DNA of 64,000 bases from Nocardioides marmoriginsengisoli (GTDB lineage: Bacteria > Actinomycetota > Actinomycetes > Propionibacteriales > Nocardioidaceae), in contig NZ_RJSE01000003.1 of assembly GCF_003725695.1 (NCBI RefSeq), positions 506,026 to 570,025 on the forward strand. The letters are read 5' to 3'. This document shows, in pieces, positions 1 to 64,000 of this stretch; the first letter of the stretch is position 1; each line of letters opens with the position of its first letter. Under the pieces are notes generated by a model. The model was given only the letters and a program-made list of their open reading frames with translations, was not told the DNA's origin and did not search any database. The translations under genes were made by a program, and so were the position numbers.

Positions 1-2914
1 CCTTGAAGGTGACCGTGCCGGTCGGCGACCCGGTGCCGGATCCGACGGTCGCGGTGAAGGTCACCACGTCGCCGAAGACGGCCGGGTTGGCCGAGGACTC
101 GATCCCGGTGACGGTGGGCGCCTGCCCGACCTCCTGGGTGACCGACTTCGAGTTGCTGTTGAAGTTGAAGTTACCCACGTAGACCGCGGTCAGCGAGTGC
201 GCACCGGCGGTGAGTCCGGTGGTCACGAGCGTCGTCTCCGAGGAGTTCGTCGCCGCGGCCGGAGCCAGGCTGGTGGCGCCGACGAGCTCGTCACCCTCCC
301 AGATCTGGACGACACCGGTGGGCTTGCGCTGCGCCGGGGCGACCGCGCTGACCGTGGTCTTGATCGAGACCGGAGCGCCGTACGACGACGGGCTGGGACC
401 GGAGGTCACCACCATCGACGTGTTGCCCTTGGTCACGTTCTGACCGGTGCCCTGGTCCAGGTACCCGGTGCTGGCGACGAAGTTCCCGTCGCCGGAGTAC
501 GTGGCCGTGATCTTGTAGACACCCGGGGTGAGCGACGCGAAGTTGGGGCTGGTCGCGACGCCGTTGGAGATCGCGACCGGGCCACCGAGGTTGGCGCCGT
601 TCACGAAGAACCGGACGGTGCCGGACGGGTCTCCCGCGCCCGGGGCGACCGGGCTGACCGTGGCGGTGTACTGGACACCCTCACCCGACGCCGCCGGGTT
701 GGCCGAGGAGGCCACCACCGTCGTCGTCTGGGCCCGGGTCACCGCCTGCGCGGTGTTGCCGGCACTGCCGTTGAAGCTCGCGTCGCCGCTGTAGGTCGCG
801 GAGATCGCGTGCTGGCCCACGGACAGGTTGCTGACCGTGATCGAGGCCTGCTCACCGGTCCCGGAGTTGACCGGCTCGGTGCCGATCGTGGTAGCGCCGT
901 CCTTGAAGACGATGGTGCCGGACGGCGCGCCCGCTCCCGGAGCCGTCGGAGCGACGGTGGCCGTGAACGTCACCGGCTGGCCGAAGACGGCCGTCGGTGC
1001 GGAGCTGACCAGCGAGGTGCTGGTCGACGCCTTGTTCACCTGCTGGCTGATCGTCGTCGACGAGCTGGTGAAGAAGTTCAGGTCGTCACTCAGGTAGACG
1101 GCCTTGATCGAGTGCGGTCCGACGCCCAGACCGGTCAGGGTGGTCTCGGCCACCTGACCGCTCAGCTCGACGAAGTCGTAGTTCGCACCGTCCACGATGA
1201 ACCGGACGAAGCCGGTCGGGTTGCCGGTGGCCGGGGCGTTCGGGACGACCTCGGCGTGCAGGGTGACCGACTGGCCGAAGACCGACGGGTTCGGGCTGCT
1301 GGTGACCGTGGTCGTGGTCTGGGCCGCGACGACGGTCTGGGTCAGCGAGTCCGACTGACCGGCGAAGTTGGCGTCACCGGTGTAGTTGGCGACGACGTTG
1401 TGCGAGCCGACCTGGAGGTTCGTGGTCGGCGAGACCGCCTGACCGCCGGAGACCGCGACCGGTCCGCCGATGTCGTTGCCGTCGACGCTGAACTGGACCG
1501 TGCCGGTCGGGTTGCCCGCGCCCGGGGAGACCGGGGCGATGACCGCGGTGAAGCTCAGCGGCTGGCCCGAGAACGCCGGGTTGGCCGAGGTGCTCAGGTC
1601 CAGGGTGGTGTCCGCACGGTTGACGCCGTGGGTGATCTCCGCCGAGGAGCTGGAGGCGAAGTCGGCGTTGCCGTTGTAGACGGCCACCACGTCGTGGTTG
1701 CCCGTCGACAGGTTCGAGATCGTCAGGGTGGCGTTGTCACCGGCGCCCAGCGGAACGGCGGTGCCGAACGGGTTGCCGTCGACGTTGAACTGGACGGCGC
1801 CGCCCAGGGTGCCGACGCCCGGGGACACGACGTCCACGTGCGCGGTGAAGGTGACTGCCTGCCCGCTGACCGTCGGCGACGGGGCCGCGCTCAGCGAGGT
1901 GGTGGTGTCGGCCTTGTTGACGTCCTGGGTCTTGGCCGCGGAGGTGCTGCCGAAGAAGTTGGCGTCGCCGAGGTACTCCGCCGTGACCGTGTGGTTGCCG
2001 GTGCTCAGGCTCGAGGTGGAGATGCTGTTCGCACCGCCGCCGCTGAGCGCGACCGGGCCGCCGAGGTTCACGCCGTCGACCTTGAACTGGACGTCGCCGG
2101 TCGGGGTCCCGGTGCCGTTGGTCGCCGCGATCGAGGCCGAGAAGCTGGTCGCCTGACCGTGCACGACCGCGGCCGGCTGGGCGAGAGTGGTGGCCGTGCT
2201 GTTCTTGGTCACGTCGATCGACCGGACGGCCGACTTCGCGCCGTAGAACGCGGTGGCCGCGAAGGACGCCGTGATCGTGGCGTTGGTGCGCGGCGGTCCG
2301 GCGATCGGCAGGAGGGCCGTCGCGACCCCGCTCCCGTTCGTGGTGGCGGCGACCGAGCCGCCGCCGCTGAGCGAGAACGTCAGCGTGTGGCCGGACAGCT
2401 CCTGCGGGGTCCGGTTCGCGTCGGTCAGCGTCGCGGAGACCGTGATCGACGTGTTCTGGGCGGCGCTGGTCGGGATCGAGTTCGACAGCACCACGGTGAC
2501 CTGGTTACTGATCGTCACCGCGCGGGTGGTCACCACGTTGGTGGTCTTGCACCCGAGTCCGCCGAAGCCGCTGTTCTCACCGTTGCCCGCGGTGCCGCGG
2601 ACGGTGTAGTTCCCGTTCGGGAAATTCTGGGTGACGACGGTCATCGAGTTCGCCCCGTCGCCGGAGCGGGACTGGGTGGCGACGACGGTGTTCGCCGAGT
2701 TCAGCAGCTCGATCTTCGAGTTCACGCTGCCGCCGCAGTGCTTGATCCCGAGGATCGAGGAGTTGTCCACGCCGCCGGACTCGGTCAGCGTGACCGTCCC
2801 TTGGATGATCCCGGCAGCCGGCGAGGTGACAGCCGCCTGGGCCGAGGAGACCCCGACCAGCGTGAGGCCTGCTGCCGTTCCTAGTGCGGCTACTGCCGCC
2901 GTCAATCTACGCAC
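1..2914 (-). CDS. Secreted Ig-like-repeat protein (3' end outside window)
   Basis: An open frame runs on the minus strand from a GTG at 2914 to the left edge, giving at least 971 codons with no stop. It opens with a classical signal peptide (basic MRRL, hydrophobic core, SSAQA cleavage site near residue 27). A unique domain of about 100 residues containing a Cys pair follows, then an Ig-like segment and about eight bacterial Ig-like domains of the Big_3_5 type, each with a P-x-x-x-F/Y-G-x-x-V-x-F/L-x-A start and a GTVxF turn. AAGG lies 6 nt before the GTG. It is paralogous to the next gene, with which it shares the GGGSV-TNGSGVAT segment. Such arrays usually form stalks of adhesins or surface proteins; any ligand-binding or anchoring domain would lie beyond the window. 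No function is proved by the sequence. Confidence 0.85.
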   Translation of the reverse strand, partial: MRRLTAAVAALGTAAGLTLVGVSSAQAAVTSPAAGIIQGTVTLTESGGVDNSSILGIKHCGGSVNSKIELLNSANTVVATQSRSGDGANSMTVVTQNFPNGNYTVRGTAGNGENSGFGGLGCKTTNVVTTRAVTISNQVTVVLSNSIPTSAAQNTSITVSATLTDANRTPQELSGHTLTFSLSGGGSVAATTNGSGVATALLPIAGPPRTNATITASFAATAFYGAKSAVRSIDVTKNSTATTLAQPAAVVHGQATSFSASIAATNGTGTPTGDVQFKVDGVNLGGPVALSGGGANSISTSSLSTGNHTVTAEYLGDANFFGSTSAAKTQDVNKADTTTSLSAAPSPTVSGQAVTFTAHVDVVSPGVGTLGGAVQFNVDGNPFGTAVPLGAGDNATLTISNLSTGNHDVVAVYNGNADFASSSSAEITHGVNRADTTLDLSTSANPAFSGQPLSFTAVIAPVSPGAGNPTGTVQFSVDGNDIGGPVAVSGGQAVSPTTNLQVGSHNVVANYTGDANFAGQSDSLTQTVVAAQTTTTVTSSPNPSVFGQSVTLHAEVVPNAPATGNPTGFVRFIVDGANYDFVELSGQVAETTLTGLGVGPHSIKAVYLSDDLNFFTSSSTTISQQVNKASTSTSLVSSAPTAVFGQPVTFTATVAPTAPGAGAPSGTIVFKDGATTIGTEPVNSGTGEQASITVSNLSVGQHAISATYSGDASFNGSAGNTAQAVTRAQTTTVVASSANPAASGEGVQYTATVSPVAPGAGDPSGTVRFFVNGANLGGPVAISNGVATSPNFASLTPGVYKITATYSGDGNFVASTGYLDQGTGQNVTKGNTSMVVTSGPSPSSYGAPVSIKTTVSAVAPAQRKPTGVVQIWEGDELVGATSLAPAAATNSSETTLVTTGLTAGAHSLTAVYVGNFNFNSNSKSVTQEVGQAPTVTGIESSANPAVFGDVVTFTATVGSGTGSPTGTVTFK

Positions 2915-2954
2915 GATGGGCCTTTCCTTCTCCAGGGCAACCCTGGCATTCCGT

Positions 2955-2980
2955 CTCCCGGGGGCCGTAGCCCCCGGGAG
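2955..2980 (-). terminator. Strong hairpin between the two Ig-repeat genes
   Basis: A perfect 11-bp inverted repeat (CTCCCGGGGGC / GCCCCCGGGAG) with a 4-nt CGTA loop lies 24 bp after the stop of the upstream Ig-repeat gene. There is no T-tract, as is common in high-GC actinobacterial terminators. It lies just ahead of the next gene on the same strand, so it may attenuate or separate their expression. Confidence 0.7.
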
Positions 2981-3004
2981 ATCTGGGAGTGAGGGGTTGG
3001 AGGG

Positions 3005-6000
3005 TTACTTGATGATGAAGCCGGTGGCGTTCGAGGGCAGGTAGTCCCCGTTGCCAGCGAACGACACCTTGTAGCCGAACAGCGTCAGCGTGAGCAGTTG
3101 CGGCAGGGCGTTGCAGGTCGCAACCCCGTAGGCATCCGTGGTCGCACCGGCGCAGACCGTGGCCGTACCGATCGTGAAGTTCACCGGAACACCGGCAACC
3201 GGGCCGTTGGCCGAGTTGAGGGTGATCTTCAGCTGACCCAGCGGCAGCGCCAGCGGCGGCAGCAGCTTGACCAGGGCGGGCTGAGCGGTGATCGAGGTGG
3301 CGATCTTGGCGACCGTGACCGTGCTGGCCGCCGAGGCGCTCCCGCTGAAGACGGCCGACCCGGAGTAGGTCGCCTTGATCAGGTGGGTCCCACCGGACAG
3401 GTTGCTCACCGCGAGCGTCGCCTTGCCGTTGGTGCCACTGGCCCCGACGACCGCGGTGCCGAGCGTGGTGCTGCCCTCGGTGAAGGTGACCGTGCCCGAC
3501 GGCGCACCCAGCGCGGCGGTGCCCGGCGTGACGGTCGCGGTGAGGCTGACCCCCTGGCCGAAGCTGACCGAGCTCGGAGCGGCCACCAGGGTGGTCGTCG
3601 TCGACACCTTGCCCACGTCCTGCGTGGTCGAGGCCAGCGCCGGGGCGAAGTGCGCACTACCGGAGTAGTCCGCGGTCACCACGTGCGAGCCGGGCGTCAG
3701 GTTCGAGACCGCGGGGCTGGTCGCCACGCCGTCGTTCAGCGCGACCGCGCCGCCCACCGCGACACCGTCCACCCGGAACTGCACGTGGCCGTTCGGGTCG
3801 CCGATGTTCTCCTGCGGCGTGGTGGCGGTGGCGGTGAAGGTCACCGCGTCGCCGTACGCGCTGGAGGCGTTGGAGGACGTCACGGTCAGGTCGACGCCGG
3901 CGTCGGCGACGGTCTGGGCCAGGAAGTCTCCGCTGCCCGAGTAGCCCGGGTTGCCGACGAAGGCGGCGATCACGGTGTGGTCGCCGGGCTCCGGGGAGGA
4001 CACCAGCGGGCTCTGCGCGGTTCCGTCAGGACCGACCTCGACCGGGATGCCGATGTCGGTGCCGTCGATCGAGAACTGCACGGCACCGGAGGCGGCGCTC
4101 GAGTCCTCGGCCGTGACGGTGGCCGTGAAGGAGATGAACTCGCCGTACGTCGACGGGTTCTGCGACGAGGTCACCACCGTGCTGGTGCCGACCACGGCCG
4201 CTCCCGCGATCACGGTGTGGCTCTTCGGGTCCGACTCGCTGGCTGCGTAGTCGGTGTCGCCTTCGTAGGTCGCGACGATCGTGTGCGAGCCGGCCGCCAG
4301 GGTCGACGTCTGCAGCGTCGCCTTCGCGCCGCCCGAGGACGGGCTGAGCGAGCCGGCACCGATCGGGTCGCCGTCGGCCGTGAAGGTGACCAGGCCGGTC
4401 GCGGCGCCGCCACCCGGCGCGACAGCGCCGACGTTCGCGGTGATCGTGACCAGCTGGTCCTCCGAGGAGGGCGACGGGGAGACGGTCACCACGGTGGTGG
4501 TGTCGGCCTGCGAGACGACCTGGCTCAGCGAGTCCGAACCGCTCTTGAAGTTGCCGCTCCCGCTGTAGTTGACGGCCACCGTGTGGTTGCCGACCAGCAG
4601 CGAGCTCACCGGGTCGAAGTTGGCGACGCCACCGGTCAGCGCGACCGGGGATCCGACGTTGCCGCCGTCGATGACCAGCTGGACGGTGCCGTCCGGCAGG
4701 CCGGAGCCCGGTGCCTGGGCACCGACGCTGACGCCGAAGTTGACCGACTCACCGGAGACCGTGGTGGTGTCCGAGGATGTCAGCTGGACGTCCACGTCCG
4801 CCTTCGCGACGGTCAGCGTGCCCGGGGAGGAAGCCCCGCCGTTGTACTCGTCGTCACCGGAGTAGGTCGCCACGATCGCGTGCGTGCCGACCGGGATCGT
4901 CGAGGTGTCGATCGAGGCGTTGCCGGACCCGTCCACCGGGGCGGAGCCGAACACGGTGCCGCCCTCGCTGAAGGTGACCGAGCCGGTCGGGTTGCCCGAG
5001 CCGGAGGTGGTGGTCACGTGCGAGGAGAGCGTGACCTGCTCGCCGTACACGGTGCTGTTCGGCGCGATCGACAGCGACGTCGACGACGGCAGCAGCGGCA
5101 CCCGGACCCGGAAGGTCGCGGTGGCCGAGCTGCTGGTGCCGAAGTTCGCGTCGCCGTTGTAGACCGCCTGGACCGTGTGGTCACCCAGGCTCAGCGGGCC
5201 GGTGTTCAGGGCCGCGCTGGTGGCGGTGCCGCCGGTCACCGGGCGCGGGGCGCCGAAGGCGGCCCCGTCGACCAGGAACTGGACCGCGCCACCCGGGTTG
5301 CTGCCCACGCTCGGCGTCACCGTCGAGGAGAACGTGACGTCGTCACCGATCGTCACCGTGGTGAGCGACGGCAGCACCGTCGTCGACGTCGGGTTCACCT
5401 GGACCGCGAACCCGGTCGAGGCGCTAGCCGCCGCCAGGCCGGCCGAGCCGGCGTACGAGACGCTGACGTTCGTGTTCCGGACGGGACCGTTCATCGGCAG
5501 GGTCGCGGTCGCGACACCGGAGCCGTTGGTGACCGCGTTGACCGAGCCGCCGCCACCGAGGGCGAACGTCACGGTCTTGCCGGCGGCGCCGGCCGGGTTG
5601 GCCAGGTCGGTCAGCTGGGCGCTGACCGTGGCGGCGCCGGAGACCGGGGCGCTGGTGGCACCGGTGTAGGCGATCGTGGAGCAGTTGGTCGGGGTGACCA
5701 CGACGGTCGAGGCGCCGGTCGCGCCAGCGCCCGCCACCGTGATGCCCCAGTTGGCGCGCGAGCCGTTCTTGCCCAGCCCGTCACTGATGCCCGGGGTGGT
5801 CAGGTTGACGCTGTACGCACCGTTCGCGCCGGTGGTGGTGTTCGCGGTGACGTACTGGCCGGCGGTGACCTGGCTCTGGTCGAGCCGGACCGTCACCGGG
5901 ACTCCGGCGGCGCCGGTGCTCAGGTTGCCGGCGACGGTGACGTCTCCCCCGGCGCAGGTGAGCGAGGGGGTCGTGGTCGCCGAGAACTGCGGACCGGACG

Positions 6001-6895
6001 GGATCGAGGCGTTCCGCATGTTCCGGGTCAGCGTGATCGAGCCGCCGTCGAGCGGCAGGACCAGGATCTCCTTGACCTGGTTCTTGTACGTCGGCGACCA
6101 CCAGCTCTGGTCGGACATCGTGTTGTCGGCGTTGACCGAGGTGACCTTCTTGGTGTTGACGTTGCCGGAGATCGGCGCCGTGGTCAGGGTCTCGCTGGTG
6201 ACGTTCGACGGGGCGTTGAACACCATCGTGTCGGGGCCGAAGGCCGAGTTGCCGGTGCCTCCCAAGGAGCCGGCGTCGTAGCTGAAGCCGCCGTTGTAGT
6301 CGACGTTCGTGTTGGTGTTCCACGAGTCGCCGGCGTTGAGCGGGAAGTTGTGGACCTTCCAGGTCGAGTCGCGCGGGGTCAGCTGCAGGTTGATGTCCGC
6401 GGTGATGCCCGTGGAGATGATCGAGACCTTCGCGGTCGCGTTCATGTGCTGGAACTGGTTCTCCTGCAGCAGCGCGAGGTCGGAGACGCGCACGTAGCGG
6501 GTGCCGGACACGGTGCCGGAGAAACCGCTGAGGGTCGCGTTGCCGACGCCGTCGACGGCCACCTGGCCGCTACCGGAGGTGATCGAGCCGTTGATGTTGA
6601 GCTTGTAGGCGTCCTGGCCCTGGAACGTCTCACGGCTCGCGACCGTGTAGGTCACGCTCTCGTTGATGGTGACGTCGGTGCCGGTGGCCTGGTAGCGGAA
6701 CGAGGTGTCCCAGTTCCAGTTCCAGCCGATGTTCCAGGCCGGTACGTCGTCGCCGGGCGCCTGCACGGCCTGCGCCGGCGCGACGCCGACACTGACCAGA
6801 GCGGCCGCACAGAGGGCGATGACGGCCGAGATGGCTGTCGTCGCGCGAGTGGTACGGCGACGGACCGTGCCGTCGGAAGATACGCGTGGGCGCAT
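3005..6895 (-). CDS. Secreted Ig-like-repeat protein, 1296 aa
   Basis: The ATG at 6895 is preceded by AAGGGG with a 7-nt spacer. Residues 1-43 are a long signal peptide (twin-basic start, hydrophobic core, APAQA cleavage). Residues about 45-310 form a Trp- and Asn-rich domain I do not recognise, with few charged residues and many short beta-like strands. One Ig-like domain resembling a Big_1 fold follows, then about seven Big_3_5 domains of roughly 95 residues (for example TVTIGDDVTFSSTV, PSTYGEFISFTATV). The chain ends in a short beta domain with no LPXTG motif or C-terminal helix, so it is probably secreted or held non-covalently. It is a paralogue of the gene to its left. Adhesin or surface-layer stalk is a reasonable inference only. 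Confidence 0.9.
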   Translation of the reverse strand: MRPRVSSDGTVRRRTTRATTAISAVIALCAAALVSVGVAPAQAVQAPGDDVPAWNIGWNWNWDTSFRYQATGTDVTINESVTYTVASRETFQGQDAYKLNINGSITSGSGQVAVDGVGNATLSGFSGTVSGTRYVRVSDLALLQENQFQHMNATAKVSIISTGITADINLQLTPRDSTWKVHNFPLNAGDSWNTNTNVDYNGGFSYDAGSLGGTGNSAFGPDTMVFNAPSNVTSETLTTAPISGNVNTKKVTSVNADNTMSDQSWWSPTYKNQVKEILVLPLDGGSITLTRNMRNASIPSGPQFSATTTPSLTCAGGDVTVAGNLSTGAAGVPVTVRLDQSQVTAGQYVTANTTTGANGAYSVNLTTPGISDGLGKNGSRANWGITVAGAGATGASTVVVTPTNCSTIAYTGATSAPVSGAATVSAQLTDLANPAGAAGKTVTFALGGGGSVNAVTNGSGVATATLPMNGPVRNTNVSVSYAGSAGLAAASASTGFAVQVNPTSTTVLPSLTTVTIGDDVTFSSTVTPSVGSNPGGAVQFLVDGAAFGAPRPVTGGTATSAALNTGPLSLGDHTVQAVYNGDANFGTSSSATATFRVRVPLLPSSTSLSIAPNSTVYGEQVTLSSHVTTTSGSGNPTGSVTFSEGGTVFGSAPVDGSGNASIDTSTIPVGTHAIVATYSGDDEYNGGASSPGTLTVAKADVDVQLTSSDTTTVSGESVNFGVSVGAQAPGSGLPDGTVQLVIDGGNVGSPVALTGGVANFDPVSSLLVGNHTVAVNYSGSGNFKSGSDSLSQVVSQADTTTVVTVSPSPSSEDQLVTITANVGAVAPGGGAATGLVTFTADGDPIGAGSLSPSSGGAKATLQTSTLAAGSHTIVATYEGDTDYAASESDPKSHTVIAGAAVVGTSTVVTSSQNPSTYGEFISFTATVTAEDSSAASGAVQFSIDGTDIGIPVEVGPDGTAQSPLVSSPEPGDHTVIAAFVGNPGYSGSGDFLAQTVADAGVDLTVTSSNASSAYGDAVTFTATATTPQENIGDPNGHVQFRVDGVAVGGAVALNDGVATSPAVSNLTPGSHVVTADYSGSAHFAPALASTTQDVGKVSTTTTLVAAPSSVSFGQGVSLTATVTPGTAALGAPSGTVTFTEGSTTLGTAVVGASGTNGKATLAVSNLSGGTHLIKATYSGSAVFSGSASAASTVTVAKIATSITAQPALVKLLPPLALPLGQLKITLNSANGPVAGVPVNFTIGTATVCAGATTDAYGVATCNALPQLLTLTLFGYKVSFAGNGDYLPSNATGFIIK

Positions 6896-7087
6896 TACAA
6901 GTCCCCTTGTCCACGATGAGTGCGCTGTGGGAGGTCAGCGCAGAACAGGTTCTAGCAGCCTTGGTGTGACGCCCGCTACAAGTTACCGACAAGTACCTGA
7001 TATGTCCGGTTTCGAAATAGACCAGTTACTGGACCGGCTGGACCCTCGAACGGACACCTGTCCGAATCTCTTGAAAATAAATCGATT

Positions 7088-7115
7088 TTGCGGGAATGCG
7101 CCCCCGACCTACCCT
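7088..7115 (+). promoter_or_regulatory. Putative promoter of tetR-MFS operon
   Basis: TTGCGG (7088-7093) and TACCCT (7110-7115) are spaced by 16 bp in an unusually AT-rich stretch. The predicted start point (about 7122) falls inside the palindrome at 7119-7145, as expected for an autorepressed operon. The -35 match is weak. A second short palindrome, CGGACA-CC-TGTCCG, lies upstream at 7051-7064. Confidence 0.35.
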
Positions 7116-7118
7116 GTT

Positions 7119-7145
7119 GATGAAACGAAACCGTTCCGTTTCATC
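7119..7145. promoter_or_regulatory. Palindromic operator of the adjacent TetR regulator
   Basis: The 27-bp element has perfect 9-bp outer arms (GATGAAACG / CGTTTCATC) and a near-symmetric core, AAACCGTTC. It overlaps the likely transcription start and ends 30 bp before the tetR ATG. TetR/AcrR repressors bind palindromes of this size next to their own gene, so autoregulation of tetR and the exporter is the natural reading. Confidence 0.7.
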
Positions 7146-7175
7146 CATCGCTCAGGACCCGCAGGAGGTAGCACC

Positions 7176-7841
7176 ATGTCGGCCAGCCCAGCAGCGAGCC
7201 GCCCCCGGGTCGAGGGCGAGCGCGAGGACGAGATCCTCGACGCCTGCGCCGAGCTCCTCGTCGAGCTCGGCTACGACCGGCTCACCATGGATGCCGTCGC
7301 CAAGCTGGCCCGGGCCAGCAAGGCGACGCTCTACCGTCGGTGGGAGTCCAAGGCCAGCATGGTGGTCGAGGCGCTGATCCGGGCCAAGCAGTCACCGCAC
7401 ATCGACGACCACGACACCGGCACCCTCCGGGGCGACCTGCTCTCCACCTTCTGCGGTCACGAGGGCATCAACGAGTCGGCGACCAAGATCCTCGGCTCGG
7501 TGATCACGGCGCTGTCCACCGACCCCGAGTTCGCCGAGCAGTTCCGCGAGAAGTTCATCGCGCCCAAGGTCGCGATCACGCACGCGATCTACGAGCGCGC
7601 CCAGGAGCGCGGCGAGGTCGGGCCGGACATCGACCTCGAGATGGTCGGTCCGGCGCTGGCCGGGATCCTGCTGCACCGGACGTTCATCCTCGGCGTCCCT
7701 CCCGACGACGCGACCATCGAGCGCGTCGTCGACCACGTCATCCTTCCCGCCGTACAGCACCCGTCGTGCGGCACGCAGAAGTTCAACCACAAGTTGAAGT
7801 CCAACCTCACATCGAAGATCAAGGCAAGGAAAACTTCATGA
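7176..7841 (+). CDS. TetR/AcrR-family transcriptional regulator
   Basis: The product has 221 aa. The ATG at 7176 was chosen over upstream in-frame starts because CAGGAGG lies 7 nt before it and the protein then begins just ahead of the DNA-binding domain. Residues about 15-65 form the TetR helix-turn-helix (ILDACAELLVELGYDRLTMDAVA ... ASKATLYRRWESKA). The rest is the all-helical ligand-binding and dimer domain (TetR_C-like, with DDATIERVVDHVILP near the end) and a basic tail. The stop overlaps the start of the MFS exporter by 4 bp (ATGA), so the two are co-translated. It probably represses this operon through the palindrome at 7119-7145 and is released by an exporter substrate, which the sequence does not identify. 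Confidence 0.93.
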   Translation: MSASPAASRPRVEGEREDEILDACAELLVELGYDRLTMDAVAKLARASKATLYRRWESKASMVVEALIRAKQSPHIDDHDTGTLRGDLLSTFCGHEGINESATKILGSVITALSTDPEFAEQFREKFIAPKVAITHAIYERAQERGEVGPDIDLEMVGPALAGILLHRTFILGVPPDDATIERVVDHVILPAVQHPSCGTQKFNHKLKSNLTSKIKARKTS

Positions 7842-9505
7842 CAGACATCATCGAGGCGGAGGTGTCCCCCACCGGGGACGCGGACGCCGCTGAGACGAAC
7901 GGCGGCCACGCGCACCTCGGCTGGGCCCTCGTTCTGATCTGCATGGCCCAGCTGATGGTCGTGCTCGACAGCACCATCGCCAACATCGCCCTCCCCTTCA
8001 TCGGGAAGGACCTCGACGTCTCCGCCGGCAACCTGCAGTGGATCGTCACCGGCTACGCCCTCGCCTTCGGCGGCCTGCTGCTGCTCGGCGGCCGGCTCGG
8101 CGACCTCTACGGCCGTCGCCGCGTCTTCATGATCGGCCTGACGATCTTCGCGATCGCCAGCGGCCTCGGCGGCTTCGCCGAGAACGAGGCCATGCTGCTC
8201 GCCTCGCGAGGCCTCCAGGGTCTCGGCGCCGCCCTCGCCGCACCCGCGGCGCTCGCCCTGATCACGACCACGTTCCCGGCAGGCCCCAAGCGCAACCAGG
8301 CCTTCTCGGTGTACGCCGCGATGTCCGGCGTCGGTGCCGCGATCGGTCTGCTGCTCGGCGGCTGGCTCACCGGCCTGACCCCGTCGGTCTTCGGCTACGA
8401 CATCGAGGGCTGGCGGCTCACCTTCCTGATCAACGTACCGATCGGCCTGATCGCCGCGTTCGCCGCGCCGAGGCTGCTCAAGGAGTCCGACAGCAACCGC
8501 GGCGTCGCCCTCGACCTGCCGGGCGCGGTCACCGGAACCCTCGGCCTGGTCTCGCTCGTCTACGGCATCACCCGTGCCGGCGAGGAGCGCTACGGCTGGG
8601 GCGACGGCGGCACCCTCGGCTTCATCGCCCTGGGCGTCGCGCTGCTCGCCGCGTTCATCACGATCGAGCGCAACGTCACGAACCCGCTGCTCCCGCTGCG
8701 GATCCTCGCCAACCGCACCCGGGCCACCGCCTTCATCGCGATGATGATCGTGCCGGCCGCGATGTTCGCGATGTTCTTCTTCCTCTCGCAGTTCGTCCAG
8801 AACGTGATGGGCTACAGCCCGCTGCAGGCCGGTCTCGCGTTCCTGCCGTTCCCGTTCGCGATGGTGATCGGCGCGATGATCAGCTCCAAGCTGATGAGCA
8901 AGGTCGACCCGCGGTTCCTGGCCGGCACCGGCACCCTGCTCGCCGGCGTCGCCTTGCTGAACTTCCACCGGCTCTCGGTGGACGACTCGGCCGGGCACCT
9001 GACGGCGAAGATCAACGAGCAGCTCGCCAACTTCGCGGCCAACCCGGACAACCCGGCGATCGCGCACCTCGGCAGCGACATCAGCTACTGGTTGAGCATC
9101 TTCCCGTGGATCGCCCTGATGGCCTTCGGCATGAGCCTGACGTTCATCCCGCTGACCCTCGCCGCCGTGCACCACGTCGACGAGGCGGACTCGGGCATCG
9201 CGTCCGGCGTGCTGAACACCATGCAGCAGGTCGGCGGTGCCCTCGGTCTGGCGACCCTCGCCACGATCGCGACGCACTACTTCACCCAGACCCACGACAA
9301 GCTGGCTCCGCTGGTGAGCGGCTCGGACGCACCGGCCGCCGCCAAGGAGCTGATCCTGGGCCAGGCGTCGTTCACCGTGGGCGGCACGAACGCCTTCCTG
9401 GTGGGGGCGTTCATGATCTGGGCGGCCTCGGCGATCCTGTGGATCTTCCTCAGCGTCAGCCACGAGGAGATGGCGACCGACGGCCCACCGGTCGCCGCTC
9501 ACTGA
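7838..9505 (+). CDS. MFS drug-efflux transporter, DHA2 family (14 TM)
   Basis: The 555-aa membrane protein should use proton motive force to export drugs or metabolites. It shows DHA2 hallmarks: LDSTIANIALP in TM1, motif A GGRLGDLYGRRR after TM2, and the antiporter motif region GAAIGLLLGGWLT in TM5. About 14 hydrophobic segments are visible, with a large extracytoplasmic loop around residues 370-410. Its ATG overlaps the tetR stop by 4 bp, so it is probably under that repressor. It ends 10 bp from the convergent metE-like gene, with no room for a long terminator. The substrate cannot be read from sequence. Confidence 0.93.
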   Translation: MTDIIEAEVSPTGDADAAETNGGHAHLGWALVLICMAQLMVVLDSTIANIALPFIGKDLDVSAGNLQWIVTGYALAFGGLLLLGGRLGDLYGRRRVFMIGLTIFAIASGLGGFAENEAMLLASRGLQGLGAALAAPAALALITTTFPAGPKRNQAFSVYAAMSGVGAAIGLLLGGWLTGLTPSVFGYDIEGWRLTFLINVPIGLIAAFAAPRLLKESDSNRGVALDLPGAVTGTLGLVSLVYGITRAGEERYGWGDGGTLGFIALGVALLAAFITIERNVTNPLLPLRILANRTRATAFIAMMIVPAAMFAMFFFLSQFVQNVMGYSPLQAGLAFLPFPFAMVIGAMISSKLMSKVDPRFLAGTGTLLAGVALLNFHRLSVDDSAGHLTAKINEQLANFAANPDNPAIAHLGSDISYWLSIFPWIALMAFGMSLTFIPLTLAAVHHVDEADSGIASGVLNTMQQVGGALGLATLATIATHYFTQTHDKLAPLVSGSDAPAAAKELILGQASFTVGGTNAFLVGAFMIWAASAILWIFLSVSHEEMATDGPPVAAH

Positions 9506-9515
9506 CGACCGCTCG

Positions 9516-10514
9516 CTAGTCGCCGCGCAACCGGACGGCGCTGTCCCGCACCAGGGTCAGCGCCGTTCGTGCGTACTCGGGGCTCGCCCCGGCAAGACCG
9601 CAGGACGGGGAGACGACGAGCTGGGCGCCGACCTCCTCGGGATCGAAGCCGAGCATGTCGAGCAGTCGCAGCACCCGTTCGGCGACCTGGCGCTCGGTCG
9701 GGATCACCGGCGGCTGCACGCTCGGGACCACGCCCAGGAAGACCCGGGCGCCCTCGTCGAAGGCGGACCCGAGCTCGTCGTACCCCTCGGCCGCGAGGAC
9801 GTCGAGATCGATCGAGACGCCGCCGGCACCGGCACCGCGGAGCAGAGCGACCGGAGCGTTCGATGCGCAGCAGTGCGCGATGCTCTGCGCCCCCGCGCGT
9901 TCGATCGCGGCGAAGACCGGCTCCAGCCCGGCCGAGGCACCGGCCGGGTCGACGGAGCGGTGCCGCCCGAACCCGGACGACGTCGGCACCTGGGCGGCCA
10001 GCACGGCCGAGAGCGCCGGCTCGTCGACCTGGACGACGAGCCGCGCTCCGGCGACCCGGCGCCGCAGGTCCGCCAGGTGCGCCTCCAGCCCCTCGGCCAG
10101 CGCCTCGCCGAGCTCGCGGCGCGCGCCGGCGTCCGCGAGCAGCCGGTCGCCCCGCGGTCGCTCGACCGTCGCGGCCAGCGTCCACGGCCCGCAGACCTGG
10201 ACCTTCAGCTCGCCGGCGTAGTCCTGGGCGTGCTCCTCGAGGACGTCGAGGTCGTGGGCCAGCAGCGATCGCGCCCGGCGGTGGTCGACACCGGACGCAT
10301 CGGTGAGCCGCCAGCCGGCCGGCTGCAAGTCGAAGCCGAGGTCGGTCACCATCGCGAGGGTCCGTCCCGTCATCCCGGCGGTGACCCCGCGGTCCGGGAG
10401 CTCCGGGAGGAACGGCAGGTCGGGAACCTCCCCGAACGAGATCCTCACCGCCTCGGCGTAGTCCTCGCCGGGCATCGACCCGACCCCGCTGGCGATCGTG
10501 CGCTGGTTGACCAC
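9516..10514 (-). CDS. MetE C-terminal-like (cobalamin-independent methionine synthase family) protein
   Basis: The 332-aa product corresponds to the C-terminal catalytic barrel of MetE without its N-terminal half, like the short actinobacterial proteins typified by M. tuberculosis Rv3015c. Putative zinc ligands are His214 and Cys216 (AHCCAS) and Cys305 (SPSCGL). The usual third acidic ligand, Glu in MetE, appears as Asp (SIDLD, near 236-238). VQVDEP at 162-167 fits the barrel core. The start is GTG at 10514, giving MVNQRTIASGVGSMPG, which is typical of the family. Full-length MetE uses methyltetrahydrofolate; the methyl donor for the short form is uncertain. It is divergent from the molybdoenzyme gene, with 65 bp between starts. 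Confidence 0.88.
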   Translation of the reverse strand: MVNQRTIASGVGSMPGEDYAEAVRISFGEVPDLPFLPELPDRGVTAGMTGRTLAMVTDLGFDLQPAGWRLTDASGVDHRRARSLLAHDLDVLEEHAQDYAGELKVQVCGPWTLAATVERPRGDRLLADAGARRELGEALAEGLEAHLADLRRRVAGARLVVQVDEPALSAVLAAQVPTSSGFGRHRSVDPAGASAGLEPVFAAIERAGAQSIAHCCASNAPVALLRGAGAGGVSIDLDVLAAEGYDELGSAFDEGARVFLGVVPSVQPPVIPTERQVAERVLRLLDMLGFDPEEVGAQLVVSPSCGLAGASPEYARTALTLVRDSAVRLRGD

Positions 10515-10545
10515 CGGACGACCCTACTGTGCTCCGATCCCGGAC

Positions 10546-10572
10546 CCATCCGTCGTGCGAGCAGGACCGAAG
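10546..10572 (+). promoter_or_regulatory. SigK-like promoter, leaderless, for the molybdoenzyme gene
   Basis: CCATCC (10546-10551), a 15-bp spacer and CCGAAG (10567-10572) closely match the mycobacterial SigK consensus as I recall it (CCATCC-N16/17-CCGAAT). The -10 ends 7 nt before the ATG at 10580, so the mRNA would begin at the start codon. The second copy at 12172 in the same locus strengthens the call. Confidence 0.65.
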
Positions 10573-10579
10573 ACCTTCC

Positions 10580-12145
10580 ATGGAGCGAACGTCACGTACG
10601 ACATCCTGGTCCGTGGTCCGGCGTGCGCGCGAGAACGGACCGTTCGCCCTGGCCGGGGTCTTCGCCGCGGCCTTCGCCGTCGCGATCGCCCATCTCGTCG
10701 CCAGCCTGCTCCACCCGCAGTCCTCCCCGATCCTTGCCGTCGGCAGCGCGGTCATCGACGCGACGCCCACCCCGATGAAGACGTGGGCGATCCGCCAGTT
10801 CGGCACCAACGACAAGATCGTCCTGATCGGCAGCGTGCTCGCCGGGACCCTCGTCCTCGCGCTCGTCGCCGGGATCATCGCTCGCCGCCACCTCCGGGTC
10901 GGGCTGGCGATCACCTTCCTCCTGGTCGCGCTCGCCGGTGCCGCCGCACTGCGACGCCCGACCGCTGAGATCCTCGATCTCGTCCCGGCCGTGACGGCCG
11001 CACTTCTTGGACCGCTCACCCTTTGGTGGCTGGTCCGGGCGCTGCTGGCCTCGGAGGGACCTGCAGCGGCCTCTGACGCCGAGCCCGGCAGTTCGCGCAG
11101 AGGCTTCCTGATCGGCTCCGGCGCGTTGCTGCTCGGCGGTGCGGTGGCTGCCGGAGCCGGTCAGTGGATCTACAAGGTCCGGTCCTCGCTCGGCAACATC
11201 CGCCTTCCCGGAGCAGCCAAGACGCTCCCGCCCCTCCCGGCAGGACTGGAGACGACGATCCCCGGGATCACTCCGTTCGTCACGCCGAACGCGAGGTTCT
11301 ACCGGGTCGACACCAAGCTGGCCGTCCCGATCGTGGACCACTCCAGCTGGCGGCTGAGCATCGACGGGATGGTCGACAACCCGTTCTCGATCACGTACGA
11401 CGAGCTCCGCGACATGGTGTTCGAGGAGAGCGACATCACCCTCACCTGCGTGAGCAACGAAGTGGGCGGTCGCTACGTCGGCGCCGCCCGCTGGCTCGGC
11501 GTCCCGCTGCGTCGGATCCTCGACCGGGCCGGCGTCTCCCCCGATGCCGACCAGCTGATGAGCGAGGACGTCGAGGGCTTCAAGATCGGTACGCCGATGT
11601 CCGCCCTGATGGACGGGCGCAACGCGATCGTCGCCATCGGCATGAACGGCAAGGTGCTCCCCCGCGAGCACGGATTCCCGGCCCGCCTGGTCGTCCCCGG
11701 GCTCTACGGCTTCGTCAGCGCGACCAAGTGGGTCACCAGGCTGACGGCGACGACGTACGCGAAGGACACGTCGTACTGGACCGACCGCAAGTGGGCGACC
11801 GACGCACCGATCAAGATCGCGGCCCGGATCGACACCCCGCGTCCGCTGACCAACATCGACCCGGGAGCGACCGCGATCGGCGGCGTCGCCTGGGCCCAGG
11901 GCACCGGCATCGAACGGGTCGAGGTGAGCATCGACGGGGGCCGGTGGCAGGTGGCCGAGCTCGGACCGGACGGCGGCAACGACTACTGGCGCCAGTGGTT
12001 CCTGCGCTGGGACGCGACCAAGGGCAACCACCGACTCGCGGTCCGGGCGATCGGCAAGGACGGGGCCGAGCAGACGGCAGTCAAGGCGAGCCCCTTCCCC
12101 GACGGATCCAGCGGCATCCAGCAGGTGCTGGTCAACGTCACCTGA
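10580..12145 (+). CDS. Membrane-anchored molybdopterin-dependent oxidoreductase (sulfite-oxidase family)
   Basis: The 521-aa protein has four hydrophobic segments (about 22-42, 81-100, 107-125, 138-158). A twin-Arg segment SRRGFL then leads into a fifth helix, and a large extracytoplasmic domain follows. The latter is sulfite-oxidase-like: a Moco-binding domain with the putative Mo ligand Cys290 (LTCVSNEVGG) and a C-terminal Ig-like dimerisation domain (GIERVEVSIDGGRW). I chose ATG 10580 because a SigK-like -10 ends 7 nt upstream; an in-frame GTG at 10529 would overlap that promoter. The family transfers oxygen atoms or reduces oxidised substrates, but the substrate is unknown. It opens the SigK locus and probably acts in the envelope. 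Confidence 0.85.
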   Translation: MERTSRTTSWSVVRRARENGPFALAGVFAAAFAVAIAHLVASLLHPQSSPILAVGSAVIDATPTPMKTWAIRQFGTNDKIVLIGSVLAGTLVLALVAGIIARRHLRVGLAITFLLVALAGAAALRRPTAEILDLVPAVTAALLGPLTLWWLVRALLASEGPAAASDAEPGSSRRGFLIGSGALLLGGAVAAGAGQWIYKVRSSLGNIRLPGAAKTLPPLPAGLETTIPGITPFVTPNARFYRVDTKLAVPIVDHSSWRLSIDGMVDNPFSITYDELRDMVFEESDITLTCVSNEVGGRYVGAARWLGVPLRRILDRAGVSPDADQLMSEDVEGFKIGTPMSALMDGRNAIVAIGMNGKVLPREHGFPARLVVPGLYGFVSATKWVTRLTATTYAKDTSYWTDRKWATDAPIKIAARIDTPRPLTNIDPGATAIGGVAWAQGTGIERVEVSIDGGRWQVAELGPDGGNDYWRQWFLRWDATKGNHRLAVRAIGKDGAEQTAVKASPFPDGSSGIQQVLVNVT

Positions 12146-12171
12146 CCTGCGAACAAAAGGTCGCCGTTCTC

Positions 12172-12199
12172 CAATCCGGCACCGCGGTGCGCACCGAAT
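12172..12199 (+). promoter_or_regulatory. SigK-like promoter for the fasciclin lipoprotein
   Basis: CAATCC (12172-12177), a 16-bp spacer and CCGAAT (12194-12199) match the SigK pattern with one mismatch in the -35 and a perfect -10. The spacer contains a 12-bp perfect palindrome, GCACCGCGGTGC (12179-12190). The start point would lie near 12206, leaving a leader of about 70 nt before the ATG at 12279. Confidence 0.7.
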
Positions 12200-12278
12200 G
12201 ACTCCTCGAGAAGCAGAGCGCCGAGCGCTCACCCGCTGAACCGTCAGAAGAAGATCCACCCGACGAAAGGCACGACCC

Positions 12279-12896
12279 ATGTCCTCCTCCATCCTGCGCA
12301 GGACCGGCGCGATCGCGTCGATCACCCTCGCGCTCTCCTTCGGTCTCGCTGCCTGTGGCGACGACGACAGCGACTCCGGTTCGACCGGCACCGACGGGTC
12401 GTCCGCTCCCGCCGCAGCGGGCGAGAACTTCGGTGCCGGTTGTGCCGCCGTCCCGACCGAGGGCCCCGGCTCGTTCAACGGCATGGCCACCGCCCAGGTC
12501 GCCACCGCCGCCAGCTCGAACCCGGTCCTCTCCACCCTGGTCGCCGCCGTCAAGGCGGCCGACCTGGTCGACACCCTGAACAGCGCCGAGGCGCTCACCG
12601 TCTTCGCCCCGGCCGACTCGGCCTTCGCGAAGATCCCGAGCAAGACCCTCAACGGCCTGATCGCCGACGTCCCGGCCCTCACCAAGGTCCTGCAGCACCA
12701 CGTGATCGCCGGCAAGATCGCCCCGGCCGACCTGGCCGGGGAGCACGAGACCCTGGCCGGCGACAAGATCACCGTCGTGGGCTCGGGCGAGGACTTCACC
12801 GTCGACGGTGCCACCGTGAAGTCGAAGGTCGTGTGCGGCAACGTGCAGACCGCGAACGCCACGGTCTACATCATCGACACCGTCCTGACCGACTGA
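12279..12896 (+). CDS. Fasciclin-domain lipoprotein, MPT83/MPT70-like
   Basis: The 205-aa protein has a lipoprotein signal (LAAC, lipidated Cys26), an Asp/Ser/Thr-rich linker, and one FAS1 domain (about 60-205). It carries the conserved H1 and H2 regions: VDTLNSAEALTVFAPADSAF, and ATVYIIDTVL at the end. Cysteines in GAGCAAVP and VVCGNV match the conserved pair of MPT83/MPT70, so a disulfide is likely. GAAAGG lies 8 nt before the ATG. In M. tuberculosis the mpt83/mpt70 genes are SigK targets; here the gene sits directly in front of sigK behind a SigK-like promoter, so a positive loop is likely. FAS1 proteins bind matrix or cell-surface partners; the partner here is unknown. Confidence 0.93.
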   Translation: MSSSILRRTGAIASITLALSFGLAACGDDDSDSGSTGTDGSSAPAAAGENFGAGCAAVPTEGPGSFNGMATAQVATAASSNPVLSTLVAAVKAADLVDTLNSAEALTVFAPADSAFAKIPSKTLNGLIADVPALTKVLQHHVIAGKIAPADLAGEHETLAGDKITVVGSGEDFTVDGATVKSKVVCGNVQTANATVYIIDTVLTD

Positions 12897-12941
12897 TTCA
12901 GTCAGACTGAGAACCAGCACCGACAGGAAGAGGACGACCTC

Positions 12942-13547
12942 GTGTCACACCTCCAGCCCGTTCCCTCCGGCGAGACCACGCCGGAGGGAACGGGTGCGCC
13001 GGCGCCGGCGCTGGCCGACTACCTGCGACGCTCGGCACGCGGGGACGAGGAGGCCTTCGCCGCCCTGTACGACGCCACCTCCGCACGCGTGCACGGTCTC
13101 GTCCTGCGCGTCGTCCGCGACCCGGCCCAGTCCGAGGAGGTCACCCAGGAAGTCTTCCTCCAGGTCTGGCGCACGGCCGCTCGGTTCGACGAGACCAAGG
13201 GCAGCGCACTGGCCTGGCTGATGACCCTGGCCCACCGCCGAGCCGTGGACCGGGTCCGTGCCGCGGAGGCCGTCACCCGCCAGGACACCAGCTACCACCA
13301 AACCTCGCGGACAGTCCCCCACGACAGCACGGCCGAAGCAGCCGAGGCGTCGATGGAGGCCCGCCGGGTCCGCTCGGCGCTCTCCGAGCTCACGACCGTC
13401 CAGCGCGAGGCGCTGGAGCTCGCCTACTTCGGCGGCTACACGCACACCGAGGTGGCAACTATGCTCGATCTACCGGTCGGCACTGCGAAGACCCGCATCC
13501 GGGACGGCCTCATCCGGTTGCGCGACGCGATGGGAGTGGGCCAATGA
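12942..13547 (+). CDS. sigK: ECF RNA polymerase sigma factor SigK
   Basis: The 201-aa ECF sigma factor has sigma-2 at about 25-95 (EEAFAALYDATSARVHGLVLRVV; EEVTQEVFLQVWRTAARFD) and sigma-4 at about 140-195 (LTTVQREALELAYFGGYTHTEVATMLDLPVGTAKTRIRDGLIRLR). It uses GTG at 12942, with AGGAAGAGGA upstream. The stop overlaps the start of the anti-sigma gene (ATGA). Assignment to SigK rests on sequence and on neighbours that mirror the M. tuberculosis SigK regulon. Unlike M. tuberculosis SigK, for which a redox-sensitive disulfide has been described, this protein contains no cysteine. It probably directs transcription from the promoters at 10546 and 12172. Confidence 0.93.
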   Translation: MSHLQPVPSGETTPEGTGAPAPALADYLRRSARGDEEAFAALYDATSARVHGLVLRVVRDPAQSEEVTQEVFLQVWRTAARFDETKGSALAWLMTLAHRRAVDRVRAAEAVTRQDTSYHQTSRTVPHDSTAEAAEASMEARRVRSALSELTTVQREALELAYFGGYTHTEVATMLDLPVGTAKTRIRDGLIRLRDAMGVGQ

Positions 13548-14263
13548 CAGCTCACGAGATTCACGCCCTGGCCGGGGCCTACGCCGTGGACGCTCTCGAC
13601 GACGTCGAGCGGGCCCGGTTCGAGGAGCACCTCGCGGTGTGCGCGGAGTGCCGGGCCGAGGTCGCCAGCCTCGCCGACGCCACCCTGCTGCTCTCCGAGG
13701 TCACCGCGGTGGCGCCCCCGGCGTCGATGCGCGGCGCGATCCTCGCCGACATCAAGAAGGTTCGCCCGCTGCCCCCGGCGGTGGCCCGGATCGAGAAGCG
13801 CCGCCCGCGACGCTGGACCGGCCTGGTCGCCGCTGCCGTCGCCCTCGGGGTACTCGGCGGCGGCTCGTACGTCGTGCTGCAGATCCAGGACGACTCGTCC
13901 GAGGTCGGGCTGACCGCGGCCGACCGGGTGCTGCGGGCCAGCGACGTCCAGCACGTCACCGCCGACCTCGCCCGGGGCGGCGTCGCGACGGTGTTCCACT
14001 CGGCGAAGCAGGGCAAGGCCGTCGTCGTCACCGAGGGCCTCCCACCCGCCCCGTCCGGGCACGTCTACCAGCTCTGGCTCCGCAAGGCCTCCGGCATGGT
14101 GCCGGCCGGCTTCATCACCGGGACCGGTGAGCAGACCGAGCTCTTCGAGGGCGGGCTCGCGGGCGCCTCCGGTGCCGGGATCACGATCGAGCCCGACGGC
14201 GGATCGAAGGTCCCGACCCTGCCCGTCGTCGCTCTGGTCGACTTCGAGCCGGACGCGACATGA
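13544..14263 (+). CDS. rskA: Anti-sigma-K factor RskA, zinc-type
   Basis: The 239-aa membrane protein has an N-terminal cytoplasmic anti-sigma domain with a Hx3Cx2C motif (His29, Cys33, Cys36), which defines the zinc anti-sigma fold. A helical stalk, one transmembrane helix (about 91-113) and an extracytoplasmic RskA C-terminal domain (GHVYQLWLRKASGMVPAG) follow. It overlaps sigK and the following gene by 4 bp each. It should hold SigK at the membrane until regulated intramembrane proteolysis or loss of zinc releases it. As far as I recall, M. tuberculosis RskA lacks this Cys motif, so the sensing chemistry may differ here. Confidence 0.93.
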   Translation: MTAHEIHALAGAYAVDALDDVERARFEEHLAVCAECRAEVASLADATLLLSEVTAVAPPASMRGAILADIKKVRPLPPAVARIEKRRPRRWTGLVAAAVALGVLGGGSYVVLQIQDDSSEVGLTAADRVLRASDVQHVTADLARGGVATVFHSAKQGKAVVVTEGLPPAPSGHVYQLWLRKASGMVPAGFITGTGEQTELFEGGLAGASGAGITIEPDGGSKVPTLPVVALVDFEPDAT

Positions 14264-16287
14264 CCCCGGAGAACACGCGTCGCGTCGGCATCGTCGGCAG
14301 TGGCGTCGCTGGCCTGACGGCTGCCTTCGTGATCAGCAGGTCGGCCCGGGTCACCCTCCTCGAGGCCGACGACCGGCTCGGCGGGCACGCCGACACGCAC
14401 ACCGTCGCGACCGCCGACGGGCCGGTCGCCGTCGACACCGGGTTCATCGTGCACAACGAGCGCACCTACCCGACCCTGCTGCGGATGTTCGCCGAGCTCG
14501 GCGTCGAGACGCAGCCCTCGGACATGTCGATGTCGGTGCGCGCCGACGGCGAGCACGGCGGTCGCGGCCTGGAGTGGGCCGGTGCGCTCGGGCCGGCCGG
14601 GTTGTTCCCGACCTGGCGCAACCTGGTGCGGCCGTCGTACCTGCGGATGCTGACCGAGATCCCGCGGTTCCACCGCCGGGCCCGGCGGCTGCTGGCCGCA
14701 CCGGAGGCGACCGACGACGACCTGACGCTGGCGGAGTTCCTGGAGGCCGGCCGGTTCTCGGCGTACTTCCGGCGGAACTTCATGACGCCGCTGGTCGCGT
14801 GCGTCTGGTCCTGCGACCCGGCCGTCGCGCTGGAGTACCCGGCCCGCTACTTGTTCGCGTTCCTCGAGCACCACGGGATGCTGACCGTCTACGGGTCGCC
14901 GCAGTGGCGCACCGTCACCGGCGGTTCGCACCAGTACGTCGCCAAGGTCGCGGCCGCGATCGAGCACCGCGGCGGGACGATCCTGCTCGACACCAAGGCG
15001 ACCTCGGTGGTCGAGACCGCCGACGGGGTCGAGGTCACCGACGGCAACGGCCGGGTGCACTGCTTCGACGCCGTGGTCGTCGCCACCCACCCGGACCAGG
15101 CACTCGGCCTGCTCGCCGAACCGACGGCGCTGCAGACCGAGCTGCTCGGCGCGATGCCGTACTCGGCCAACGTCGCGCACCTGCACACCGACGACGCGGT
15201 GATGCCGCGGAACCGCAAGGCCTGGGCGTCCTGGAACCAGTGGGACCGGCCGGACCAGGGCGCCGTGACGGTCACCTACGACCTGACCCGGTTGATGTCG
15301 CTGCCCGCGGGCGATCCGGACGGCGTCCGCTACTTCGTCACGCTCGGCGCGACCGAGGTGATCGACCCGGCGAAGGTGATCGCCCGGCGCGACTACGCGC
15401 ACCCGATCTACACCCCGTCCTCGGTCGCGGCCCAGCGCCGGCTGCCCGGGATCGACAGCGACCGCCTGGTCTTCGCCGGGGCCTGGCGCGGGTGGGGCTT
15501 CCACGAGGACGGAGCGCGCTCGGGTGCCGCGGCTGCCGAGCGACTCGGGTTCGCGTGGGCCACGGACGTCGAGCCGGTCGAGACTCCGGCCGCGCCGCGG
15601 ATCTACCGCAGCACGATCACGCACACCAGGCGGACGCCGCTCAAGAACCGGTTCAGCAGCACCGCGCACCTCTGGCTGGTCGACCTCGACGCCCTGCCGG
15701 ACCACGGGCCGCTGGGCCGCTTCGTCGCCCGGGACCACCTCGGCGATCCCGGGCTGACCATCCGCCAGAACGTCGAGGCGTTCCTCGCCGCGGAGGGCGT
15801 GGTGGCCGACGGCCGGATCCTGATGGCCGCCAACGCCCGGGCGTTCGGCTACAACTTCAACCCGATCAGCGTCTTCTGGTGCCACGCCTCCACCGGCGAC
15901 CTGGCCGCCACCGTGGTCGAGGTGCACAACACGTACGGCGACCGGCACGCCTACCTGGTGCACGCCGATGCCGCCGGACGCGCGCTGGTCGGCAAGGAGA
16001 TGTACGTCTCGCCGTTCCACGGCACCGACGGGCACTACGAGCTCACCGTCCCGGTCCCGGCCGACCGGCTGCTGATCGCGGTCCGGCTGGTCACCGGGAC
16101 CGGCTCGCCCTTCGACGCCACCCTGCGCGGCGAGCTCGTCGCCGGCACGCCCCGCGGGGTGGTGCTGCGCGCGGCACCGGCAGCCCTCCTCGGCGCCCTG
16201 CGGATCCGCGCCCAGGGCATCCGCCTCTGGCTCCGCCGACTGCCGGTGCAGCCCCGCCCCCGTCACCACCAGGAAGGTGTCCGATGA
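14260..16287 (+). CDS. Fused FAD-dependent amine oxidase-like / DUF1365 protein
   Basis: The 675-aa protein joins two domains encoded by separate adjacent genes in the M. tuberculosis SigK operon (Rv0449c and Rv0448c types). Residues 1-430 are a flavin amine oxidase/desaturase-like domain, with the dinucleotide motif GIVGSGVAGL at 10-19 and a C-terminal FAD segment (VFAGAWRGWGFHEDGARSG). Residues about 447-675 are DUF1365 (RIYRSTITHTRR, LVDLDALPD, FNPISVFWC, VEVHNTYGDRH). The linker at about 435-442 is encoded by a dispersed 22-bp repeat. There is no frame break, so this is a real fusion. Together with the fatty-acid methyltransferases downstream, a role in modifying unsaturated acyl chains of membrane lipids is a fair inference. 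It overlaps both neighbours by 4 bp. Confidence 0.9.
   Translation: MTPENTRRVGIVGSGVAGLTAAFVISRSARVTLLEADDRLGGHADTHTVATADGPVAVDTGFIVHNERTYPTLLRMFAELGVETQPSDMSMSVRADGEHGGRGLEWAGALGPAGLFPTWRNLVRPSYLRMLTEIPRFHRRARRLLAAPEATDDDLTLAEFLEAGRFSAYFRRNFMTPLVACVWSCDPAVALEYPARYLFAFLEHHGMLTVYGSPQWRTVTGGSHQYVAKVAAAIEHRGGTILLDTKATSVVETADGVEVTDGNGRVHCFDAVVVATHPDQALGLLAEPTALQTELLGAMPYSANVAHLHTDDAVMPRNRKAWASWNQWDRPDQGAVTVTYDLTRLMSLPAGDPDGVRYFVTLGATEVIDPAKVIARRDYAHPIYTPSSVAAQRRLPGIDSDRLVFAGAWRGWGFHEDGARSGAAAAERLGFAWATDVEPVETPAAPRIYRSTITHTRRTPLKNRFSSTAHLWLVDLDALPDHGPLGRFVARDHLGDPGLTIRQNVEAFLAAEGVVADGRILMAANARAFGYNFNPISVFWCHASTGDLAATVVEVHNTYGDRHAYLVHADAAGRALVGKEMYVSPFHGTDGHYELTVPVPADRLLIAVRLVTGTGSPFDATLRGELVAGTPRGVVLRAAPAALLGALRIRAQGIRLWLRRLPVQPRPRHHQEGVR
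15563..15584 (+). repeat. Copy 1 of a 22-bp dispersed repeat, at the domain-fusion junction
   Basis: The core GGACGTCGAGCCGGTCGAGA differs at one base from the copy at 17632-17653. In frame it encodes TDVEPVET, the linker between the FAD domain and DUF1365. Confidence 0.75.
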
Positions 16288-17660
16288 CCTCCGGCCTCGC
16301 CACTCCCCTCTCCGTCGATCACTGGACCGACATCTCACCGATCCGGCGCGGCCCGCGGGCACGGATCTCGACCGCGATCGCGCGCCGGATCTTCTTCCGG
16401 GTGGCCGAACGGCTCGGGGTCAGCGTCTCGCTCGGCGACACCCCGGAGCCCGGAGCCGAACCCGCTGACCTACGGCTGATCCTGCCCGAGGAGTTCTTCG
16501 CCCGCGTCGGCAACGACGGTCTGATCGGCTTCGGCGAGGCCTACATGACCGGCGCCTGGGAGGCCGACGACCTCGGCGAGGTGCTGACCGTGCTCTGCCG
16601 CGAGATCGGCGACCTCGTCCCGATGTGGATGCAGCGGCTGCGGGCCGTCTACGTCTCCCGGCCGCCGCGCCGGCAGCGCGGCAGCTCCCGGAACACCCGC
16701 AAGAACATCGCCCACCACTACGACCTCTCGAACGACCTGTTCCAGCTGTTCCTGGACCCGACGATGAGCTACTCGGCGGCGATGTTCCCCGCCGACTCGA
16801 TCACCGGCGGCGACGGCAATCGGACCCTGCTCGCGCCGCCGGTCCCCGGGTCCGACCTGGCCGAGGCCCAGGGCCGGAAGATCGAGAGCATCCTGGACGC
16901 CGCCGGCGTGACCGCGGGGAGCCGGGTGCTGGAGATCGGCACCGGCTGGGGCGAGCTCGCCATCCGGGCCGCGCGCCGGGGAGCCACCGTGCGCTCGGTG
17001 ACGCTGTCGAGCGAGCAGCAGTCCCTGGCCCGGGCGAGGTTCGCCGACGCGGTCGAGGCGGAGGGGCTGCGCGCCGACCTGGTGCAGGTGGACCTGCTCG
17101 ACTACCGCGCCGTCGAGGTTCCGCCGGGTTCGCCCGGCTTCGACGCGGTGGTCTCGGTGGAGATGATCGAGGCGGTCGGCTACGCCTACCTGCCGAGCTA
17201 CTTCGCGACCATCGACAAGGTGCTGGCTCCGGGCGGCAAGGTCGCGATCCAGGCGATCACGATGCCGCACGAGCGGATGCTCGCGACCCGTCGTACCTGG
17301 ACCTGGATCCACAAGTACATCTTCCCCGGCGGGTTCCTGCCGTCGACCGAACAGCTCGACGAGGTCACCCGCAAGCACACCTCGTTGCGGCTGGCCGGCC
17401 GGACGACCTTCGGCAGCCACTACGCCGAGACGCTGCGGCAGTGGGACACCGCGTTCGTCGCCGCGCACCAGGAGGTGCTCGACCTCGGTTTCGACGAGAC
17501 CTTCCGGAGGTTGTGGCACTTCTACCTGGAGTACTCGCGGGCCGGCTTCGCGTCCGGCTACATCGACGTGCAGCAGCTGACGTTCACCAGAGGCCCGGAC
17601 GCCGAGCCGAGCCCGGACGTCGAGCCGAGCCCGGACGTCGAGCCTGTCGAGACGAGGTGA
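16284..17660 (+). CDS. ufaA1: Cyclopropane-fatty-acid-synthase-family methyltransferase (UfaA1-like)
   Basis: The 458-aa SAM-dependent methyltransferase should act on double bonds of phospholipid acyl chains. Seen in order: an N-terminal lipid-binding domain, the family segment NIAHHYDLSNDLFQLFLDPTMSYS, SAM motif I VLEIGTGWGELAIRAARRG (about 213-231), and the acidic motif SVEMIEAVG. The C-terminus (FYLEYSRAGFASGYIDVQQLTF) is typical of Rv0447c/UfaA1 proteins. After that the protein carries an extra tail of three 6-residue repeats (PDAEPS, PDVEPS, PDVEPV) encoded by the 17594-17653 repeat. ATG 16284 overlaps the previous stop by 4 bp and has AGGAAGG upstream. Cyclopropanation versus methyl-branch formation cannot be decided from sequence. 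Confidence 0.92.
   Translation: MTSGLATPLSVDHWTDISPIRRGPRARISTAIARRIFFRVAERLGVSVSLGDTPEPGAEPADLRLILPEEFFARVGNDGLIGFGEAYMTGAWEADDLGEVLTVLCREIGDLVPMWMQRLRAVYVSRPPRRQRGSSRNTRKNIAHHYDLSNDLFQLFLDPTMSYSAAMFPADSITGGDGNRTLLAPPVPGSDLAEAQGRKIESILDAAGVTAGSRVLEIGTGWGELAIRAARRGATVRSVTLSSEQQSLARARFADAVEAEGLRADLVQVDLLDYRAVEVPPGSPGFDAVVSVEMIEAVGYAYLPSYFATIDKVLAPGGKVAIQAITMPHERMLATRRTWTWIHKYIFPGGFLPSTEQLDEVTRKHTSLRLAGRTTFGSHYAETLRQWDTAFVAAHQEVLDLGFDETFRRLWHFYLEYSRAGFASGYIDVQQLTFTRGPDAEPSPDVEPSPDVEPVETR
17594..17653 (+). repeat. Copy 2 of the dispersed repeat, with 18-bp tandem expansion
   Basis: Three 18-bp units (17594-17611, 17612-17629, 17630-17647) of the form CCCGGACGTCGAGCCGAG differ by one to three bases. 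The last merges into the full repeat core GGACGTCGAGCCTGTCGAGA at 17633-17652. The array is in frame and forms the protein tail. Confidence 0.8.
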
Positions 17661-17665
17661 CGAGG

Positions 17666-18973
17666 ATGACCGACGTCACCACCCGCCCGGTAGCGACCAA
17701 GCCCGCCGGTGTCGCGCAGACGCTCGCGGCCGCACTCCGCCCGGTCGTCGGTGGCGACCTCCCGGTCGAGCTGCACGCCTGGGACGGTTCGGTGGCGGGC
17801 ACCGGCCCGGTCGTCCGGCTGAACTCCGCGCAGGCGCTCACCCGGCTGCTCTGGGCTCCCGGCGAGCTCGGCGCGGCTCAGGCGTACGTGACCGGTGAGA
17901 TCGACGTCGACGGCGACCTGGACGCCGCGCTGACCCACGTCCGGGCGGTGATCGGCGAGCGCAGGGTAACGGGGGTCTCCGCGTCGCCGGGCACCGTCTG
18001 GCGGGCGGCACGCGCGGCGCTGAAGGTGGGCGCGCTCGGCCGGCGTCCGGCGGCACCCGCGTCGCAGGCGGTGCTCCGCGGCCGGCTGCACAGCAAGGGT
18101 CGCGACCGGCAGGCGATCAGCCACCACTACGACTTCTCGAACGACTTCTACGAGGCGATCCTCGACGAGAACATGGCCTACTCCTCGGGCTACTTCGCCT
18201 CCCCTGGGACGAGCCTGGAGGACGCCCAGGCGGCCAAGCTCGACCTGGTCTGCCGCAAGGTAGGGCTCGGGCCGGGCACGACGTTCCTCGACGTCGGCTG
18301 CGGCTGGGGCTCCCTGTCCCTGTACGCCGCGGAGCACTTCGGTGCCCGGGTCACCGGCATCACCATCGCCGCCGAGCAGAAGAAGTTCATCGACGCCCGG
18401 ATCGCCGAGCGCGGCCTGGGCGACCTGGTCCGGATCGAGCTCAGCGACTACCGCGACGCGACCGTGCCCGACGGTTCCGCCGGTTTCGACGCGGTCGCGT
18501 CGATCGAGATGGGCGAGCACGTCGGCCAGGGCAACTACCCGACGTACGTCGAGGTGCTGCGGCGCTCGGTGCGGCCCGGCGGCCGAGTCCTGGTCCAGGC
18601 CATGTCCCGGCCGGGACCGGGCGGCGGCAGGTACCCGGGCGGCGGCCCGTTCATCGAGTCCTTCATCGCGCCCGACATGACGATGCGCCCGGTCGGCGAG
18701 ACCGTCGCGCTGATCGAGGCCGGCGGGCTGGAGGTCCGCGACGTGCACGCGATGCGCGAGCACTACGTGCACACGGTGGACGCCTGGATCGAGCGGTTCG
18801 AGGCGGCGGTGCCGCACCTGCGGACCCTCGTCCCCGAGGAGTACCTCCGGGTCTGGCGGCTGTACCTGGTCGGTGGCGGGATGGCGTTCCGGGACGGCAG
18901 GATGGGGGTCGACCAGATCCTCGCGGTGCGTCCCGGCGCCCCGCACGACCTGCCGGCGGTGCGCGACCTTTGA
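17666..18973 (+). CDS. Second cyclopropane-fatty-acid-synthase-like methyltransferase
   Basis: The 435-aa protein has an N-terminal SCP2-like/lipid-binding region (LPVELHAWDGSVAG ... AYVTGEIDVDGDL), then the CFA catalytic domain: RQAISHHYDFSNDFYEAILDENMAYSSGYF, SAM motif I FLDVGCGWGSLSLYAAEHFG, and SIEMGEHVGQGNYP. It is diverged from the preceding UfaA1-like protein and is nearer the general Cfa type, so this is an old duplication or independent acquisition rather than a recent copy. The ATG follows the previous stop by 5 bp with GAGG close by. Two such enzymes in one operon suggest sequential or position-specific modification of acyl chains. Confidence 0.92.
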   Translation: MTDVTTRPVATKPAGVAQTLAAALRPVVGGDLPVELHAWDGSVAGTGPVVRLNSAQALTRLLWAPGELGAAQAYVTGEIDVDGDLDAALTHVRAVIGERRVTGVSASPGTVWRAARAALKVGALGRRPAAPASQAVLRGRLHSKGRDRQAISHHYDFSNDFYEAILDENMAYSSGYFASPGTSLEDAQAAKLDLVCRKVGLGPGTTFLDVGCGWGSLSLYAAEHFGARVTGITIAAEQKKFIDARIAERGLGDLVRIELSDYRDATVPDGSAGFDAVASIEMGEHVGQGNYPTYVEVLRRSVRPGGRVLVQAMSRPGPGGGRYPGGGPFIESFIAPDMTMRPVGETVALIEAGGLEVRDVHAMREHYVHTVDAWIERFEAAVPHLRTLVPEEYLRVWRLYLVGGGMAFRDGRMGVDQILAVRPGAPHDLPAVRDL

Positions 18974-19848
18974 GCGGTGTCGATTTTCACTACAGCTACC
19001 CGTTCACGGATTTCCTAGTCGTCTCCGCGGTCTGCTTGGCGGTGGTCGTCGCACTGATGGTCCTGACCGCTGTCCTCACCAGGATCACCGGGCGGGTCTC
19101 GGTGGTCGACACCATCTGGGGACTCGGCTTCATCGCGGTCACGGTGACAGCCGTACTTTTCGGCCGGGCACGGCTGCGTGCGAACGAAGGCGAGGGCTGG
19201 TTCAGCTACAACCCGCTCGACCACTCCGGCGCTGTGGGCCGCGCACTCCAGCAGAACGACGACCGCGGGATCCTGCTGATCCTGCTGGTGCTGATCTGGG
19301 GCGGACGGCTCGCCTGGCACATCGGGAGCCGATCGCACGGCGGCGGCGAGGATCCCCGGTACACCGAGCTGATGGGGAAGGGCTCCGGCGGCCTGATCCG
19401 CAAGGTCCTCCTCCCCCAGGGCTTGGCGATCTGGTTCGTCTCGATGCCGATCCAGGTCACCGTGGTCGCCGGACACCACGTCTCCTGGGTCCTCTGGATC
19501 GGCGTCGCCCTCTTCGCGGTGGGCCTCGCCTTCGAGACGATCGGCGACGCCCAGCTGGCGTCCTACAAGAAGGACCCGGCGCGCGGACCGGTGATGGACC
19601 GCGGGCTCTGGCGCTACACCCGGCACCCGAACTATTTCGGCGACGCCTGCGTCTGGTGGGGCATCTACCTGGTCTGCGCCTCGTCCTGGCCGGGCATCTT
19701 CACGATCCTCTCCCCGGTCGCGATGACCTACTTCCTGGTCTTCGCCACCGGCGCCCGCCTGCTGGAACGCACGATGATGCAGCGCTCCGGCTACCCCGAG
19801 TACGCCGCCCGCACGAGCATGTTCTTCCCCCTCCCCCCAAGACGTTGA
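18970..19848 (+). CDS. DUF1295 membrane protein (steroid 5-alpha-reductase-like)
   Basis: The 292-aa protein has about seven hydrophobic helices and the family signature RYTRHPNYFGDACVWWG near residues 216-232, followed by LLERTMMQRSGYPEYAART. It uses a TTG start that overlaps the preceding stop (TTGA). The fold is shared with steroid 5-alpha-reductases and isoprenylcysteine methyltransferases. In the M. tuberculosis SigK operon the equivalent is Rv0446c. An NAD(P)H-dependent reduction of a lipid double bond would complement the upstream flavoprotein and methyltransferases, but this is an inference. It is the last gene of the operon and faces mnmA. Confidence 0.88.
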   Translation: MSGVDFHYSYPFTDFLVVSAVCLAVVVALMVLTAVLTRITGRVSVVDTIWGLGFIAVTVTAVLFGRARLRANEGEGWFSYNPLDHSGAVGRALQQNDDRGILLILLVLIWGGRLAWHIGSRSHGGGEDPRYTELMGKGSGGLIRKVLLPQGLAIWFVSMPIQVTVVAGHHVSWVLWIGVALFAVGLAFETIGDAQLASYKKDPARGPVMDRGLWRYTRHPNYFGDACVWWGIYLVCASSWPGIFTILSPVAMTYFLVFATGARLLERTMMQRSGYPEYAARTSMFFPLPPRR

Positions 19849-19865
19849 GTAGGCCCGTCTTGCCG

Positions 19866-19959
19866 GTTGAGTGGGCCCGTTCTGCGGGCCCTCGGCGCAT
19901 GGGTCGCAAACTCGACCAACCGATCGGGCCCCTTCAACGAAAGATGGGGCCCACTCAAC
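19866..19959. terminator. Inverted-repeat element between convergent DUF1295 and mnmA genes
   Basis: A 13-bp perfect inverted repeat (GTTGAGTGGGCCC at 19866-19878 and GGGCCCACTCAAC at 19947-19959) encloses 68 bp. An extra direct near-copy, GTTGAGTAGGCCCG, begins at 19844, and a partial inverted copy, GGGCCCCTTCAAC, lies at about 19926-19938. The right arm covers the mnmA stop codon. It could act as a bidirectional terminator. GTTGAGTAG-type short repeats are ones I recall from Nocardioides-like genomes. Confidence 0.6.
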
Positions 19960-21043
19960 GGAGGGTGGCGGAGATGGTGCCGGAGCCGACGACCCGGCTG
20001 CCGTCGTACACCACGCAGGCCTGACCGGGGGCGATCCCCGAGGCCGGGTCGTGCAGGACGACGTCGAACCCGTTGTCCGACGGGCTCACCACGGCGCGGT
20101 GCTCCTCGCCATGGGCCCGGAGCTGGACGGTGCACTCCTGGGGCCCTGACGGGGCGGTGCCGCACCAGAGCGGACGGATGCAGGTGAGGCCGGTGACCGC
20201 CAGCGCCTCCCGCGGACCGACAGTCACGGTCCCGGAGACCGGCTCGATGTCCAGCACGAACCGCGGCTTGCCGTCGGCCGCCGGGGTGCCGATCCGCAGG
20301 CCCTTGCGCTGCCCGATCGTGAACCTCCAGGAGCCCTCGTGCTCGCCGAGGACCTCGCCTGCCTCGTCCACGATCGAGCCGGAGCTGTTCGGGGCCGCGT
20401 CACCGAGCTTCTCGCCGAGCCATCCGCCGGTGTCCCCGTCGCTGATGAAGCAGATGTCGTGGCTGTCGGGCTTGTCGGCGACCTGCAGCCCGCGGCGCTC
20501 GGCCTCGATCCGGATCTCCGGCTTCGAGGTGTCGCCCAGGGGGAACAACGAGTGCGCGAGCTGGTCCTGGGTCAGCACTCCGAGCACGTACGACTGGTCC
20601 TTGCCGGCGTCGACCGCGCGGTGCATCTCGATCAGGCCGTCGGCTCCGGTTCGCAGCTGGGCGTAGTGACCCGTCACGACGGCGTCGTACCCGAGCGCCA
20701 GCCCCCGGTCCAGCACCGCGGCGAACTTGATCTTCTCGTTGCAGCGCAGGCACGGGTTCGGCGTCCGGCCGCCGGCGTACTCGGCCAGGAAGTCCTCGAC
20801 CACGTCCTCGTGGAACCGGTCGGACAGGTCCCAGACGTAGAACGGGATCCCGATCACGTCGGCCGCCCGCCGGGCGTCGTTGGAGTCCTCGATCGTGCAG
20901 CAGCCGCGCGCCCCGGTGCGGTAGGACTGCGGGTTGCGCGAGAGCGCCAGGTGGATGCCGGTGACGTCGTGCCCCGCCTCGGCCGCCCGAGCGGCGGCAA
21001 CCGCGGAATCCACGCCGCCGGACATCGCGGCCAGTACCTTCAC
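19955..21043 (-). CDS. mnmA: tRNA-uridine 2-sulfurtransferase MnmA
   Basis: The 362-aa enzyme thiolates U34 of tRNAs for Lys, Glu and Gln using ATP and sulfur relayed from a cysteine desulfurase. It shows the PP-loop motif [13 protein letters not shown] at the N-terminus, the first catalytic Cys in [12 protein letters not shown], and the second in DICFISDG. The C-terminal beta-barrel follows ([14 protein letters not shown]). GTG 21043 overlaps the stop of the desulfurase gene by 4 bp, coupling sulfur donor and acceptor. The stop codon lies inside the inverted repeat at 19947-19959. Confidence 0.97.
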
Positions 21044-22239
21044 GACTTCTCCGCGGATCTCGCCATCTGGCCGGCGGCGCGGGCCCGCTCCACCACCGGG
21101 CCGATCGCCTCCAGCAGCGCGTCCACGTCGGCATCGACCGAGGTGTGCCCCAGCGAGAACCGCAACGAGGCCCGGGCCTGCTCGTCGTCGCACCCCATCG
21201 CGAGCAGCACGTGCGAGGGCTGCGGGACGCCGGCGTTGCAGGCCGAGCCGGTCGAGCACTCGATGCCGCGGGCGTCGAGCAGCATCAGCAGCGAGTCGCC
21301 CTCGCAGCCCGGGAAGGTCAGGTGCGCGTTGCCCGGCAGCCGGTGACCGAGATCGCTCTCCGGGTCCCCGTTGTACGCCGCCGTCGGCACCTGGGCCAGC
21401 ACGCCCGCCACCAGCCGGTCGCGCAGCGCGGAGAGCCGGGCCGCCAGCTCCGGCTGGTGCTTGGTGGCCAGCTCGCACGCGGCGGCGAACCCCGCGATCG
21501 CCGGTGCGTCGATGGTGCCGGAGCGGACGTCGCGCTCCTGGCCGCCGCCGTGCAGCAGCGCGGTCAGCTGGACCTCGCGGCGCACCAGCAGCGCGCCGAC
21601 GCCGTACGGACCGCCGACCTTGTGCCCGGTCACGGTCATCGCGTCCACGCCCGAGGCGGCGAAGTCGACCGGAACCTGGCCGACGGCCTGGACCGCGTCG
21701 GTGTGCACCGGGATGCCGTACCGGTGGGCGAGCTCGACCACCTCGGCGATCGGCTGGATCGTGCCGACCTCGTTGTTGGCCCACATCACCGAGACCAGCG
21801 CGACGCTGTCGGGGTCGGCCTCCAGCCGGGCGGCGAACGCCGCCAGGTCGAGCCGCCCGAAGGCGTCGACGTCGATCAGCTCGACCCCCGCGTCCTCCTC
21901 CTCGGCCAGCCAGTGCAACGGGTCCAGGACGGCGTGGTGCTCCACCGAGGTGCTCAGGATCCTGGTACGGCGCGGGTCGGCCGAGCGGCGCGACCAGAAC
22001 AGACCCTTGAGCGCCAGGTTGTCCGACTCGGTCCCCCCGGACGTGAAGACCACTTCGCCGGGACGGCAGCCGAGCGCACGGGCGACCGACTCCCGGGACT
22101 CCTCCACGACGCGCCGCGCGGCTCGACCGGATGCGTGCAACGAGTTCGCGTTGCCGACGCTGCCGAGCTGCGCGGTCATCGCCGCGGCGGCAACGGGCTG
22201 GATCGGCGTGGTCGCCGCGTGGTCGAGATAAACGGTCAT
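21040..22239 (-). CDS. iscS: Cysteine desulfurase (IscS/NifS family)
   Basis: The 399-aa PLP enzyme removes sulfur from cysteine as an enzyme persulfide. Visible are YLDHAATTP at the N-terminus, the PLP lysine in [11 protein letters not shown], and the catalytic cysteine loop [17 protein letters not shown]. It is directly upstream of and overlaps mnmA, so supply of sulfur for tRNA thiolation is the clear local role; Fe-S assembly may be another. The ATG at 22239 is 38 bp from the divergent lipoprotein ATG. A TAGGCT -10-like element lies at 22249-22254 on this strand. Confidence 0.96.
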
Positions 22240-22265
22240 GGCGGTCCAAGCCTACGGCGTGCCCC

Positions 22266-22271
22266 TACACT
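22266..22271 (+). promoter_or_regulatory. -10 element for leaderless lipoprotein mRNA
   Basis: TACACT ends 6 nt before the ATG at 22278, placing the transcription start on the start codon. No clear -35 is visible. Confidence 0.45.
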
Positions 22272-22277
22272 CCCAGC

Positions 22278-22991
22278 ATGACCAGGCACTCTCGGCGCTT
22301 CCGTCCTGTCCGCACCACCGCCGCGCTCGGACTGGCGCTCGCCGCGGCACTCCTCCTGGGCGGCTGCGGCGGCGACAACGCACCGAGCAACGACAAGGCC
22401 TCCTCGGAGAAGCCCTCGACCCCGTCGAGCTCCGCTCCGGCGACCGGTGCCGCCGACGCGGGGAAGCCGAGCAGCGCCGAGTTCCAGGTGATCAAGGTCA
22501 CCAAGTACGGACTCTCCTTCGAGGTCCCGAAGGGTTGGACCTCGCTCGGCGCGGACGGCGTGCTGACCGCGGACAACCCGACCGTCAAGGAGCTCGCGGA
22601 GAAGCTGGGCCGGAGCCCGGCCGACGTCGCCGAGCTGATGTCCTCCAGCATCGAGACGATGTCGATCACGAACGCCCCGCCCACGTCGGGGTTCCGCGAG
22701 AACGTGAACTCGACCGGGGTCGCGTTCCCGGACGTGAGCGACGAGCAGATCGCCAGCCAGCTCCGCGCCATCGGCGCCAAGGTCGACTCGGTCGAGCACG
22801 TCGACAGCCCGATCGGCGACATCACCCGCGCGTCCTACGCGCTCGCGACCCAGGGCACGACCTTCCGCGGGGTGGCGCTGGGCATCGACACCGGCGACGA
22901 CTTCGTGACGGTCACCATCTCGTCGTACGACGAGAAGAGTGCCGCGGCCCGCGCCGACCAGGTCCAGAAGTCGCTGAAGAAGCTCAGCTGA
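22278..22991 (+). CDS. Hypothetical lipoprotein
   Basis: The 237-aa protein has a lipoprotein signal (RRFRPVRTT, hydrophobic core, LLGGC with Cys at about 33) and a Ser/Thr/Ala-rich linker to about residue 70. The soluble domain of about 165 residues contains YGLSFEVPKGW near its start, as in PsbP/Mog1-like folds, where such a strand-turn is common. I do not recognise the family with confidence. ATG 22278 was chosen for the signal peptide and the TACACT element 6 nt upstream. The 3' end overlaps the convergent EEP gene by 8 bp. Confidence 0.82.
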   Translation: MTRHSRRFRPVRTTAALGLALAAALLLGGCGGDNAPSNDKASSEKPSTPSSSAPATGAADAGKPSSAEFQVIKVTKYGLSFEVPKGWTSLGADGVLTADNPTVKELAEKLGRSPADVAELMSSSIETMSITNAPPTSGFRENVNSTGVAFPDVSDEQIASQLRAIGAKVDSVEHVDSPIGDITRASYALATQGTTFRGVALGIDTGDDFVTVTISSYDEKSAAARADQVQKSLKKLS

Positions 22992-23958
22992 TGCGCAGCC
23001 GCGCCACCAGGGCGCGGTGGTCGGTGCCGTCGACCAGGTAGGTCGACGTGCTGATCGCCGCGTACGGCGCGCTGGTGATCACGTGGTCGATGGTGAGCAG
23101 CCCGAGCCCGCGCGGCCAGGTCGGCTGCCAGCCCGCGTTCGAGGTCCGCGCCGCGTCCTGGAACCGGTCACCGAGCAGGTCCCGCATCGGGGCGTGGTCG
23201 ACGGTGGTGTTGAAGTCGCCGGCGAGGATCACCGGCCCGTCGAGCTCGGGCACCACCTGGTTGAGCACGTCCCAGTCGGCCCGCCAGTCCCCGGGTGCGA
23301 CCAGCGGCTGCGCACCGTGGACGGCGACCAGCCAGAACGGCGTCGGTGCGGCGACCTTGATCCGGTAGCTGCCGTGGTCCAGCGGGATCCGTGCCGAGTC
23401 GCTCAGCGGGAAGGCCGAGAACACCACCGTGCCGGCGGCACCCCGCCCGGCCGCCCCGCCCTCGTGCGGCAGTAGCTCCTGGACGCCGGCGGCGAGCAGC
23501 CGGCGCCGCTCCCCCGGGGTGACCTCCTCGAAGACGGCCACCTGGACCCGTTGCCGGCGTACCAGGGCGACCGCGTCCTCGGCGTCACCGGTCCCGAGAT
23601 GCAGGTTCAGCGTCATCACCACCAGGTCCGGATCGCCGCGCGGGTGCTCGCCCAGGTACGACGGCAGCGTCAGCCCGAGGTGGTAGCCGGTGCCGAACAC
23701 GGCGAGCACGATCCCGCCGGTGACCCAGCCCCGCAGCGGCGGTGCCGTGGTGCGTCGCAGGTACCCGAGCAGCACCGCGGCCACCGGGTAGCCGACGACG
23801 GCGTACGGGACGAACGCGGTCGCCAGCACGAACCAGAACGACTCCGGCTGCAGGATCCGGAGCAGGGTGAAAACGACGGAACCGGCCAAGGCACCGCCCG
23901 CGACGAACGCGGCGGCGGCCTTGACCGGCCCGTGCGTGGAACCGTTCAGGCGAGTCAA
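22984..23958 (-). CDS. Membrane-anchored endonuclease/exonuclease/phosphatase (EEP) protein
   Basis: The 324-aa protein has three N-terminal hydrophobic segments (about 15-105) and then an EEP catalytic domain. Its hallmarks are [18 protein letters not shown] (metal-binding Glu), ILAGDFNTT (catalytic Asp-Asn), LTIDHVITS and TDHRALVA. The topology puts the catalytic domain outside the membrane or at its surface. Substrates in this superfamily range from DNA to phospholipids and phosphoesters, so none is assigned. The TTG start overlaps the etfA stop by 4 bp (TTGA), making it the last gene of the etfBA operon. Confidence 0.86.
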
Positions 23959-24908
23959 CCCTTGCGAGCGGTGATCTGCTCGGTGGCGGCCGGGAGGACC
24001 GAGTGCAGGTCTCCGACGACACCGAAGTCGACCAGCTCGAAGATCGGCGCTTCCTCGTCCTTGTTGATCGCGACGATCGTCTTCGAGGTCTGCATGCCGG
24101 CCCGGTGCTGGATGGCACCGGAGATGCCCGCGGCGATGTAGAGCTGCGGCGAGACGGTCTTGCCGGTCTGACCGATCTGGAAGGTGTGCGGCTTCCAGCC
24201 GGAGTCGACAGCGGCACGCGAGGCGCCGACGGCCGCGCCGAGCGAGTCGGCGAGGTTGTCGATCGGGTCGAAGTTGCCACCGGTGCCACGACCGCCGGAG
24301 ACCACGATCGCGGCCTCGGTCAACTCGGGGCGCCCGGAGGACTCACGCGGCTGGGACGCCACGATCTGCGCCTTCTTGGCCGCGTCCGAGATGGTCGCCG
24401 CGAAGTTCTCCACGGCGCCGGCGCCGGCGGTCTCCTCGGGGGCGGCCGCGTTCGGCTTGACCGTGATGATCGGGGTGCCCTGGGTGACCTTCGCCTGGAC
24501 GGTGAAGTTGCCCGCGAACACCGACTGCGTGGTGACCGGACCGGCCTGCACGTCGACGGCGTCGGTGATCAGGCCCGACTCCAGCTTGACGGCCAGACGA
24601 CCGGCGATCTCCTTGCCCTCGGCGGACGAGGTGATCAGGATCGCGGCCGGGCTGGCGGCAGCGGCGATCTGCTGCAGCACCTCGGCCTTGGGGGCCACCA
24701 GGTAGCCCTTGATCTCGGTGTCGTCGACGACGTACACCTTCTCGGCTCCGAACTTCGCCACGGCCTCGGCAGCGCCGGCAGCCTGGGCCGCGCCACCGAT
24801 GAAGACGGCGGACGGGGTGCCCAGGCGCTTGGCGATCGCGAGCAGCTCGTACGTCGGCTTGCGCACGGCACCGTCGACGTGGTCGACGAGTACTAGAACT
24901 TCAGACAT
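23955..24908 (-). CDS. etfA: Electron transfer flavoprotein alpha subunit
   Basis: The 317-aa subunit shows the ETF-alpha N-terminal domain ([20 protein letters not shown]) and the C-terminal FAD-binding domain with [47 protein letters not shown] and [22 protein letters not shown]. With EtfB it collects electrons from acyl-CoA and other dehydrogenases and passes them to the quinone pool. ATG 24908 was preferred over a TTG four codons upstream because it matches the usual MSEVLVLV start. It is 16 bp downstream of etfB. Confidence 0.97.
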
Positions 24909-24924
24909 GTGTTGTCCCAACCCC

Positions 24925-25719
24925 TCAGATGAACTTCTTGGACGCGAGGAACTCGGTCAGCGCAGTGGCGCCCGAGCCGTCCTCGTCGGTCACGATGGTG
25001 CCGGCCGTGCGCGGCGGGCGGGCCTCGGTGCTCTCGACAGCGGTCCAGGCGGCCGAGAGGCCGACCTGTCCGGCGTCGACGCCGAGGTCGCTCAGCGCGT
25101 AGGACTCCAGCGGCTTCTTCTTCGCGGCCATGATCCCCTTGAACGAGGGGTAGCGGGCCTCACCGGTCTGGTCGGTGACCGAGAGCACCAGCGGGGTGAC
25201 GGCACCGATGATCTCGGTGGCGGTGTCCCCGTCGCGCTTGATCCGGAACTGGTTGTCCTGCGACTCGATGACCGAGGCGAAGGTGACCTGGGGCAGGTCG
25301 AGCCGCTCGGCGAGCATCGCCGGAACGACCGACATGCCGCCGTCGGTCGAGGCCATGCCGCAGACGACGACGTCGACGGAGCCGATCTTGTTGATCGCCG
25401 CGGCCAGCACCTTCGAGGTGGCCAGCGCGTCCGAACCGGCGACCGCGTCGTCGACGACGTGGGCACCCGCGTCGGCACCCATCTGCAGGGCCTTGCGGAT
25501 CGCGTCCGCGGCACCCTCGGGGCCGACGCTCAGCGCGGTGACGGTGACCGAGTCGGGGTCGGAGTTCTTCTCCTTCAGCTGCAGCGCCTGCTCGACGGCG
25601 TACTCGTCGAGCTCGGAGAGCAGCCCGGGGACGCCAACGCGGTCCACGGTGTTGTCAGCCTCGAAAGCCTGGTCGGCGGTCGAGTCAGGTACGTATTTCA
25701 CACAGACGACAATGTTCAT
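24925..25719 (-). CDS. etfB: Electron transfer flavoprotein beta subunit
   Basis: The 264-aa beta subunit binds AMP and partners with EtfA. It begins MNIVVCVKYVPDS and contains LLSELDEYAVEQALQLKE, VVCGMASTDGGMSVVPAMLAE and LPQVTFA, all typical of the family. The operon order is etfB-etfA-EEP. The start lacks a normally placed Shine-Dalgarno; AGGAGG lies 24 nt upstream behind a short GC hairpin (see 25720-25749). Confidence 0.97.
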   Translation of the reverse strand: MNIVVCVKYVPDSTADQAFEADNTVDRVGVPGLLSELDEYAVEQALQLKEKNSDPDSVTVTALSVGPEGAADAIRKALQMGADAGAHVVDDAVAGSDALATSKVLAAAINKIGSVDVVVCGMASTDGGMSVVPAMLAERLDLPQVTFASVIESQDNQFRIKRDGDTATEIIGAVTPLVLSVTDQTGEARYPSFKGIMAAKKKPLESYALSDLGVDAGQVGLSAAWTAVESTEARPPRTAGTIVTDEDGSGATALTEFLASKKFI

Positions 25720-25749
25720 GCTGGTTAACGGCCCGCGGGGGCCCCTCCT
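25720..25749 (-). promoter_or_regulatory. etfB translation-initiation region with hairpin between SD and start
   Basis: A perfect AGGAGG (25744-25749) is 24 nt from the etfB ATG, too far for direct use. The 14 nt after it form a 5-bp stem-loop (GGCCC-CCGC-GGGCC), leaving 10 nt to the ATG. Folding would bring the SD to a workable distance. Confidence 0.5.
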
Positions 25750-25838
25750 GAATCAGAGTGTTGAGTTCGACTGAGACTACTAGTCGGTACCAGGGGTCTG
25801 ACACCGCGTCTCAGGTGGAATCGATCACAGCCGGTCGG

Positions 25839-26213
25839 TCAGCTGGACTTGGGGGCCAGCAGGCGCTGCAGGTAGCGGCCGATCGCCAGGTACACCAGCG
25901 CGGCGATGCCCCAGTTGACGACGGCGTCCTTGACGTCGCCGTTGGTGCCGTGGAAGTCGAAGATCCCGTTGTCGCGGCTGAACGGCCCGTCGATGGCGCC
26001 GGCCACGTCGAGCACGAACTTCACCAGCTGGTTGTCCTGGCTGACGTTCTCGTGGGCCGCGACCAGGAACGCGCCGAGCGCGAGCACCACGGCGAAGAAC
26101 AGGAAGACGACGCGCAGGATCTTGGCCATCGTGTCGCGGATCAGGTCCTTCTGGATCCGCCTGGCCTCGGCCCGCTCCGGGAACGGCTCGTCCGACTTCA
26201 CAACCTTCGCCAC
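25839..26213 (-). CDS. Conserved small membrane protein, function unknown
   Basis: The 124-aa protein has a charged N-terminus (MAKVVKSDEPFPERAEARRIQKDLI), a first transmembrane helix (about 33-54), an extracytoplasmic loop with FSRDNGIFDFHGTNGDVKDAVVNWG, and a second helix (about 100-117) with a short basic tail. The GTG start has GGAG 7-8 nt upstream. I do not recognise a named family. It is separate from etfB (119 bp upstream of which nothing but possible promoter elements is seen). Confidence 0.8.
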   Translation of the reverse strand: MAKVVKSDEPFPERAEARRIQKDLIRDTMAKILRVVFLFFAVVLALGAFLVAAHENVSQDNQLVKFVLDVAGAIDGPFSRDNGIFDFHGTNGDVKDAVVNWGIAALVYLAIGRYLQRLLAPKSS

Positions 26214-26268
26214 TGCGGCTCCTCGTTCCCGGGTCGACTTGCTGGTCAGGGTACCTGCGCGCCGGAGC

Positions 26269-27048
26269 TCAGCGGCCCTGGAACTGCGCCTTGCCCGGAC
26301 CGTTCTCGACGAACGAGCCCATTCCGATGGTGCGGTCCTCGGTCGCGAACAGCGCGGCGAACTGCTGCCGCTCGATCTCCAGGCCGGTCTCCAGGTCCAC
26401 CTCGAGCCCCCGGTCGATGGCGTCCTTGGCGGCCCGTACGGCGTAGGTGGCGGCGTTCGCGAACTGGCTGGCCCAGGCGAGCGCCTCGGTGTAGACGTCG
26501 GCGGCGGGGACGAGGCGGTCGACCAGGCCGATCGCCAGCGCCTCCTCGGCCTTCACGAACCGGCCGGTGAAGATGATGTCCTTGGCCCGGCTCGGGCCGA
26601 CCAGCCGGGAGAGGCGCTGGGTGCCGCCGGCCCCCGGGATGATCCCGAGCAGGATCTCCGGCTGGCCGAGGATCGCGTCGTCGGCGGCGATCCGGATGTC
26701 AGCGCAGAGCGCGAGCTCGCAGCCGCCGCCGAGGGCGTAGCCGGTGATCGCCGCGACCACGGGCTTGGGGATCCGGGCCACCGCGGTGAACGCGGTGGTG
26801 AGTCCCGAGGAGCGCTTGATCATGTCGGTGTAGGACATGTCGGCCATCTCCTTGACGTCGGCGCCGGCCGCGAACAGCCGCTCGCCGCCGTAGATGACCA
26901 CGGCCTTCACGTCGTCGCGGGCGGTCGCCTCGCCGGCCACCTCGCGGATCTCCTCCTGGACCTGGGCGTTCAACGCATTCATCTTCGGCCGGTCCAGCCG
27001 AATCGTGCCGACTCCGTCAGCAACCTCGAGACGTACGAATTCACCCAT
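26269..27048 (-). CDS. Enoyl-CoA hydratase/isomerase
   Basis: The 259-aa crotonase-fold enzyme carries both catalytic glutamates of true hydratases: Glu111 in ALGGGCEL and Glu131 in GQPEILLG, the same spacing as Glu144/Glu164 of rat crotonase. The oxyanion-hole segment FAAGADVKEM is intact. It hydrates trans-2-enoyl-CoA in beta-oxidation, and the nearby ETF genes would accept electrons from the preceding dehydrogenase step. ATG 27048 has AAGGAG 7 nt upstream. The exact chain-length or substrate class is not readable. Confidence 0.93.
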   Translation of the reverse strand: MGEFVRLEVADGVGTIRLDRPKMNALNAQVQEEIREVAGEATARDDVKAVVIYGGERLFAAGADVKEMADMSYTDMIKRSSGLTTAFTAVARIPKPVVAAITGYALGGGCELALCADIRIAADDAILGQPEILLGIIPGAGGTQRLSRLVGPSRAKDIIFTGRFVKAEEALAIGLVDRLVPAADVYTEALAWASQFANAATYAVRAAKDAIDRGLEVDLETGLEIERQQFAALFATEDRTIGMGSFVENGPGKAQFQGR

Positions 27049-27136
27049 GCGATGCACTCCTTGCTCGTCGGCCCGCTCGGAGCGCGAGCCCACCCGTGCA
27101 GCACAACCTATGACACCCGGCTGCGATGATCGCCAG

Positions 27137-29344
27137 GTGGCACTCGACATCTGGCGGTGGACCAGCCCCGATGCGACCGCCCCGGTCTGGCCGGGACGGA
27201 GCTGGCCCCTGGGCGCGACCTGGTCCCCCGAGTCGACCAACTTCGCGGTCTCGGCCCCGGCGGCCACCGCGATGTGGGTGTGCCTGTTCGACGAGACGGA
27301 CGACGGCACGGTCACCGAGACGACGTACCAGCTCACCGAGCACTCGCTGGGGATCTGGCACGGAGCCGTCCCCGGGGTCGCACCCGGGACGCCGTACGGG
27401 TTCCGGGCGGCCGGGCCGTGGCAGCCCTCCCAGGGGCTCCGGTTCAACCCGTACAAGCTGCTGCTCGACCCGTACGGCAGGGCCGTCACCGGGACGGTCA
27501 CGCCCGGGCCGTCGATCTTCGCGCACGACCTGGCGCACCCGGAGAGCCCGAGCGAGCTGGACTCCGCCGCGGCGATGCCGCGCAGCGTGGTGGTGGCTCC
27601 GGACTTCGACTGGGGCCCCGACGGCGATCCGCCGCTGCGGCGCCGGTGGCGCGACTCGGTGATCTACGAGCTGCACGTCAAGGGCTTCACGGCCCTGCAC
27701 GCCGAGATCCCGGAGGAGCTGCGCGGGACCTACGCCGGTCTCGGTAGCCCGGAGGTGATCCGCTACCTGACCGACCTCGGGATCACCGCCGTCGAGCTGC
27801 TCCCGATCCACGCCTTCGTCTCCGAGCCGCACCTGGCGGACCTGGGGCTGAGCAACTACTGGGGCTACAACTCGATCGGGTTCTTCGCTCCGCACGGCGC
27901 CTATTCGTCCTCGGGCGACCGCGGTCAGCAGGTCACCGAGTTCCAGCAGATGGTGAAGAACTTCCACGCCGCCGGGATCGAGGTGATCCTCGACGTGGTC
28001 TACAACCACACCGCGGAGGCCGGTGCCCTCGGGCCGACGTACAGCTTCCGCGGGCTGGACGACCGCGGCACGTACCACCGGGTCGCGCCGGTCGACGACG
28101 CGGCGGGGCTCCCGGCGCACGCGCGCTTCGACGACACCTACTGGGACGTCACCGGTTGCGGCAACACCGTCAACGCCCAGAACCCGCAGGCGCTGCGGCT
28201 GATCCTGGACTCGCTGCGCTACTGGGTCACCGAGATGCACGTCGACGGCTTCCGCTTCGACCTGCTCTCGGCGCTGACCCGGTCGGGGTACGCGAGCGAC
28301 ATGGCGGTGGACATGCAGAGCAACCTGCTCACCACCATCGGCCAGGACCCGGCGCTGCGGCACGCCAAGCTGATCGCCGAGCCGTGGGACGCCTCCGGGG
28401 ACGGTTACAAGGTCGGCGAGTACCCGCCGCCGTGGGTGGAGTGGAACGACCAGTTCCGCGACACGATGCGGGACTTCTGGCGCGGCCGCTCCGACGGGGT
28501 CCGGACCGTCGCTACCCGGCTGGCCGGGTCCTCGGACCTGTACGCCGACGACGGCCGGTCGCCGTACGCCTCGGTCAACTTCATCACCGCCCACGACGGG
28601 TTCACGCTGCGCGACCTGGTCTCCTACGAGTCCAAGCACAACGAGGCCAACGGCGAGGGGAACCGGGACGGGACCGACAACAACCGGTCGTCGAACCACG
28701 GGGTCGAGGGCGAGACCGACGACGCCTCGGTGATCGCGCGGCGGCAGCGGGTCGCCGCGAACCTGATGATCACGCTGTGCCTGTCCAACGGGGTGCCGAT
28801 GATCACTGCCGGCGACGAGCGCGGCCGGACCCAAGGTGGCAACAACAACCCGTACGCGCAGGACAACGCGACCTCCTGGATCGACTGGCGTCCCGACGAC
28901 GCCTGGCTGGGGATGTGGGACGTGACCCGGACCGCGCTGCGGCTGCGGCGGGAGCACCCCGCCCTCCGGCAACGGCACTGGTTCGAGGGCAGGCCGGCGA
29001 TCGCCGGCGGCCCGAAGGACCTGGCCTGGATCCATCCGGCCGGCCGGGAGATGACCGGGGACGACTGGCACGACGGCGACCTCCGGGTGATCGGGATGTT
29101 CGTCTCCGGGGACCCGCTCCGCTCCCCCGGCCCGCGCGGCGAGCAGCAGCGCGACGCGTCGTTCCTGTTCTGGCTCAACGGGTCGGAGGCGGACTGCGAG
29201 GTGGTGCTGCCCGAGAACGCCTGGGTCCAGACCGGGTCGGTGGTGCTGTCGACCGCCCCGGAGGTCGCCACCGGGACCGCCCTGCGCGCCGGGGAGACGT
29301 TCACCTTGACGGCGCAGTCCCTGGTGGTGCTGCGGCAGGGGTGA
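27137..29344 (+). CDS. glgX: Glycogen debranching enzyme GlgX
   Basis: The 735-aa enzyme hydrolyses alpha-1,6 branches in limit dextrins. An N-terminal CBM48 (WPGRSWPLGATWSPESTNFAV) leads into a GH13_11 barrel. The catalytic triad is Asp375 (DGFRFDL), Glu415 (IAEPWD) and Asp487 (TAHDGF). GDERGRTQGGNNNPYAQDN is typical of GlgX. A C-terminal beta domain follows. I chose GTG 27137; an in-frame ATG at 27110 is an alternative. It is divergent from the enoyl-CoA hydratase gene and 36 bp upstream of nucS. Confidence 0.95.
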   Translation: MALDIWRWTSPDATAPVWPGRSWPLGATWSPESTNFAVSAPAATAMWVCLFDETDDGTVTETTYQLTEHSLGIWHGAVPGVAPGTPYGFRAAGPWQPSQGLRFNPYKLLLDPYGRAVTGTVTPGPSIFAHDLAHPESPSELDSAAAMPRSVVVAPDFDWGPDGDPPLRRRWRDSVIYELHVKGFTALHAEIPEELRGTYAGLGSPEVIRYLTDLGITAVELLPIHAFVSEPHLADLGLSNYWGYNSIGFFAPHGAYSSSGDRGQQVTEFQQMVKNFHAAGIEVILDVVYNHTAEAGALGPTYSFRGLDDRGTYHRVAPVDDAAGLPAHARFDDTYWDVTGCGNTVNAQNPQALRLILDSLRYWVTEMHVDGFRFDLLSALTRSGYASDMAVDMQSNLLTTIGQDPALRHAKLIAEPWDASGDGYKVGEYPPPWVEWNDQFRDTMRDFWRGRSDGVRTVATRLAGSSDLYADDGRSPYASVNFITAHDGFTLRDLVSYESKHNEANGEGNRDGTDNNRSSNHGVEGETDDASVIARRQRVAANLMITLCLSNGVPMITAGDERGRTQGGNNNPYAQDNATSWIDWRPDDAWLGMWDVTRTALRLRREHPALRQRHWFEGRPAIAGGPKDLAWIHPAGREMTGDDWHDGDLRVIGMFVSGDPLRSPGPRGEQQRDASFLFWLNGSEADCEVVLPENAWVQTGSVVLSTAPEVATGTALRAGETFTLTAQSLVVLRQG

Positions 29345-29367
29345 CGCCGCGCCCGGGTGGCATCGGT

Positions 29368-29373
29368 TAGGTT
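29368..29373 (+). promoter_or_regulatory. -10 element for leaderless nucS mRNA
   Basis: TAGGTT ends 7 nt before the GTG start at 29381, giving a transcript beginning at the start codon. No convincing Shine-Dalgarno precedes the GTG. Confidence 0.5.
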
Positions 29374-29380
29374 CTCCTGC

Positions 29381-30064
29381 GTGAGACTCGTCGTTGCGCG
29401 CTGCCAGGTCGACTACGCCGGCCGCCTCTCGGCCCACCTGCCGATGGCGACCCGGGTGCTGATGCTCAAATCCGACGGGTCGGTGCTGGTGCACTCCGAC
29501 GGCGGCTCGTACAAGCCGCTGAACTGGATGAGCCCGCCGTGCACCGTCAAGGAGGGCAAGAACGACGACGGCCAGGTCGAGTGGGTGGTGACCTCGAAGA
29601 CGGACGACACCCTGCGGATCCTGATCGAGGAGATCCTCCAGGACACCTCCCACGACCTCGGGGTCGACCCCGGCCTGCAGAAGGACGGCGTCGAGAAGCA
29701 CCTCCAGGAGCTGCTCGCCGACCACCCGGCGACGCTCGCCGAGGGCCTGACCCTGGTACGCCGGGAGTTCCCGACCGCGATCGGCCCCGTCGACCTGATG
29801 TGCCGCGACGGCGAAGGTCTGTCGGTGGCCGTGGAGATCAAGCGCCGCGGCGACATCGACGGCGTGGAGCAGCTCACCCGCTACCTGGAGCTGCTCAACC
29901 GCGACCCGCTGCTCACGACCAAGGGCGAGGTCCGCGGCATCTTCGCCGCGCAGGAGATCAAGCCCCAGGCGCGGGTGCTCGCGGAGGACCGCGGGATCAC
30001 CTGCGCACTGGTCGACTACGACGCCCTGCGCGGCCTGGACGACCCGACCGAACGGCTCTTCTAG
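29381..30064 (+). CDS. nucS: Mismatch-specific endonuclease NucS (EndoMS)
   Basis: The 227-aa nuclease belongs to the NucS family that replaces MutS/MutL mismatch repair in most actinobacteria. The N-terminal DNA-binding domain is recognisable ([12 protein letters not shown] ... [11 protein letters not shown]). The C-terminal RecB-like nuclease domain has the metal and catalytic residues spread through [10 protein letters not shown] and [24 protein letters not shown] 29381 matches the family N-terminus ([12 protein letters not shown]). It is expected to cut both strands at mismatches in concert with the sliding clamp; no C-terminal clamp-binding peptide is obvious beyond DPTERLF. Confidence 0.96.
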
Positions 30065-30149
30065 CGGCGTCTCGCACGCACACCGGACCCCGGGCCAGGA
30101 GTTCTCCACAGGCGATCGCCGCGGTCTGGCGAGGCCGGATCCGCCGACC

Positions 30150-30155
30150 TAGTTT
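30150..30155 (+). promoter_or_regulatory. -10 element for leaderless coiled-coil gene
   Basis: TAGTTT ends 6 nt before the ATG at 30162, and no Shine-Dalgarno is present, so a leaderless mRNA is likely. Confidence 0.5.
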
Positions 30156-30161
30156 GAGTCC

Positions 30162-30623
30162 ATGACGAATGAAACCGAACTTGAACGCCGGGTGTACCGG
30201 TTGGAGACCGAGACGGTCGCGATCTACGACGCGATCGCCGAGCACCGGGCAGAGACGCGTGCCGGCTTCGCCGAGCTTCGTGCCGACTTCGCCGAGATGC
30301 GCGCCGACTTCACCGACCTGCGCACCGACTTCACCGCGCTGCGTGCCGACTTCACCGACCTGCGTGCCGGCTTCACCGAGCTGCGTGCCGACTTCACCGC
30401 GCTGCGTGCCGACGTCACTGACCTGCGTGCCGACTTCACCGAGCTTCGTGCCGACTTCACCGACCTGGATGCCGGCTTCGCAGGGGTGCGCAAGGACTTC
30501 GCTGAGCTCCGGACCGAGACCCGGTCCAGCATCGCCGAGCTCCGCGACGAGAATCGAACGTGCTTCGCCCGCGTCGAGGAGACCCTCGGTGAGCTCCTGA
30601 AGCGCCTCCCCGCGTCCGCCTGA
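30162..30623 (+). CDS. Heptad-repeat coiled-coil protein, function unknown
   Basis: The 153-aa protein is almost entirely a coiled coil. Residues 34-117 are twelve consecutive 7-residue units of the form ADFTxLR, each encoded by a 21-bp repeat. The flanks (ELERRVYRLETETVAIYDAIAEHR and SIAELRDENRTCFARVEETLGELLKRL) also have heptad spacing. There is no signal peptide or membrane helix. Phe and Leu occupy alternating core positions, so it probably forms a long homo-oligomeric rod. It is 7 bp from the convergent histidine-kinase gene. I do not recognise a function; scaffold or cytoskeletal roles are possible. Confidence 0.82.
   Translation: MTNETELERRVYRLETETVAIYDAIAEHRAETRAGFAELRADFAEMRADFTDLRTDFTALRADFTDLRAGFTELRADFTALRADVTDLRADFTELRADFTDLDAGFAGVRKDFAELRTETRSSIAELRDENRTCFARVEETLGELLKRLPASA
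30261..30512 (+). repeat. Twelve tandem 21-bp coding repeats
   Basis: Units follow GCCGACTTCACCGAGCTGCG plus one base, with substitutions mainly at the second, fifth and seventh codons. All units stay in frame. Confidence 0.9.
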
Positions 30624-30629
30624 CCCGGC

Positions 30630-32147
30630 TCAGCCGGCGGGACTGAAGTCGTCGACCGACCAGGGAGCGGGGCCATCGACCGGTGTCCCCGGCGTCTCCT
30701 CGACCACCCGGAAGCTCATCCGGAACGTGGTCCCGTGCGCATCGGTCTTCACCACCCCGATCGTCCCCTGGTGCGCCTCGACGATCGCCAGCGCGATGGT
30801 CAGCCCGAGGCCGGCGCCCGGGACCTGCTGCGCCACCGCGGTTCCGGAGCGGTAGAGACGCTCGAAGACCCGGTTGGGCTCGACCTCGCCGATCCCCATC
30901 CCCGAGTCGGCCACCTCGATCTCGGCGTTGCCGTCGACGGCACGGAGCCGGACCCCGATCTCTCCACCCGCCGGGGTGAACTTCAGCGCGTTGGAGAGCA
31001 GGTTGTCGATCGCCTGGCCGATCCGGTCGCGGTCGGCGTTGATCATCAGACCGATCCCCGGAAGGTCCAGCTCGAGCTCGATGTGCAGCTCCTCGGCACG
31101 CGGACGCGCGGCCTCCACGGCATCGCGCAGGATCGGCACCAGGTCGACCCGGGCCGGCCGGATCGCCAGTCCGCTCTCCTCGATCGCGACCAGCGTGAGC
31201 AGGTCGTCGACCAGCCGGAGCTCGCGCTCGGCGCTGCGGGTGATCACCGAGAGGAACCGCCGGCCCTGGGGGCTGAGCTGCTCCAGGTCCGCCATCAGCT
31301 CGCTGTAGCCGAGCAGCGAGGTCAGCGGCGTGCGCAGCTCGTGGGAGACCGTCGCAAAGAACTCGTCCTTGACCCGCTCGGCCTCCTCCTGCATCGCCCG
31401 GCGCTCACTGATGTCGCGCACCGCGGCCGAGATCAGCAGCCCGTCCTCGGTCTCCAGCGGCGCCAGCGAGATCTCCACCGGGAACTCGGAGCCGTCCTTG
31501 CGGCGCGCGTGCAGATCACCCGCGAGGCCCATCGGCCGGGTGCGGGGTCCGGCGACGTACCCGGACCGGAAGGCGACGTGGATCCCGGCGAACCGTTCCG
31601 GCACCAGGACCTCGACGCTCCTGCCGATCAGCTCCTCGCGGTCGTACCCGAAGCACCTCTCGACCTGAGCGTTCACCAGCAGGATGGTGCCCTCCTGGTC
31701 GACGATCACCATCGCGTCCGGCGCGGCCTCGAGCAGACCGCGGAAGAGGCGCTCCTCGCGTCGCTTGCTGGTGACGTCGCGGACCGCGGCCGAGATCAGC
31801 AGTCCGTCCTCCGTCTCCAGCGGCGCCAGCGAGATCTCGACCGGGAACTCCGAACCGTCCTTGCGACGGGCACGCAGGTCCAGGCCGGACCCCATCGCCC
31901 GGACGTGCGGTTCACCGACGTAGTCGTGCCGGTGCTGCCGGTGCACGGAGTGCAGGTCGGCCGGCACCAGCATCTCCACCGGCTGTCCGAGCAGCTCGTG
32001 CCGCGCGTAGCCGAAGACCGACAGCGTCTGGGCGTTGACGAGCACGATCGCGCCGGACTGGTCGATCACCACCATCGCGTCCGGGGCAGCCTCCAGCAAC
32101 CCGCCGAGGTCCGGCGAGCTGTTCGTGGTCCCCGAGTCCGTGGTCAT
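30630..32147 (-). CDS. Orphan sensor histidine kinase with two PAS domains
   Basis: The 505-aa cytoplasmic kinase has no transmembrane helix. Domains: PAS1 (about 16-125), PAS2 (136-246), a HisKA dimerisation domain with phospho-acceptor His269 (FATVSHELRTPLTSLLGYSE), and a HATPase_c domain with N-box DNLLSNALKFTPAGG, G1 VADSGMGIG and G2 GAGLGLTIA. The two PAS domains share an identical 32-residue block, pointing to a recent internal duplication. No response regulator adjoins; the lone receiver at 48767 is a possible partner only by elimination within the window. ATG 32147 has GAGGGGG 5 nt upstream. A PAS ligand such as flavin or haem cannot be assigned. Confidence 0.94.
   Translation of the reverse strand: MTTDSGTTNSSPDLGGLLEAAPDAMVVIDQSGAIVLVNAQTLSVFGYARHELLGQPVEMLVPADLHSVHRQHRHDYVGEPHVRAMGSGLDLRARRKDGSEFPVEISLAPLETEDGLLISAAVRDVTSKRREERLFRGLLEAAPDAMVIVDQEGTILLVNAQVERCFGYDREELIGRSVEVLVPERFAGIHVAFRSGYVAGPRTRPMGLAGDLHARRKDGSEFPVEISLAPLETEDGLLISAAVRDISERRAMQEEAERVKDEFFATVSHELRTPLTSLLGYSELMADLEQLSPQGRRFLSVITRSAERELRLVDDLLTLVAIEESGLAIRPARVDLVPILRDAVEAARPRAEELHIELELDLPGIGLMINADRDRIGQAIDNLLSNALKFTPAGGEIGVRLRAVDGNAEIEVADSGMGIGEVEPNRVFERLYRSGTAVAQQVPGAGLGLTIALAIVEAHQGTIGVVKTDAHGTTFRMSFRVVEETPGTPVDGPAPWSVDDFSPAG
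31416..31871 (-). repeat. Duplicated PAS coding segment
   Basis: Two blocks of 96 bp (31416-31511 and 31776-31871), 360 bp apart, encode the same residues from ARRKDGSEFPVEIS to ISAAVRD. The DNA differs mainly at third codon positions. Confidence 0.8.
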
Positions 32148-32278
32148 CAGACCCCCTCGAGCCCCGGCGGGACTGCTACCTGTCTGTTCATGCTATGACG
32201 AGACGCCCGAACCGCACGATGCTGACGCGACTGCGTCGCACCGGCCGGATCAGGTCACAGCCGACTAGACCAGCGGCG

Positions 32279-34294
32279 TCAGCCGTCGAGCGCGTTCGCC
32301 CGCCGGATCACGTCCACGATGCCCGCCATCGCCTGGGTCAGGCTGAAATCCTTGGGGGTGAAGACCATCGCGACCCCGAGCTCGACCAGCTTCTTGCCGT
32401 CCGAGTCCGGGATGATCCCGCCGACGATCACCGGGATGTCCGAGATCCCCTGGGCCTTCATCAGGTCCAGGACGTCGGGGACCAGCTCCATGTGCGACCC
32501 GGAGAGGATCGACAGGCCGATGCAGTGCACGTCCTCGGCCACCGCGGCCGCGACGATCTGCTCCGGAGTCAGCCGGATGCCCTGGTAGACGACCTCGAAG
32601 CCGGCGTCACGAGCACGGACCGCCACCTGCTCGGCGCCGTTGGAGTGCCCGTCGAGACCGGGCTTGCCGACCAGCAGTCGCAACCGGCCGCCGAGCTCCT
32701 CACCGGTGGCCCTCACGCTCTCCCGCACCTTGGTCAGCTCGGAGCCGGCCTCGGCGACGCCGACCGCTCCGGCGACGCCGGTCGGGGCCCGGAATTCGCC
32801 GAAGACCTCGCGCAGCGTCCCGGCCCACTCCCCGGTCGTGACGCCCGCGCGGGCGGCGGCCAGGGTCGCGGTCATCAGGTTGGTCTCGGTCTTCGCGTCC
32901 GCGGCCAGCTTCTCCAGGGCGGCGTCGACCGCGGCCTGGTCGCGCTCCGCCTTCCAGGAGCTCAGCGAGTCCAGGGCGGTCCGCTCCGCCTCCGGGTCGG
33001 CGGTCTGGATGGCGCCGTCGAGATCGGCGGTCAACGGGGAGACCGCCGTCGTCTCGAACTTGTTCACGCCGACCACCACGTCGGTGCCGTTCTCGATCCG
33101 GGCCCGCCGGGCGGCGTGGCTGGAGACCAGCTCCTGCTTCATGTAGCCGGACTCGACCGCCGCGACGGCGCCGCCCATCGCCTGGACCCGGTCCATCTCG
33201 GCACGGGCGTCGGTGACCAGCTGGGCCACCTTCGCCTCGATCACGTGCGACCCGTCGAAGATGTCCTCGTACTCGAGCAGGTCGGACTCGAAGGCGAGCA
33301 CCTGCTGCAGGCGGAGCGACCACTGCTGGTCCCACGGGCGCGGCAGGCCGAGGGCCTCGTTCCACGCCGGCAGCTGTACGGCGCGCGCCCGGGCGTTCTT
33401 GGACAGCGTCACGCCGAGCATCTCCAGCACGATCCGCTGGACGTTGTTCTCCGGCTGCGCCTCGGTCAGGCCCAGGGAGTTCACCTGGACGCCGTACCGG
33501 AACCGGCGCATCTTCGGGTCCTTGACGCCGTACCGCTCCGTGGTGATCTCGTCCCAGAGCTGGACGAAGGCCCGCATCTTGCAGGTCTCCTCGATGAACC
33601 GGACGCCAGCGTTGACGAAGAAGGAGATGCGCCCGACGACCTGCTCGAAGTCCTTCTCGTCGACCTGACCGGCATCCTTGACCGCGTCCAGGACCGCGAT
33701 CGCGGTGGTGAGCGCGTAGGCGAGCTCCTGGGTCGGCGTGGCCCCGGCCTCCTGCAGGTGGTAGCTGCAGATGTTGATCGGGTTCCACTTCGGGATCTGG
33801 TGGACCGTGTAGGCGATCATGTCGCTGATCAGCCGGAGCGAGGCCTGCGGCGGGAACACGTAGGTCCCCCGGCTCAGGTACTCCTTGATGATGTCGTTCT
33901 GGGTGGTGCCGGCCAGCTGGGCCGCGACCTCCTCGGCCGACAGGTCGGGGTTCTGCTCCTCGGCGGTGACCTGGTAGAGCGCCAGCAGCCACATCGCGGT
34001 GGCGTTGATGGTCATCGAGGTGTTCATGTCCGTCAGCGGGATGTCCGCGAACAGCTTCCGCATCTCGCCCAGGTGCTGGATCGGGACGCCCACCTTGCCG
34101 ACCTCGCCCCGGGAGAGCGGGGAGTCCGGGTCGTAGCCGGTCTGGGTCGGCAGGTCGAACGCGACCGACAGGCCGGTCTGCCCCTTCGCCAGGTTGCCGC
34201 GGTACAGCTTGTTCGACTCGACGGCCGAGCTGTGGCCGGCGTACGTCCGCATCACCCAGGGGCGATCCTTCACCTGCGGGTCTTCAGCGCTCAT
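32279..34294 (-). CDS. meaA: Ethylmalonyl-CoA mutase (MeaA/Ecm)
   Basis: The 671-aa B12-dependent mutase is built as one chain, with a substrate-binding barrel (AFDLPTQTGYDPDSPLSRGEVGKVGV; YVFPPQASLRLISD) and a C-terminal cobalamin domain with Asp548-x-His550-x2-Gly553 (GLDGHSNG) and LSGSH. Its length and FDLPTQTGYD signature fit Ecm, which interconverts ethylmalonyl-CoA and methylsuccinyl-CoA in the ethylmalonyl-CoA pathway; related mutases such as methylmalonyl-CoA or isobutyryl-CoA mutase are less likely. No crotonyl-CoA carboxylase/reductase gene lies in the window. The PduO adenosyltransferase gene at 35712 could supply its cofactor. ATG 34294 has no SD but a TACCCT element 6 nt upstream, so the mRNA is probably leaderless and has no B12 riboswitch. 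Confidence 0.92.
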   Translation of the reverse strand: MSAEDPQVKDRPWVMRTYAGHSSAVESNKLYRGNLAKGQTGLSVAFDLPTQTGYDPDSPLSRGEVGKVGVPIQHLGEMRKLFADIPLTDMNTSMTINATAMWLLALYQVTAEEQNPDLSAEEVAAQLAGTTQNDIIKEYLSRGTYVFPPQASLRLISDMIAYTVHQIPKWNPINICSYHLQEAGATPTQELAYALTTAIAVLDAVKDAGQVDEKDFEQVVGRISFFVNAGVRFIEETCKMRAFVQLWDEITTERYGVKDPKMRRFRYGVQVNSLGLTEAQPENNVQRIVLEMLGVTLSKNARARAVQLPAWNEALGLPRPWDQQWSLRLQQVLAFESDLLEYEDIFDGSHVIEAKVAQLVTDARAEMDRVQAMGGAVAAVESGYMKQELVSSHAARRARIENGTDVVVGVNKFETTAVSPLTADLDGAIQTADPEAERTALDSLSSWKAERDQAAVDAALEKLAADAKTETNLMTATLAAARAGVTTGEWAGTLREVFGEFRAPTGVAGAVGVAEAGSELTKVRESVRATGEELGGRLRLLVGKPGLDGHSNGAEQVAVRARDAGFEVVYQGIRLTPEQIVAAAVAEDVHCIGLSILSGSHMELVPDVLDLMKAQGISDIPVIVGGIIPDSDGKKLVELGVAMVFTPKDFSLTQAMAGIVDVIRRANALDG

Positions 34295-34300
34295 AGGAGG

Positions 34301-34306
34301 AGGGTA
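34301..34306 (-). promoter_or_regulatory. -10 element for leaderless meaA mRNA
   Basis: TACCCT (minus strand) ends 6 nt before the ATG at 34294. The coding strand lacks a purine-rich SD here and instead reads CCTCCT. Confidence 0.5.
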
Positions 34307-34372
34307 AATCCTCGGGCTACTGATCGGTAATGGATGTGGACTGTCTCACGCGTGCGCCAGATCACTCCGGAG

Positions 34373-35686
34373 TCACAGCGACGGGCCGGGCACCCTGCTG
34401 ACATCGGCTCCGATACTGGCCAGCACCTCGGCGAAGTGCGGGTAGCCGCGGTCGATGTGCTGGGACTCGGCCACCGTGGTGACGCCCTGCCCGGCCAGCC
34501 CGGCCAGCACCAGGGCGGCCCCGGCCCGGATGTCGTGCGCCACCACCGGGGCTCCGGAGAGCAGCGGCACCCCCCGTACGACGGCATGGTGGCCGTCGGT
34601 GTGCAGGTCCGCACCGAGCCGGGCGAGCTCCTGGGCGAACATGAACCGGGACTCGAAGACGTTCTCGGTGATCATCGCGGTCCCGTCGCTGACCGAGGCC
34701 AGTGCCATCGCGAACGGCTGCAGGTCGGTCGGGAACCCGGGGAAGGGCAGCGTGACCACGTCGAAGGAGCGCAGCCGCTTCCCGACGCTGACGGTGAAGC
34801 CGTCCGGGTGCGTGCTGAGCTCGGCCCCGGCGTCGACGAGCTTGTCGAGCACCAGGTCCAGGTGCGAGGCCACTCCCCCGGCGACGGTCACCGTCCCGCC
34901 GGCGATCGCCGGGGCGAACGCCCAGGTCCCGGCCACGATCCGGTCCGAGACTGTGGTGTGCTCGACCGGGTTGAGCCGGTCGACGCCCTCGATCGTCAGC
35001 GTCGACGAGCCGATCCCGTCGATCCGGGCACCCATCGCGACCAGCAGGTGGCAGAGGTCGGCGATCTCCGGTTCGCGGGCGGCGTTGTCGATCACGCTGG
35101 TCCCGGTGGCCAGCACGGAGGCCATCAACAGGTTCTCGGTGGCGCCGACGGACGGGAAGTCCAGCCACAGGCTCGCGCCGGTCAGGCCGGTCGGGGCGTC
35201 GGCGACGACCTGGCCGTGCTCGACCTTCACCTCGGCACCGAGCTCGCGCAGGCCGGTCATGTGCATGTCCAGGCCGCGGGAGCCGATCGCGTCACCCCCG
35301 GGCAGCGCGACGCTGGCCCGGTGGCAGCGGGCCACCAGCGGCCCGAGGACGGCGATCGAGGCGCGCAGCCGGCGGACGAGCTCGTAGGGGGCCTCCCAGT
35401 CGAGCACCTCGGGCACGGTGATCCGGACCCGGCCGCTGGTCAGCTCCCGGGTCGGGTCGGCGTCCGCGGGGTGGGCGATGTCGACCTCGCAGCCGAGGCG
35501 GCGCAGCAGCTCGCCCATCACGGTCACGTCGAGAATGTCCGGGACGTTGTTGATCGTGCTCGTTCCCGGGGCCAGCAGCGCGGCCGCCATCAGCTTGAGT
35601 GCGGAGTTCTTCGCCCCGCCCACGTAGACGGTGCCCTCGAGAGGACGGGCGTGCGGGCCCGCCGAGACCACCTGGAAGCTCTCCAC
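34373..35686 (-). CDS. murA: UDP-N-acetylglucosamine 1-carboxyvinyltransferase MurA
   Basis: The 437-aa enzyme transfers enolpyruvyl from PEP to UDP-GlcNAc, the first committed step of peptidoglycan synthesis. Lys26 lies in [10 protein letters not shown]. The active-site loop reads [15 protein letters not shown], so the usual catalytic Cys (Cys115 in E. coli) is Asp132. The same natural Cys-to-Asp change is known in M. tuberculosis MurA and makes it insensitive to fosfomycin. The GTG at 35686 is preceded by TAGGCT ending 6 nt upstream, fitting a leaderless mRNA. The start is only 25 bp from the divergent pduO ATG. Confidence 0.97.
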
Positions 35687-35692
35687 ACCAGG

Positions 35693-35705
35693 AGCCTATT
35701 ACGCT
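35693..35705. promoter_or_regulatory. Divergent leaderless promoter pair for murA and pduO
   Basis: TAGGCT on the minus strand (35693-35698) ends 6 nt before the murA GTG. TACGCT on the plus strand (35700-35705) ends 6 nt before the pduO ATG. The two -10 elements are 1 bp apart, so polymerases should exclude each other. Confidence 0.55.
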
Positions 35706-35711
35706 GGCCCC

Positions 35712-36287
35712 ATGGTCAACCTCACCCGTATCTACACCCGCACCGGCGATGCCGGCGAGACCCGCCTGGGCGACATGAGCGTGACCACGAAGACCGATTC
35801 CCGGCTGCAGGCGTACGCCGGCGTCGACGAGAGCAACGCCCACCTCGGCGTGGCCCTGGCGACCGGCGAGTTCGAGGACGACGTGGTCGCCGTGCTCACC
35901 CACGTCCAGAACGACCTCTTCGACGTCGGCGCCGACCTGTGCACCCCGGTGGTCGCGAACCCCGAGTACCCGCCGCTGCGGATCGAGCAGGACTACATCG
36001 ACCGGCTCGAGGGCTGGTGCGACGCCTACAACGAGCACCTGCCGGCGCTGCGCTCCTTCATCCTGAACGGCGGCACGCCCGGAGCCGCGCAGCTGCACGT
36101 CGCCCGCACCGTCGTACGGCGGGCGGAGCGGGAGGCCTGGGCGGCCTGGAGCGAGTACGCCGACGTGATGAACCCGCTGGCGATCACCTACCTGAACCGG
36201 CTCTCCGACCTGCTCTTCATCCTGGCCCGGTACGCGAACCGCGCCAACGGCGACGTGCTCTGGGTGCCCGGCGGCGAGCGGGGCTAG
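35712..36287 (+). CDS. pduO: PduO-type cob(I)alamin adenosyltransferase
   Basis: The 191-aa enzyme adenosylates cob(I)alamin with ATP to make coenzyme B12. The N-terminal ATP loop is clear (TRIYTRTGDAGETRLGD), as are KTDSRLQAYAGVDESNAHLG and the C-terminal LNRLSDLLFILARYAN. It is the M. tuberculosis Rv1314c type and has the same neighbour, murA. It would serve the mutase MeaA encoded 1.4 kb away. The start is ATG 35712. Its TAG stop shares the CTAG tetranucleotide with the stop of the convergent DUF2550 gene. Confidence 0.96.
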   Translation: MVNLTRIYTRTGDAGETRLGDMSVTTKTDSRLQAYAGVDESNAHLGVALATGEFEDDVVAVLTHVQNDLFDVGADLCTPVVANPEYPPLRIEQDYIDRLEGWCDAYNEHLPALRSFILNGGTPGAAQLHVARTVVRRAEREAWAAWSEYADVMNPLAITYLNRLSDLLFILARYANRANGDVLWVPGGERG

Positions 36288-36739
36288 CGGTTCGAGGGCG
36301 GCTGGTTCCAGTCCGTCCCCGGCGGGCCCGCCTCGAGCCATGCCGAGAAGCCGGTGACGGCGCTCAGGCTCATCGCCAGCTCGACGGGGCCGTCGGGCGT
36401 CCGGCACTCGACGATCCGGTGGCCGCCGTACAGGGCGAACGTCTCGGCCCCCTCGGGGTCGCGCTGGCCGACGATCACCAGGTCGGCGCGGGCCCAGCGC
36501 AGCCGCGGCCGCGGGGCCGGCGAGAAGATCCGGAACCACTCCAGGTGGTCCTCGTAGTACCGGCCGATCCCGAGAACCCAACCGCGCCCGGTCGAGGACG
36601 ACCGGACGCGGTAGGAGAGCTCGAAGGTGCCACCGTTGCGGGAGAGCACCCGGCGCCGGATGACCAGCAGCAGCCCGTAGGCCAGCACGAGGAGCAGCAC
36701 GACACCGGCTGAGTCAAGCAGCCACTGCCATGCGGGCAT
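36284..36739 (-). CDS. DUF2550 membrane protein
   Basis: The 151-aa protein has one N-terminal transmembrane helix (about 6-27), a basic stop-transfer segment RRRVLSR, and a cytoplasmic domain rich in aromatic strands (GRGWVLGIGRYYEDHLEWFRIFS). This matches the DUF2550 family, which follows atpC in many actinobacteria (M. tuberculosis Rv1312). Its role is unknown. It is 56 bp after atpC on the same strand and probably in the same transcript. The stop overlaps the pduO stop by 4 bp. Confidence 0.9.
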   Translation of the reverse strand: MPAWQWLLDSAGVVLLLVLAYGLLLVIRRRVLSRNGGTFELSYRVRSSSTGRGWVLGIGRYYEDHLEWFRIFSPAPRPRLRWARADLVIVGQRDPEGAETFALYGGHRIVECRTPDGPVELAMSLSAVTGFSAWLEAGPPGTDWNQPPSNR

Positions 36740-36795
36740 CTATCCCTGCTCTCCAAGAGTTGGCCGGTACGCCGTGCGGTCCGGTTCGGGTGGGT

Positions 36796-37190
36796 TCAGC
36801 GTGCCTTCTCGACGGCGTTGATCCGCGCCTCGGCCCAGGCGGCAGCCAGGGCTTCGACGTGGTCGCCGTCGTTCTCGCCGGCCTTGTGGGCCCGCTCGAG
36901 GTCGGCCTTCGCCTTCTCCAGGTTGATGTCGTGCGCCATCTCGGCGTGCTCGGAGAGCACCGAGACCCGGTCGTCGGCGACCGAGAGGAACCCGGCGTCG
37001 ACAGCGGCGACCCAGGTCTCCCCGTCGACCGTGGTCACGTCGATGACGCCGTCGAGCATCACCGAGAGCAGCGGAGCGTGCCCCGGGAGGATGCCGACGT
37101 CGCCCTCCGACGTACGGGCGATGATCATGCTCGCCTCGCCGGACCACACGAGGCGGTCCGCCGAGACGAGCTCAACCTGCAAGGAAGCCA

Positions 37191-37191
<1 letters not shown>
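36796..37191 (-). CDS. atpC: ATP synthase epsilon subunit
   Basis: The 131-aa F1 subunit couples rotor to gamma and can inhibit hydrolysis. The N-terminal beta-sandwich is clear (LQVELVSADRLVWSGEASMIIARTSEGDVGILPGHAPLLSVM) and a helical C-terminus follows (INLEKAKADLERAHKAGEN). ATG 37191 overlaps the last base of the atpD stop (TGATG). Confidence 0.97.
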
Positions 37192-39555
<2,364 letters not shown>

Positions 39556-39558
39556 GGT

Positions 39559-41199
39559 TCAGCCCCGCTTCTGCTTGACGATCTGCTCCTGCTCGACGTC
39601 GCCGTCCTCCAGCGCCTCGTGGACTTCCTTGCCGGCCTTGAGCGACTGGCCGTCCGAGGTCTCGAACTGGTTGAGGAACGCGTCGTACGCGGCCACCAGG
39701 TTCTGCTCGGTGCCCTCCTCGAACTTCTGCGTCTCCCGGATCGTGTCCAGGACGGCAGCGTGCGAGAGCCGGAGGTAGTCGAGGAACTCGCGCTCGAACC
39801 GGAGCACGTCGTCGACCGGGACCAGGTCCAGGCGACCGGTGGTACCGATCCACAGCGAGGCGGTCATCTCCTCGAGCGGGTACGGCGAGTACGCCGGCTG
39901 CTTGAGGAGGGCCATCAGGCGACCACCGCGGTCGAGCTGCTGGCGCGACGCGGCGTCGAGGTCGGAGGCGAACATCGCGAACGCCTCCATGGCGCGGAAC
40001 TGCGCCAGGTCGACCTTGAGCGAACCGGTGACGGCCTTCATCGCCTTGGTCATCGCGGCACCACCGACACGGGAGACGGAGATACCGACGTCGATGGCCG
40101 GGCGCTGGTTGGCCGCGAACAGGTCGGACTGCAGGAAGATCTGACCGTCGGTGATCGAGATGACGTTGGTCGGGATGAACGCCGAGACGTCGTTGGCCTT
40201 GGTCTCGATGATCGGCAGACCGGTCATCGAGCCGGAGCCGAGCTCGTCGGAGAGCTTCGCGCAGCGCTCCAGCAGACGGGAGTGCAGGTAGAAGACGTCA
40301 CCCGGGTACGCCTCGCGGCCCGGCGGACGACGCAGGAGCAGCGACACGGCGCGGTAGGCCTCGGCCTGCTTGGTCAGGTCGTCGAAGACGATCAGGACGT
40401 GCTTGCCGTCGTACATCCAGTGCTGGCCGATGGCCGAGCCGGTGTACGGCGCCAGGTACTTGAAGCCGGCCGAGTCGGACGCCGGGGAGGCCACGATGGT
40501 GGTGTACTCCAGGGCACCGGCCTCCTCGAGGGCCGCACGCACGGAGGCGATGGTCGAGCCCTTCTGACCGATGGCGACGTAGATGCAGCGGACCTGCTTG
40601 CTCGGGTCGCCGGACTCCCAGTTCGCCTTCTGGTTGATGATCGTGTCGATCGCGACCGTGGTCTTGCCGGTGGCGCGGTCGCCGATGATCAGCTGGCGCT
40701 GGCCGCGGCCGATCGGGGTCATCGCGTCGATCGCCTTGATTCCGGTGGCGAGCGGCTCGTGGACCGACTTGCGGGCCATCACGCCGGGAGCCTGCAGCTC
40801 GAGCGCGCGGCGACCCTCGGTGGTGATGTCACCCAGGCCGTCGATCGCGTTGCCGAGCGGGTCCACGACCCGGCCGAGGTAGCCGTCGCCGATCGGGACC
40901 GAGAGGATCTCGCCGGTACGGCGCACCGTCTGGCCCTCTTCGATCTTGTCGAAGTCACCGAGGATGACGACGCCGATCTCGCGGGTGTCGAGGTTCAGCG
41001 CCAGACCGAGGGTGCCGTCCTCGAACTCGAGGAGCTCGTTGGCCATGCAGGAGGGCAGACCCGAGACCCGGGCGATGCCGTCCGCGGCCTCGGCAACGGT
41101 GCCGACCTCTTCCTTGCTCGCGGCCTCGGGCTTGTAGTCAGCCACGAAGCGCTGCAGCGCGTCCCGGATCTCCTCCGGACGGATCGAAAGCTCCGTCAT
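39559..41199 (-). CDS. atpA: ATP synthase alpha subunit
   Basis: The 546-aa non-catalytic nucleotide-binding subunit has P-loop [15 protein letters not shown] and the family signature [16 protein letters not shown]-terminal extension (about 515-546, charged) is typical of actinobacterial AtpA, where it has been linked to suppression of ATP hydrolysis in mycobacteria. ATG 41199 has AGGGA upstream. Confidence 0.99.
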
Positions 41200-41255
41200 T
41201 TCGTCCCTACTCTCTTGTGCTTCAACGTTTTCAAAGAACTCGGTGGTTGTTCGAT

Positions 41256-42065
41256 CTAGCCTGCGAGCCGACGACGGGCGTCGTCCAGCCTGCTCGAGAC
41301 GCTTCCGTCGATGACGTCGTCACCGATCTCCACGCGCATGCCGCCGACCAGACCAGGCTCGACGCTGACGTTCAGGTGCACCGGACGTCCGTACTGGCGG
41401 CTCAGCGCGCTCTGCAGGCGGTCGCGGTCCGCGGCCGTCAGCGCGCGGGCGACCCGGACCTTGGCGACGCCCTCGTCCTTGACCGCGGCCGCGATCTTCT
41501 GGAACTCGGCCAGGGCGACGACCACGGTGCGGTGCGAGCCGTTCAGAGCGAGCACGGCGAGCCGCTGCGTCGCCGCGAGCGCCTTGCCGTCCAGGAGGCT
41601 GGCGAGCAGCACCCCCTTGTCGGCGGCAGTACGGGTCGGGTCGGACAGTGCTCCGCGAAGGTCGGCGTGCTCGCCGACCAGCTGGCTGAGCGCGAAGAGC
41701 TCGTCGGCCAGGCGAGTGGAATCCGCACCCGCCGACTTCACCACGGCGACAACGCCGAGGTACTCCAGCACGTCGGCCAGGTCCCGGGTGGTCGTCCAGC
41801 GACGGGCGACGGCATCGCCGACGATGCCGAGGCCCGCGGCCGAGATCTTGCCGTCGAAGACCTGGCGCGCCAGGCCGCTCTTGGCTGCCGCGTCGATCGC
41901 CTGGTCGGTGACCATCCGCCGCAGACCGGGCTCGGCCCGGAGCACGGCGGCGGCACCGAGGAGGTCCTCGCCGAGGGTGGCCGCCGCGGTGTCGGAACCG
42001 ACGGCTGCGTCGAGCGCAGCACGCAGTCCGGACCGGGCTTCCGCCGATGCGCCTCGCAGCACCAT
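41256..42065 (-). CDS. atpH: ATP synthase delta subunit
   Basis: The 269-aa subunit attaches F1 to the peripheral stalk. It is longer than the E. coli subunit (about 177 aa), as is usual in actinobacteria, with an N-terminal extension before the OSCP-like domain. The C-terminal signature [26 protein letters not shown] is clear. ATG 42065 overlaps the atpF stop (TGATG). Confidence 0.96.
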
Positions 42066-42616
42066 CAGTTGGCTCCCTCGAGCTCAGCCAGGAAACGGTC
42101 GACGACGCGCGAGGAGCGCTCGTCGTCGTCCAGGCTCTCCCCGACGATCCGACCGGCCAGCGAGGTCGCGAGCGTGCCAACCTCGGCCCGGAGCGAGGTG
42201 ACCGCCTGCTGGCGCTCGGCCTCGATCTGGGTCTTGCCGTGCTCGACGATCCGGGCGGCCTCGACCTGGGCCTGCTCCCGGAGCTCGGCCACGATCTGCG
42301 CCCCCTGCTCACGCGCTTCCTCGCGGATGCGCGCTGCCTCGTGGCGGGCGTCGCCGAGCTGCTTCTCGAGCTCGGCGAGCTTGGCGTCGGCCTCGGCCTG
42401 CTTCGACTCGGCCGCCTGCAGCCCGCCTTCGATCGCGGTGGTCCGCTCGGCGTAGGCCTTCTCGAAGTTCGGTACGACGAACTTCGCGATCAGCCACAGC
42501 AGGAGCAGGACGACGACCGCGCCGATGATGATCTCGGCAAGGTGCGGAACGAGCGGGTTCAGCTCGTCCTCTTTCGCCTTCTCCTCAGCCGCAGCTAGGA
42601 CAAGTGTCTTGAACAT
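42065..42616 (-). CDS. atpF: ATP synthase b subunit
   Basis: The 183-aa subunit has one membrane helix (about 26-46, IIIGAVVVLLLLWLIAKFVVP) and a long charged coiled coil forming the peripheral stalk. GGAG lies 6 nt before ATG 42616. Confidence 0.97.
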   Translation of the reverse strand: MFKTLVLAAAEEKAKEDELNPLVPHLAEIIIGAVVVLLLLWLIAKFVVPNFEKAYAERTTAIEGGLQAAESKQAEADAKLAELEKQLGDARHEAARIREEAREQGAQIVAELREQAQVEAARIVEHGKTQIEAERQQAVTSLRAEVGTLATSLAGRIVGESLDDDERSSRVVDRFLAELEGAN

Positions 42617-42639
42617 GAGTGCTCCAGGCCCTTCCGGAC

Positions 42640-42849
42640 TCAGGGCTTCAGGACGAAGGCGAGCGCGAGGGAGATGATGAAGAACTGCTCCGCAAGCACG
42701 AAGCCGAAGATCGCGATGCTCTGCAGACGACCCTGGGCCTCAGGCTGACGCGCGACGCCGGTGACGTACGCCGCGAAGATCAGGCCGACGCCGATGGCGG
42801 GACCGATCGCAGCGAGGCCGAGGCCGATCATGTTGAGAGTGCCACCCAT
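42640..42849 (-). CDS. atpE: ATP synthase c subunit
   Basis: The 69-aa hairpin of two membrane helices is joined by the polar loop ARQPE. The proton-binding carboxylate is Glu54 in helix 2 (FVLAEQFFI). Helix 1 has the packing Gly/Ala motif [23 protein letters not shown] precedes the ATG. Confidence 0.98.
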
Positions 42850-42916
42850 GGGGGTTTCCTTTCGTTGGTGACGCGCTGTGCGTCGTCGTGTTGTGGTGCT
42901 CGAGGGATGAAGAAGG

Positions 42917-43711
42917 TCAGTGCTCTTCGGCGATCGCGCTGCCGATGTACATCGCGGTAAGCAGGGTGAAGACGTAGGCCTGCAGGAACATGACCAGCAT
43001 GTCCAGGAAGCTCACGCCGATGGCCATCAGGAAGGAGAACAAGCCGGAACCGATGCCCAGGATCCGCGGCTCGAAGTGCAGCAGCAGGAACTCCCCGCCC
43101 AGCGAGAACAGGATCAGCAGCAGGTGGCCGGCGAACATGGTCGCGAACAGACGCAGGGCCAGCGTGAACGGCCGCACGATGATGTTCGAGAAGAACTCCA
43201 GCGGGACCAGCGCGATCAGGATCGGGCCGGTGATGCCGGAGGGCACGGTCTGGTGCTTGAGGTAGCCGAAGAAGCCGTGCTTGAGGACACCGACGGTGTT
43301 GTAGACCAGCCAGGTGATCAGCGCGAGGGCGGTGGTGTACCCGATGTGCGACATCGTCGGGAACTGGATCAGCGGGATCACGCCGAAGAAGTTGTTCACG
43401 AGCACGAACAGGAAGATCGTGAACAGCAGCGGCACGAAGCGCATGTAGTCGTGCGAGCCGATGGTGTCGCGGGCGATCGAGTTGCGCACGAAGTCGTAGA
43501 CGTACTCGCCGGCGAACTGCAGGCGGCCCGGAACCACGGCGGCCTTGCGGGACATCGCGTAGAACAACCCGAAGGCGATCACGGCAGACAGCACGACCAG
43601 CACCATCGGCTTGGTGACCTCGCTGCCGAAGATGCCCGGCAGGTCGAAGTCAGCTGGTCCGGGGGCGTGGAACGTGTCCGACGATGCCGGAACCGCAGTC
43701 AGCGAACGCAC
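42917..43711 (-). CDS. atpB: ATP synthase a subunit
   Basis: The 264-aa integral membrane subunit forms the proton half-channels. The essential Arg lies in [20 protein letters not shown]. The C-terminal helices ([36 protein letters not shown]) are typical. GTG 43711 has CAGGAGA 7 nt upstream; a much longer open frame continues upstream but lacks family similarity. Confidence 0.96.
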
Positions 43712-43838
43712 GCTGTCTCCTGTCTGTATGGCTGGCTCTGAAGCTGGGGTGAGGTCTGGCTCCGCCGATTGCGGCAGGGCCGACAAGATCCAAGTCGCGG
43801 AGCGCCCAGACGCGCCGGACGATAGCAGGCTGAGAAGG

Positions 43839-44303
43839 TCATGCCGAACCCGGCCCGTCGACTGCGGACAGATCGAACAGGGGGATCCGCTCCCGGCGCA
43901 CCAGGACCGCGAACATCGTGGTCCAGACGACCGTGACGGCGATGACGGCGATCGCACCTGCCGTCACCTCCGGACCGCTGGTCAGCCGGGCGAGAACAGC
44001 GAGCGTCACCAGCAGCAGGATGCCCTGCGCGGTGAAGACGCCGAGCGCGGTGAGCAGCGAAGCCACCGGCGAGACCTCGGCGACCTTGAGCACGATCCAG
44101 GTGCCGATCGCGAGGATCGCCAGCGTGGCCAGTCCGCCGGTGGCGGCACCGGCAGCGGCCGGTCCCCCGTCGACGAGCAGGCAGACGACGACGGCCGCGA
44201 TCGCTGCCAGCAGACTCCACAACGCGGCTCCGACGAGCACCTTCAGGGCGGCGCCGGAGGCAGCAGAGTCCCCCGGGGGGACCTGCGGTTGGATCGTCGT
44301 CAT
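43839..44303 (-). CDS. atpI: AtpI-like membrane protein
   Basis: The 154-aa protein has four predicted membrane helices (about 20-46, 50-72, 82-105, 114-135) and sits immediately upstream of atpB, the standard position of atpI. Sequence similarity is weak, as usual for the family, so the call rests on topology and position. AtpI proteins help c-ring assembly or cation supply. Start ATG 44303. Confidence 0.8.
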   Translation of the reverse strand: MTTIQPQVPPGDSAASGAALKVLVGAALWSLLAAIAAVVVCLLVDGGPAAAGAATGGLATLAILAIGTWIVLKVAEVSPVASLLTALGVFTAQGILLLVTLAVLARLTSGPEVTAGAIAVIAVTVVWTTMFAVLVRRERIPLFDLSAVDGPGSA

Positions 44304-44351
44304 GGCGGCCTCGTGGGTGGTCGTCAGAGTGGCGGCGGAAGGTGCTTGTGA

Positions 44352-44380
44352 AAGTTAGCACAAACTCGGAAGGATCCGAA
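44352..44380 (-). promoter_or_regulatory. Putative promoter of the atp operon
   Basis: TTCGGA (44375-44380) and TAACTT (44352-44357) are spaced by 17 bp, upstream of atpI on the minus strand. An inverted repeat TTGTG-N8-CACAA (44346-44363) overlaps the -10, and TCGGA-N4-TCCGA (44366-44379) covers the -35 side; either could be an operator. Confidence 0.4.
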
Positions 44381-44442
44381 ATCCGAGCCGGCGACCGCTC
44401 CGGTGAATCCGGTCAGCCTACGTCAGATCCCGCCGGGTGGCC

Positions 44443-45558
44443 TCAGACGGGACTGCGCAGCCGCGGTACCACGAAGGTCAGGATCGCGGTCGCCGCGGCC
44501 CACACCGCCACCACCACCACGGTGGCCGGACCGGTGTACAGGCTGACCAGCACCGCGCCGAAGCCGATCAGGCCGGCCCACAGCCACATGATCACCACGG
44601 CCTTGCGCTGACTGTGGCCGAACTCGAGCAGCCGGTGGTGGAGGTGCTCCTTGTCGGGCTGGTAGAACATCTGCCCCCGCCGGGTGCGCCGTACGACGGC
44701 CAGCACGAGGTCGACGAACGGCACCACCAGGATCGCCAGCGGCAGCAGGATCGGCAGCAGGATCACCAGCGTGGTGCCGAGCGTCTCGGTACCGCCGTTG
44801 AGCTGCAGACCGGCGAACTGCCCGGTCAGGCTCAGGGTCGCCCCGGAGAGCACCAGCCCGAGCAGCATCGAACCGGAGTCGCCCATGAAGATCCGGGCCG
44901 GGTAGAAGTTGTGCGGCAGGAAGCCGACGCACGCGCCCGCCAGGCAGGCGCAGAGCAGGGCGGCGGTGATCGCCAGGGTCTCGTTGTTGGCGTCCGCCAG
45001 CCGGTAGGAGAACAGGAAGAACGCGAAGGCGCCGATGCAGACCATCCCGCTGGCGAGGCCGTCGAGGCCGTCGACGAAGTTGATCGCGTTGACGGTGCCG
45101 ACGATCAGGACGATCGAGAACAGCACCGCCTGGGTCGAGTCCAGCACGATCTGGTCGCGCCCGGGGACGCGCAGCGAGTACAGCTGCACCCCGTTGAGCA
45201 CCAGGTAGCCGGCCGCGAGCACCTGGCCGCCCAGCTTGGTCAGCGCGTCCAGCTCGATCAGGTCGTCCAGCACGCCGACCGCACAGATGATCGCGCCGCC
45301 GGTGAGCACCACGCCGGCGTCGTGGAAGATCTGCGGCTGGGAGAGGCTGAGGAAGGGCAGCTGGTGGGCGATCAGCAGGCCCGCGCCCAGCCCGCCGAGC
45401 ATCGCCACTCCCCCGAAGTACGGGATCGGCACCGCGTGCACGTCGCGGTCCCGGACCTGGGCGACCGCACCGAGCCGCATCGCCAGCTCCCGGGCCACCA
45501 CGCAGAGCAGGTAGCTGACCACCGCCGCGACCAGGAAGACCAGCAGGTACTCACGCAC
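44443..45558 (-). CDS. wecA: Undecaprenyl-phosphate sugar-1-phosphate transferase (WecA/MraY family)
   Basis: The 371-aa protein has about eleven membrane helices and the family aspartates and loops: VLDDLIELD, NAINFVDGLDGLASG (catalytic region), ARIFMGDSGSMLLG, and the His-rich DKEHLHHRLLEFGHSQRKAV. These fit WecA/Rfe rather than MraY. It should attach GlcNAc-1-P (or a similar sugar) to decaprenyl/undecaprenyl phosphate for cell-wall linker or glycan synthesis. The gene order sua5-wecA-atpI matches M. tuberculosis. The GTG start lies 8 bp inside the end of sua5. Confidence 0.95.
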   Translation of the reverse strand: MREYLLVFLVAAVVSYLLCVVARELAMRLGAVAQVRDRDVHAVPIPYFGGVAMLGGLGAGLLIAHQLPFLSLSQPQIFHDAGVVLTGGAIICAVGVLDDLIELDALTKLGGQVLAAGYLVLNGVQLYSLRVPGRDQIVLDSTQAVLFSIVLIVGTVNAINFVDGLDGLASGMVCIGAFAFFLFSYRLADANNETLAITAALLCACLAGACVGFLPHNFYPARIFMGDSGSMLLGLVLSGATLSLTGQFAGLQLNGGTETLGTTLVILLPILLPLAILVVPFVDLVLAVVRRTRRGQMFYQPDKEHLHHRLLEFGHSQRKAVVIMWLWAGLIGFGAVLVSLYTGPATVVVVAVWAAATAILTFVVPRLRSPV

Positions 45559-46291
45559 GGGCGTCGGTGCCTTCGCCGGTGCCTTCGTCGGGGCCCTCGT
45601 CGGGGCCCTCGCCGGGGCCTTCGTCGGTGTCGTCGGCCAGGGCGATGTCGAGGGTGGCGAGCACGGTACGCAGCTCCTCGGGGCCGATCGCGCCGATCCG
45701 GAGCACCCGCGGCTGGTCGCCGGTGCAGTCGACGATCGTCGAGGGCTGGTCTCCCGCCGAGGGCCCGCCGTCGAGGATCACCGACACCTCGGAGCCCAGC
45801 ATCTCGGCCGCCTCGTCGGCGTCGGCCGCGGCCGGCCGGCCGGTGATGTTGGCCGAGCTGACCGCCAGCGGCCCGGTCCGGGCCAGCAGCTCGAGTGCGA
45901 CCTGGTGGTGCGGCATCCGGACCGCGACCGTCCCGCGGGTCTCACCCAGGTCCCACTGCAGCGAGGGCTGGTGGCGGACCACGATGGTCAGCGGGCCCGG
46001 CCAGAACTGCTCGACCAGCACCCGGGCCCACTCGGGGAGCCCGGTGGCGAGCGCGTCGAGCGTCCCCGGAGACCCGATCAGCACCGGCGGCGGCATCTCC
46101 CGGCCGCGGCCCTTCGCCGCCAGCAGCCGGGCCACGGCGGCGCTGTCGAAGGCGTCCGCACCCAGCCCGTAGACGGTGTCGGTGGGCAGCACGACCAGCT
46201 CGCCGGCCCGGACGGCAGTCGTCGCCGCGGTCAGTCCGGGGTCGAGGTCGGCATCGGCGGTGACGTCGTAGCGGGTGGACACGGGACTCAT
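45551..46291 (-). CDS. tsaC: Threonylcarbamoyl-AMP synthase (Sua5/YrdC family)
   Basis: The 246-aa protein makes threonylcarbamoyl-AMP for the t6A37 modification of ANN-decoding tRNAs. The YrdC domain (about 15-205) has LPTDTVYGLGADAF, RLLAAKGRG, PGPLTIVV, GTVAVRMPHH and LAVSSANITGRPA. After it comes an acidic Gly/Pro tail of six tetrapeptide-like repeats (EGPD, EGTG and variants) encoded by a 12-bp repeat; no full Sua5 C-terminal domain is present. The last 8 bp overlap wecA. Confidence 0.95.
   Translation of the reverse strand: MSPVSTRYDVTADADLDPGLTAATTAVRAGELVVLPTDTVYGLGADAFDSAAVARLLAAKGRGREMPPPVLIGSPGTLDALATGLPEWARVLVEQFWPGPLTIVVRHQPSLQWDLGETRGTVAVRMPHHQVALELLARTGPLAVSSANITGRPAAADADEAAEMLGSEVSVILDGGPSAGDQPSTIVDCTGDQPRVLRIGAIGPEELRTVLATLDIALADDTDEGPGEGPDEGPDEGTGEGTDARA
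45563..45634 (-). repeat. Six 12-bp tandem repeats at the 3' end of tsaC
   Basis: Units such as GTCGGGGCCCTC and GTCGGTGCCTTC (plus-strand reading) encode the acidic tail. They differ at one to four positions and all remain in frame. Confidence 0.8.
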
Positions 46292-46358
46292 CGTGCCACT
46301 GGCGCGGTCGGATGCGTCGCAACGGGTCGGGTGCCGCGGAGACTCGTCACGGCTCGGC

Positions 46359-47225
46359 TCACCCGAGTCGCGCGGTCAGGTAGCGCGGGCGTCCGGCCAA
46401 GTCGCGATGGTCGCGGACGTCGGCCCAACGCCCGGTCGCGCTGAACACGGCCGGCGCGAGCTCGCCCTGGAGGTCGGCGTGCTCGGCCCCGACGACGCCG
46501 GCCGGGCGGAGCAGCCGACCGGCCACCCGCTCCAGCACCCGCATCGCGGTCAGGCCGTCGTCGCCGGAGAACAGCGCCAGGTGCGGATCGTGGTCGCGGG
46601 CCTCCGGGGCCACGCTCTCCCAGGCCTCCAGCGGGATGTACGGCGGGTTGCAGACCACCACGTCGACGGTGCCGTCGAGGTCGCCGAACGCGTCCGCCAT
46701 GTCGCCCTGGCGCAGGTCGACGCCGGTGCCGGTGAGGTTCTGCTGGGCCCAGCGGTGCGCGTCCGGGTCGACCTCGACCGCGTGCACCCGGGCGTGCGGG
46801 ACCTCGTCGGCGATGCTGCGTGCGATCGCGCCGGATCCGGTGCAGAGATCGACCACCACCGGCGGGCGACCCTCGACACCGAGGGCGGACTCGATTGCCC
46901 AGCCGGCGAGCAGCTCGGTCTCCGGGCGCGGGGTGAAGACGCCGGGACCGACGGCCAGGTCGACGTACCGGAAGCCGGTGGTGCCGGTCAGGTGCTGCAG
47001 CGGCACCCGCTCGGCGCGGCGGGAGACCAGCGCGGCGAAGGCGGCGGCGTCGGCCGCCGCGACCTCGGCGACCAGGAGCAGGTTGCCGCGGGGCACGCCC
47101 AGGACGTGGGCGAGCAGGATCTCGGCGTCGTTGGCCGGGCTGGGGACGCCGGCCGCTTCCAGCGTGGCGGCGGCGTCGGCGACCAGGTCGCCGCGCCGGG
47201 ACGAACCGGACCGGCCCTCAGTCAC
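46359..47225 (-). CDS. prmC: Release-factor glutamine methyltransferase PrmC
   Basis: The 288-aa SAM-dependent enzyme methylates the GGQ glutamine of RF1/RF2. It has the helical N-terminal domain with [15 protein letters not shown] motif [12 protein letters not shown], and the catalytic NPPYIP. The GTG start overlaps the prfA 3' end by 8 bp, so the enzyme is made with its substrate. Confidence 0.97.
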
Positions 47226-48291
47226 CGAGGGCTTCCAGCCGTGCCGTCATGTCGGCCTGGACGCTGGACTCGATCACCGGCTCCAGGGCGCCGTCGAGCA
47301 CCTGGTCGAGGTTGTAGGCCTTGTACCCGGTGCGGTGGTCCGAGATCCGGTTCTCCGGGTAGTTGTAGGTCCGGATCCGCTCCGAGCGGTCCACCGTGCG
47401 GATCTGGCTCTTCCGGGCGGCGCTGGCCTCGGCGTTGGCGGCCTCCTCGGCGGCGGCCAGCAGCCGGGCGCGCAGGATCCGCATCGCGGACTCCTTGTTC
47501 TGCAGCTGCGACTTCTCGTTCTGGCAGCTGACCACGATGCCGGTCGGCAGGTGCGTGATCCGGACCGCGGAGTCGGTCGTGTTGACGCTCTGCCCACCGG
47601 GGCCGGAGGAGCGGAAGACGTCGATCCGCAGGTCGTTGTCGTTGATCGACACGTCGACCTGCTCGGCCTCGGGCATCACCAGGACGCCGGCAGCCGAGGT
47701 GTGCACCCGGCCCTGGCTCTCGGTCACCGGGACCCGCTGGACCCGGTGCACCCCGCCCTCGAACTTGAGCAGTGCGTACGGCGCCTCGCCCGGCGCGGGG
47801 ACGCCCTTGGCCTTGACCGCCACGGTGACCGACTTGTAGCCGCCCAAGTCGGACTCGTTGGCGTCCAGGACCTCGGTCGACCAGCCGCGGGCCTCGGCGT
47901 ACCGGGTGTACATCCGGAGCAGGTCGCCGGCGAAGAGGGCCGACTCCTCGCCGCCCTCGCCGGACTTCACCTCGAGAAGCGCGTCCTTGCTGTCGGAGGC
48001 GTCGCGCGGGATCAGCAGCTGTCGGAGGCGTTCGGCCACGACGACCCGGCGCTCGGCCAGCTCGACGGCCTCCAGCGCGAACGCCTCGTCCTCACCGGCG
48101 AGCTCCTGGGCTGCCTCGGCGTCCTCGCCGAGCTGGAGCCACTCGGCGTGCGTCCGCACGATCGCGGAGAGCTCGGCGTACCGCTGGTTCAGCTTGCGGG
48201 CCCGGGACTGGTCCGCGTGCACGCCCGGGTCGGCCAGGGCGTGCTCGAGCTCGGCGTGCTCGGCGATCAGTCCGTCGACTGCTTCGAACAT
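47218..48291 (-). CDS. prfA: Peptide chain release factor 1
   Basis: The 357-aa factor reads UAA and UAG. The stop-codon recognition tripeptide is PVT in [16 protein letters not shown], and the GGQ loop is [22 protein letters not shown] 48291 was preferred because AGGAG lies 7 nt upstream and the N-terminus [12 protein letters not shown] is standard; upstream in-frame sequence crosses the rpmE terminator. Confidence 0.98.
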
Positions 48292-48330
48292 CTCGGCTCC
48301 TGGCGGGTGGAGGGGTGGGCGAAACAACGC

Positions 48331-48373
48331 GAAACGCCGGTCAACCCAGGAGGACCTGGGTGACCGGCGTTTC
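48331..48373 (-). terminator. Intrinsic terminator after rpmE
   Basis: A 19-bp stem with one bulged base (GAAACGCCGGTCACCCAGG against CCTGGGTTGACCGGCGTTTC) has a 4-nt loop and is followed on the minus strand by a T-rich GCGTTGTTTC. It starts 7 nt after the rpmE stop and lies before prfA, so prfA may depend on read-through or its own start. Confidence 0.85.
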
Positions 48374-48379
48374 AGGAAG

Positions 48380-48598
48380 CTACTTGGAGTCGGTCTTCTT
48401 GGCGTAGCGCGCCTCGAAGCGGGCGACGCGACCACCGGTGTCGAGGATCTTCTGCTTGCCGGTGTAGAACGGGTGGCAGTTGGAGCACACGTCGGCGTGA
48501 AGCTTGCCTTCAGGCGAGGTGCTGCGCGTCTCGAAGCGGTTACCGCAGGTACAGGTCACCTCGGTGAGCACGTACGCGGGGTGGATGTCCTTCTTCAT
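48380..48598 (-). CDS. rpmE: 50S ribosomal protein L31 (zinc-binding form)
   Basis: The 72-aa protein has four zinc ligands, Cys16, Cys18, Cys38 and Cys41 ([22 protein letters not shown]), the C+ form of L31. AGAGGAA lies 6 nt before ATG 48598. Its own upstream region (48599-48766) holds a possible TTGGCC-N19-CAGAAT promoter with a CCTCAG-N5-CTGAGG inverted repeat (48678-48694) in the spacer. Confidence 0.98.
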
Positions 48599-48766
48599 GG
48601 GTTCCTCTTTCGGGTTATCGGCCGCCGGGTCGTCGGCTGGTGCAGACGTGAACCGGAGCCAGCGAGAGATTCTGCCACCTCAGAACACCTGAGGGCCAAT
48701 CGGCATTCCCCACCCCCGGCACGGTCCGGACGGACGCGCCCACGTACGGGTTGGTCTCCCAGCCGC

Positions 48767-49138
48767 CTAGGAATCCTCACCGAGGACGGCCGCCACCCGC
48801 TGAGCAAGCTCCCGCGGGCTGAACGGCTTCACCACGTAGTCGTCCGCCCCGGCCTCGAGACCCTGCTCGATGTCCGACTCCTGGGCGCGCGCGGTGAGCA
48901 TGATGATCGGCACCGCGGACGTGGTCGGGTCCCCGCGCAGCGCACGCGCCGCTTCGAGCCCGCTCATCCCAGGCATCATCACGTCCAGGATCACCAGGTC
49001 CGGGACGGATGCGACGCAGGCCTCGACCGCGGCGGTGCCGTCGGCAACCGGCAGCACCTCGTGCCCGGCGTGGCGCAGCTTGAACACCACCAGCTCCCGG
49101 ATGTCCGCGTCGTCGTCGGCGATCACGATCCGCGCCAT
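48767..49138 (-). CDS. Single-domain response regulator (receiver only)
   Basis: The 123-aa CheY-like protein has Asp8/Asp9, phospho-acceptor Asp52 (LVILDVMMPGMSG), Thr82 region IMLTARAQ and Lys104 (DDYVVKPFSP). No output domain follows, so it acts through protein-protein contacts or in a phosphorelay. No kinase gene adjoins. ATG 49138 has GGGGG about 4-8 nt upstream. Position between rho and rpmE is not the usual gene order, so it looks like an insertion into that block. Confidence 0.93.
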   Translation of the reverse strand: MARIVIADDDADIRELVVFKLRHAGHEVLPVADGTAAVEACVASVPDLVILDVMMPGMSGLEAARALRGDPTTSAVPIIMLTARAQESDIEQGLEAGADDYVVKPFSPRELAQRVAAVLGEDS

Positions 49139-49207
49139 ACCGACCCCCTTCGGATCTGAACCAGTCGAAATCCGTCGCACTGCCCCCCAGCAACGGCAAC
49201 GTCGCTC

Positions 49208-49235
49208 AGCATAACGACAACCCTCGCCGGGTCAG
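49208..49235 (-). promoter_or_regulatory. Putative promoter of the response-regulator gene
   Basis: CTGACC (49230-49235) and TATGCT (49208-49213) are separated by 16 bp on the minus strand, predicting a leader of about 60 nt. Confidence 0.45.
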
Positions 49236-49251
49236 CGTGAATGCGGAATGC

Positions 49252-51117
49252 TCAGGCCTCCGGCGCTCCGGGCGTCGGGGTGGTCTTCTGGACCTGCGTC
49301 AGGAACTCGAGGTTCGTCGACGACTTCTTCAGCCGCTCCAGGAGCAGCTCCAGGGCCTGCTGGCCGTCGAGCCCGGAGAGCACCCGGCGGAGCTTCCAGA
49401 TGATCGCCAGCTCCTCCTCGCTCATCAGCAGCTCCTCGCGCCGGGTGCCGGACTGGACGGCGTCGATCGCCGGGAAGATCCGCTTGTCGGCGAGGTCGCG
49501 GCGCAGCCGGAGCTCCATGTTGCCGGTGCCCTTGAACTCCTCGAAGATCACTTCGTCCATCTTCGAGCCGCTCTCGATCAGCGCGGTCGCCAGGATCGTC
49601 AGCGAGCCGCCGTCCTCGATGTTGCGGGCGGCGCCGAAGAACTTCTTCGGCGGGTAGAGCGCGGCGGAGTCGACGCCGCCGGACAGGATCCGGCCGCTCG
49701 CCGGGGCGGCCAGGTTGTAGGCCCGCCCGAGCCGGGTGATGCCGTCGAGCAGCACGACCACGTCGTGACCGAGCTCGACGAGCCGCTTCGCCCGCTCGAT
49801 CGCCAGCTCGGCGACCATCGTGTGGTCACTGGCCGGGCGGTCGAAGGTGGAGCTGATCACCTCGCCGTTGACGGAGCGCTCGAAGTCGGTGACCTCCTCG
49901 GGCCGCTCGTCGACCAGCACCACCATCAGGTGGCACTCCGGGTTGTTGGTGGTGATCGAGTTCGCGATCGACTGCAGGATCATCGTCTTGCCCGCCTTGG
50001 CCGGCGAGACGATCAGGCCGCGCTGGCCCTTGCCGATCGGTGCGGCGATGTCGATGACCCGGCCGATCATGTTCGTCGCGGTGGTCTCCAGCCGGAGCCG
50101 CTCGGACGGGTACAGCGGGGTCAGCTTGGCGAACTCGACACGGTTCTTGGCCGCCTCCGGGTCGCCGCCGTTGACCGAGTCGAGCTTGACCAGCGGGTTG
50201 AACTTCTCCTTGCGGTCACCCTCCCGGGGCTGGCGGACCTGGCCGGTGAGCGCGTCGCCGCGACGCAGGCCGTACTTGCGAACCGTGGAGAGCGAGACGT
50301 AGACGTCGTCGGCGCCGGGCAGGTAGCCGCTGGTCCGCACGAACGCGTAGCTGTCCAGGACGTCGAGGATGCCGGCGCACGGCGCCAGCACGTCGTCCTC
50401 GAGGATCTGCAGGTCGGGCTCGTGGCGGTTGCCCCGGTCGCGCTGGTTGCCGCCCTGGTTCGGCTGCCGCGGCGGGTTGCCCTGCTCGCCACCCGGCTGG
50501 TTCGCCGCCCGGTCGCGGTCGCGGCCCCGGCGGCGGCGGTTGCGGCGGCTGCCGCCCTCCTCGTCGCCCTGGGCCTGCCCCTGGGCCTGACCCTGGGCCT
50601 GCTGACCCTGGGCCTGACCCTGCTGGCCCTGGTTGTTCTGGCCCTGGTTGTTCTGAGTCTGGTTGTTCTGGCCGGCGCCGCGGTTGCGGTTCCGCTGACC
50701 CGCCTCGGCACGGTCGTCGGCCTTGCCGTCGTCAGCGCGCGGCGCGTCGCCCTGGGCCGTCTCGACCTTGGCGGAAGCGTTCTCGGTCGCCTGGTCCTGG
50801 CCCCGCTCGGGCGCTCCTGCCTCCGGCGTATCGGCAGCGCGATCCTGCTTCGAAGCCTTGCCGCGCGTCTTCTCGCCGGTCGCCGTTTTCGCCCGTGGCT
50901 CGCTCGCAGCGCCGCCCCCGCCGCCCCCGCCGCCCTGGGCGGCCTTGATGGCAGCGACCAGCTCGGCCTTCTTCATCCCGGTGGCCTTGATGCCCAGGCC
51001 GCCGGCCACCTTCTTCAGCTCGGGCAGCAGCATGCCGCTCAGCCCGTTCCCCCCGGCGCGCTTGGGCGCGGTCGCGCCCGCCTCGGGTGCGGGGGTGGTG
51101 TCGGTGGTTTCCGTCAT
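49252..51117 (-). CDS. rho: Transcription termination factor Rho, with N/Q/R-rich insert
   Basis: The 621-aa ATP-dependent helicase ends untranslated transcripts. Rho_N (about 25-60, [28 protein letters not shown]) is followed by a disordered insert (about 62-215). The insert runs Gly-rich, then acidic and Lys-rich, then a tract of Asn, Gln and Gly ([18 protein letters not shown]), then an Arg-rich [12 protein letters not shown]. After that come the RNA-binding cold-shock domain ([25 protein letters not shown]) and the RecA-like motor with Walker [12 protein letters not shown] and the Q- and R-loops. Long inserts are usual in actinobacterial Rho, but the N/Q tract is notable. ATG 51117 has AAGGA 6 nt upstream. 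Confidence 0.98.
50567..50672 (-). repeat. Low-complexity tandem repeats encoding the Rho Asn/Gln tract
   Basis: Reading on the plus strand, CCCTGGGCCTGA-type 12-bp units and CCCTGGTTGTTCTGG-type 15-bp units are repeated. They encode QGQA and NNQGQ units. Confidence 0.8.
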
Positions 51118-51334
51118 GCGGGGTCCTTCCCCAGGTGCTGCCGCGCGGACGAGTCCGCCGGCACGGTGGTGGTGTCTCGGATACGCGCTCGAAGCCCGGT
51201 GCGGGCACAGGGATTCAGAGCAGAGCATCCGAACGGAAGAAGTGCGTCAGGGTGTCGCGCTGGTCCGGGGACCAGCGGCGCGATCTCACTGGACGCGGTT
51301 TCACACTAGCACCATCAGCGGCCCGGGGATCACA
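51118..51334 (-). promoter_or_regulatory. Intergenic region with rho promoter and long leader
   Basis: A TAGTGT -10-like element (51303-51308) would start the transcript near 51296 and leave a leader of about 180 nt before rho. The leader contains a tight hairpin, GCTGGTC-CCCG-GACCAGC (51259-51276). Long rho leaders are often autoregulated by Rho itself. No gene is seen here. Confidence 0.4.
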
Positions 51335-52246
51335 TCAAGGGGCGACGACCCGGACGCCCTGGTGGTCCACCGCGAGCCGGCGCGCCACCCAGCCCGGCGG
51401 GCACCGATCGGTCAGGTCCGACCCGTCGGCGGTCAGCACCAGGACCGTGGGGCCGGCGCCCGAGATGAACGCGGCCGAGCCCTCGGCGCGGAGCCGCTGC
51501 ACCAGCGCGAACGAGTCCGGCATCGCCGAGCTGCGGTACTCCTGGTGCAGGAAGTCCTCGGTCCCCCGGAGCAGCCGGTCGACCTCGCCCCCGAGCGCGG
51601 CCACCAGCAGCGCCGCCCGGCCGGTGTTGGCGGCGGCGACCTGGTGGTCGACCTGGGCCGGGAGCAGTCCGCGGGCCGCCTCGGTGCTGACCCCGGTCGG
51701 CGGCACGAAGGCGATCGCCGAGATCGACGGGTCGATCGGTGCCGGGGTCGCCCAGACCTCGTCCTGCGCCTGCCCGCAGACCACGAACCCGCCGAGCAGC
51801 GCCGGGGCGACGTTGTCCGGGTGTCCCTCGAGGCCGTTGGCCAGCCCGAGGGCGACACCCTCGTCGAAGCGCAGCCGCTCGTCGACCAGGGCGTTCGCGA
51901 GCGCGATCCCACCGACGATCGCGGCCGAGGAGGACCCCAGCCCCCGGCTCTGCGGGATCCTGTTCTCGAACCTCAGGCGGAGGCCCGGCGGCGTCACCCC
52001 GAGGACGGCGAACGCCGCGCGCATCGCCTTGACCACCAGGTGGCGCTCGTCGCGGGGCAGCGTGCTCGCGCCCTCACCGACGACCTCGATCTCCAGTCCG
52101 CCCGGCACCACCTCGGCGGTCAGCCGGTCGTGCAGGTCCAGCGCCAGCCCGAGGCAGTCGAAGCCCGGACCGAGGTTGGCGCTGGTCGCGGGAACCTCCA
52201 GCGTCACCGGGCCCGGCACGAAGGCAGGAGCGGTCGGCACCGCCAT
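51335..52246 (-). CDS. thrB: Homoserine kinase
   Basis: The 303-aa GHMP kinase phosphorylates homoserine for threonine synthesis. It has VPATSANLGPGFDCLGLALD, the ATP loop PQSRGLGSSSAAIVGG and the C-terminal SGAGPTVLVL. ATG 52246 follows the thrC stop by 2 bp. Confidence 0.98.
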   Translation of the reverse strand: MAVPTAPAFVPGPVTLEVPATSANLGPGFDCLGLALDLHDRLTAEVVPGGLEIEVVGEGASTLPRDERHLVVKAMRAAFAVLGVTPPGLRLRFENRIPQSRGLGSSSAAIVGGIALANALVDERLRFDEGVALGLANGLEGHPDNVAPALLGGFVVCGQAQDEVWATPAPIDPSISAIAFVPPTGVSTEAARGLLPAQVDHQVAAANTGRAALLVAALGGEVDRLLRGTEDFLHQEYRSSAMPDSFALVQRLRAEGSAAFISGAGPTVLVLTADGSDLTDRCPPGWVARRLAVDHQGVRVVAP

Positions 52247-52248
52247 GC

Positions 52249-53328
52249 TCAGTCCAGGCCGGCCGCGCGAGCGGCCGCGGTGACGTCGGCGTCGACGACG
52301 GTGTCCACCAGGTCGGTGAAGGTCGAGAGCGCGGTGTCGATGTCCTTCAGACCGTGGCCGGTGACCGTCACCACGACCTGCTTCCCGCGCAGGTCGGCAC
52401 CCTCGGCGTGCTCGACCAGCAGTCCGGCGACACCGGCCGCCGACGCGGGCTCCACGAAGACGCCGTCCTGGGAGGCCAGCTCGCGCTGCGCGGCTAGGAT
52501 CTGCTCGTCGGTGACCTTGCGGAACGCGCCGCCGGACTCCTGGGCCGCCGCCATCGCGAGGTCCCACGAGGCCGGGTTGCCGATCCGGATCGCCGAGGCG
52601 ACCGTCTCCGGGTCCGGAACCGGCGCCCCGAGCACCAGCGGCGCGGAACCGGCCGCCTGCCAGCCGCGCATCACCGGCGTACGGGTGGAGTCGCCGGAGG
52701 CGAGGTACTCCTTGTAGCCCTTCCAGTACGCCGAGATGTTGCCGGCGTTGCCGGTCGGCAGCACGTGCACGTCGGGGGCGTCGCCGAGGAAGTCGACGAT
52801 CTCGAACGAGCCGGTCTTCTGGCCCTCCAGCCGCATCGGGTTGACCGAGTTCACCAGCGCGACCGGGTACTCCTCGGCCAGCTGGCGGGAGATCTTGAGG
52901 CAGTCGTCGAAGTTGCCGCGGACCATGATCACCTGGCCGCCGTGCACGACCGCCTGGGCGAGCTTGCCGGCCGAGATCTTGCCCTGCGGCACCAGCACCA
53001 GGGCCTTGATGCCGGCCTTGGCGGCGTACGCGGCCATCGAGGCCGAGGTGTTGCCGGTGGAGGCGCAGACCACGGCCTTGGCGCCCTGGCCGACCGCCAC
53101 CGAGAGCGCGACCGTCATGCCGCGGTCCTTGAACGAGCCGGTCGGGTTGTTGCCCTCGACCTTGAGCCAGACCTCGGCGCCGAGCAGCCCGGAGAGCCAG
53201 TCGGAGGCGACCATCGGGGTGCCGCCCTCGCGCAGGGTGATCGTCGGCGTGTTCTCCGGGAGGTCCAGCCGGTCGCGGTACTCCTCGATGACGCCGAGCC
53301 ACTGGTGCGTCCTAGCCGGCCTGCTCAC
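52249..53328 (-). CDS. thrC: Threonine synthase
   Basis: The 359-aa PLP enzyme converts phosphohomoserine to threonine. The PLP lysine lies in [12 protein letters not shown], the phosphate loop is [13 protein letters not shown], and [15 protein letters not shown] is conserved. GTG 53328 overlaps the hom stop by 4 bp (GTGA). Confidence 0.98.
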
Positions 53329-54641
53329 TCCGGTCCTCCTTCGACACGCATCACGCTGGACACGTCACGGACGAACGCCATCCGGCGGATCGCCTCCACG
53401 GTCGACGCCAGGTCGGCGTCGCTGGCGGTGTGCGAGACCACGACGAGCTGGGCGTCGTCGCCCCGGCCCTCCTGGCGCACGGTCTGGATCGAGACGTCGT
53501 GCTCGGCGAACGCCTGCGCCACCGCGGCGAGCACTCCGGCCTTGTCGTCCACGTCGATCTGCACGTGGTAGCGGGTCTCGGTGCTGCCCATCGGCAGGAT
53601 CGGCAGGTCGGCGTACGCGGACTCACCGGCACCGCGGACGTCCGCGATCCGGTTGCGCGCCACCGTGACCAGGTCGCCGAGGACGGCGCTCGCGGTCGGC
53701 GCCCCGCCGGCGCCGGGACCGTAGAACATCAGCTGACCGGCCGCCTCGCTCTCCACGAAGACCGCGTTGTAAGCGCCGCGCACGCTGGCCAGCGGGTGGC
53801 TGGCCGGGATCATTGCCGGGTGCACCCGGGCCGAGACGGCCTTGCCGTCGGGTCCGTCCTCGAGCGCGCAGATCGCCAGCAGCTTGACCACGCACCCCAT
53901 CGCGCGGGCCGAGGCGACGTCGCTCGCGGTGACCTCGGCGATGCCCTCGCGATGCACGTCGGCGGCGGTGACCCGGGTGTGGAAGGCCAGGCTCGCCAGG
54001 ATCGCCGCCTTGGCGGCGGCGTCGAAGCCCTCGACGTCGGCGGTCGGGTCGGCCTCGGCGTACCCGAGGGCCTGGGCCTCCTCGAGCGCCTCGGTGAACC
54101 CGGCGCCGGAGGTGTCCATCTTGTCGAGGATGAAGTTGGTGGTGCCGTTGACGATGCCGAGCACCCGGGTGACCTTGTCTCCGGCCAGCGACTCGCGCAG
54201 CGGCCGCAGGATCGGGATGGCGCCGGCGACCGCGGCCTCGTAGTAGAGGTCCCGGCCGGCCGCCTCGGCGGCGGCGTAGAGCGTCGGGCCGTCCTCGGCG
54301 AGCAGGGCCTTGTTGGCCGAGACCACCGAGGCGCCGCCGGCCAGCGCGGCCAGGATCAGGGTGCGGGCCGGCTCGATGCCGCCGATCACCTCGACGACCA
54401 CGTCCACGTCGGGGCGGGTGACCAGGGCCTCCGCGTCGGTGGTGAACAGCTCCGCCGGCAGCTCCGCGTCGCGCTCGAGGCCGAGCCGGCGCACGGCGAT
54501 GCCGGCCAGCTCGACCGGCGCTCCGGCCCGGGCGGCCAGGTCGTCGGCCTGCTCCAGGATCAAGCGGGCCACCTGGGTGCCCACCACCCCGCAGCCCAGC
54601 AGGGCTACGCGCACGGGCTTGTCGGACTCCTGGGTACTCAT
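53325..54641 (-). CDS. hom: Homoserine dehydrogenase
   Basis: The 438-aa NAD(P)-dependent enzyme reduces aspartate semialdehyde to homoserine. It has the nucleotide motif [15 protein letters not shown], the catalytic region [14 protein letters not shown] with [15 protein letters not shown], and a C-terminal ACT domain (about 350-430) for feedback control by threonine. ATG 54641 is 5 bp after lysA. Confidence 0.98.
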
Positions 54642-54646
54642 CGGCC

Positions 54647-56077
54647 TCAGTCTCCCATCGACGCGGCCGCGCCGGCGTCGAGTCTCAGCAGGTCGTCGAC
54701 GGTCTCGCGGCGGATCACCACGGACGTCGCCCCGGCGGCGACCGCGATCACCGGCGGTCGCAGGGCGTGGTTGTAGTTGCTGGCCATCGAGCGGCAGTAC
54801 GCGCCGGTGCCCGGTACGGCGATCAGGTCGCCGGGCACCAGGTCACCGGGGAGGAACTCGTCCTTGACCACGATGTCGCCGGCCTCGCAGTGCATCCCGA
54901 CCACCCGGGAGAGCAGCACCGGGGCGTCGGAGGCACGGCTGGCCAGGGTCGCCGAGTAGTCCGCGTCGTACAGGGCCGTGCGGATGTTGTCGCTCATCCC
55001 GCCGTCGACGCTGACGTAGGTGCGCACCGCCCCGGCGTCGAGCTCGACCGCCTTGACGGTGCCGACCTCGTAGACGGTGCACATCGCCGGACCCACGATC
55101 GCGCGACCGGGCTCGATCGAGAGCCGCGGCACGGCGAGGTCGCGCGCCTTGCACTCCTCGGTGACGATCTTGGTGAGCTCGATGGCGAGCTGCGCCGGGT
55201 CGGACGGGTCGTCCTGGGTGGTGTACGCGATCCCGAAGCCGCCGCCGAGGTCCATTTCCGGCATCACCACGCCGACTTCGTCGGAGATCTGGGCGTGCAG
55301 CGCGAGCACCCGCCGCGCGGCCACCTCGAAGCCCGCCGAGTCGAAGATCTGCGAACCGATGTGGCTGTGCAGCCCGAGCAGCTCCAGGCCCTCGATCGCG
55401 GTGATCTGGCGGGCCGCCTCGAGGGCGTCACCGGAGCTGATCGAGAAGCCGAACTTCTGGTCCTCGTGCGCGGTGGCGATGTACTCGTGGGTGTGCGCCT
55501 CGACCCCGGCGGTGACCCGGATCAGCACCCGGGCAGTCATCCGTGCGCCGGACGTCGAGCCTGCCGAGACGATCTGCGCCAGCCGCTCGATCTCGTGGAA
55601 CGAGTCCACGATGATCCGGCCGACCCCGAGCTCGACGGCTCGGGTCAGCTCGGCGACCGACTTGTTGTTGCCGTGGAAGCCGATCCGCTCCGCGGGCACG
55701 CCGGCTCGCTCGGCGACGGCCAGCTCGCCACCGGAGCAGATGTCGAGGAAGAGCCCCTCCTCGATCACCCAGCGGGCGACCGTCGTGCAGAGAAAGGCCT
55801 TGCCGGCGTAGTAGACGTCGTAGTCCGCGAACGCGGTGTTGAACGCCGCTGCGCGGGCCCGGAAGTCCGCCTCGTCCAGCACGTACGCCGGCGAGCCGTG
55901 CTCCGCGACCAGGTCGGTCAGCGCGACCCCGCCGACCTCCAGGACGCCGTCGACCTTGCGCGCGGTCGTCGACCACAGCTGGGGCAGCAGGGCGTTGGCG
56001 TCGGCGGGCTCGCGCAGCCAGGCCGGCCCGCGGACCGAGGTGACCGCGTGCGCCCAGCCGGCCTCGTGCGCCCTCAC
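54647..56077 (-). CDS. lysA: Diaminopimelate decarboxylase
   Basis: The 476-aa PLP enzyme makes lysine from meso-diaminopimelate. The PLP lysine lies in [10 protein letters not shown], and [21 protein letters not shown] and [10 protein letters not shown] are conserved. Residues about 170-176 (AGSTSGA), just before [10 protein letters not shown], are an insertion encoded by copy 3 of the dispersed repeat. GTG 56077 overlaps the argS stop by 4 bp, giving the operon argS-lysA-hom-thrC-thrB. Confidence 0.97.
55549..55570 (+). repeat. Copy 3 of the 22-bp dispersed repeat, inside lysA
   Basis: Core GGACGTCGAGCCTGCCGAGA, one base different from the copy at 17632-17653. It lies antisense within lysA and its complement encodes a small surface-loop insertion without breaking the frame. 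Confidence 0.75.
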
Positions 56078-57729
56078 ATCCGCTCCGGTGCGCTCACGCC
56101 GAGCAGGTCGAGACCGTTCGCCAGGACCACCCGGGTCGCGTCGACGAGCAGCAGCCGGGCCCGGTGCAGGTCGTTCGGCTCTTCGTCGCCCATCGGCAGC
56201 ACCCGGCAGTTGTCGTAGAAGCGGTGGTAGGTGCCGGCGAGCTCCTCGAGGTAGCGCGCGATCCGGTGCGGCTGGCGGAAGTCGGCGGCGCTGGCGACCA
56301 CCCGCGGGAACTCGGCGAGCGCGCGGAGCAGGACGCCCTCCTTCTCGTGGGTGAGCAGTTCCGGGTGCGGCTCGGCGGCGAGGCCGAGGTCGGCGGCGTT
56401 GCGGAGCAGGCTGGAGACCCGGGCGTGCGCGTACTGGACGGTGAAGACCGGGTTGTCGTTGGACTGGGTGGCCCACAGGTCCAGGTCCAGGTCGATGTTC
56501 GAGTCCGAGGAGTAGCGGGCCAGCGCGTACCGGGCGGCGTCGACACCGATGGCGCTGACCAGGTCGTCGATGGTCACCACGGTGCCGGCGCGCTTGGACA
56601 TCCGCAGCGGCTGGCCGTCGCGGACCAGGTTGACCATCTGGCCGATCAGGATCTCCAGATTCACCCCGGGCTGGTCGCCGAAGGCGGCGCACATCGCCAT
56701 CATCCGGCCGACGTACCCGTGGTGGTCGGCGCCGAGCATGATGAAGCAGCGGTCGAAACCGCGGCTGCGCTTGTCGAGGTAGTAGGCGAGGTCGCCGGAC
56801 AGGTACGCGCCGTGCCCGTCGGACTTGATGATCACCCGGTCCTTGTCGTCACCGAACTTCTCGGTGCGCAGCCAGATGGCGCCGTCCTGCTCGTAGGTGT
56901 TGCCGAGCTCGGTGAGCCGGGCGACCGCCTTGTCGACGGCACCGGACTTGTGCAGGTTGTCCTCGTGGAAGTAGACGTCGAAGTCGACGCCGAAGTCGTG
57001 CAGGCTCTGCTTGATCTCGGCGAACATCAGGTCGACGCCGATCTCCCGGAAGACCTCCTGGGCCTCCTCGTCGGGCAGGCCGAGCACGTCGGGGCGCTGG
57101 ACCAGGACGTTCTTGGCGATCTCCTCGATGTAGTCGCCGCCGTACCCGTCCTCGGGCACCGGGCGCCCGTGGGCAGCCGCGAGTAGCGAGCCGGAGAACC
57201 GGTCGATCTGGCCGCCGTGGTCGTTGAAGTAGTACTCGCGGGTGACCTGGGCGCCGGCCATCGTGAAGATCCGGCCGAGGGCGTCGCCGACCGCGGCCCA
57301 GCGGACGCCGCCGATGTGGATCGGGCCGGTCGGGTTCGCCGAGACGAACTCCAGGTTGATCTTCTCCCCCGCAAACGCCTCGGAGGATCCGTACGACGTC
57401 CCGGCGGCCACCACGTCGGTGGCGACCTGGCCCTGGGCGCCGGCCTCGACGGTGATGTTCAGGAACCCGGGCCCGGCGACGTCGACCTTCGCGACGCCGT
57501 CCGCGGCCGTCAGCTCCTCGGCCAGTGCCTGGGCGAAGTCGCGCGGGTTCATCCCCGCCTTCTTGCCGAGTTGGAGCGCGACGTTGGTGGCGTAGTCGCC
57601 GTGCTCCTTGCTGCGCGGCCGCTCGACCGCCACCGTCGTCGGGACCCCGTCGGGCAGGGTCAGGCGGCCCGACTCGGCGAGTGCGGTCAGGGCGGCGACG
57701 ATGGTGCTGGAGAGCTGCTCGGGATTCAC
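56074..57729 (-). CDS. argS: Arginyl-tRNA synthetase
   Basis: The 551-aa class I synthetase has the ArgS N-terminal tRNA-binding domain, the HIGH-type motif as HIGG ([19 protein letters not shown]), a KMSKS-type loop MSKRAGT, and a C-terminal DALR anticodon domain. The HIGG form is a natural variant at the last position. GTG 57729 has TAGGCT ending 6 nt upstream and no SD, so the mRNA is probably leaderless. It is divergent from tRNA-Arg(CCG), 93 bp away. Confidence 0.98.
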
Positions 57730-57735
57730 CCGGCA

Positions 57736-57741
57736 AGCCTA
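57736..57741 (-). promoter_or_regulatory. -10 element for the argS operon
   Basis: TAGGCT on the minus strand ends 6 nt before the GTG at 57729, consistent with a leaderless transcript for argS-lysA-hom-thrC-thrB. Confidence 0.5.
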
Positions 57742-57822
57742 TCGGCGGGTGCCGGTTTCCTACGCACCAGTTTCGCCCGGTAGTGTTCGGCTTCGCATCG
57801 CGGAGAACCTTCCGCGACGCAC

Positions 57823-57895
57823 GCCTCCGTAGCTCAGGGGATAGAGCACTGGTTTCCGGTACCAGGAGTCGCAGGTTCGAATCCTGCCGGGGGCA
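57823..57895 (+). tRNA. tRNA-Arg(CCG)
   Basis: The 73-nt cloverleaf has acceptor stem GCCTCCG/CGGGGGC (one G-U), D stem GCTC/GAGC, anticodon stem CTGGT/ACCAG with loop TTCCGGT (anticodon CCG at 57856-57858, reading CGG), T stem GCAGG/CCTGC with TTCGAAT, and discriminator A. The 3' CCA is not encoded. A TAGTGT element at 57781 may be its -10, and TCGCGGA-N6-TCCGCGA (57798-57817) forms a leader hairpin before the 5' end. Confidence 0.95.
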
Positions 57896-57905
57896 CCCGT
57901 CGCGA

Positions 57906-57937
57906 ACACCCCGGACCGCACCGCGGATCCGGGGTGT
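57906..57937 (+). terminator. Terminator after tRNA-Arg
   Basis: A perfect 10-bp stem (ACACCCCGGA / TCCGGGGTGT) with a 12-nt loop begins 10 nt after the tRNA. Confidence 0.7.
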
Positions 57938-58046
57938 CGTGCATTTCGAGGTCGTCCAGCACGGACATGAAGGACACCTGACCCTGGTCGCCGGGCCGTC
58001 GGGACGTGGAGCGTCGGTGCTCCACTCACGAAGGAGACCTACGGCT

Positions 58047-58553
58047 ATGAGCCACGCCCCTGTCCGCACCCGCGCCCACGACCACGACCGGAAGGTACGG
58101 CGGCGCCTGTCCGCTGCCCTCGTCGTCGGGGCGCTCGCACTCACCGGCTGCGGTGCCGGATCGGACGACCCGGACGGCGCCGCCCCGGAAGCGGACCCGA
58201 CCGTGTCCTCCGGCGTCCCCGAGGTCTGCAAGGAAGCGTTCCCGGCTGCGTTCGGCGCGCCCGACATCGCCGAGATCTCGATGCTCCCGGCGGGCTGGCC
58301 GGAGCCGCCGCCGGGGTCGACGCTGTGCCAGACCGCCGAGACCATCGGCGGTTCCCGGGAGAACGCCGACTACGTGACCACGCTGAGCGCCGAGCAGGTG
58401 CTCGAGGCGTACGAGGACGGCCTGGACCCGGCCCTGGGAGCCGCTCGCGAGGAGGGACCGCTCGGCGGGGAGGTGCTGGTCGGCGCGGTGGACGGCGTCG
58501 ACTTCCAGATCACCCCCGGCACCGGCAAGTTCACGATCGCGTTCGCCCGATGA
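58047..58553 (+). CDS. Small hypothetical lipoprotein
   Basis: The 168-aa protein has a basic N-terminus (RTRAHDHDRKVRRRL), a hydrophobic core and lipobox ALTGC, followed by an acidic linker and a compact domain with Cys residues in EVCKEAF and TLCQTAE that may pair. AAGGAG lies 10 nt before ATG 58047. The stop overlaps the next secreted protein by 4 bp. I do not recognise the family. Confidence 0.82.
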   Translation: MSHAPVRTRAHDHDRKVRRRLSAALVVGALALTGCGAGSDDPDGAAPEADPTVSSGVPEVCKEAFPAAFGAPDIAEISMLPAGWPEPPPGSTLCQTAETIGGSRENADYVTTLSAEQVLEAYEDGLDPALGAAREEGPLGGEVLVGAVDGVDFQITPGTGKFTIAFAR

Positions 58554-59830
58554 GCGGCCTGCGGATCCGGCGCCGGGCGGGCAGGCTGCTCCCGCTCGCC
58601 CTCGTCGTCGCCGGACTGGTGGTCTCCTCCCCGGCGGTCGCTCCCGCCGGAGCGACCACGAACGTCGGGTCGCTGGTCTTCATCAAGAACCACAACGTCT
58701 GGGTCTCCCGCCCGGACGGCACCGGTCAGCGCGCACTCACCTCCACCGGCACGGCCGCGGCCCCGTGGCGCTCGCCGGACCAGTCCGACCGGGGCACGGT
58801 CGTCGCGGTCCGCGGCACCAAGGTGTACCGGATGAACCAGTGGGGCACCGAGCTCACCGTGCTCGACCCGCCCGACCTCAAGAGCTCCGCCGGCGAGCTG
58901 ATCGGCGGCGCGGTGAAGAGCACCACGATCTCGCCGGACGGAACGAAGATCACCTACACCTACGAACGCTACAGCTGCCCGCTCGGGCCGCCGCCCTCGC
59001 CGGCCTGCCGGTTGCGCTGGGTCACCGCGATCACGGCGGCGGACCGGCTCACCTCGCCGACCCAGTGGGGCATCTCCTTCTACGACCACCCGACCTGGCT
59101 GACGAACAGCCGGCTGCTGCTCAACGGCATCGGCTTCGACCAGATCTACCTGTTCGACCTCGGTCGCGGCTCGATGTTCTGGTTCCACGAGGGCATGGTC
59201 CCCGGCTCGGACTTCAAGACGCTCGCCGACGGCGCCGTGTCGCGGAGCGGCGGTCTGATGGCGATGGTGCGCGGCGAGTTCCAGGACTCCCGGATCCGGA
59301 TCTACACCTTGCCGGGATCACCCCGGGAAGGGGGCGTTCCGCCGTTGCCGACCGCGGTGTGCGAGTCGAACCCGCTGACCGGCTACCGCAGCCCGACCTT
59401 CGCCCCGGACTCCTCCGCGCTCGCCTGGAGCCAGCCGGACGGCCTCTGGGTCAAGGACGCACCGGCCGACTGCGGCGTCCCGGCGGAGCTGGTGATCGGC
59501 GGCGGGTCGCAGCCGTCCTGGTCGCTCTCCCCGTTGCAGACGACCCGGCCCGCCCCGATCGCGTTCCAGGTCGTCAGGAGCCCGGTCGTCTCCGGGACGC
59601 CGAAGGCCAGGCGGACGCTCCGGGTCTCGGCCGGCGCCTGGTCGGTCCCGCCGACCAGCGTCAGCTACCAGTGGTGCCGCAACGGCCGCCCGATCGCCCG
59701 CGCCACCAAGGCCGCCTACCGGGTGCAGGCGAAGGACCGGAAGCGGTCGCTGTCGGTCCGGGTCACGGTCCGCAAGGCCGGCTACGCCACCCGCACCGTC
59801 ACGACCAGACCGGTCAGGGTCCGCCGATGA
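58550..59830 (+). CDS. Secreted beta-propeller-like protein with C-terminal Ig-like domain
   Basis: The 426-aa protein has a signal peptide (basic MSGLRIRRRAGRLL, AGATT cleavage near 35). The repeats resemble TolB/PD40 propeller blades (SLVFIKNHNVWVSRPDGTGQRALT, STTISPDGTKITYTYE, FAPDSSALAWSQPDGLWV). A last domain (about 335-420) resembles secreted Ig-like modules with SYQWCRNGRPI and RVTVRKAGYATRTVT. ATG 58550 overlaps the lipoprotein stop (ATGA), so the two are probably partners at the cell surface. The role is unknown. Confidence 0.85.
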   Translation: MSGLRIRRRAGRLLPLALVVAGLVVSSPAVAPAGATTNVGSLVFIKNHNVWVSRPDGTGQRALTSTGTAAAPWRSPDQSDRGTVVAVRGTKVYRMNQWGTELTVLDPPDLKSSAGELIGGAVKSTTISPDGTKITYTYERYSCPLGPPPSPACRLRWVTAITAADRLTSPTQWGISFYDHPTWLTNSRLLLNGIGFDQIYLFDLGRGSMFWFHEGMVPGSDFKTLADGAVSRSGGLMAMVRGEFQDSRIRIYTLPGSPREGGVPPLPTAVCESNPLTGYRSPTFAPDSSALAWSQPDGLWVKDAPADCGVPAELVIGGGSQPSWSLSPLQTTRPAPIAFQVVRSPVVSGTPKARRTLRVSAGAWSVPPTSVSYQWCRNGRPIARATKAAYRVQAKDRKRSLSVRVTVRKAGYATRTVTTRPVRVRR

Positions 59831-59857
59831 GGCCGGGGGCACGGGCAGACTCCTCCC

Positions 59858-60622
59858 ATGACCACCCTCGCCTCGGCGAACATCCTGTACACCCTCGCTG
59901 CCCCGCAGGCGGCTGAGGCTCTGGAGCTGGTGCTCGCCGAGGAGCCCGACCTGGTGGCGCTCCAGGAGTGGTACGTCTCGCGGCTCCCGATCCTGCGCCG
60001 GTACGGCGACGTCCGGCTGGCCACGGTCGGGCGGCTGCCGTCGGTACCGGTGCCCGCAGGCCGCGGCGGGTCGTCGTATCACTGGGTGACGACGCTGGCC
60101 GACGGCAACGGGGTCGGCGCCCGGGCCGACCGCTTCGACCTGCTGGAGGCCCGGGCGGTGCTGAACGTCGGTCCGGCGCGGTCGGAGCGGCCCGACCGGT
60201 TCCTGCGCACCGAGCCGCCGCGGTTCGTCGCGCTCGGGATCTTCCGCGACCGGGTCGTGGACCGCACCGTCGCGGTGATCAGCTACCACCTCTCGGCCGG
60301 CGTCCAGTCCCGCGGCCGGTACCGCGCCGACCGTCCGCTGCTGGCCGCCCGGCACCAGCAGGAGATCCGCGGGCTGGAGCGCCTGGTCGCGGAGCTGCAG
60401 CGCGACGGGCACGTCGTCCACGCGGCCGGCGACTCCAACCTGGACGGACTCCGGCTGGCCGGCCTGACCTCGGCGTGGGTCGGGCGCGAGGACGAACCAG
60501 GCACCCACGGCCGCGGCAAGCGGAAGATCGACGACGTGCACGGACCCGGCCCCGCCCTCGACGTACGCCGGGTGGTCACCGCCTCGGACCACCAGGCGAT
60601 CCTGGTGACCAGGAAGGATTGA
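59858..60622 (+). CDS. Endonuclease/exonuclease/phosphatase-family protein
   Basis: The 254-aa soluble EEP protein has SANILYT, LVALQEWY (metal Glu), ISYHLSAG, HAAGDSNLDG and SDHQAILVT, the motifs in the right order. It has no signal peptide, in contrast to the EEP protein at 22984. A CAGACT element ends 6 nt before the ATG and may drive a leaderless mRNA. Substrate unknown. Confidence 0.88.
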   Translation: MTTLASANILYTLAAPQAAEALELVLAEEPDLVALQEWYVSRLPILRRYGDVRLATVGRLPSVPVPAGRGGSSYHWVTTLADGNGVGARADRFDLLEARAVLNVGPARSERPDRFLRTEPPRFVALGIFRDRVVDRTVAVISYHLSAGVQSRGRYRADRPLLAARHQQEIRGLERLVAELQRDGHVVHAAGDSNLDGLRLAGLTSAWVGREDEPGTHGRGKRKIDDVHGPGPALDVRRVVTASDHQAILVTRKD

Positions 60623-60692
60623 GCCCGGCGATGTCGTGATCGCGCTCGCCCGTTCGTCGTACGGGTAGAACCTCCGACGGAAGGACACCCGC

Positions 60693-60911
60693 ATGAACGA
60701 GCTCAGGCCGGACCACACCAAGGGACCCGCGTCGTACTTCCCCTCGATCGAGACGAAGTACGGCCACCCGATCGCGCACTGGACCGAGGTGATCCGGAGC
60801 AGCCCGCTGACCCGGCACCTGGAGCTGGTCACCTGGCTCAAGGCCGAGCACGGGCTCGGGCACGGCCACGCCAACGCCCTGGTGGCGCACACGCTGAGCG
60901 AGACCCGGTAG
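60693..60911 (+). CDS. DUF4287 domain protein
   Basis: The 72-aa protein matches DUF4287 over its length: SYFPSIETKYGHPIAHWTEVI and LVTWLKAEHGLGHGHANALVAH. GGAAGGA lies 8 nt before ATG 60693. The fold is small and helical; its function is not known. Confidence 0.9.
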   Translation: MNELRPDHTKGPASYFPSIETKYGHPIAHWTEVIRSSPLTRHLELVTWLKAEHGLGHGHANALVAHTLSETR

Positions 60912-60914
60912 GAC

Positions 60915-63620
60915 TCAGCTGAGCCGCGCCACCAGCGGTAGCCGGGAGCGGGCGAACACCCAGACGATCGCGGCGCAGAGCAGCGGCAGCAGCACGACCA
61001 CGCCGCCGATCAGCAGCCACGGGACCGCCAGGTAGTGGTCGGGCTGGAAATCGGACGAGCTGAAGCAGGACTGGGCCGAGCAGGTCTGCCAGCCCTGCGA
61101 GGTGAGCGGGTAGGTGACCGCGATCCCCGGGACGAACCCGATCACCACGCCCAGCAGCGCGCCGATGCCACCAACCGCGAGTGCGTACGCCGCCGCGACC
61201 CCGCGTCGTACGCGTGGGGCCGCACCCACCGCGCTCAGCGTCGCCAGGTCCGGGCGGGCGTCCGAGAGCGCCAGGAAGGTGGCGGTCAAGGTGCCGCCGA
61301 GCATCAGGATCGCCCCGAGGCCGCCCAGCACCAGCTGGACGAGCCAGATGTCCGGAGGGGTCTGGTAGCCGCGCTCGACGTACAGGAAGCCGCTCGGCGA
61401 CAACGAGTTCAGGCGCTCATCGATGTCCTTCTGCTGCGCCTTGCTGATCGTCGCGCCGTTGACCACGAGTCCGACGGTCGTGACTCCGAGTCCGAGGCGC
61501 TTCGCCATCGCCCGGGGAATGATCCCGGTTCCCGGCGCCCGGCCGCGCAGGTCGAAGGCGATCGCCGGCACGTTCTTCTCGCCCGCCGTGGTCTCCTCGT
61601 CCGTCATCCCGTTCTGGTCGTAGCTCTCGACCGTGATGTCGACCGCACGGACGGGCCGGTCGTCGTCGGCGAAGACCACCGCTCCGCCGGCCGCCAGCGT
61701 CTTCTCCGCCGCGGCGGCGTCGAAGCCGTCGATCGCGGCGATGAACTCGGGCAGGTCGCCGTCGTAGACGTAGACGCCCGATCCCAGGTTCGAGCTGAAG
61801 CTGCTGAGGAGCGGAGTGTCGTCGGGGCCGGTGAATCCGATCGACGTCGAGATGCCGCCCGGGCCGACGTACGGGATGCCGCGGACCTGGTCGATCCGCG
61901 CGTCCGGGAGCTCTGCCGCCACCGCGTCGACGTACGGGCCCCAGGCGACCGGATCACCGGAGCCGTCGTCCGCGCCCACCGACGCGCTGCCCATCGGCAG
62001 GCTCGGGACGTAGGTCGCCTCGTTCCGGGCCTCGTCACTGCTCGTCCCGATGCCGAACGCGATCACCCCCATCACCGTCGCGGCGACCGCGGCCACCGCC
62101 GGCGTCGTCCGGGTCCGGTGCCGCGCGGCGTCCCGTACGGCGAAGCGCAGCGCCAGCGGCAGGCGTCGCCCGAGCCGGGCGAAGCCGACCACCACGACCG
62201 GGACCAGGAAGAGCATGCCGAGCACGCAGCAGATCGCCGAGAGGGCGATGAAGGAGGCGCTGGTCGTCTGCCGCTGCCCGGCACCGAGGGCCGCCAGTGC
62301 GATACCCGCGCCGACCAGCGCCACCCCGATGAACGGCGACCGCGCGGACGGCCTGCGGTCGCCCCGCCGCCCGGCCAGGACCGCCACCACGTCCTGCCGC
62401 GAGGCGATCCAGGCCGGGACCACCGCCGCGACGAGCGCACTGATCAACCCGAAGAGCGCCACCCCGAGCAGGTGCGGCCACGGCACCTCGAACGGGCCGA
62501 ACCAGCTCCCGTTGGACCGCTGCAGGATCGGGTTGAGGGCCGCGGCCCCGGCGATGCCGAGCACCACCCCGCCGATCGCTCCCGCCGTCCCGATCACGAG
62601 GCCGGTCGCGAGCACCACCCGCCGGGCCTGCTGCGGGGTGCCGCCGCTCGCGGCGATCAGGGCCAGCGGACGGGCCTGGCGCCGGGCGCCGACCGCGAAC
62701 GCCGGTCCGGCGAGGAGGACGACCTCGATCAGGGCCATCACCACGACCAGGATCGCGACGGTCACGGTGGCGTCGTCGATCCCGGACTCCCCCGTGAGCG
62801 CACGGTCGGCGGCCAGCGCCGCCGGACTCGGATCGCTGATCACCGAGCGGCTCACCACCAGCGCGCCGAGGGCGTTCAGCTTCAGCACGTCGTCCCAGGT
62901 GACCGGGCCGCCGCCGATCAGCCAGTAGCGCTCCGAGGCGTCCGGACGCACCGGCAGGGGCACGCTGCCCCGAGGGCCGGCGACCTGCCCCCAGTCCTTG
63001 ACGCTGGCCGACTCGGCGATGCCGACGACCACCCGCTCGACCTCGGTCCCGGAGCCGCCGAGGGACTTGTCGATCTTGAACCTGATCCGCTCGCCCAGCC
63101 CGGGCCCGCGCTGGGCGAGGGCTGCATTGACGACCACCTCGTCGGCGTTCCGGGGCCAGCGGCCGTCCTCGAGCCGGAAGAGACCGCGCGCCAGCGGGTC
63201 CTCGAGGTCGACCTCGGTGCCGCCCGCCTCGACGGACCCCTTGTCGGTCTTCACGCTGAGGTAGGAACCGCCGACCTCGATGCCGCGGCGCTCGCCCCCG
63301 AGTGCAGCGAGCACCGTGGCCAGGGTCGGGGGCGGCATCGAGCCGACGTCGCCGCCCGAGGCACCGCTGTCCGGGTCCAGGCCCTGCTCCTGCCTGCCGA
63401 CCCGCTCGCCCCCGTACGACACCTTCGCCGCGGCCTCGGTGCCCAGCCGGCGGTCGAGGGACTCGACCGAGCTCACGTCCTGGGTCTGGATCAGCACGTC
63501 CGCAGCAGTCACGCCCATCACCGGCAGCGCGATCATCACCAGCATCAGGATCGAGCGGCCCTTGGCCCGCAGCGCGTCCCGCCGCGCGATCCGCAGCGGG
63601 AGCCGCCAGCCCGCGATCAC
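60915..63620 (-). CDS. ABC transporter permease, FtsX/MacB-like
   Basis: The 901-aa protein has one N-terminal helix (about 22-44), a large extracytoplasmic domain, a first FtsX core of about four helices around residues 265-430, a further pair near 440-490, another extracytoplasmic domain (about 525-745), and three or four C-terminal helices (about 745-895). The two FtsX repeats fit exporters of lipids, peptides or drugs rather than importers. GTG 63620 overlaps the ATPase stop by 4 bp. Confidence 0.92.
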   Translation of the reverse strand: MIAGWRLPLRIARRDALRAKGRSILMLVMIALPVMGVTAADVLIQTQDVSSVESLDRRLGTEAAAKVSYGGERVGRQEQGLDPDSGASGGDVGSMPPPTLATVLAALGGERRGIEVGGSYLSVKTDKGSVEAGGTEVDLEDPLARGLFRLEDGRWPRNADEVVVNAALAQRGPGLGERIRFKIDKSLGGSGTEVERVVVGIAESASVKDWGQVAGPRGSVPLPVRPDASERYWLIGGGPVTWDDVLKLNALGALVVSRSVISDPSPAALAADRALTGESGIDDATVTVAILVVVMALIEVVLLAGPAFAVGARRQARPLALIAASGGTPQQARRVVLATGLVIGTAGAIGGVVLGIAGAAALNPILQRSNGSWFGPFEVPWPHLLGVALFGLISALVAAVVPAWIASRQDVVAVLAGRRGDRRPSARSPFIGVALVGAGIALAALGAGQRQTTSASFIALSAICCVLGMLFLVPVVVVGFARLGRRLPLALRFAVRDAARHRTRTTPAVAAVAATVMGVIAFGIGTSSDEARNEATYVPSLPMGSASVGADDGSGDPVAWGPYVDAVAAELPDARIDQVRGIPYVGPGGISTSIGFTGPDDTPLLSSFSSNLGSGVYVYDGDLPEFIAAIDGFDAAAAEKTLAAGGAVVFADDDRPVRAVDITVESYDQNGMTDEETTAGEKNVPAIAFDLRGRAPGTGIIPRAMAKRLGLGVTTVGLVVNGATISKAQQKDIDERLNSLSPSGFLYVERGYQTPPDIWLVQLVLGGLGAILMLGGTLTATFLALSDARPDLATLSAVGAAPRVRRGVAAAYALAVGGIGALLGVVIGFVPGIAVTYPLTSQGWQTCSAQSCFSSSDFQPDHYLAVPWLLIGGVVVLLPLLCAAIVWVFARSRLPLVARLS

Positions 63621-64000
63621 ACCCGGTCCGCGTCGAGAAGGGCGTCCACCGACGTACCGCCGGACTCGTCGACGACCACGCCGTCGCGGAGGAAGACGAC
63701 CCGGTCGGCCCAGGCCGCGTGCCGGGGCTCGTGGGTGACGAGGACGCCCGCGGCGCCCTCGTCGCAGCGCAGCCGGAGCAGCCGCAGGATGTCCTCGCCG
63801 GTCTCGGTGTCGAGGGCGCCGGTGGGCTCGTCGGCGAGGATCAGCCGGCGGTCGCCGACGACGGCCCGCGCGATCGCGACCCGCTGCTGCTGACCGCCGG
63901 ACATCTCGTCGGGGAACCGGTCGGCGAGGTCGGGGATGCCCACCTGGCCGAGCGCGACCAGCGCGGCGGCGCGCGCCTTGGCCACCCCGACCCCGTCCAG
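63617..64000 (-). CDS. ABC transporter ATP-binding protein (N-terminus outside window)
   Basis: The last 128 codons are present in one frame to the right edge. They contain the signature MSGGQQQRVAIARA, Walker B RLILADEPTGALD, and the switch His in LVTHEPRHA. The MacB/LolD-like form matches the FtsX permease that follows with a 4-bp overlap (GTGA). Walker A lies outside the window. Confidence 0.95.
   Translation of the reverse strand: MDGVGVAKARAAALVALGQVGIPDLADRFPDEMSGGQQQRVAIARAVVGDRRLILADEPTGALDTETGEDILRLLRLRCDEGAAGVLVTHEPRHAAWADRVVFLRDGVVVDESGGTSVDALLDADRV

What the first reader, a model, noticed from the sequence alone, without database searches (positions are those of the whole stretch)
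10546..19848. Complete SigK-type regulon in a non-mycobacterial setting, with a molybdoenzyme added
Seen: SUOX-like oxidoreductase, fasciclin lipoprotein, sigK, rskA, flavin oxidase-DUF1365 fusion, two CFA-like enzymes and DUF1295 lie in one direction, mostly with 4-bp overlaps. Known: M. tuberculosis SigK controls Rv0449c-Rv0445c and the mpt83/mpt70 loci, which lie apart there. Here they are joined, as if this were a compact form of the regulon. Inferred: an envelope lipid-remodelling and redox response whose product may be an unusual methylated, cyclopropane or furan-type fatty acid.
Basis: partly seen in the sequence, partly recalled or inferred. Interest (0 to 1): 0.75.

Follow-up and report, generated by a model that had tools for sequence, protein, structure and literature searches.

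The report
SigK stress operon with lipid genes
A soil-type actinobacterium carries one self-activating stress operon that joins a SigK switch, a surface protein, a molybdenum enzyme and genes that probably make an unusual protective membrane fatty acid, and its relatives hint that the long-unknown trigger of SigK could be light-driven oxidation.

Summary
Eight co-directional genes (10580-19848) encode a sulfite-oxidase-like membrane molybdoenzyme, the genome's only detected FAS1 protein, SigK, RskA, a flavin oxidase-DUF1365 fusion, two CFA-like methyltransferases and DUF1295. SigK passes the curated SigK cut-off and groups with SigK, not RpoE. SigK-type promoter sites precede the molybdoenzyme and FAS1 genes; strict sites lie within 1 kb upstream of 87 of 121 sigK genes, 0 of 121 in the reversed control. 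The layout recurs across Nocardioidaceae, and the FAS1-sigK-rskA cassette and the lipid genes are published, so this is a variant of a known kind. I saw the molybdoenzyme link and the fusion described in no paper I could search, but key papers were not held. Both CFA-like enzymes lack two residues of solved cyclopropane synthases, so a methylated or furan-type product is likelier than cyclopropane. Boldest reading: SigK is an actinobacterial counterpart of the singlet-oxygen RpoE-ChrR system (matching gene sets, light-induced FAS1 genes in M. kansasii, photolyase clustering, LitR-like neighbours). Against: no SigK site at 30 photolyase loci, none before the host's own photolyase, no photolyase in 55 family loci. 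Signal, lipid and molybdoenzyme substrate are untested.

The parts
10546..10571 (+). SigK-type promoter 1 (CCATCC-N15-CCGAA), ending 8 nt before the SUOX ATG; implies a leaderless or nearly leaderless transcript
   Evidence: the DNA search 1 hit, shuffles mean 0.06; same kind of site upstream of SUOX in 29 of 49 hits (loose pattern)
10580..12145 (+). Sulfite-oxidase-fold molybdoenzyme, 521 aa, five long N-terminal helices, RR motif, Mo-ligand Cys290
   Evidence: Pfam PF00174; model pLDDT 86.5; Foldseek best SorA 2blf 1.8e-23; R173, R174 and C290 invariant in 30 aligned
12172..12198 (+). SigK-type promoter 2 (CAATCC-N16-CCGAA) before the FAS1 gene
   Evidence: the DNA search 1 hit, shuffles mean 0.07; upstream of FAS1 in 43 of 55 hits (loose pattern)
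12279..12896 (+). FAS1 (MPT83/MPT70-like) lipoprotein, 205 aa, lipobox LAAC
   Evidence: Pfam Fasciclin 3.4e-28; only FAS1 match in the genome; lipobox read from the sequence
12942..13547 (+). sigK, ECF sigma factor, 201 aa, no cysteine
   Evidence: NF007228 267.5 bits, cut-off 226; best PDB match M. tuberculosis SigK 4nqw 8.8e-49, next RpoE 2q1z 5.3e-23; tree
13544..14263 (+). rskA, membrane anti-sigma factor with N-terminal HxxxCxxC and RskA_C domain
   Evidence: Pfam RskA_C, zf-HC2, RskA_N; PDB matches 3hug_B (named only 'probable conserved membrane protein'; RslA is recalled), ChrR 2q1z/2z2s, RskA 4nqw, all weak (6.7e-05 to 0.0055)
14260..16287 (+). Fusion of UfaD-like flavin oxidase and UfaO-like DUF1365 protein, 675 aa
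   Evidence: Pfam Amino_oxidase 1e-30 and DUF1365 3.6e-52; 39% best-segment identity, residues 1-667 matched, to the rpoE-adjacent pair of a Rhodobacteraceae locus (L131)
16284..17660 (+). CFA/UfaM-like methyltransferase 1, 458 aa
   Evidence: Pfam CMAS 3.1e-76; Ala and Gln where solved CFA synthases have Cys and His
17666..18973 (+). CFA/UfaM-like methyltransferase 2, 435 aa
   Evidence: Pfam CMAS 1.4e-72; Ser and Gln at the same two columns
18970..19848 (+). DUF1295 membrane protein, 292 aa (TTG start, 4-bp overlap with CFA2)
   Evidence: Pfam PF06966 4.8e-60

Best explanation
It is a SigK-RskA stress operon of Nocardioidaceae that switches itself on. RskA, anchored in the membrane, holds SigK through its N-terminal HxxxCxxC domain. 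When an envelope oxidation signal destroys or loosens RskA, SigK-RNA polymerase reads two SigK promoters, before the molybdoenzyme and before FAS1, and so makes more SigK, RskA and all downstream enzymes. The products are an exported surface/redox pair (membrane-anchored sulfite-oxidase-fold enzyme plus FAS1 lipoprotein) and a phospholipid-modifying set (UfaM-like methyltransferases, then the UfaD-UfaO fusion) that most likely makes a methyl-branched unsaturated or furan fatty acid able to absorb oxidants. By analogy with RpoE-ChrR, where furan lipids are needed for ChrR turnover, the lipid may also be part of the sensor. Shown by sequence: gene set, SigK identity, promoter sites and their conservation, fusion, residue changes. 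Inferred: use of the promoters, signal, loss of RskA, lipid product, molybdoenzyme substrate.
For: SigK identity. Autoregulation: a strict SigK-type site within 1 kb upstream of sigK in 87 of 121 loci, reversed control 0 of 121; 47 of 48 in the cysteine-free Nocardioidaceae set. In 12 of 12 family loci with rskA but no SUOX-FAS1 hit, a site lies 126-416 bp before the sigK domain. Lipid module under SigK: 16 of 29 free-standing actinobacterial modules carry their own site, against 0 of 39 that follow rskA and 0 of 45 Pseudomonadota, reversed control 0. Of 19 genomes with free-standing modules that I tested, 8 of 8 with the site hold a SigK over cut-off, against 6 of 11 without it. Furan-type chemistry: UfaD/UfaO/UfaM families (PMC7380195 passages); non-CFAS residues in both methyltransferases. 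Oxidative/light link: R. sphaeroides RpoE-regulon table with cfaS, RSP_1091, RSP_1090, FAS1 and phrA; R. capsulatus SigK-like rpoE-chrR induced by singlet oxygen beside cryB (PMC7074977); light-induced mpk83/mpk70 in M. kansasii (PMC9861118); photolyase within 12 kb of a listed sigK in 8 of 53 photolyase-bearing genomes, 4 genera, expected 0.23-0.47.
Against: No expression or lipid data for this organism. No SigK site at 30 photolyase loci and none before the host's own photolyase; no photolyase in 55 family sigK loci, where three unrelated control genes reach 3-6. In the 45 Pseudomonadota loci photolyase (2) does not exceed a control gene (mutB, 3). In M. kansasii dipZ was not light-induced and the FAS1 induction was small (6- and 3-fold). 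Three of the five actinobacterial lipid-module loci with a photolyase are Janibacter, so not independent. 13 of 29 free-standing modules and 34 of 121 sigK genes lack a strict site. One of the two residue changes is not general: 11 of 53 actinobacterial CFA2 hits keep the Cys. RSP_1087-1089 are dispensable for furan synthesis in R. sphaeroides, so DUF1295 is unexplained.
Confidence: 0.62

Rival explanations
1. The operon answers a general envelope redox or surface signal unrelated to light (for example reduction, acid, metal or contact). The photolyase and LitR neighbours only reflect stress-gene clustering.
For: M. tuberculosis SigK-RskA is described as redox-sensitive in a cited title, its signal is called unknown, and macrophage contact is the only condition found to activate mpt70p (PMC7509140, PMC9861118). 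A YedY-type molybdoenzyme is under an ECF sigma in Caulobacter metal stress (PMC3511200 passages). No photolyase near sigK in 55 family loci.
Against: SigK here has no cysteine, so the disulfide of the M. tuberculosis protein is absent. The gene set matches the singlet-oxygen RpoE regulon; photolyase proximity exceeds expectation.
Confidence: 0.35
2. The lipid product is a 10-methyl (tuberculostearic-type) or methylene-branched acid rather than a furan acid; the flavin oxidase acts as reductase and DUF1365 does something else.
For: UfaA1 (Rv0447c) was reported to make 10-methylstearate in vitro (PMC5660069 and PMC10127668 passages). CFA1 is the type found in the loci with the lipid genes before sigK. 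Two methyltransferases here.
Against: 10-methylstearate in E. coli came from BfaA/BfaB, an operon that M. smegmatis has although it lacks sigK-rskA, so it is not this operon. DUF1365 is the UfaO domain, and UfaD resembles phytoene-desaturase-like flavoproteins.
Confidence: 0.3
3. The molybdoenzyme is an ordinary sulfite oxidase and the operon deals with sulfite or sulfur stress.
For: Closest fold and sequence are SorA/sulfite oxidase; Mo-ligand cysteine kept.
Against: In the alignment to SorA the partners of Arg55 and His57 are Val243 and Thr245, and the stretches holding Arg109 and Tyr236 fall in gaps (residue roles partly recalled). NCBIfam SorA/SoxC/SorT cut-offs missed by far (121.1/600, 110.6/420, 97.2/570 bits). 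The alignment is ambiguous by one residue at the invariant Arg242.
Confidence: 0.15
4. The genes are neighbours by chance.
For: None found.
Against: SUOX+FAS1 upstream with the lipid module downstream in 24 of 121 sigK loci; promoter conservation.
Confidence: 0.02

Closest known systems
M. tuberculosis SigK-RskA regulon (Rv0449c-Rv0444c, mpt83-dipZ-mpt70; gene order partly recalled)
   Same: SigK clade, RskA, flavin oxidase, DUF1365, CFA-like, DUF1295, FAS1 lipoprotein, promoter motif type (motif recalled)
   Different: One operon; lipid genes after rskA, not before sigK; oxidase and DUF1365 fused; second methyltransferase; molybdoenzyme; no SigK cysteines; RskA with HxxxCxxC; no DipZ in the operon
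mpt83-sigK-rskA cassette (Veyrier 2008, as described in PMC7509140)
   Same: FAS1 gene directly before sigK-rskA with a SigK site
   Different: SUOX added upstream and lipid module downstream
RpoE-ChrR (ECF11) singlet-oxygen response of Rhodobacter sphaeroides
   Same: UfaD, UfaO, UfaM, FAS1 and a zinc-binding-type anti-sigma factor under an ECF sigma
   Different: Sigma factor in another clade; ChrR has a cytoplasmic cupin-like domain (recalled), RskA a membrane span; no molybdoenzyme in the quoted regulon table
UfaM-UfaD-UfaO furan fatty acid pathway (PMC7380195)
   Same: Same three enzyme families
   Different: UfaD and UfaO fused; two methyltransferases in the operon; product not shown
SorA / sulfite oxidase family
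   Same: Fold, Mo-ligand Cys, SorA-like C-terminal domain in the model
   Different: Five long N-terminal helices; canonical sulfite-binding residues not aligned

Membership tests
SigK (ECF18/19-type sigma factor) | Curated SigK model over cut-off | tested here: met
   NF007228 267.5 bits, cut-off 226
SigK (ECF18/19-type sigma factor) | In the SigK clade, apart from RpoE/ECF11 | tested here: met
   58-row tree (50 of the 121 SigK loci, chosen by me, and 8 RpoE rows), split at SH-aLRT 100 (quick method, long outgroup branch)
SigK (ECF18/19-type sigma factor) | Adjacent RskA-family anti-sigma factor | tested here: met
   RskA_C 88.9 bits (cut-off 29.4); RskA_N 27, just at its cut-off 27
SigK (ECF18/19-type sigma factor) | Cysteine pair C133/C183 | tested here: not met
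   No cysteine in the protein; pair absent in 59 of 121 loci. Not strictly defining: kept in 56% of ECF19 and 94% of ECF18 (PMC7509140)
SigK regulon | SigK-type promoters before the genes | tested here: met
   the motif consensus was recalled from the mycobacterial literature, not seen in a call
SigK regulon | DipZ with paired FAS1 genes | tested here: not met
   One FAS1 match in the genome, no DipZ in the operon; DipZ elsewhere in the genome not tested
Furan fatty acid pathway (UfaM/UfaD/UfaO) | DUF1365 and UfaD-like flavoprotein homologues together with a methyltransferase | tested here: met
   papers. No direct comparison with the R. sphaeroides proteins themselves
Furan fatty acid pathway (UfaM/UfaD/UfaO) | Furan fatty acid made | not testable with these tools
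   Needs GC-MS
Cyclopropane fatty acid synthase | Cys and His of the bicarbonate site (role recalled) | tested here: not met
   CFA1 Ala/Gln, CFA2 Ser/Gln against 6bqc, 5z9o, 7qos
Sulfite oxidase (SorA/SorT/SoxC) | Sulfite-oxidase fold with Mo-ligand Cys | tested here: met
Sulfite oxidase (SorA/SorT/SoxC) | Substrate-binding Arg/His/Tyr set | tested here: inconclusive
   Not aligned; invariant R242 one residue away
RpoE-ChrR (ECF11) | Sigma factor in the ECF11 clade | tested here: not met
   it may work like one, it is not one

The most novel reading that the evidence does not exclude
SigK-RskA is the actinobacterial counterpart of RpoE-ChrR: a photo-oxidative (singlet-oxygen type) stress system in which a furan or methyl-branched lipid made by the operon both absorbs the oxidant and reports it to RskA, while the FAS1 lipoprotein and the membrane molybdoenzyme protect or repair the outer surface. 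The unknown trigger of SigK, including in mycobacteria, would then be light-driven or peroxide-driven lipid oxidation.
Probability: 0.42. Interest if true: 0.82.

Novelty: new variant of a known kind. Interest (0 to 1): 0.55.

Why it matters
SigK controls the antigens MPT70 and MPT83 of tubercle bacilli, yet PMC7509140 states that its signal is unknown. A soil-type relative with the whole response in one operon gives a clean test system. If the photo-oxidative reading holds, two separate sigma/anti-sigma lineages use the same lipid chemistry, which would make the SigK signal and the function of the SigK-linked lipid genes directly testable.

Tried and rejected
Chance neighbourhood: rejected by synteny and promoters. 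Sensor swap (cysteine-free SigK paired with zinc-motif RskA in place of the SigK disulfide): not supported as a rule, since HxxxCxxC goes with cysteine SigKs (47 of 62) as well as with cysteine-free ones (51 of 59); PMC7509140 already reports many cysteine-free SigKs, 23% of them with abnormal RskA. Photolyase as a free-standing SigK target: no site at 30 loci, none before the host's own gene. Own-genome scans are near chance outside the operon: CCATCC-N14..18-CCGAA gave 11 matches against 6 for the pattern read backwards, and the only one with N15 is the SUOX site; CAATCC-N15/16-CCGAA gave 3 against 1. L002, L005 and L271 (spacer 16) were left as likely chance. N15 with one mismatch gave 15 against 5: two are the SUOX and hydrolase sites, the other 13 were not tested for conservation, and my coding-overlap script was uninformative because it also flagged those two. 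No terminator after DUF1295 by the simple scan. BfaA/BfaB set aside as model for the lipid step. Veyrier 2008 (PMC2258859), Dufour 2008 (PMC2579311) and the ECF classification paper (10.1093/nar/gkaa1229) are not held, so they may already describe the molybdoenzyme link or the gene sets. My paper searches listed papers of which I saw titles, abstract starts and, for some, passages; in these I saw no link of SigK with furan lipids or with a molybdoenzyme. Naming differs: PMC7509140 puts M. tuberculosis SigK in ECF18, PMC7406223 its RskA in AS19-1.

Full report
OBSERVATION. The window lies in a 4.46-Mb genome (16 contigs, G000:C14:506026-570025) whose nearest named relatives are Marmoricola and Nocardioides. 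Four of seven junctions overlap by 4 bp. The gene upstream points away; the next clearly coding gene downstream points towards the operon. The finding's start, 10546, is not the likely gene start (10580) but the first base of a SigK-type site.

SIGK IDENTITY. The sigma factor scores 267.5 bits with the curated SigK model (cut-off 226). Its best solved match is M. tuberculosis SigK (8.8e-49; the next, RpoE, 5.3e-23). In a 58-row tree, 50 SigK rows (picked by me from 121, the window's included) are split from 8 RpoE rows at SH-aLRT 100 (quick method, long outgroup branch, so the root inside SigK is unsure). It has no cysteine. Both cysteine columns are filled together in 62 and empty together in 59 of 121 loci, so the disulfide of the M. 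tuberculosis protein cannot be its sensor. PMC7509140 (abstract, found passages and sections 11-13 read) reports that cysteine-free Nocardia SigK is active without RskA activation and that the SigK signal is unknown. The RskA here is full length with HxxxCxxC; 98 of 117 RskA neighbours have this motif somewhere in the frame. PMC7406223 (passages) notes that the RskA group AS19-1 is mixed for the zinc motif.

PROMOTERS. Two sites, before SUOX and before FAS1, match CMATCC-N15/16-CCGAA; shuffles of the window give 0.06 and 0.07 such matches. With a looser pattern the sites occur upstream of FAS1 in 43 of 55, SUOX 29 of 49, sigK 37 of 121, rskA 6 of 118, FAD 7 of 43, DUF1365 7 of 50, CFA1 9 of 44, CFA2 0 of 39 and DUF1295 1 of 42 gene hits; reversed upstream regions gave 8 of 573. 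With the strict pattern, 87 of 121 sigK genes have one within 1 kb upstream, reversed control 0 of 121; in the cysteine-free Nocardioidaceae set 47 of 48. In 12 of 12 family loci with rskA but no SUOX-FAS1 hit, a site stands 126-416 bp before the sigK domain; two further family sigK loci without an rskA hit (L198, L199) have none. The lipid module is the sharpest test: 0 of 39 modules behind rskA, 16 of 29 free-standing actinobacterial ones and 0 of 45 Pseudomonadota ones carry their own site, reversed control 0 (2 more had short upstreams and were set aside; 7 places fetched twice were dropped). I tested 19 genomes with a free-standing module for SigK: all 8 with the site have a SigK over cut-off, and 6 of the 11 without it. 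A third candidate target in the own genome, an alpha/beta-hydrolase-like gene (my reading of the sequence, no family search) 12.6 kb upstream (G000:C14:503922), has a site, as do 5 of 23 homologue loci in the genus, the own one included.

SYNTENY. SUOX (within 5 kb) plus FAS1 (within 1.5 kb) upstream: 42 of 121. Lipid module (oxidase within 2.5 kb) downstream: 36 of 121. Both: 24 of 121. Eight loci outside the family have SUOX-FAS1-sigK-rskA without lipid genes downstream (L234, L236, L237, L243, L260, L262, L264, L266), and L217, L229, L238, L249 have the lipid genes before sigK, as recalled for M. tuberculosis. The oxidase-DUF1365 fusion was found in 35 of 43 sigK loci that hold both domains and in 15 of 80 named loci (64 split, 1 without a DUF1365 hit; 7 places occur in both sets), always within the window's family or in a record named Nocardioides, Marmoricola or Nocardioidaceae.

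ENZYMES. PMC7380195 (passages) shows that UfaM, UfaD and UfaO make a methyl-furan fatty acid, and that UfaO carries DUF1365. The window fusion matches the rpoE-adjacent pair of a Rhodobacteraceae locus at 39% best-segment identity, residues 1-667 matched (L131). Both methyltransferases lack the Cys and His seen at matching columns in 6bqc, 5z9o and 7qos. By a simple motif pattern, duplicates not removed, the first column is Ser or Ala in 78 of 78 actinobacterial CFA1 hits; in actinobacterial CFA2 hits it is Ser 26, Cys 11 and unread 16 of 53; in Pseudomonadota CFA2-type hits Ser 36 of 38, unread 2. The second column was not counted across homologues. That these residues hold bicarbonate for ring closure is recalled, not taken from a call. 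The molybdoenzyme model (pLDDT 86.5; residues 291-297 poor) is closest to SorA and has five long N-terminal helices. Its Mo cysteine is invariant in 30 sequences, but the SorA substrate residues do not align, so its substrate is open.

SIGNAL. The table in PMC7074977 (passages) lists for the R. sphaeroides RpoE regulon under photo-oxidative stress rpoE-chrR, cfaS, phrA, RSP_1091, RSP_1090 and a fasciclin gene (log2 2.8 and 4.5). The same paper says R. capsulatus RpoE is 34% identical to M. tuberculosis SigK, is induced by singlet oxygen and lies beside an operon with a cryptochrome/photolyase. PMC6852236 (passages) says furan lipids are required for ChrR turnover with singlet oxygen. PMC9861118 (passages) reports light induction of the SigK-type FAS1 genes mpk83 and mpk70 in M. 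kansasii, but not of dipZ. In my data a photolyase lies in 6 of 65 sigK loci L206-L270 (mostly outside the window's family) and in 5 of 26 actinobacterial lipid-module loci, against 0-2 of 65 and 0 of 26 for each of 16 control genes; but in 0 of 55 family loci (controls up to 6, from shared gene order) and in 2 of 45 Pseudomonadota loci (controls up to 3). L223 and L233 read sigK-rskA-photolyase with 4-bp overlaps or a 10-bp gap. A MerR-B12 (LitR/CarH-like, name partly recalled) gene stands divergently beside the lipid module in L095, L098, L099, L100, L102 and L104; Pfam was run on the L100 protein only, the others by similarity, and five of the six are Janibacter. Against: no SigK site at the 30 photolyase loci fetched, none before the host's own photolyase.

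VERDICT. A well-supported SigK operon with its own SigK-type promoters, a new variant of a known kind. The most useful outcome is the convergent case that SigK may be a photo-oxidative or lipid-oxidation sigma factor, which needs bench work.

Noticed in passing
G000:C14:503860-504602 (about 2.1 kb before window base 1; L272): Alpha/beta-hydrolase-like gene with a SigK-type site (CAATCC-N15-CCGAAT) about 60 nt before it, divergent from a DNA-ligase-like gene (both names read from the sequence); site in 5 of 23 homologue loci of the genus, own one included.
   Followed up: partly
L151, L152, L153, L154, L155, L156, L157, L175, about 3.2 kb after the sigK domain start: A CAATCC-N16-CCGAA match recurs inside the end of the DUF1365 coding region, shortly before CFA1; may be a third promoter or only conserved codons.
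   Followed up: no
19850-19960: Short inverted and repeated TTGAGTGGGCCC / GGGCCCACTCAA units after DUF1295; not scored as a terminator.
   Followed up: no
3005-6895 (-): 1296-aa frame with seven bacterial Ig-like (Big_3_5) stretches, a likely surface protein.
   Followed up: no
48620-48662 (-): Rfam L31-Actinobacteria ribosomal protein leader.
   Followed up: no
SigK tree, L232 and L261 against L211-L249: The SigK cysteine pair needs only two changes on the tree; with the RpoE root the pair looks like one gain and one loss, but the root is unsure.
   Followed up: partly
L247:7002-9766: Photolyase, an unassigned gene and a nitroreductase-family gene lie tightly before sigK.
   Followed up: no
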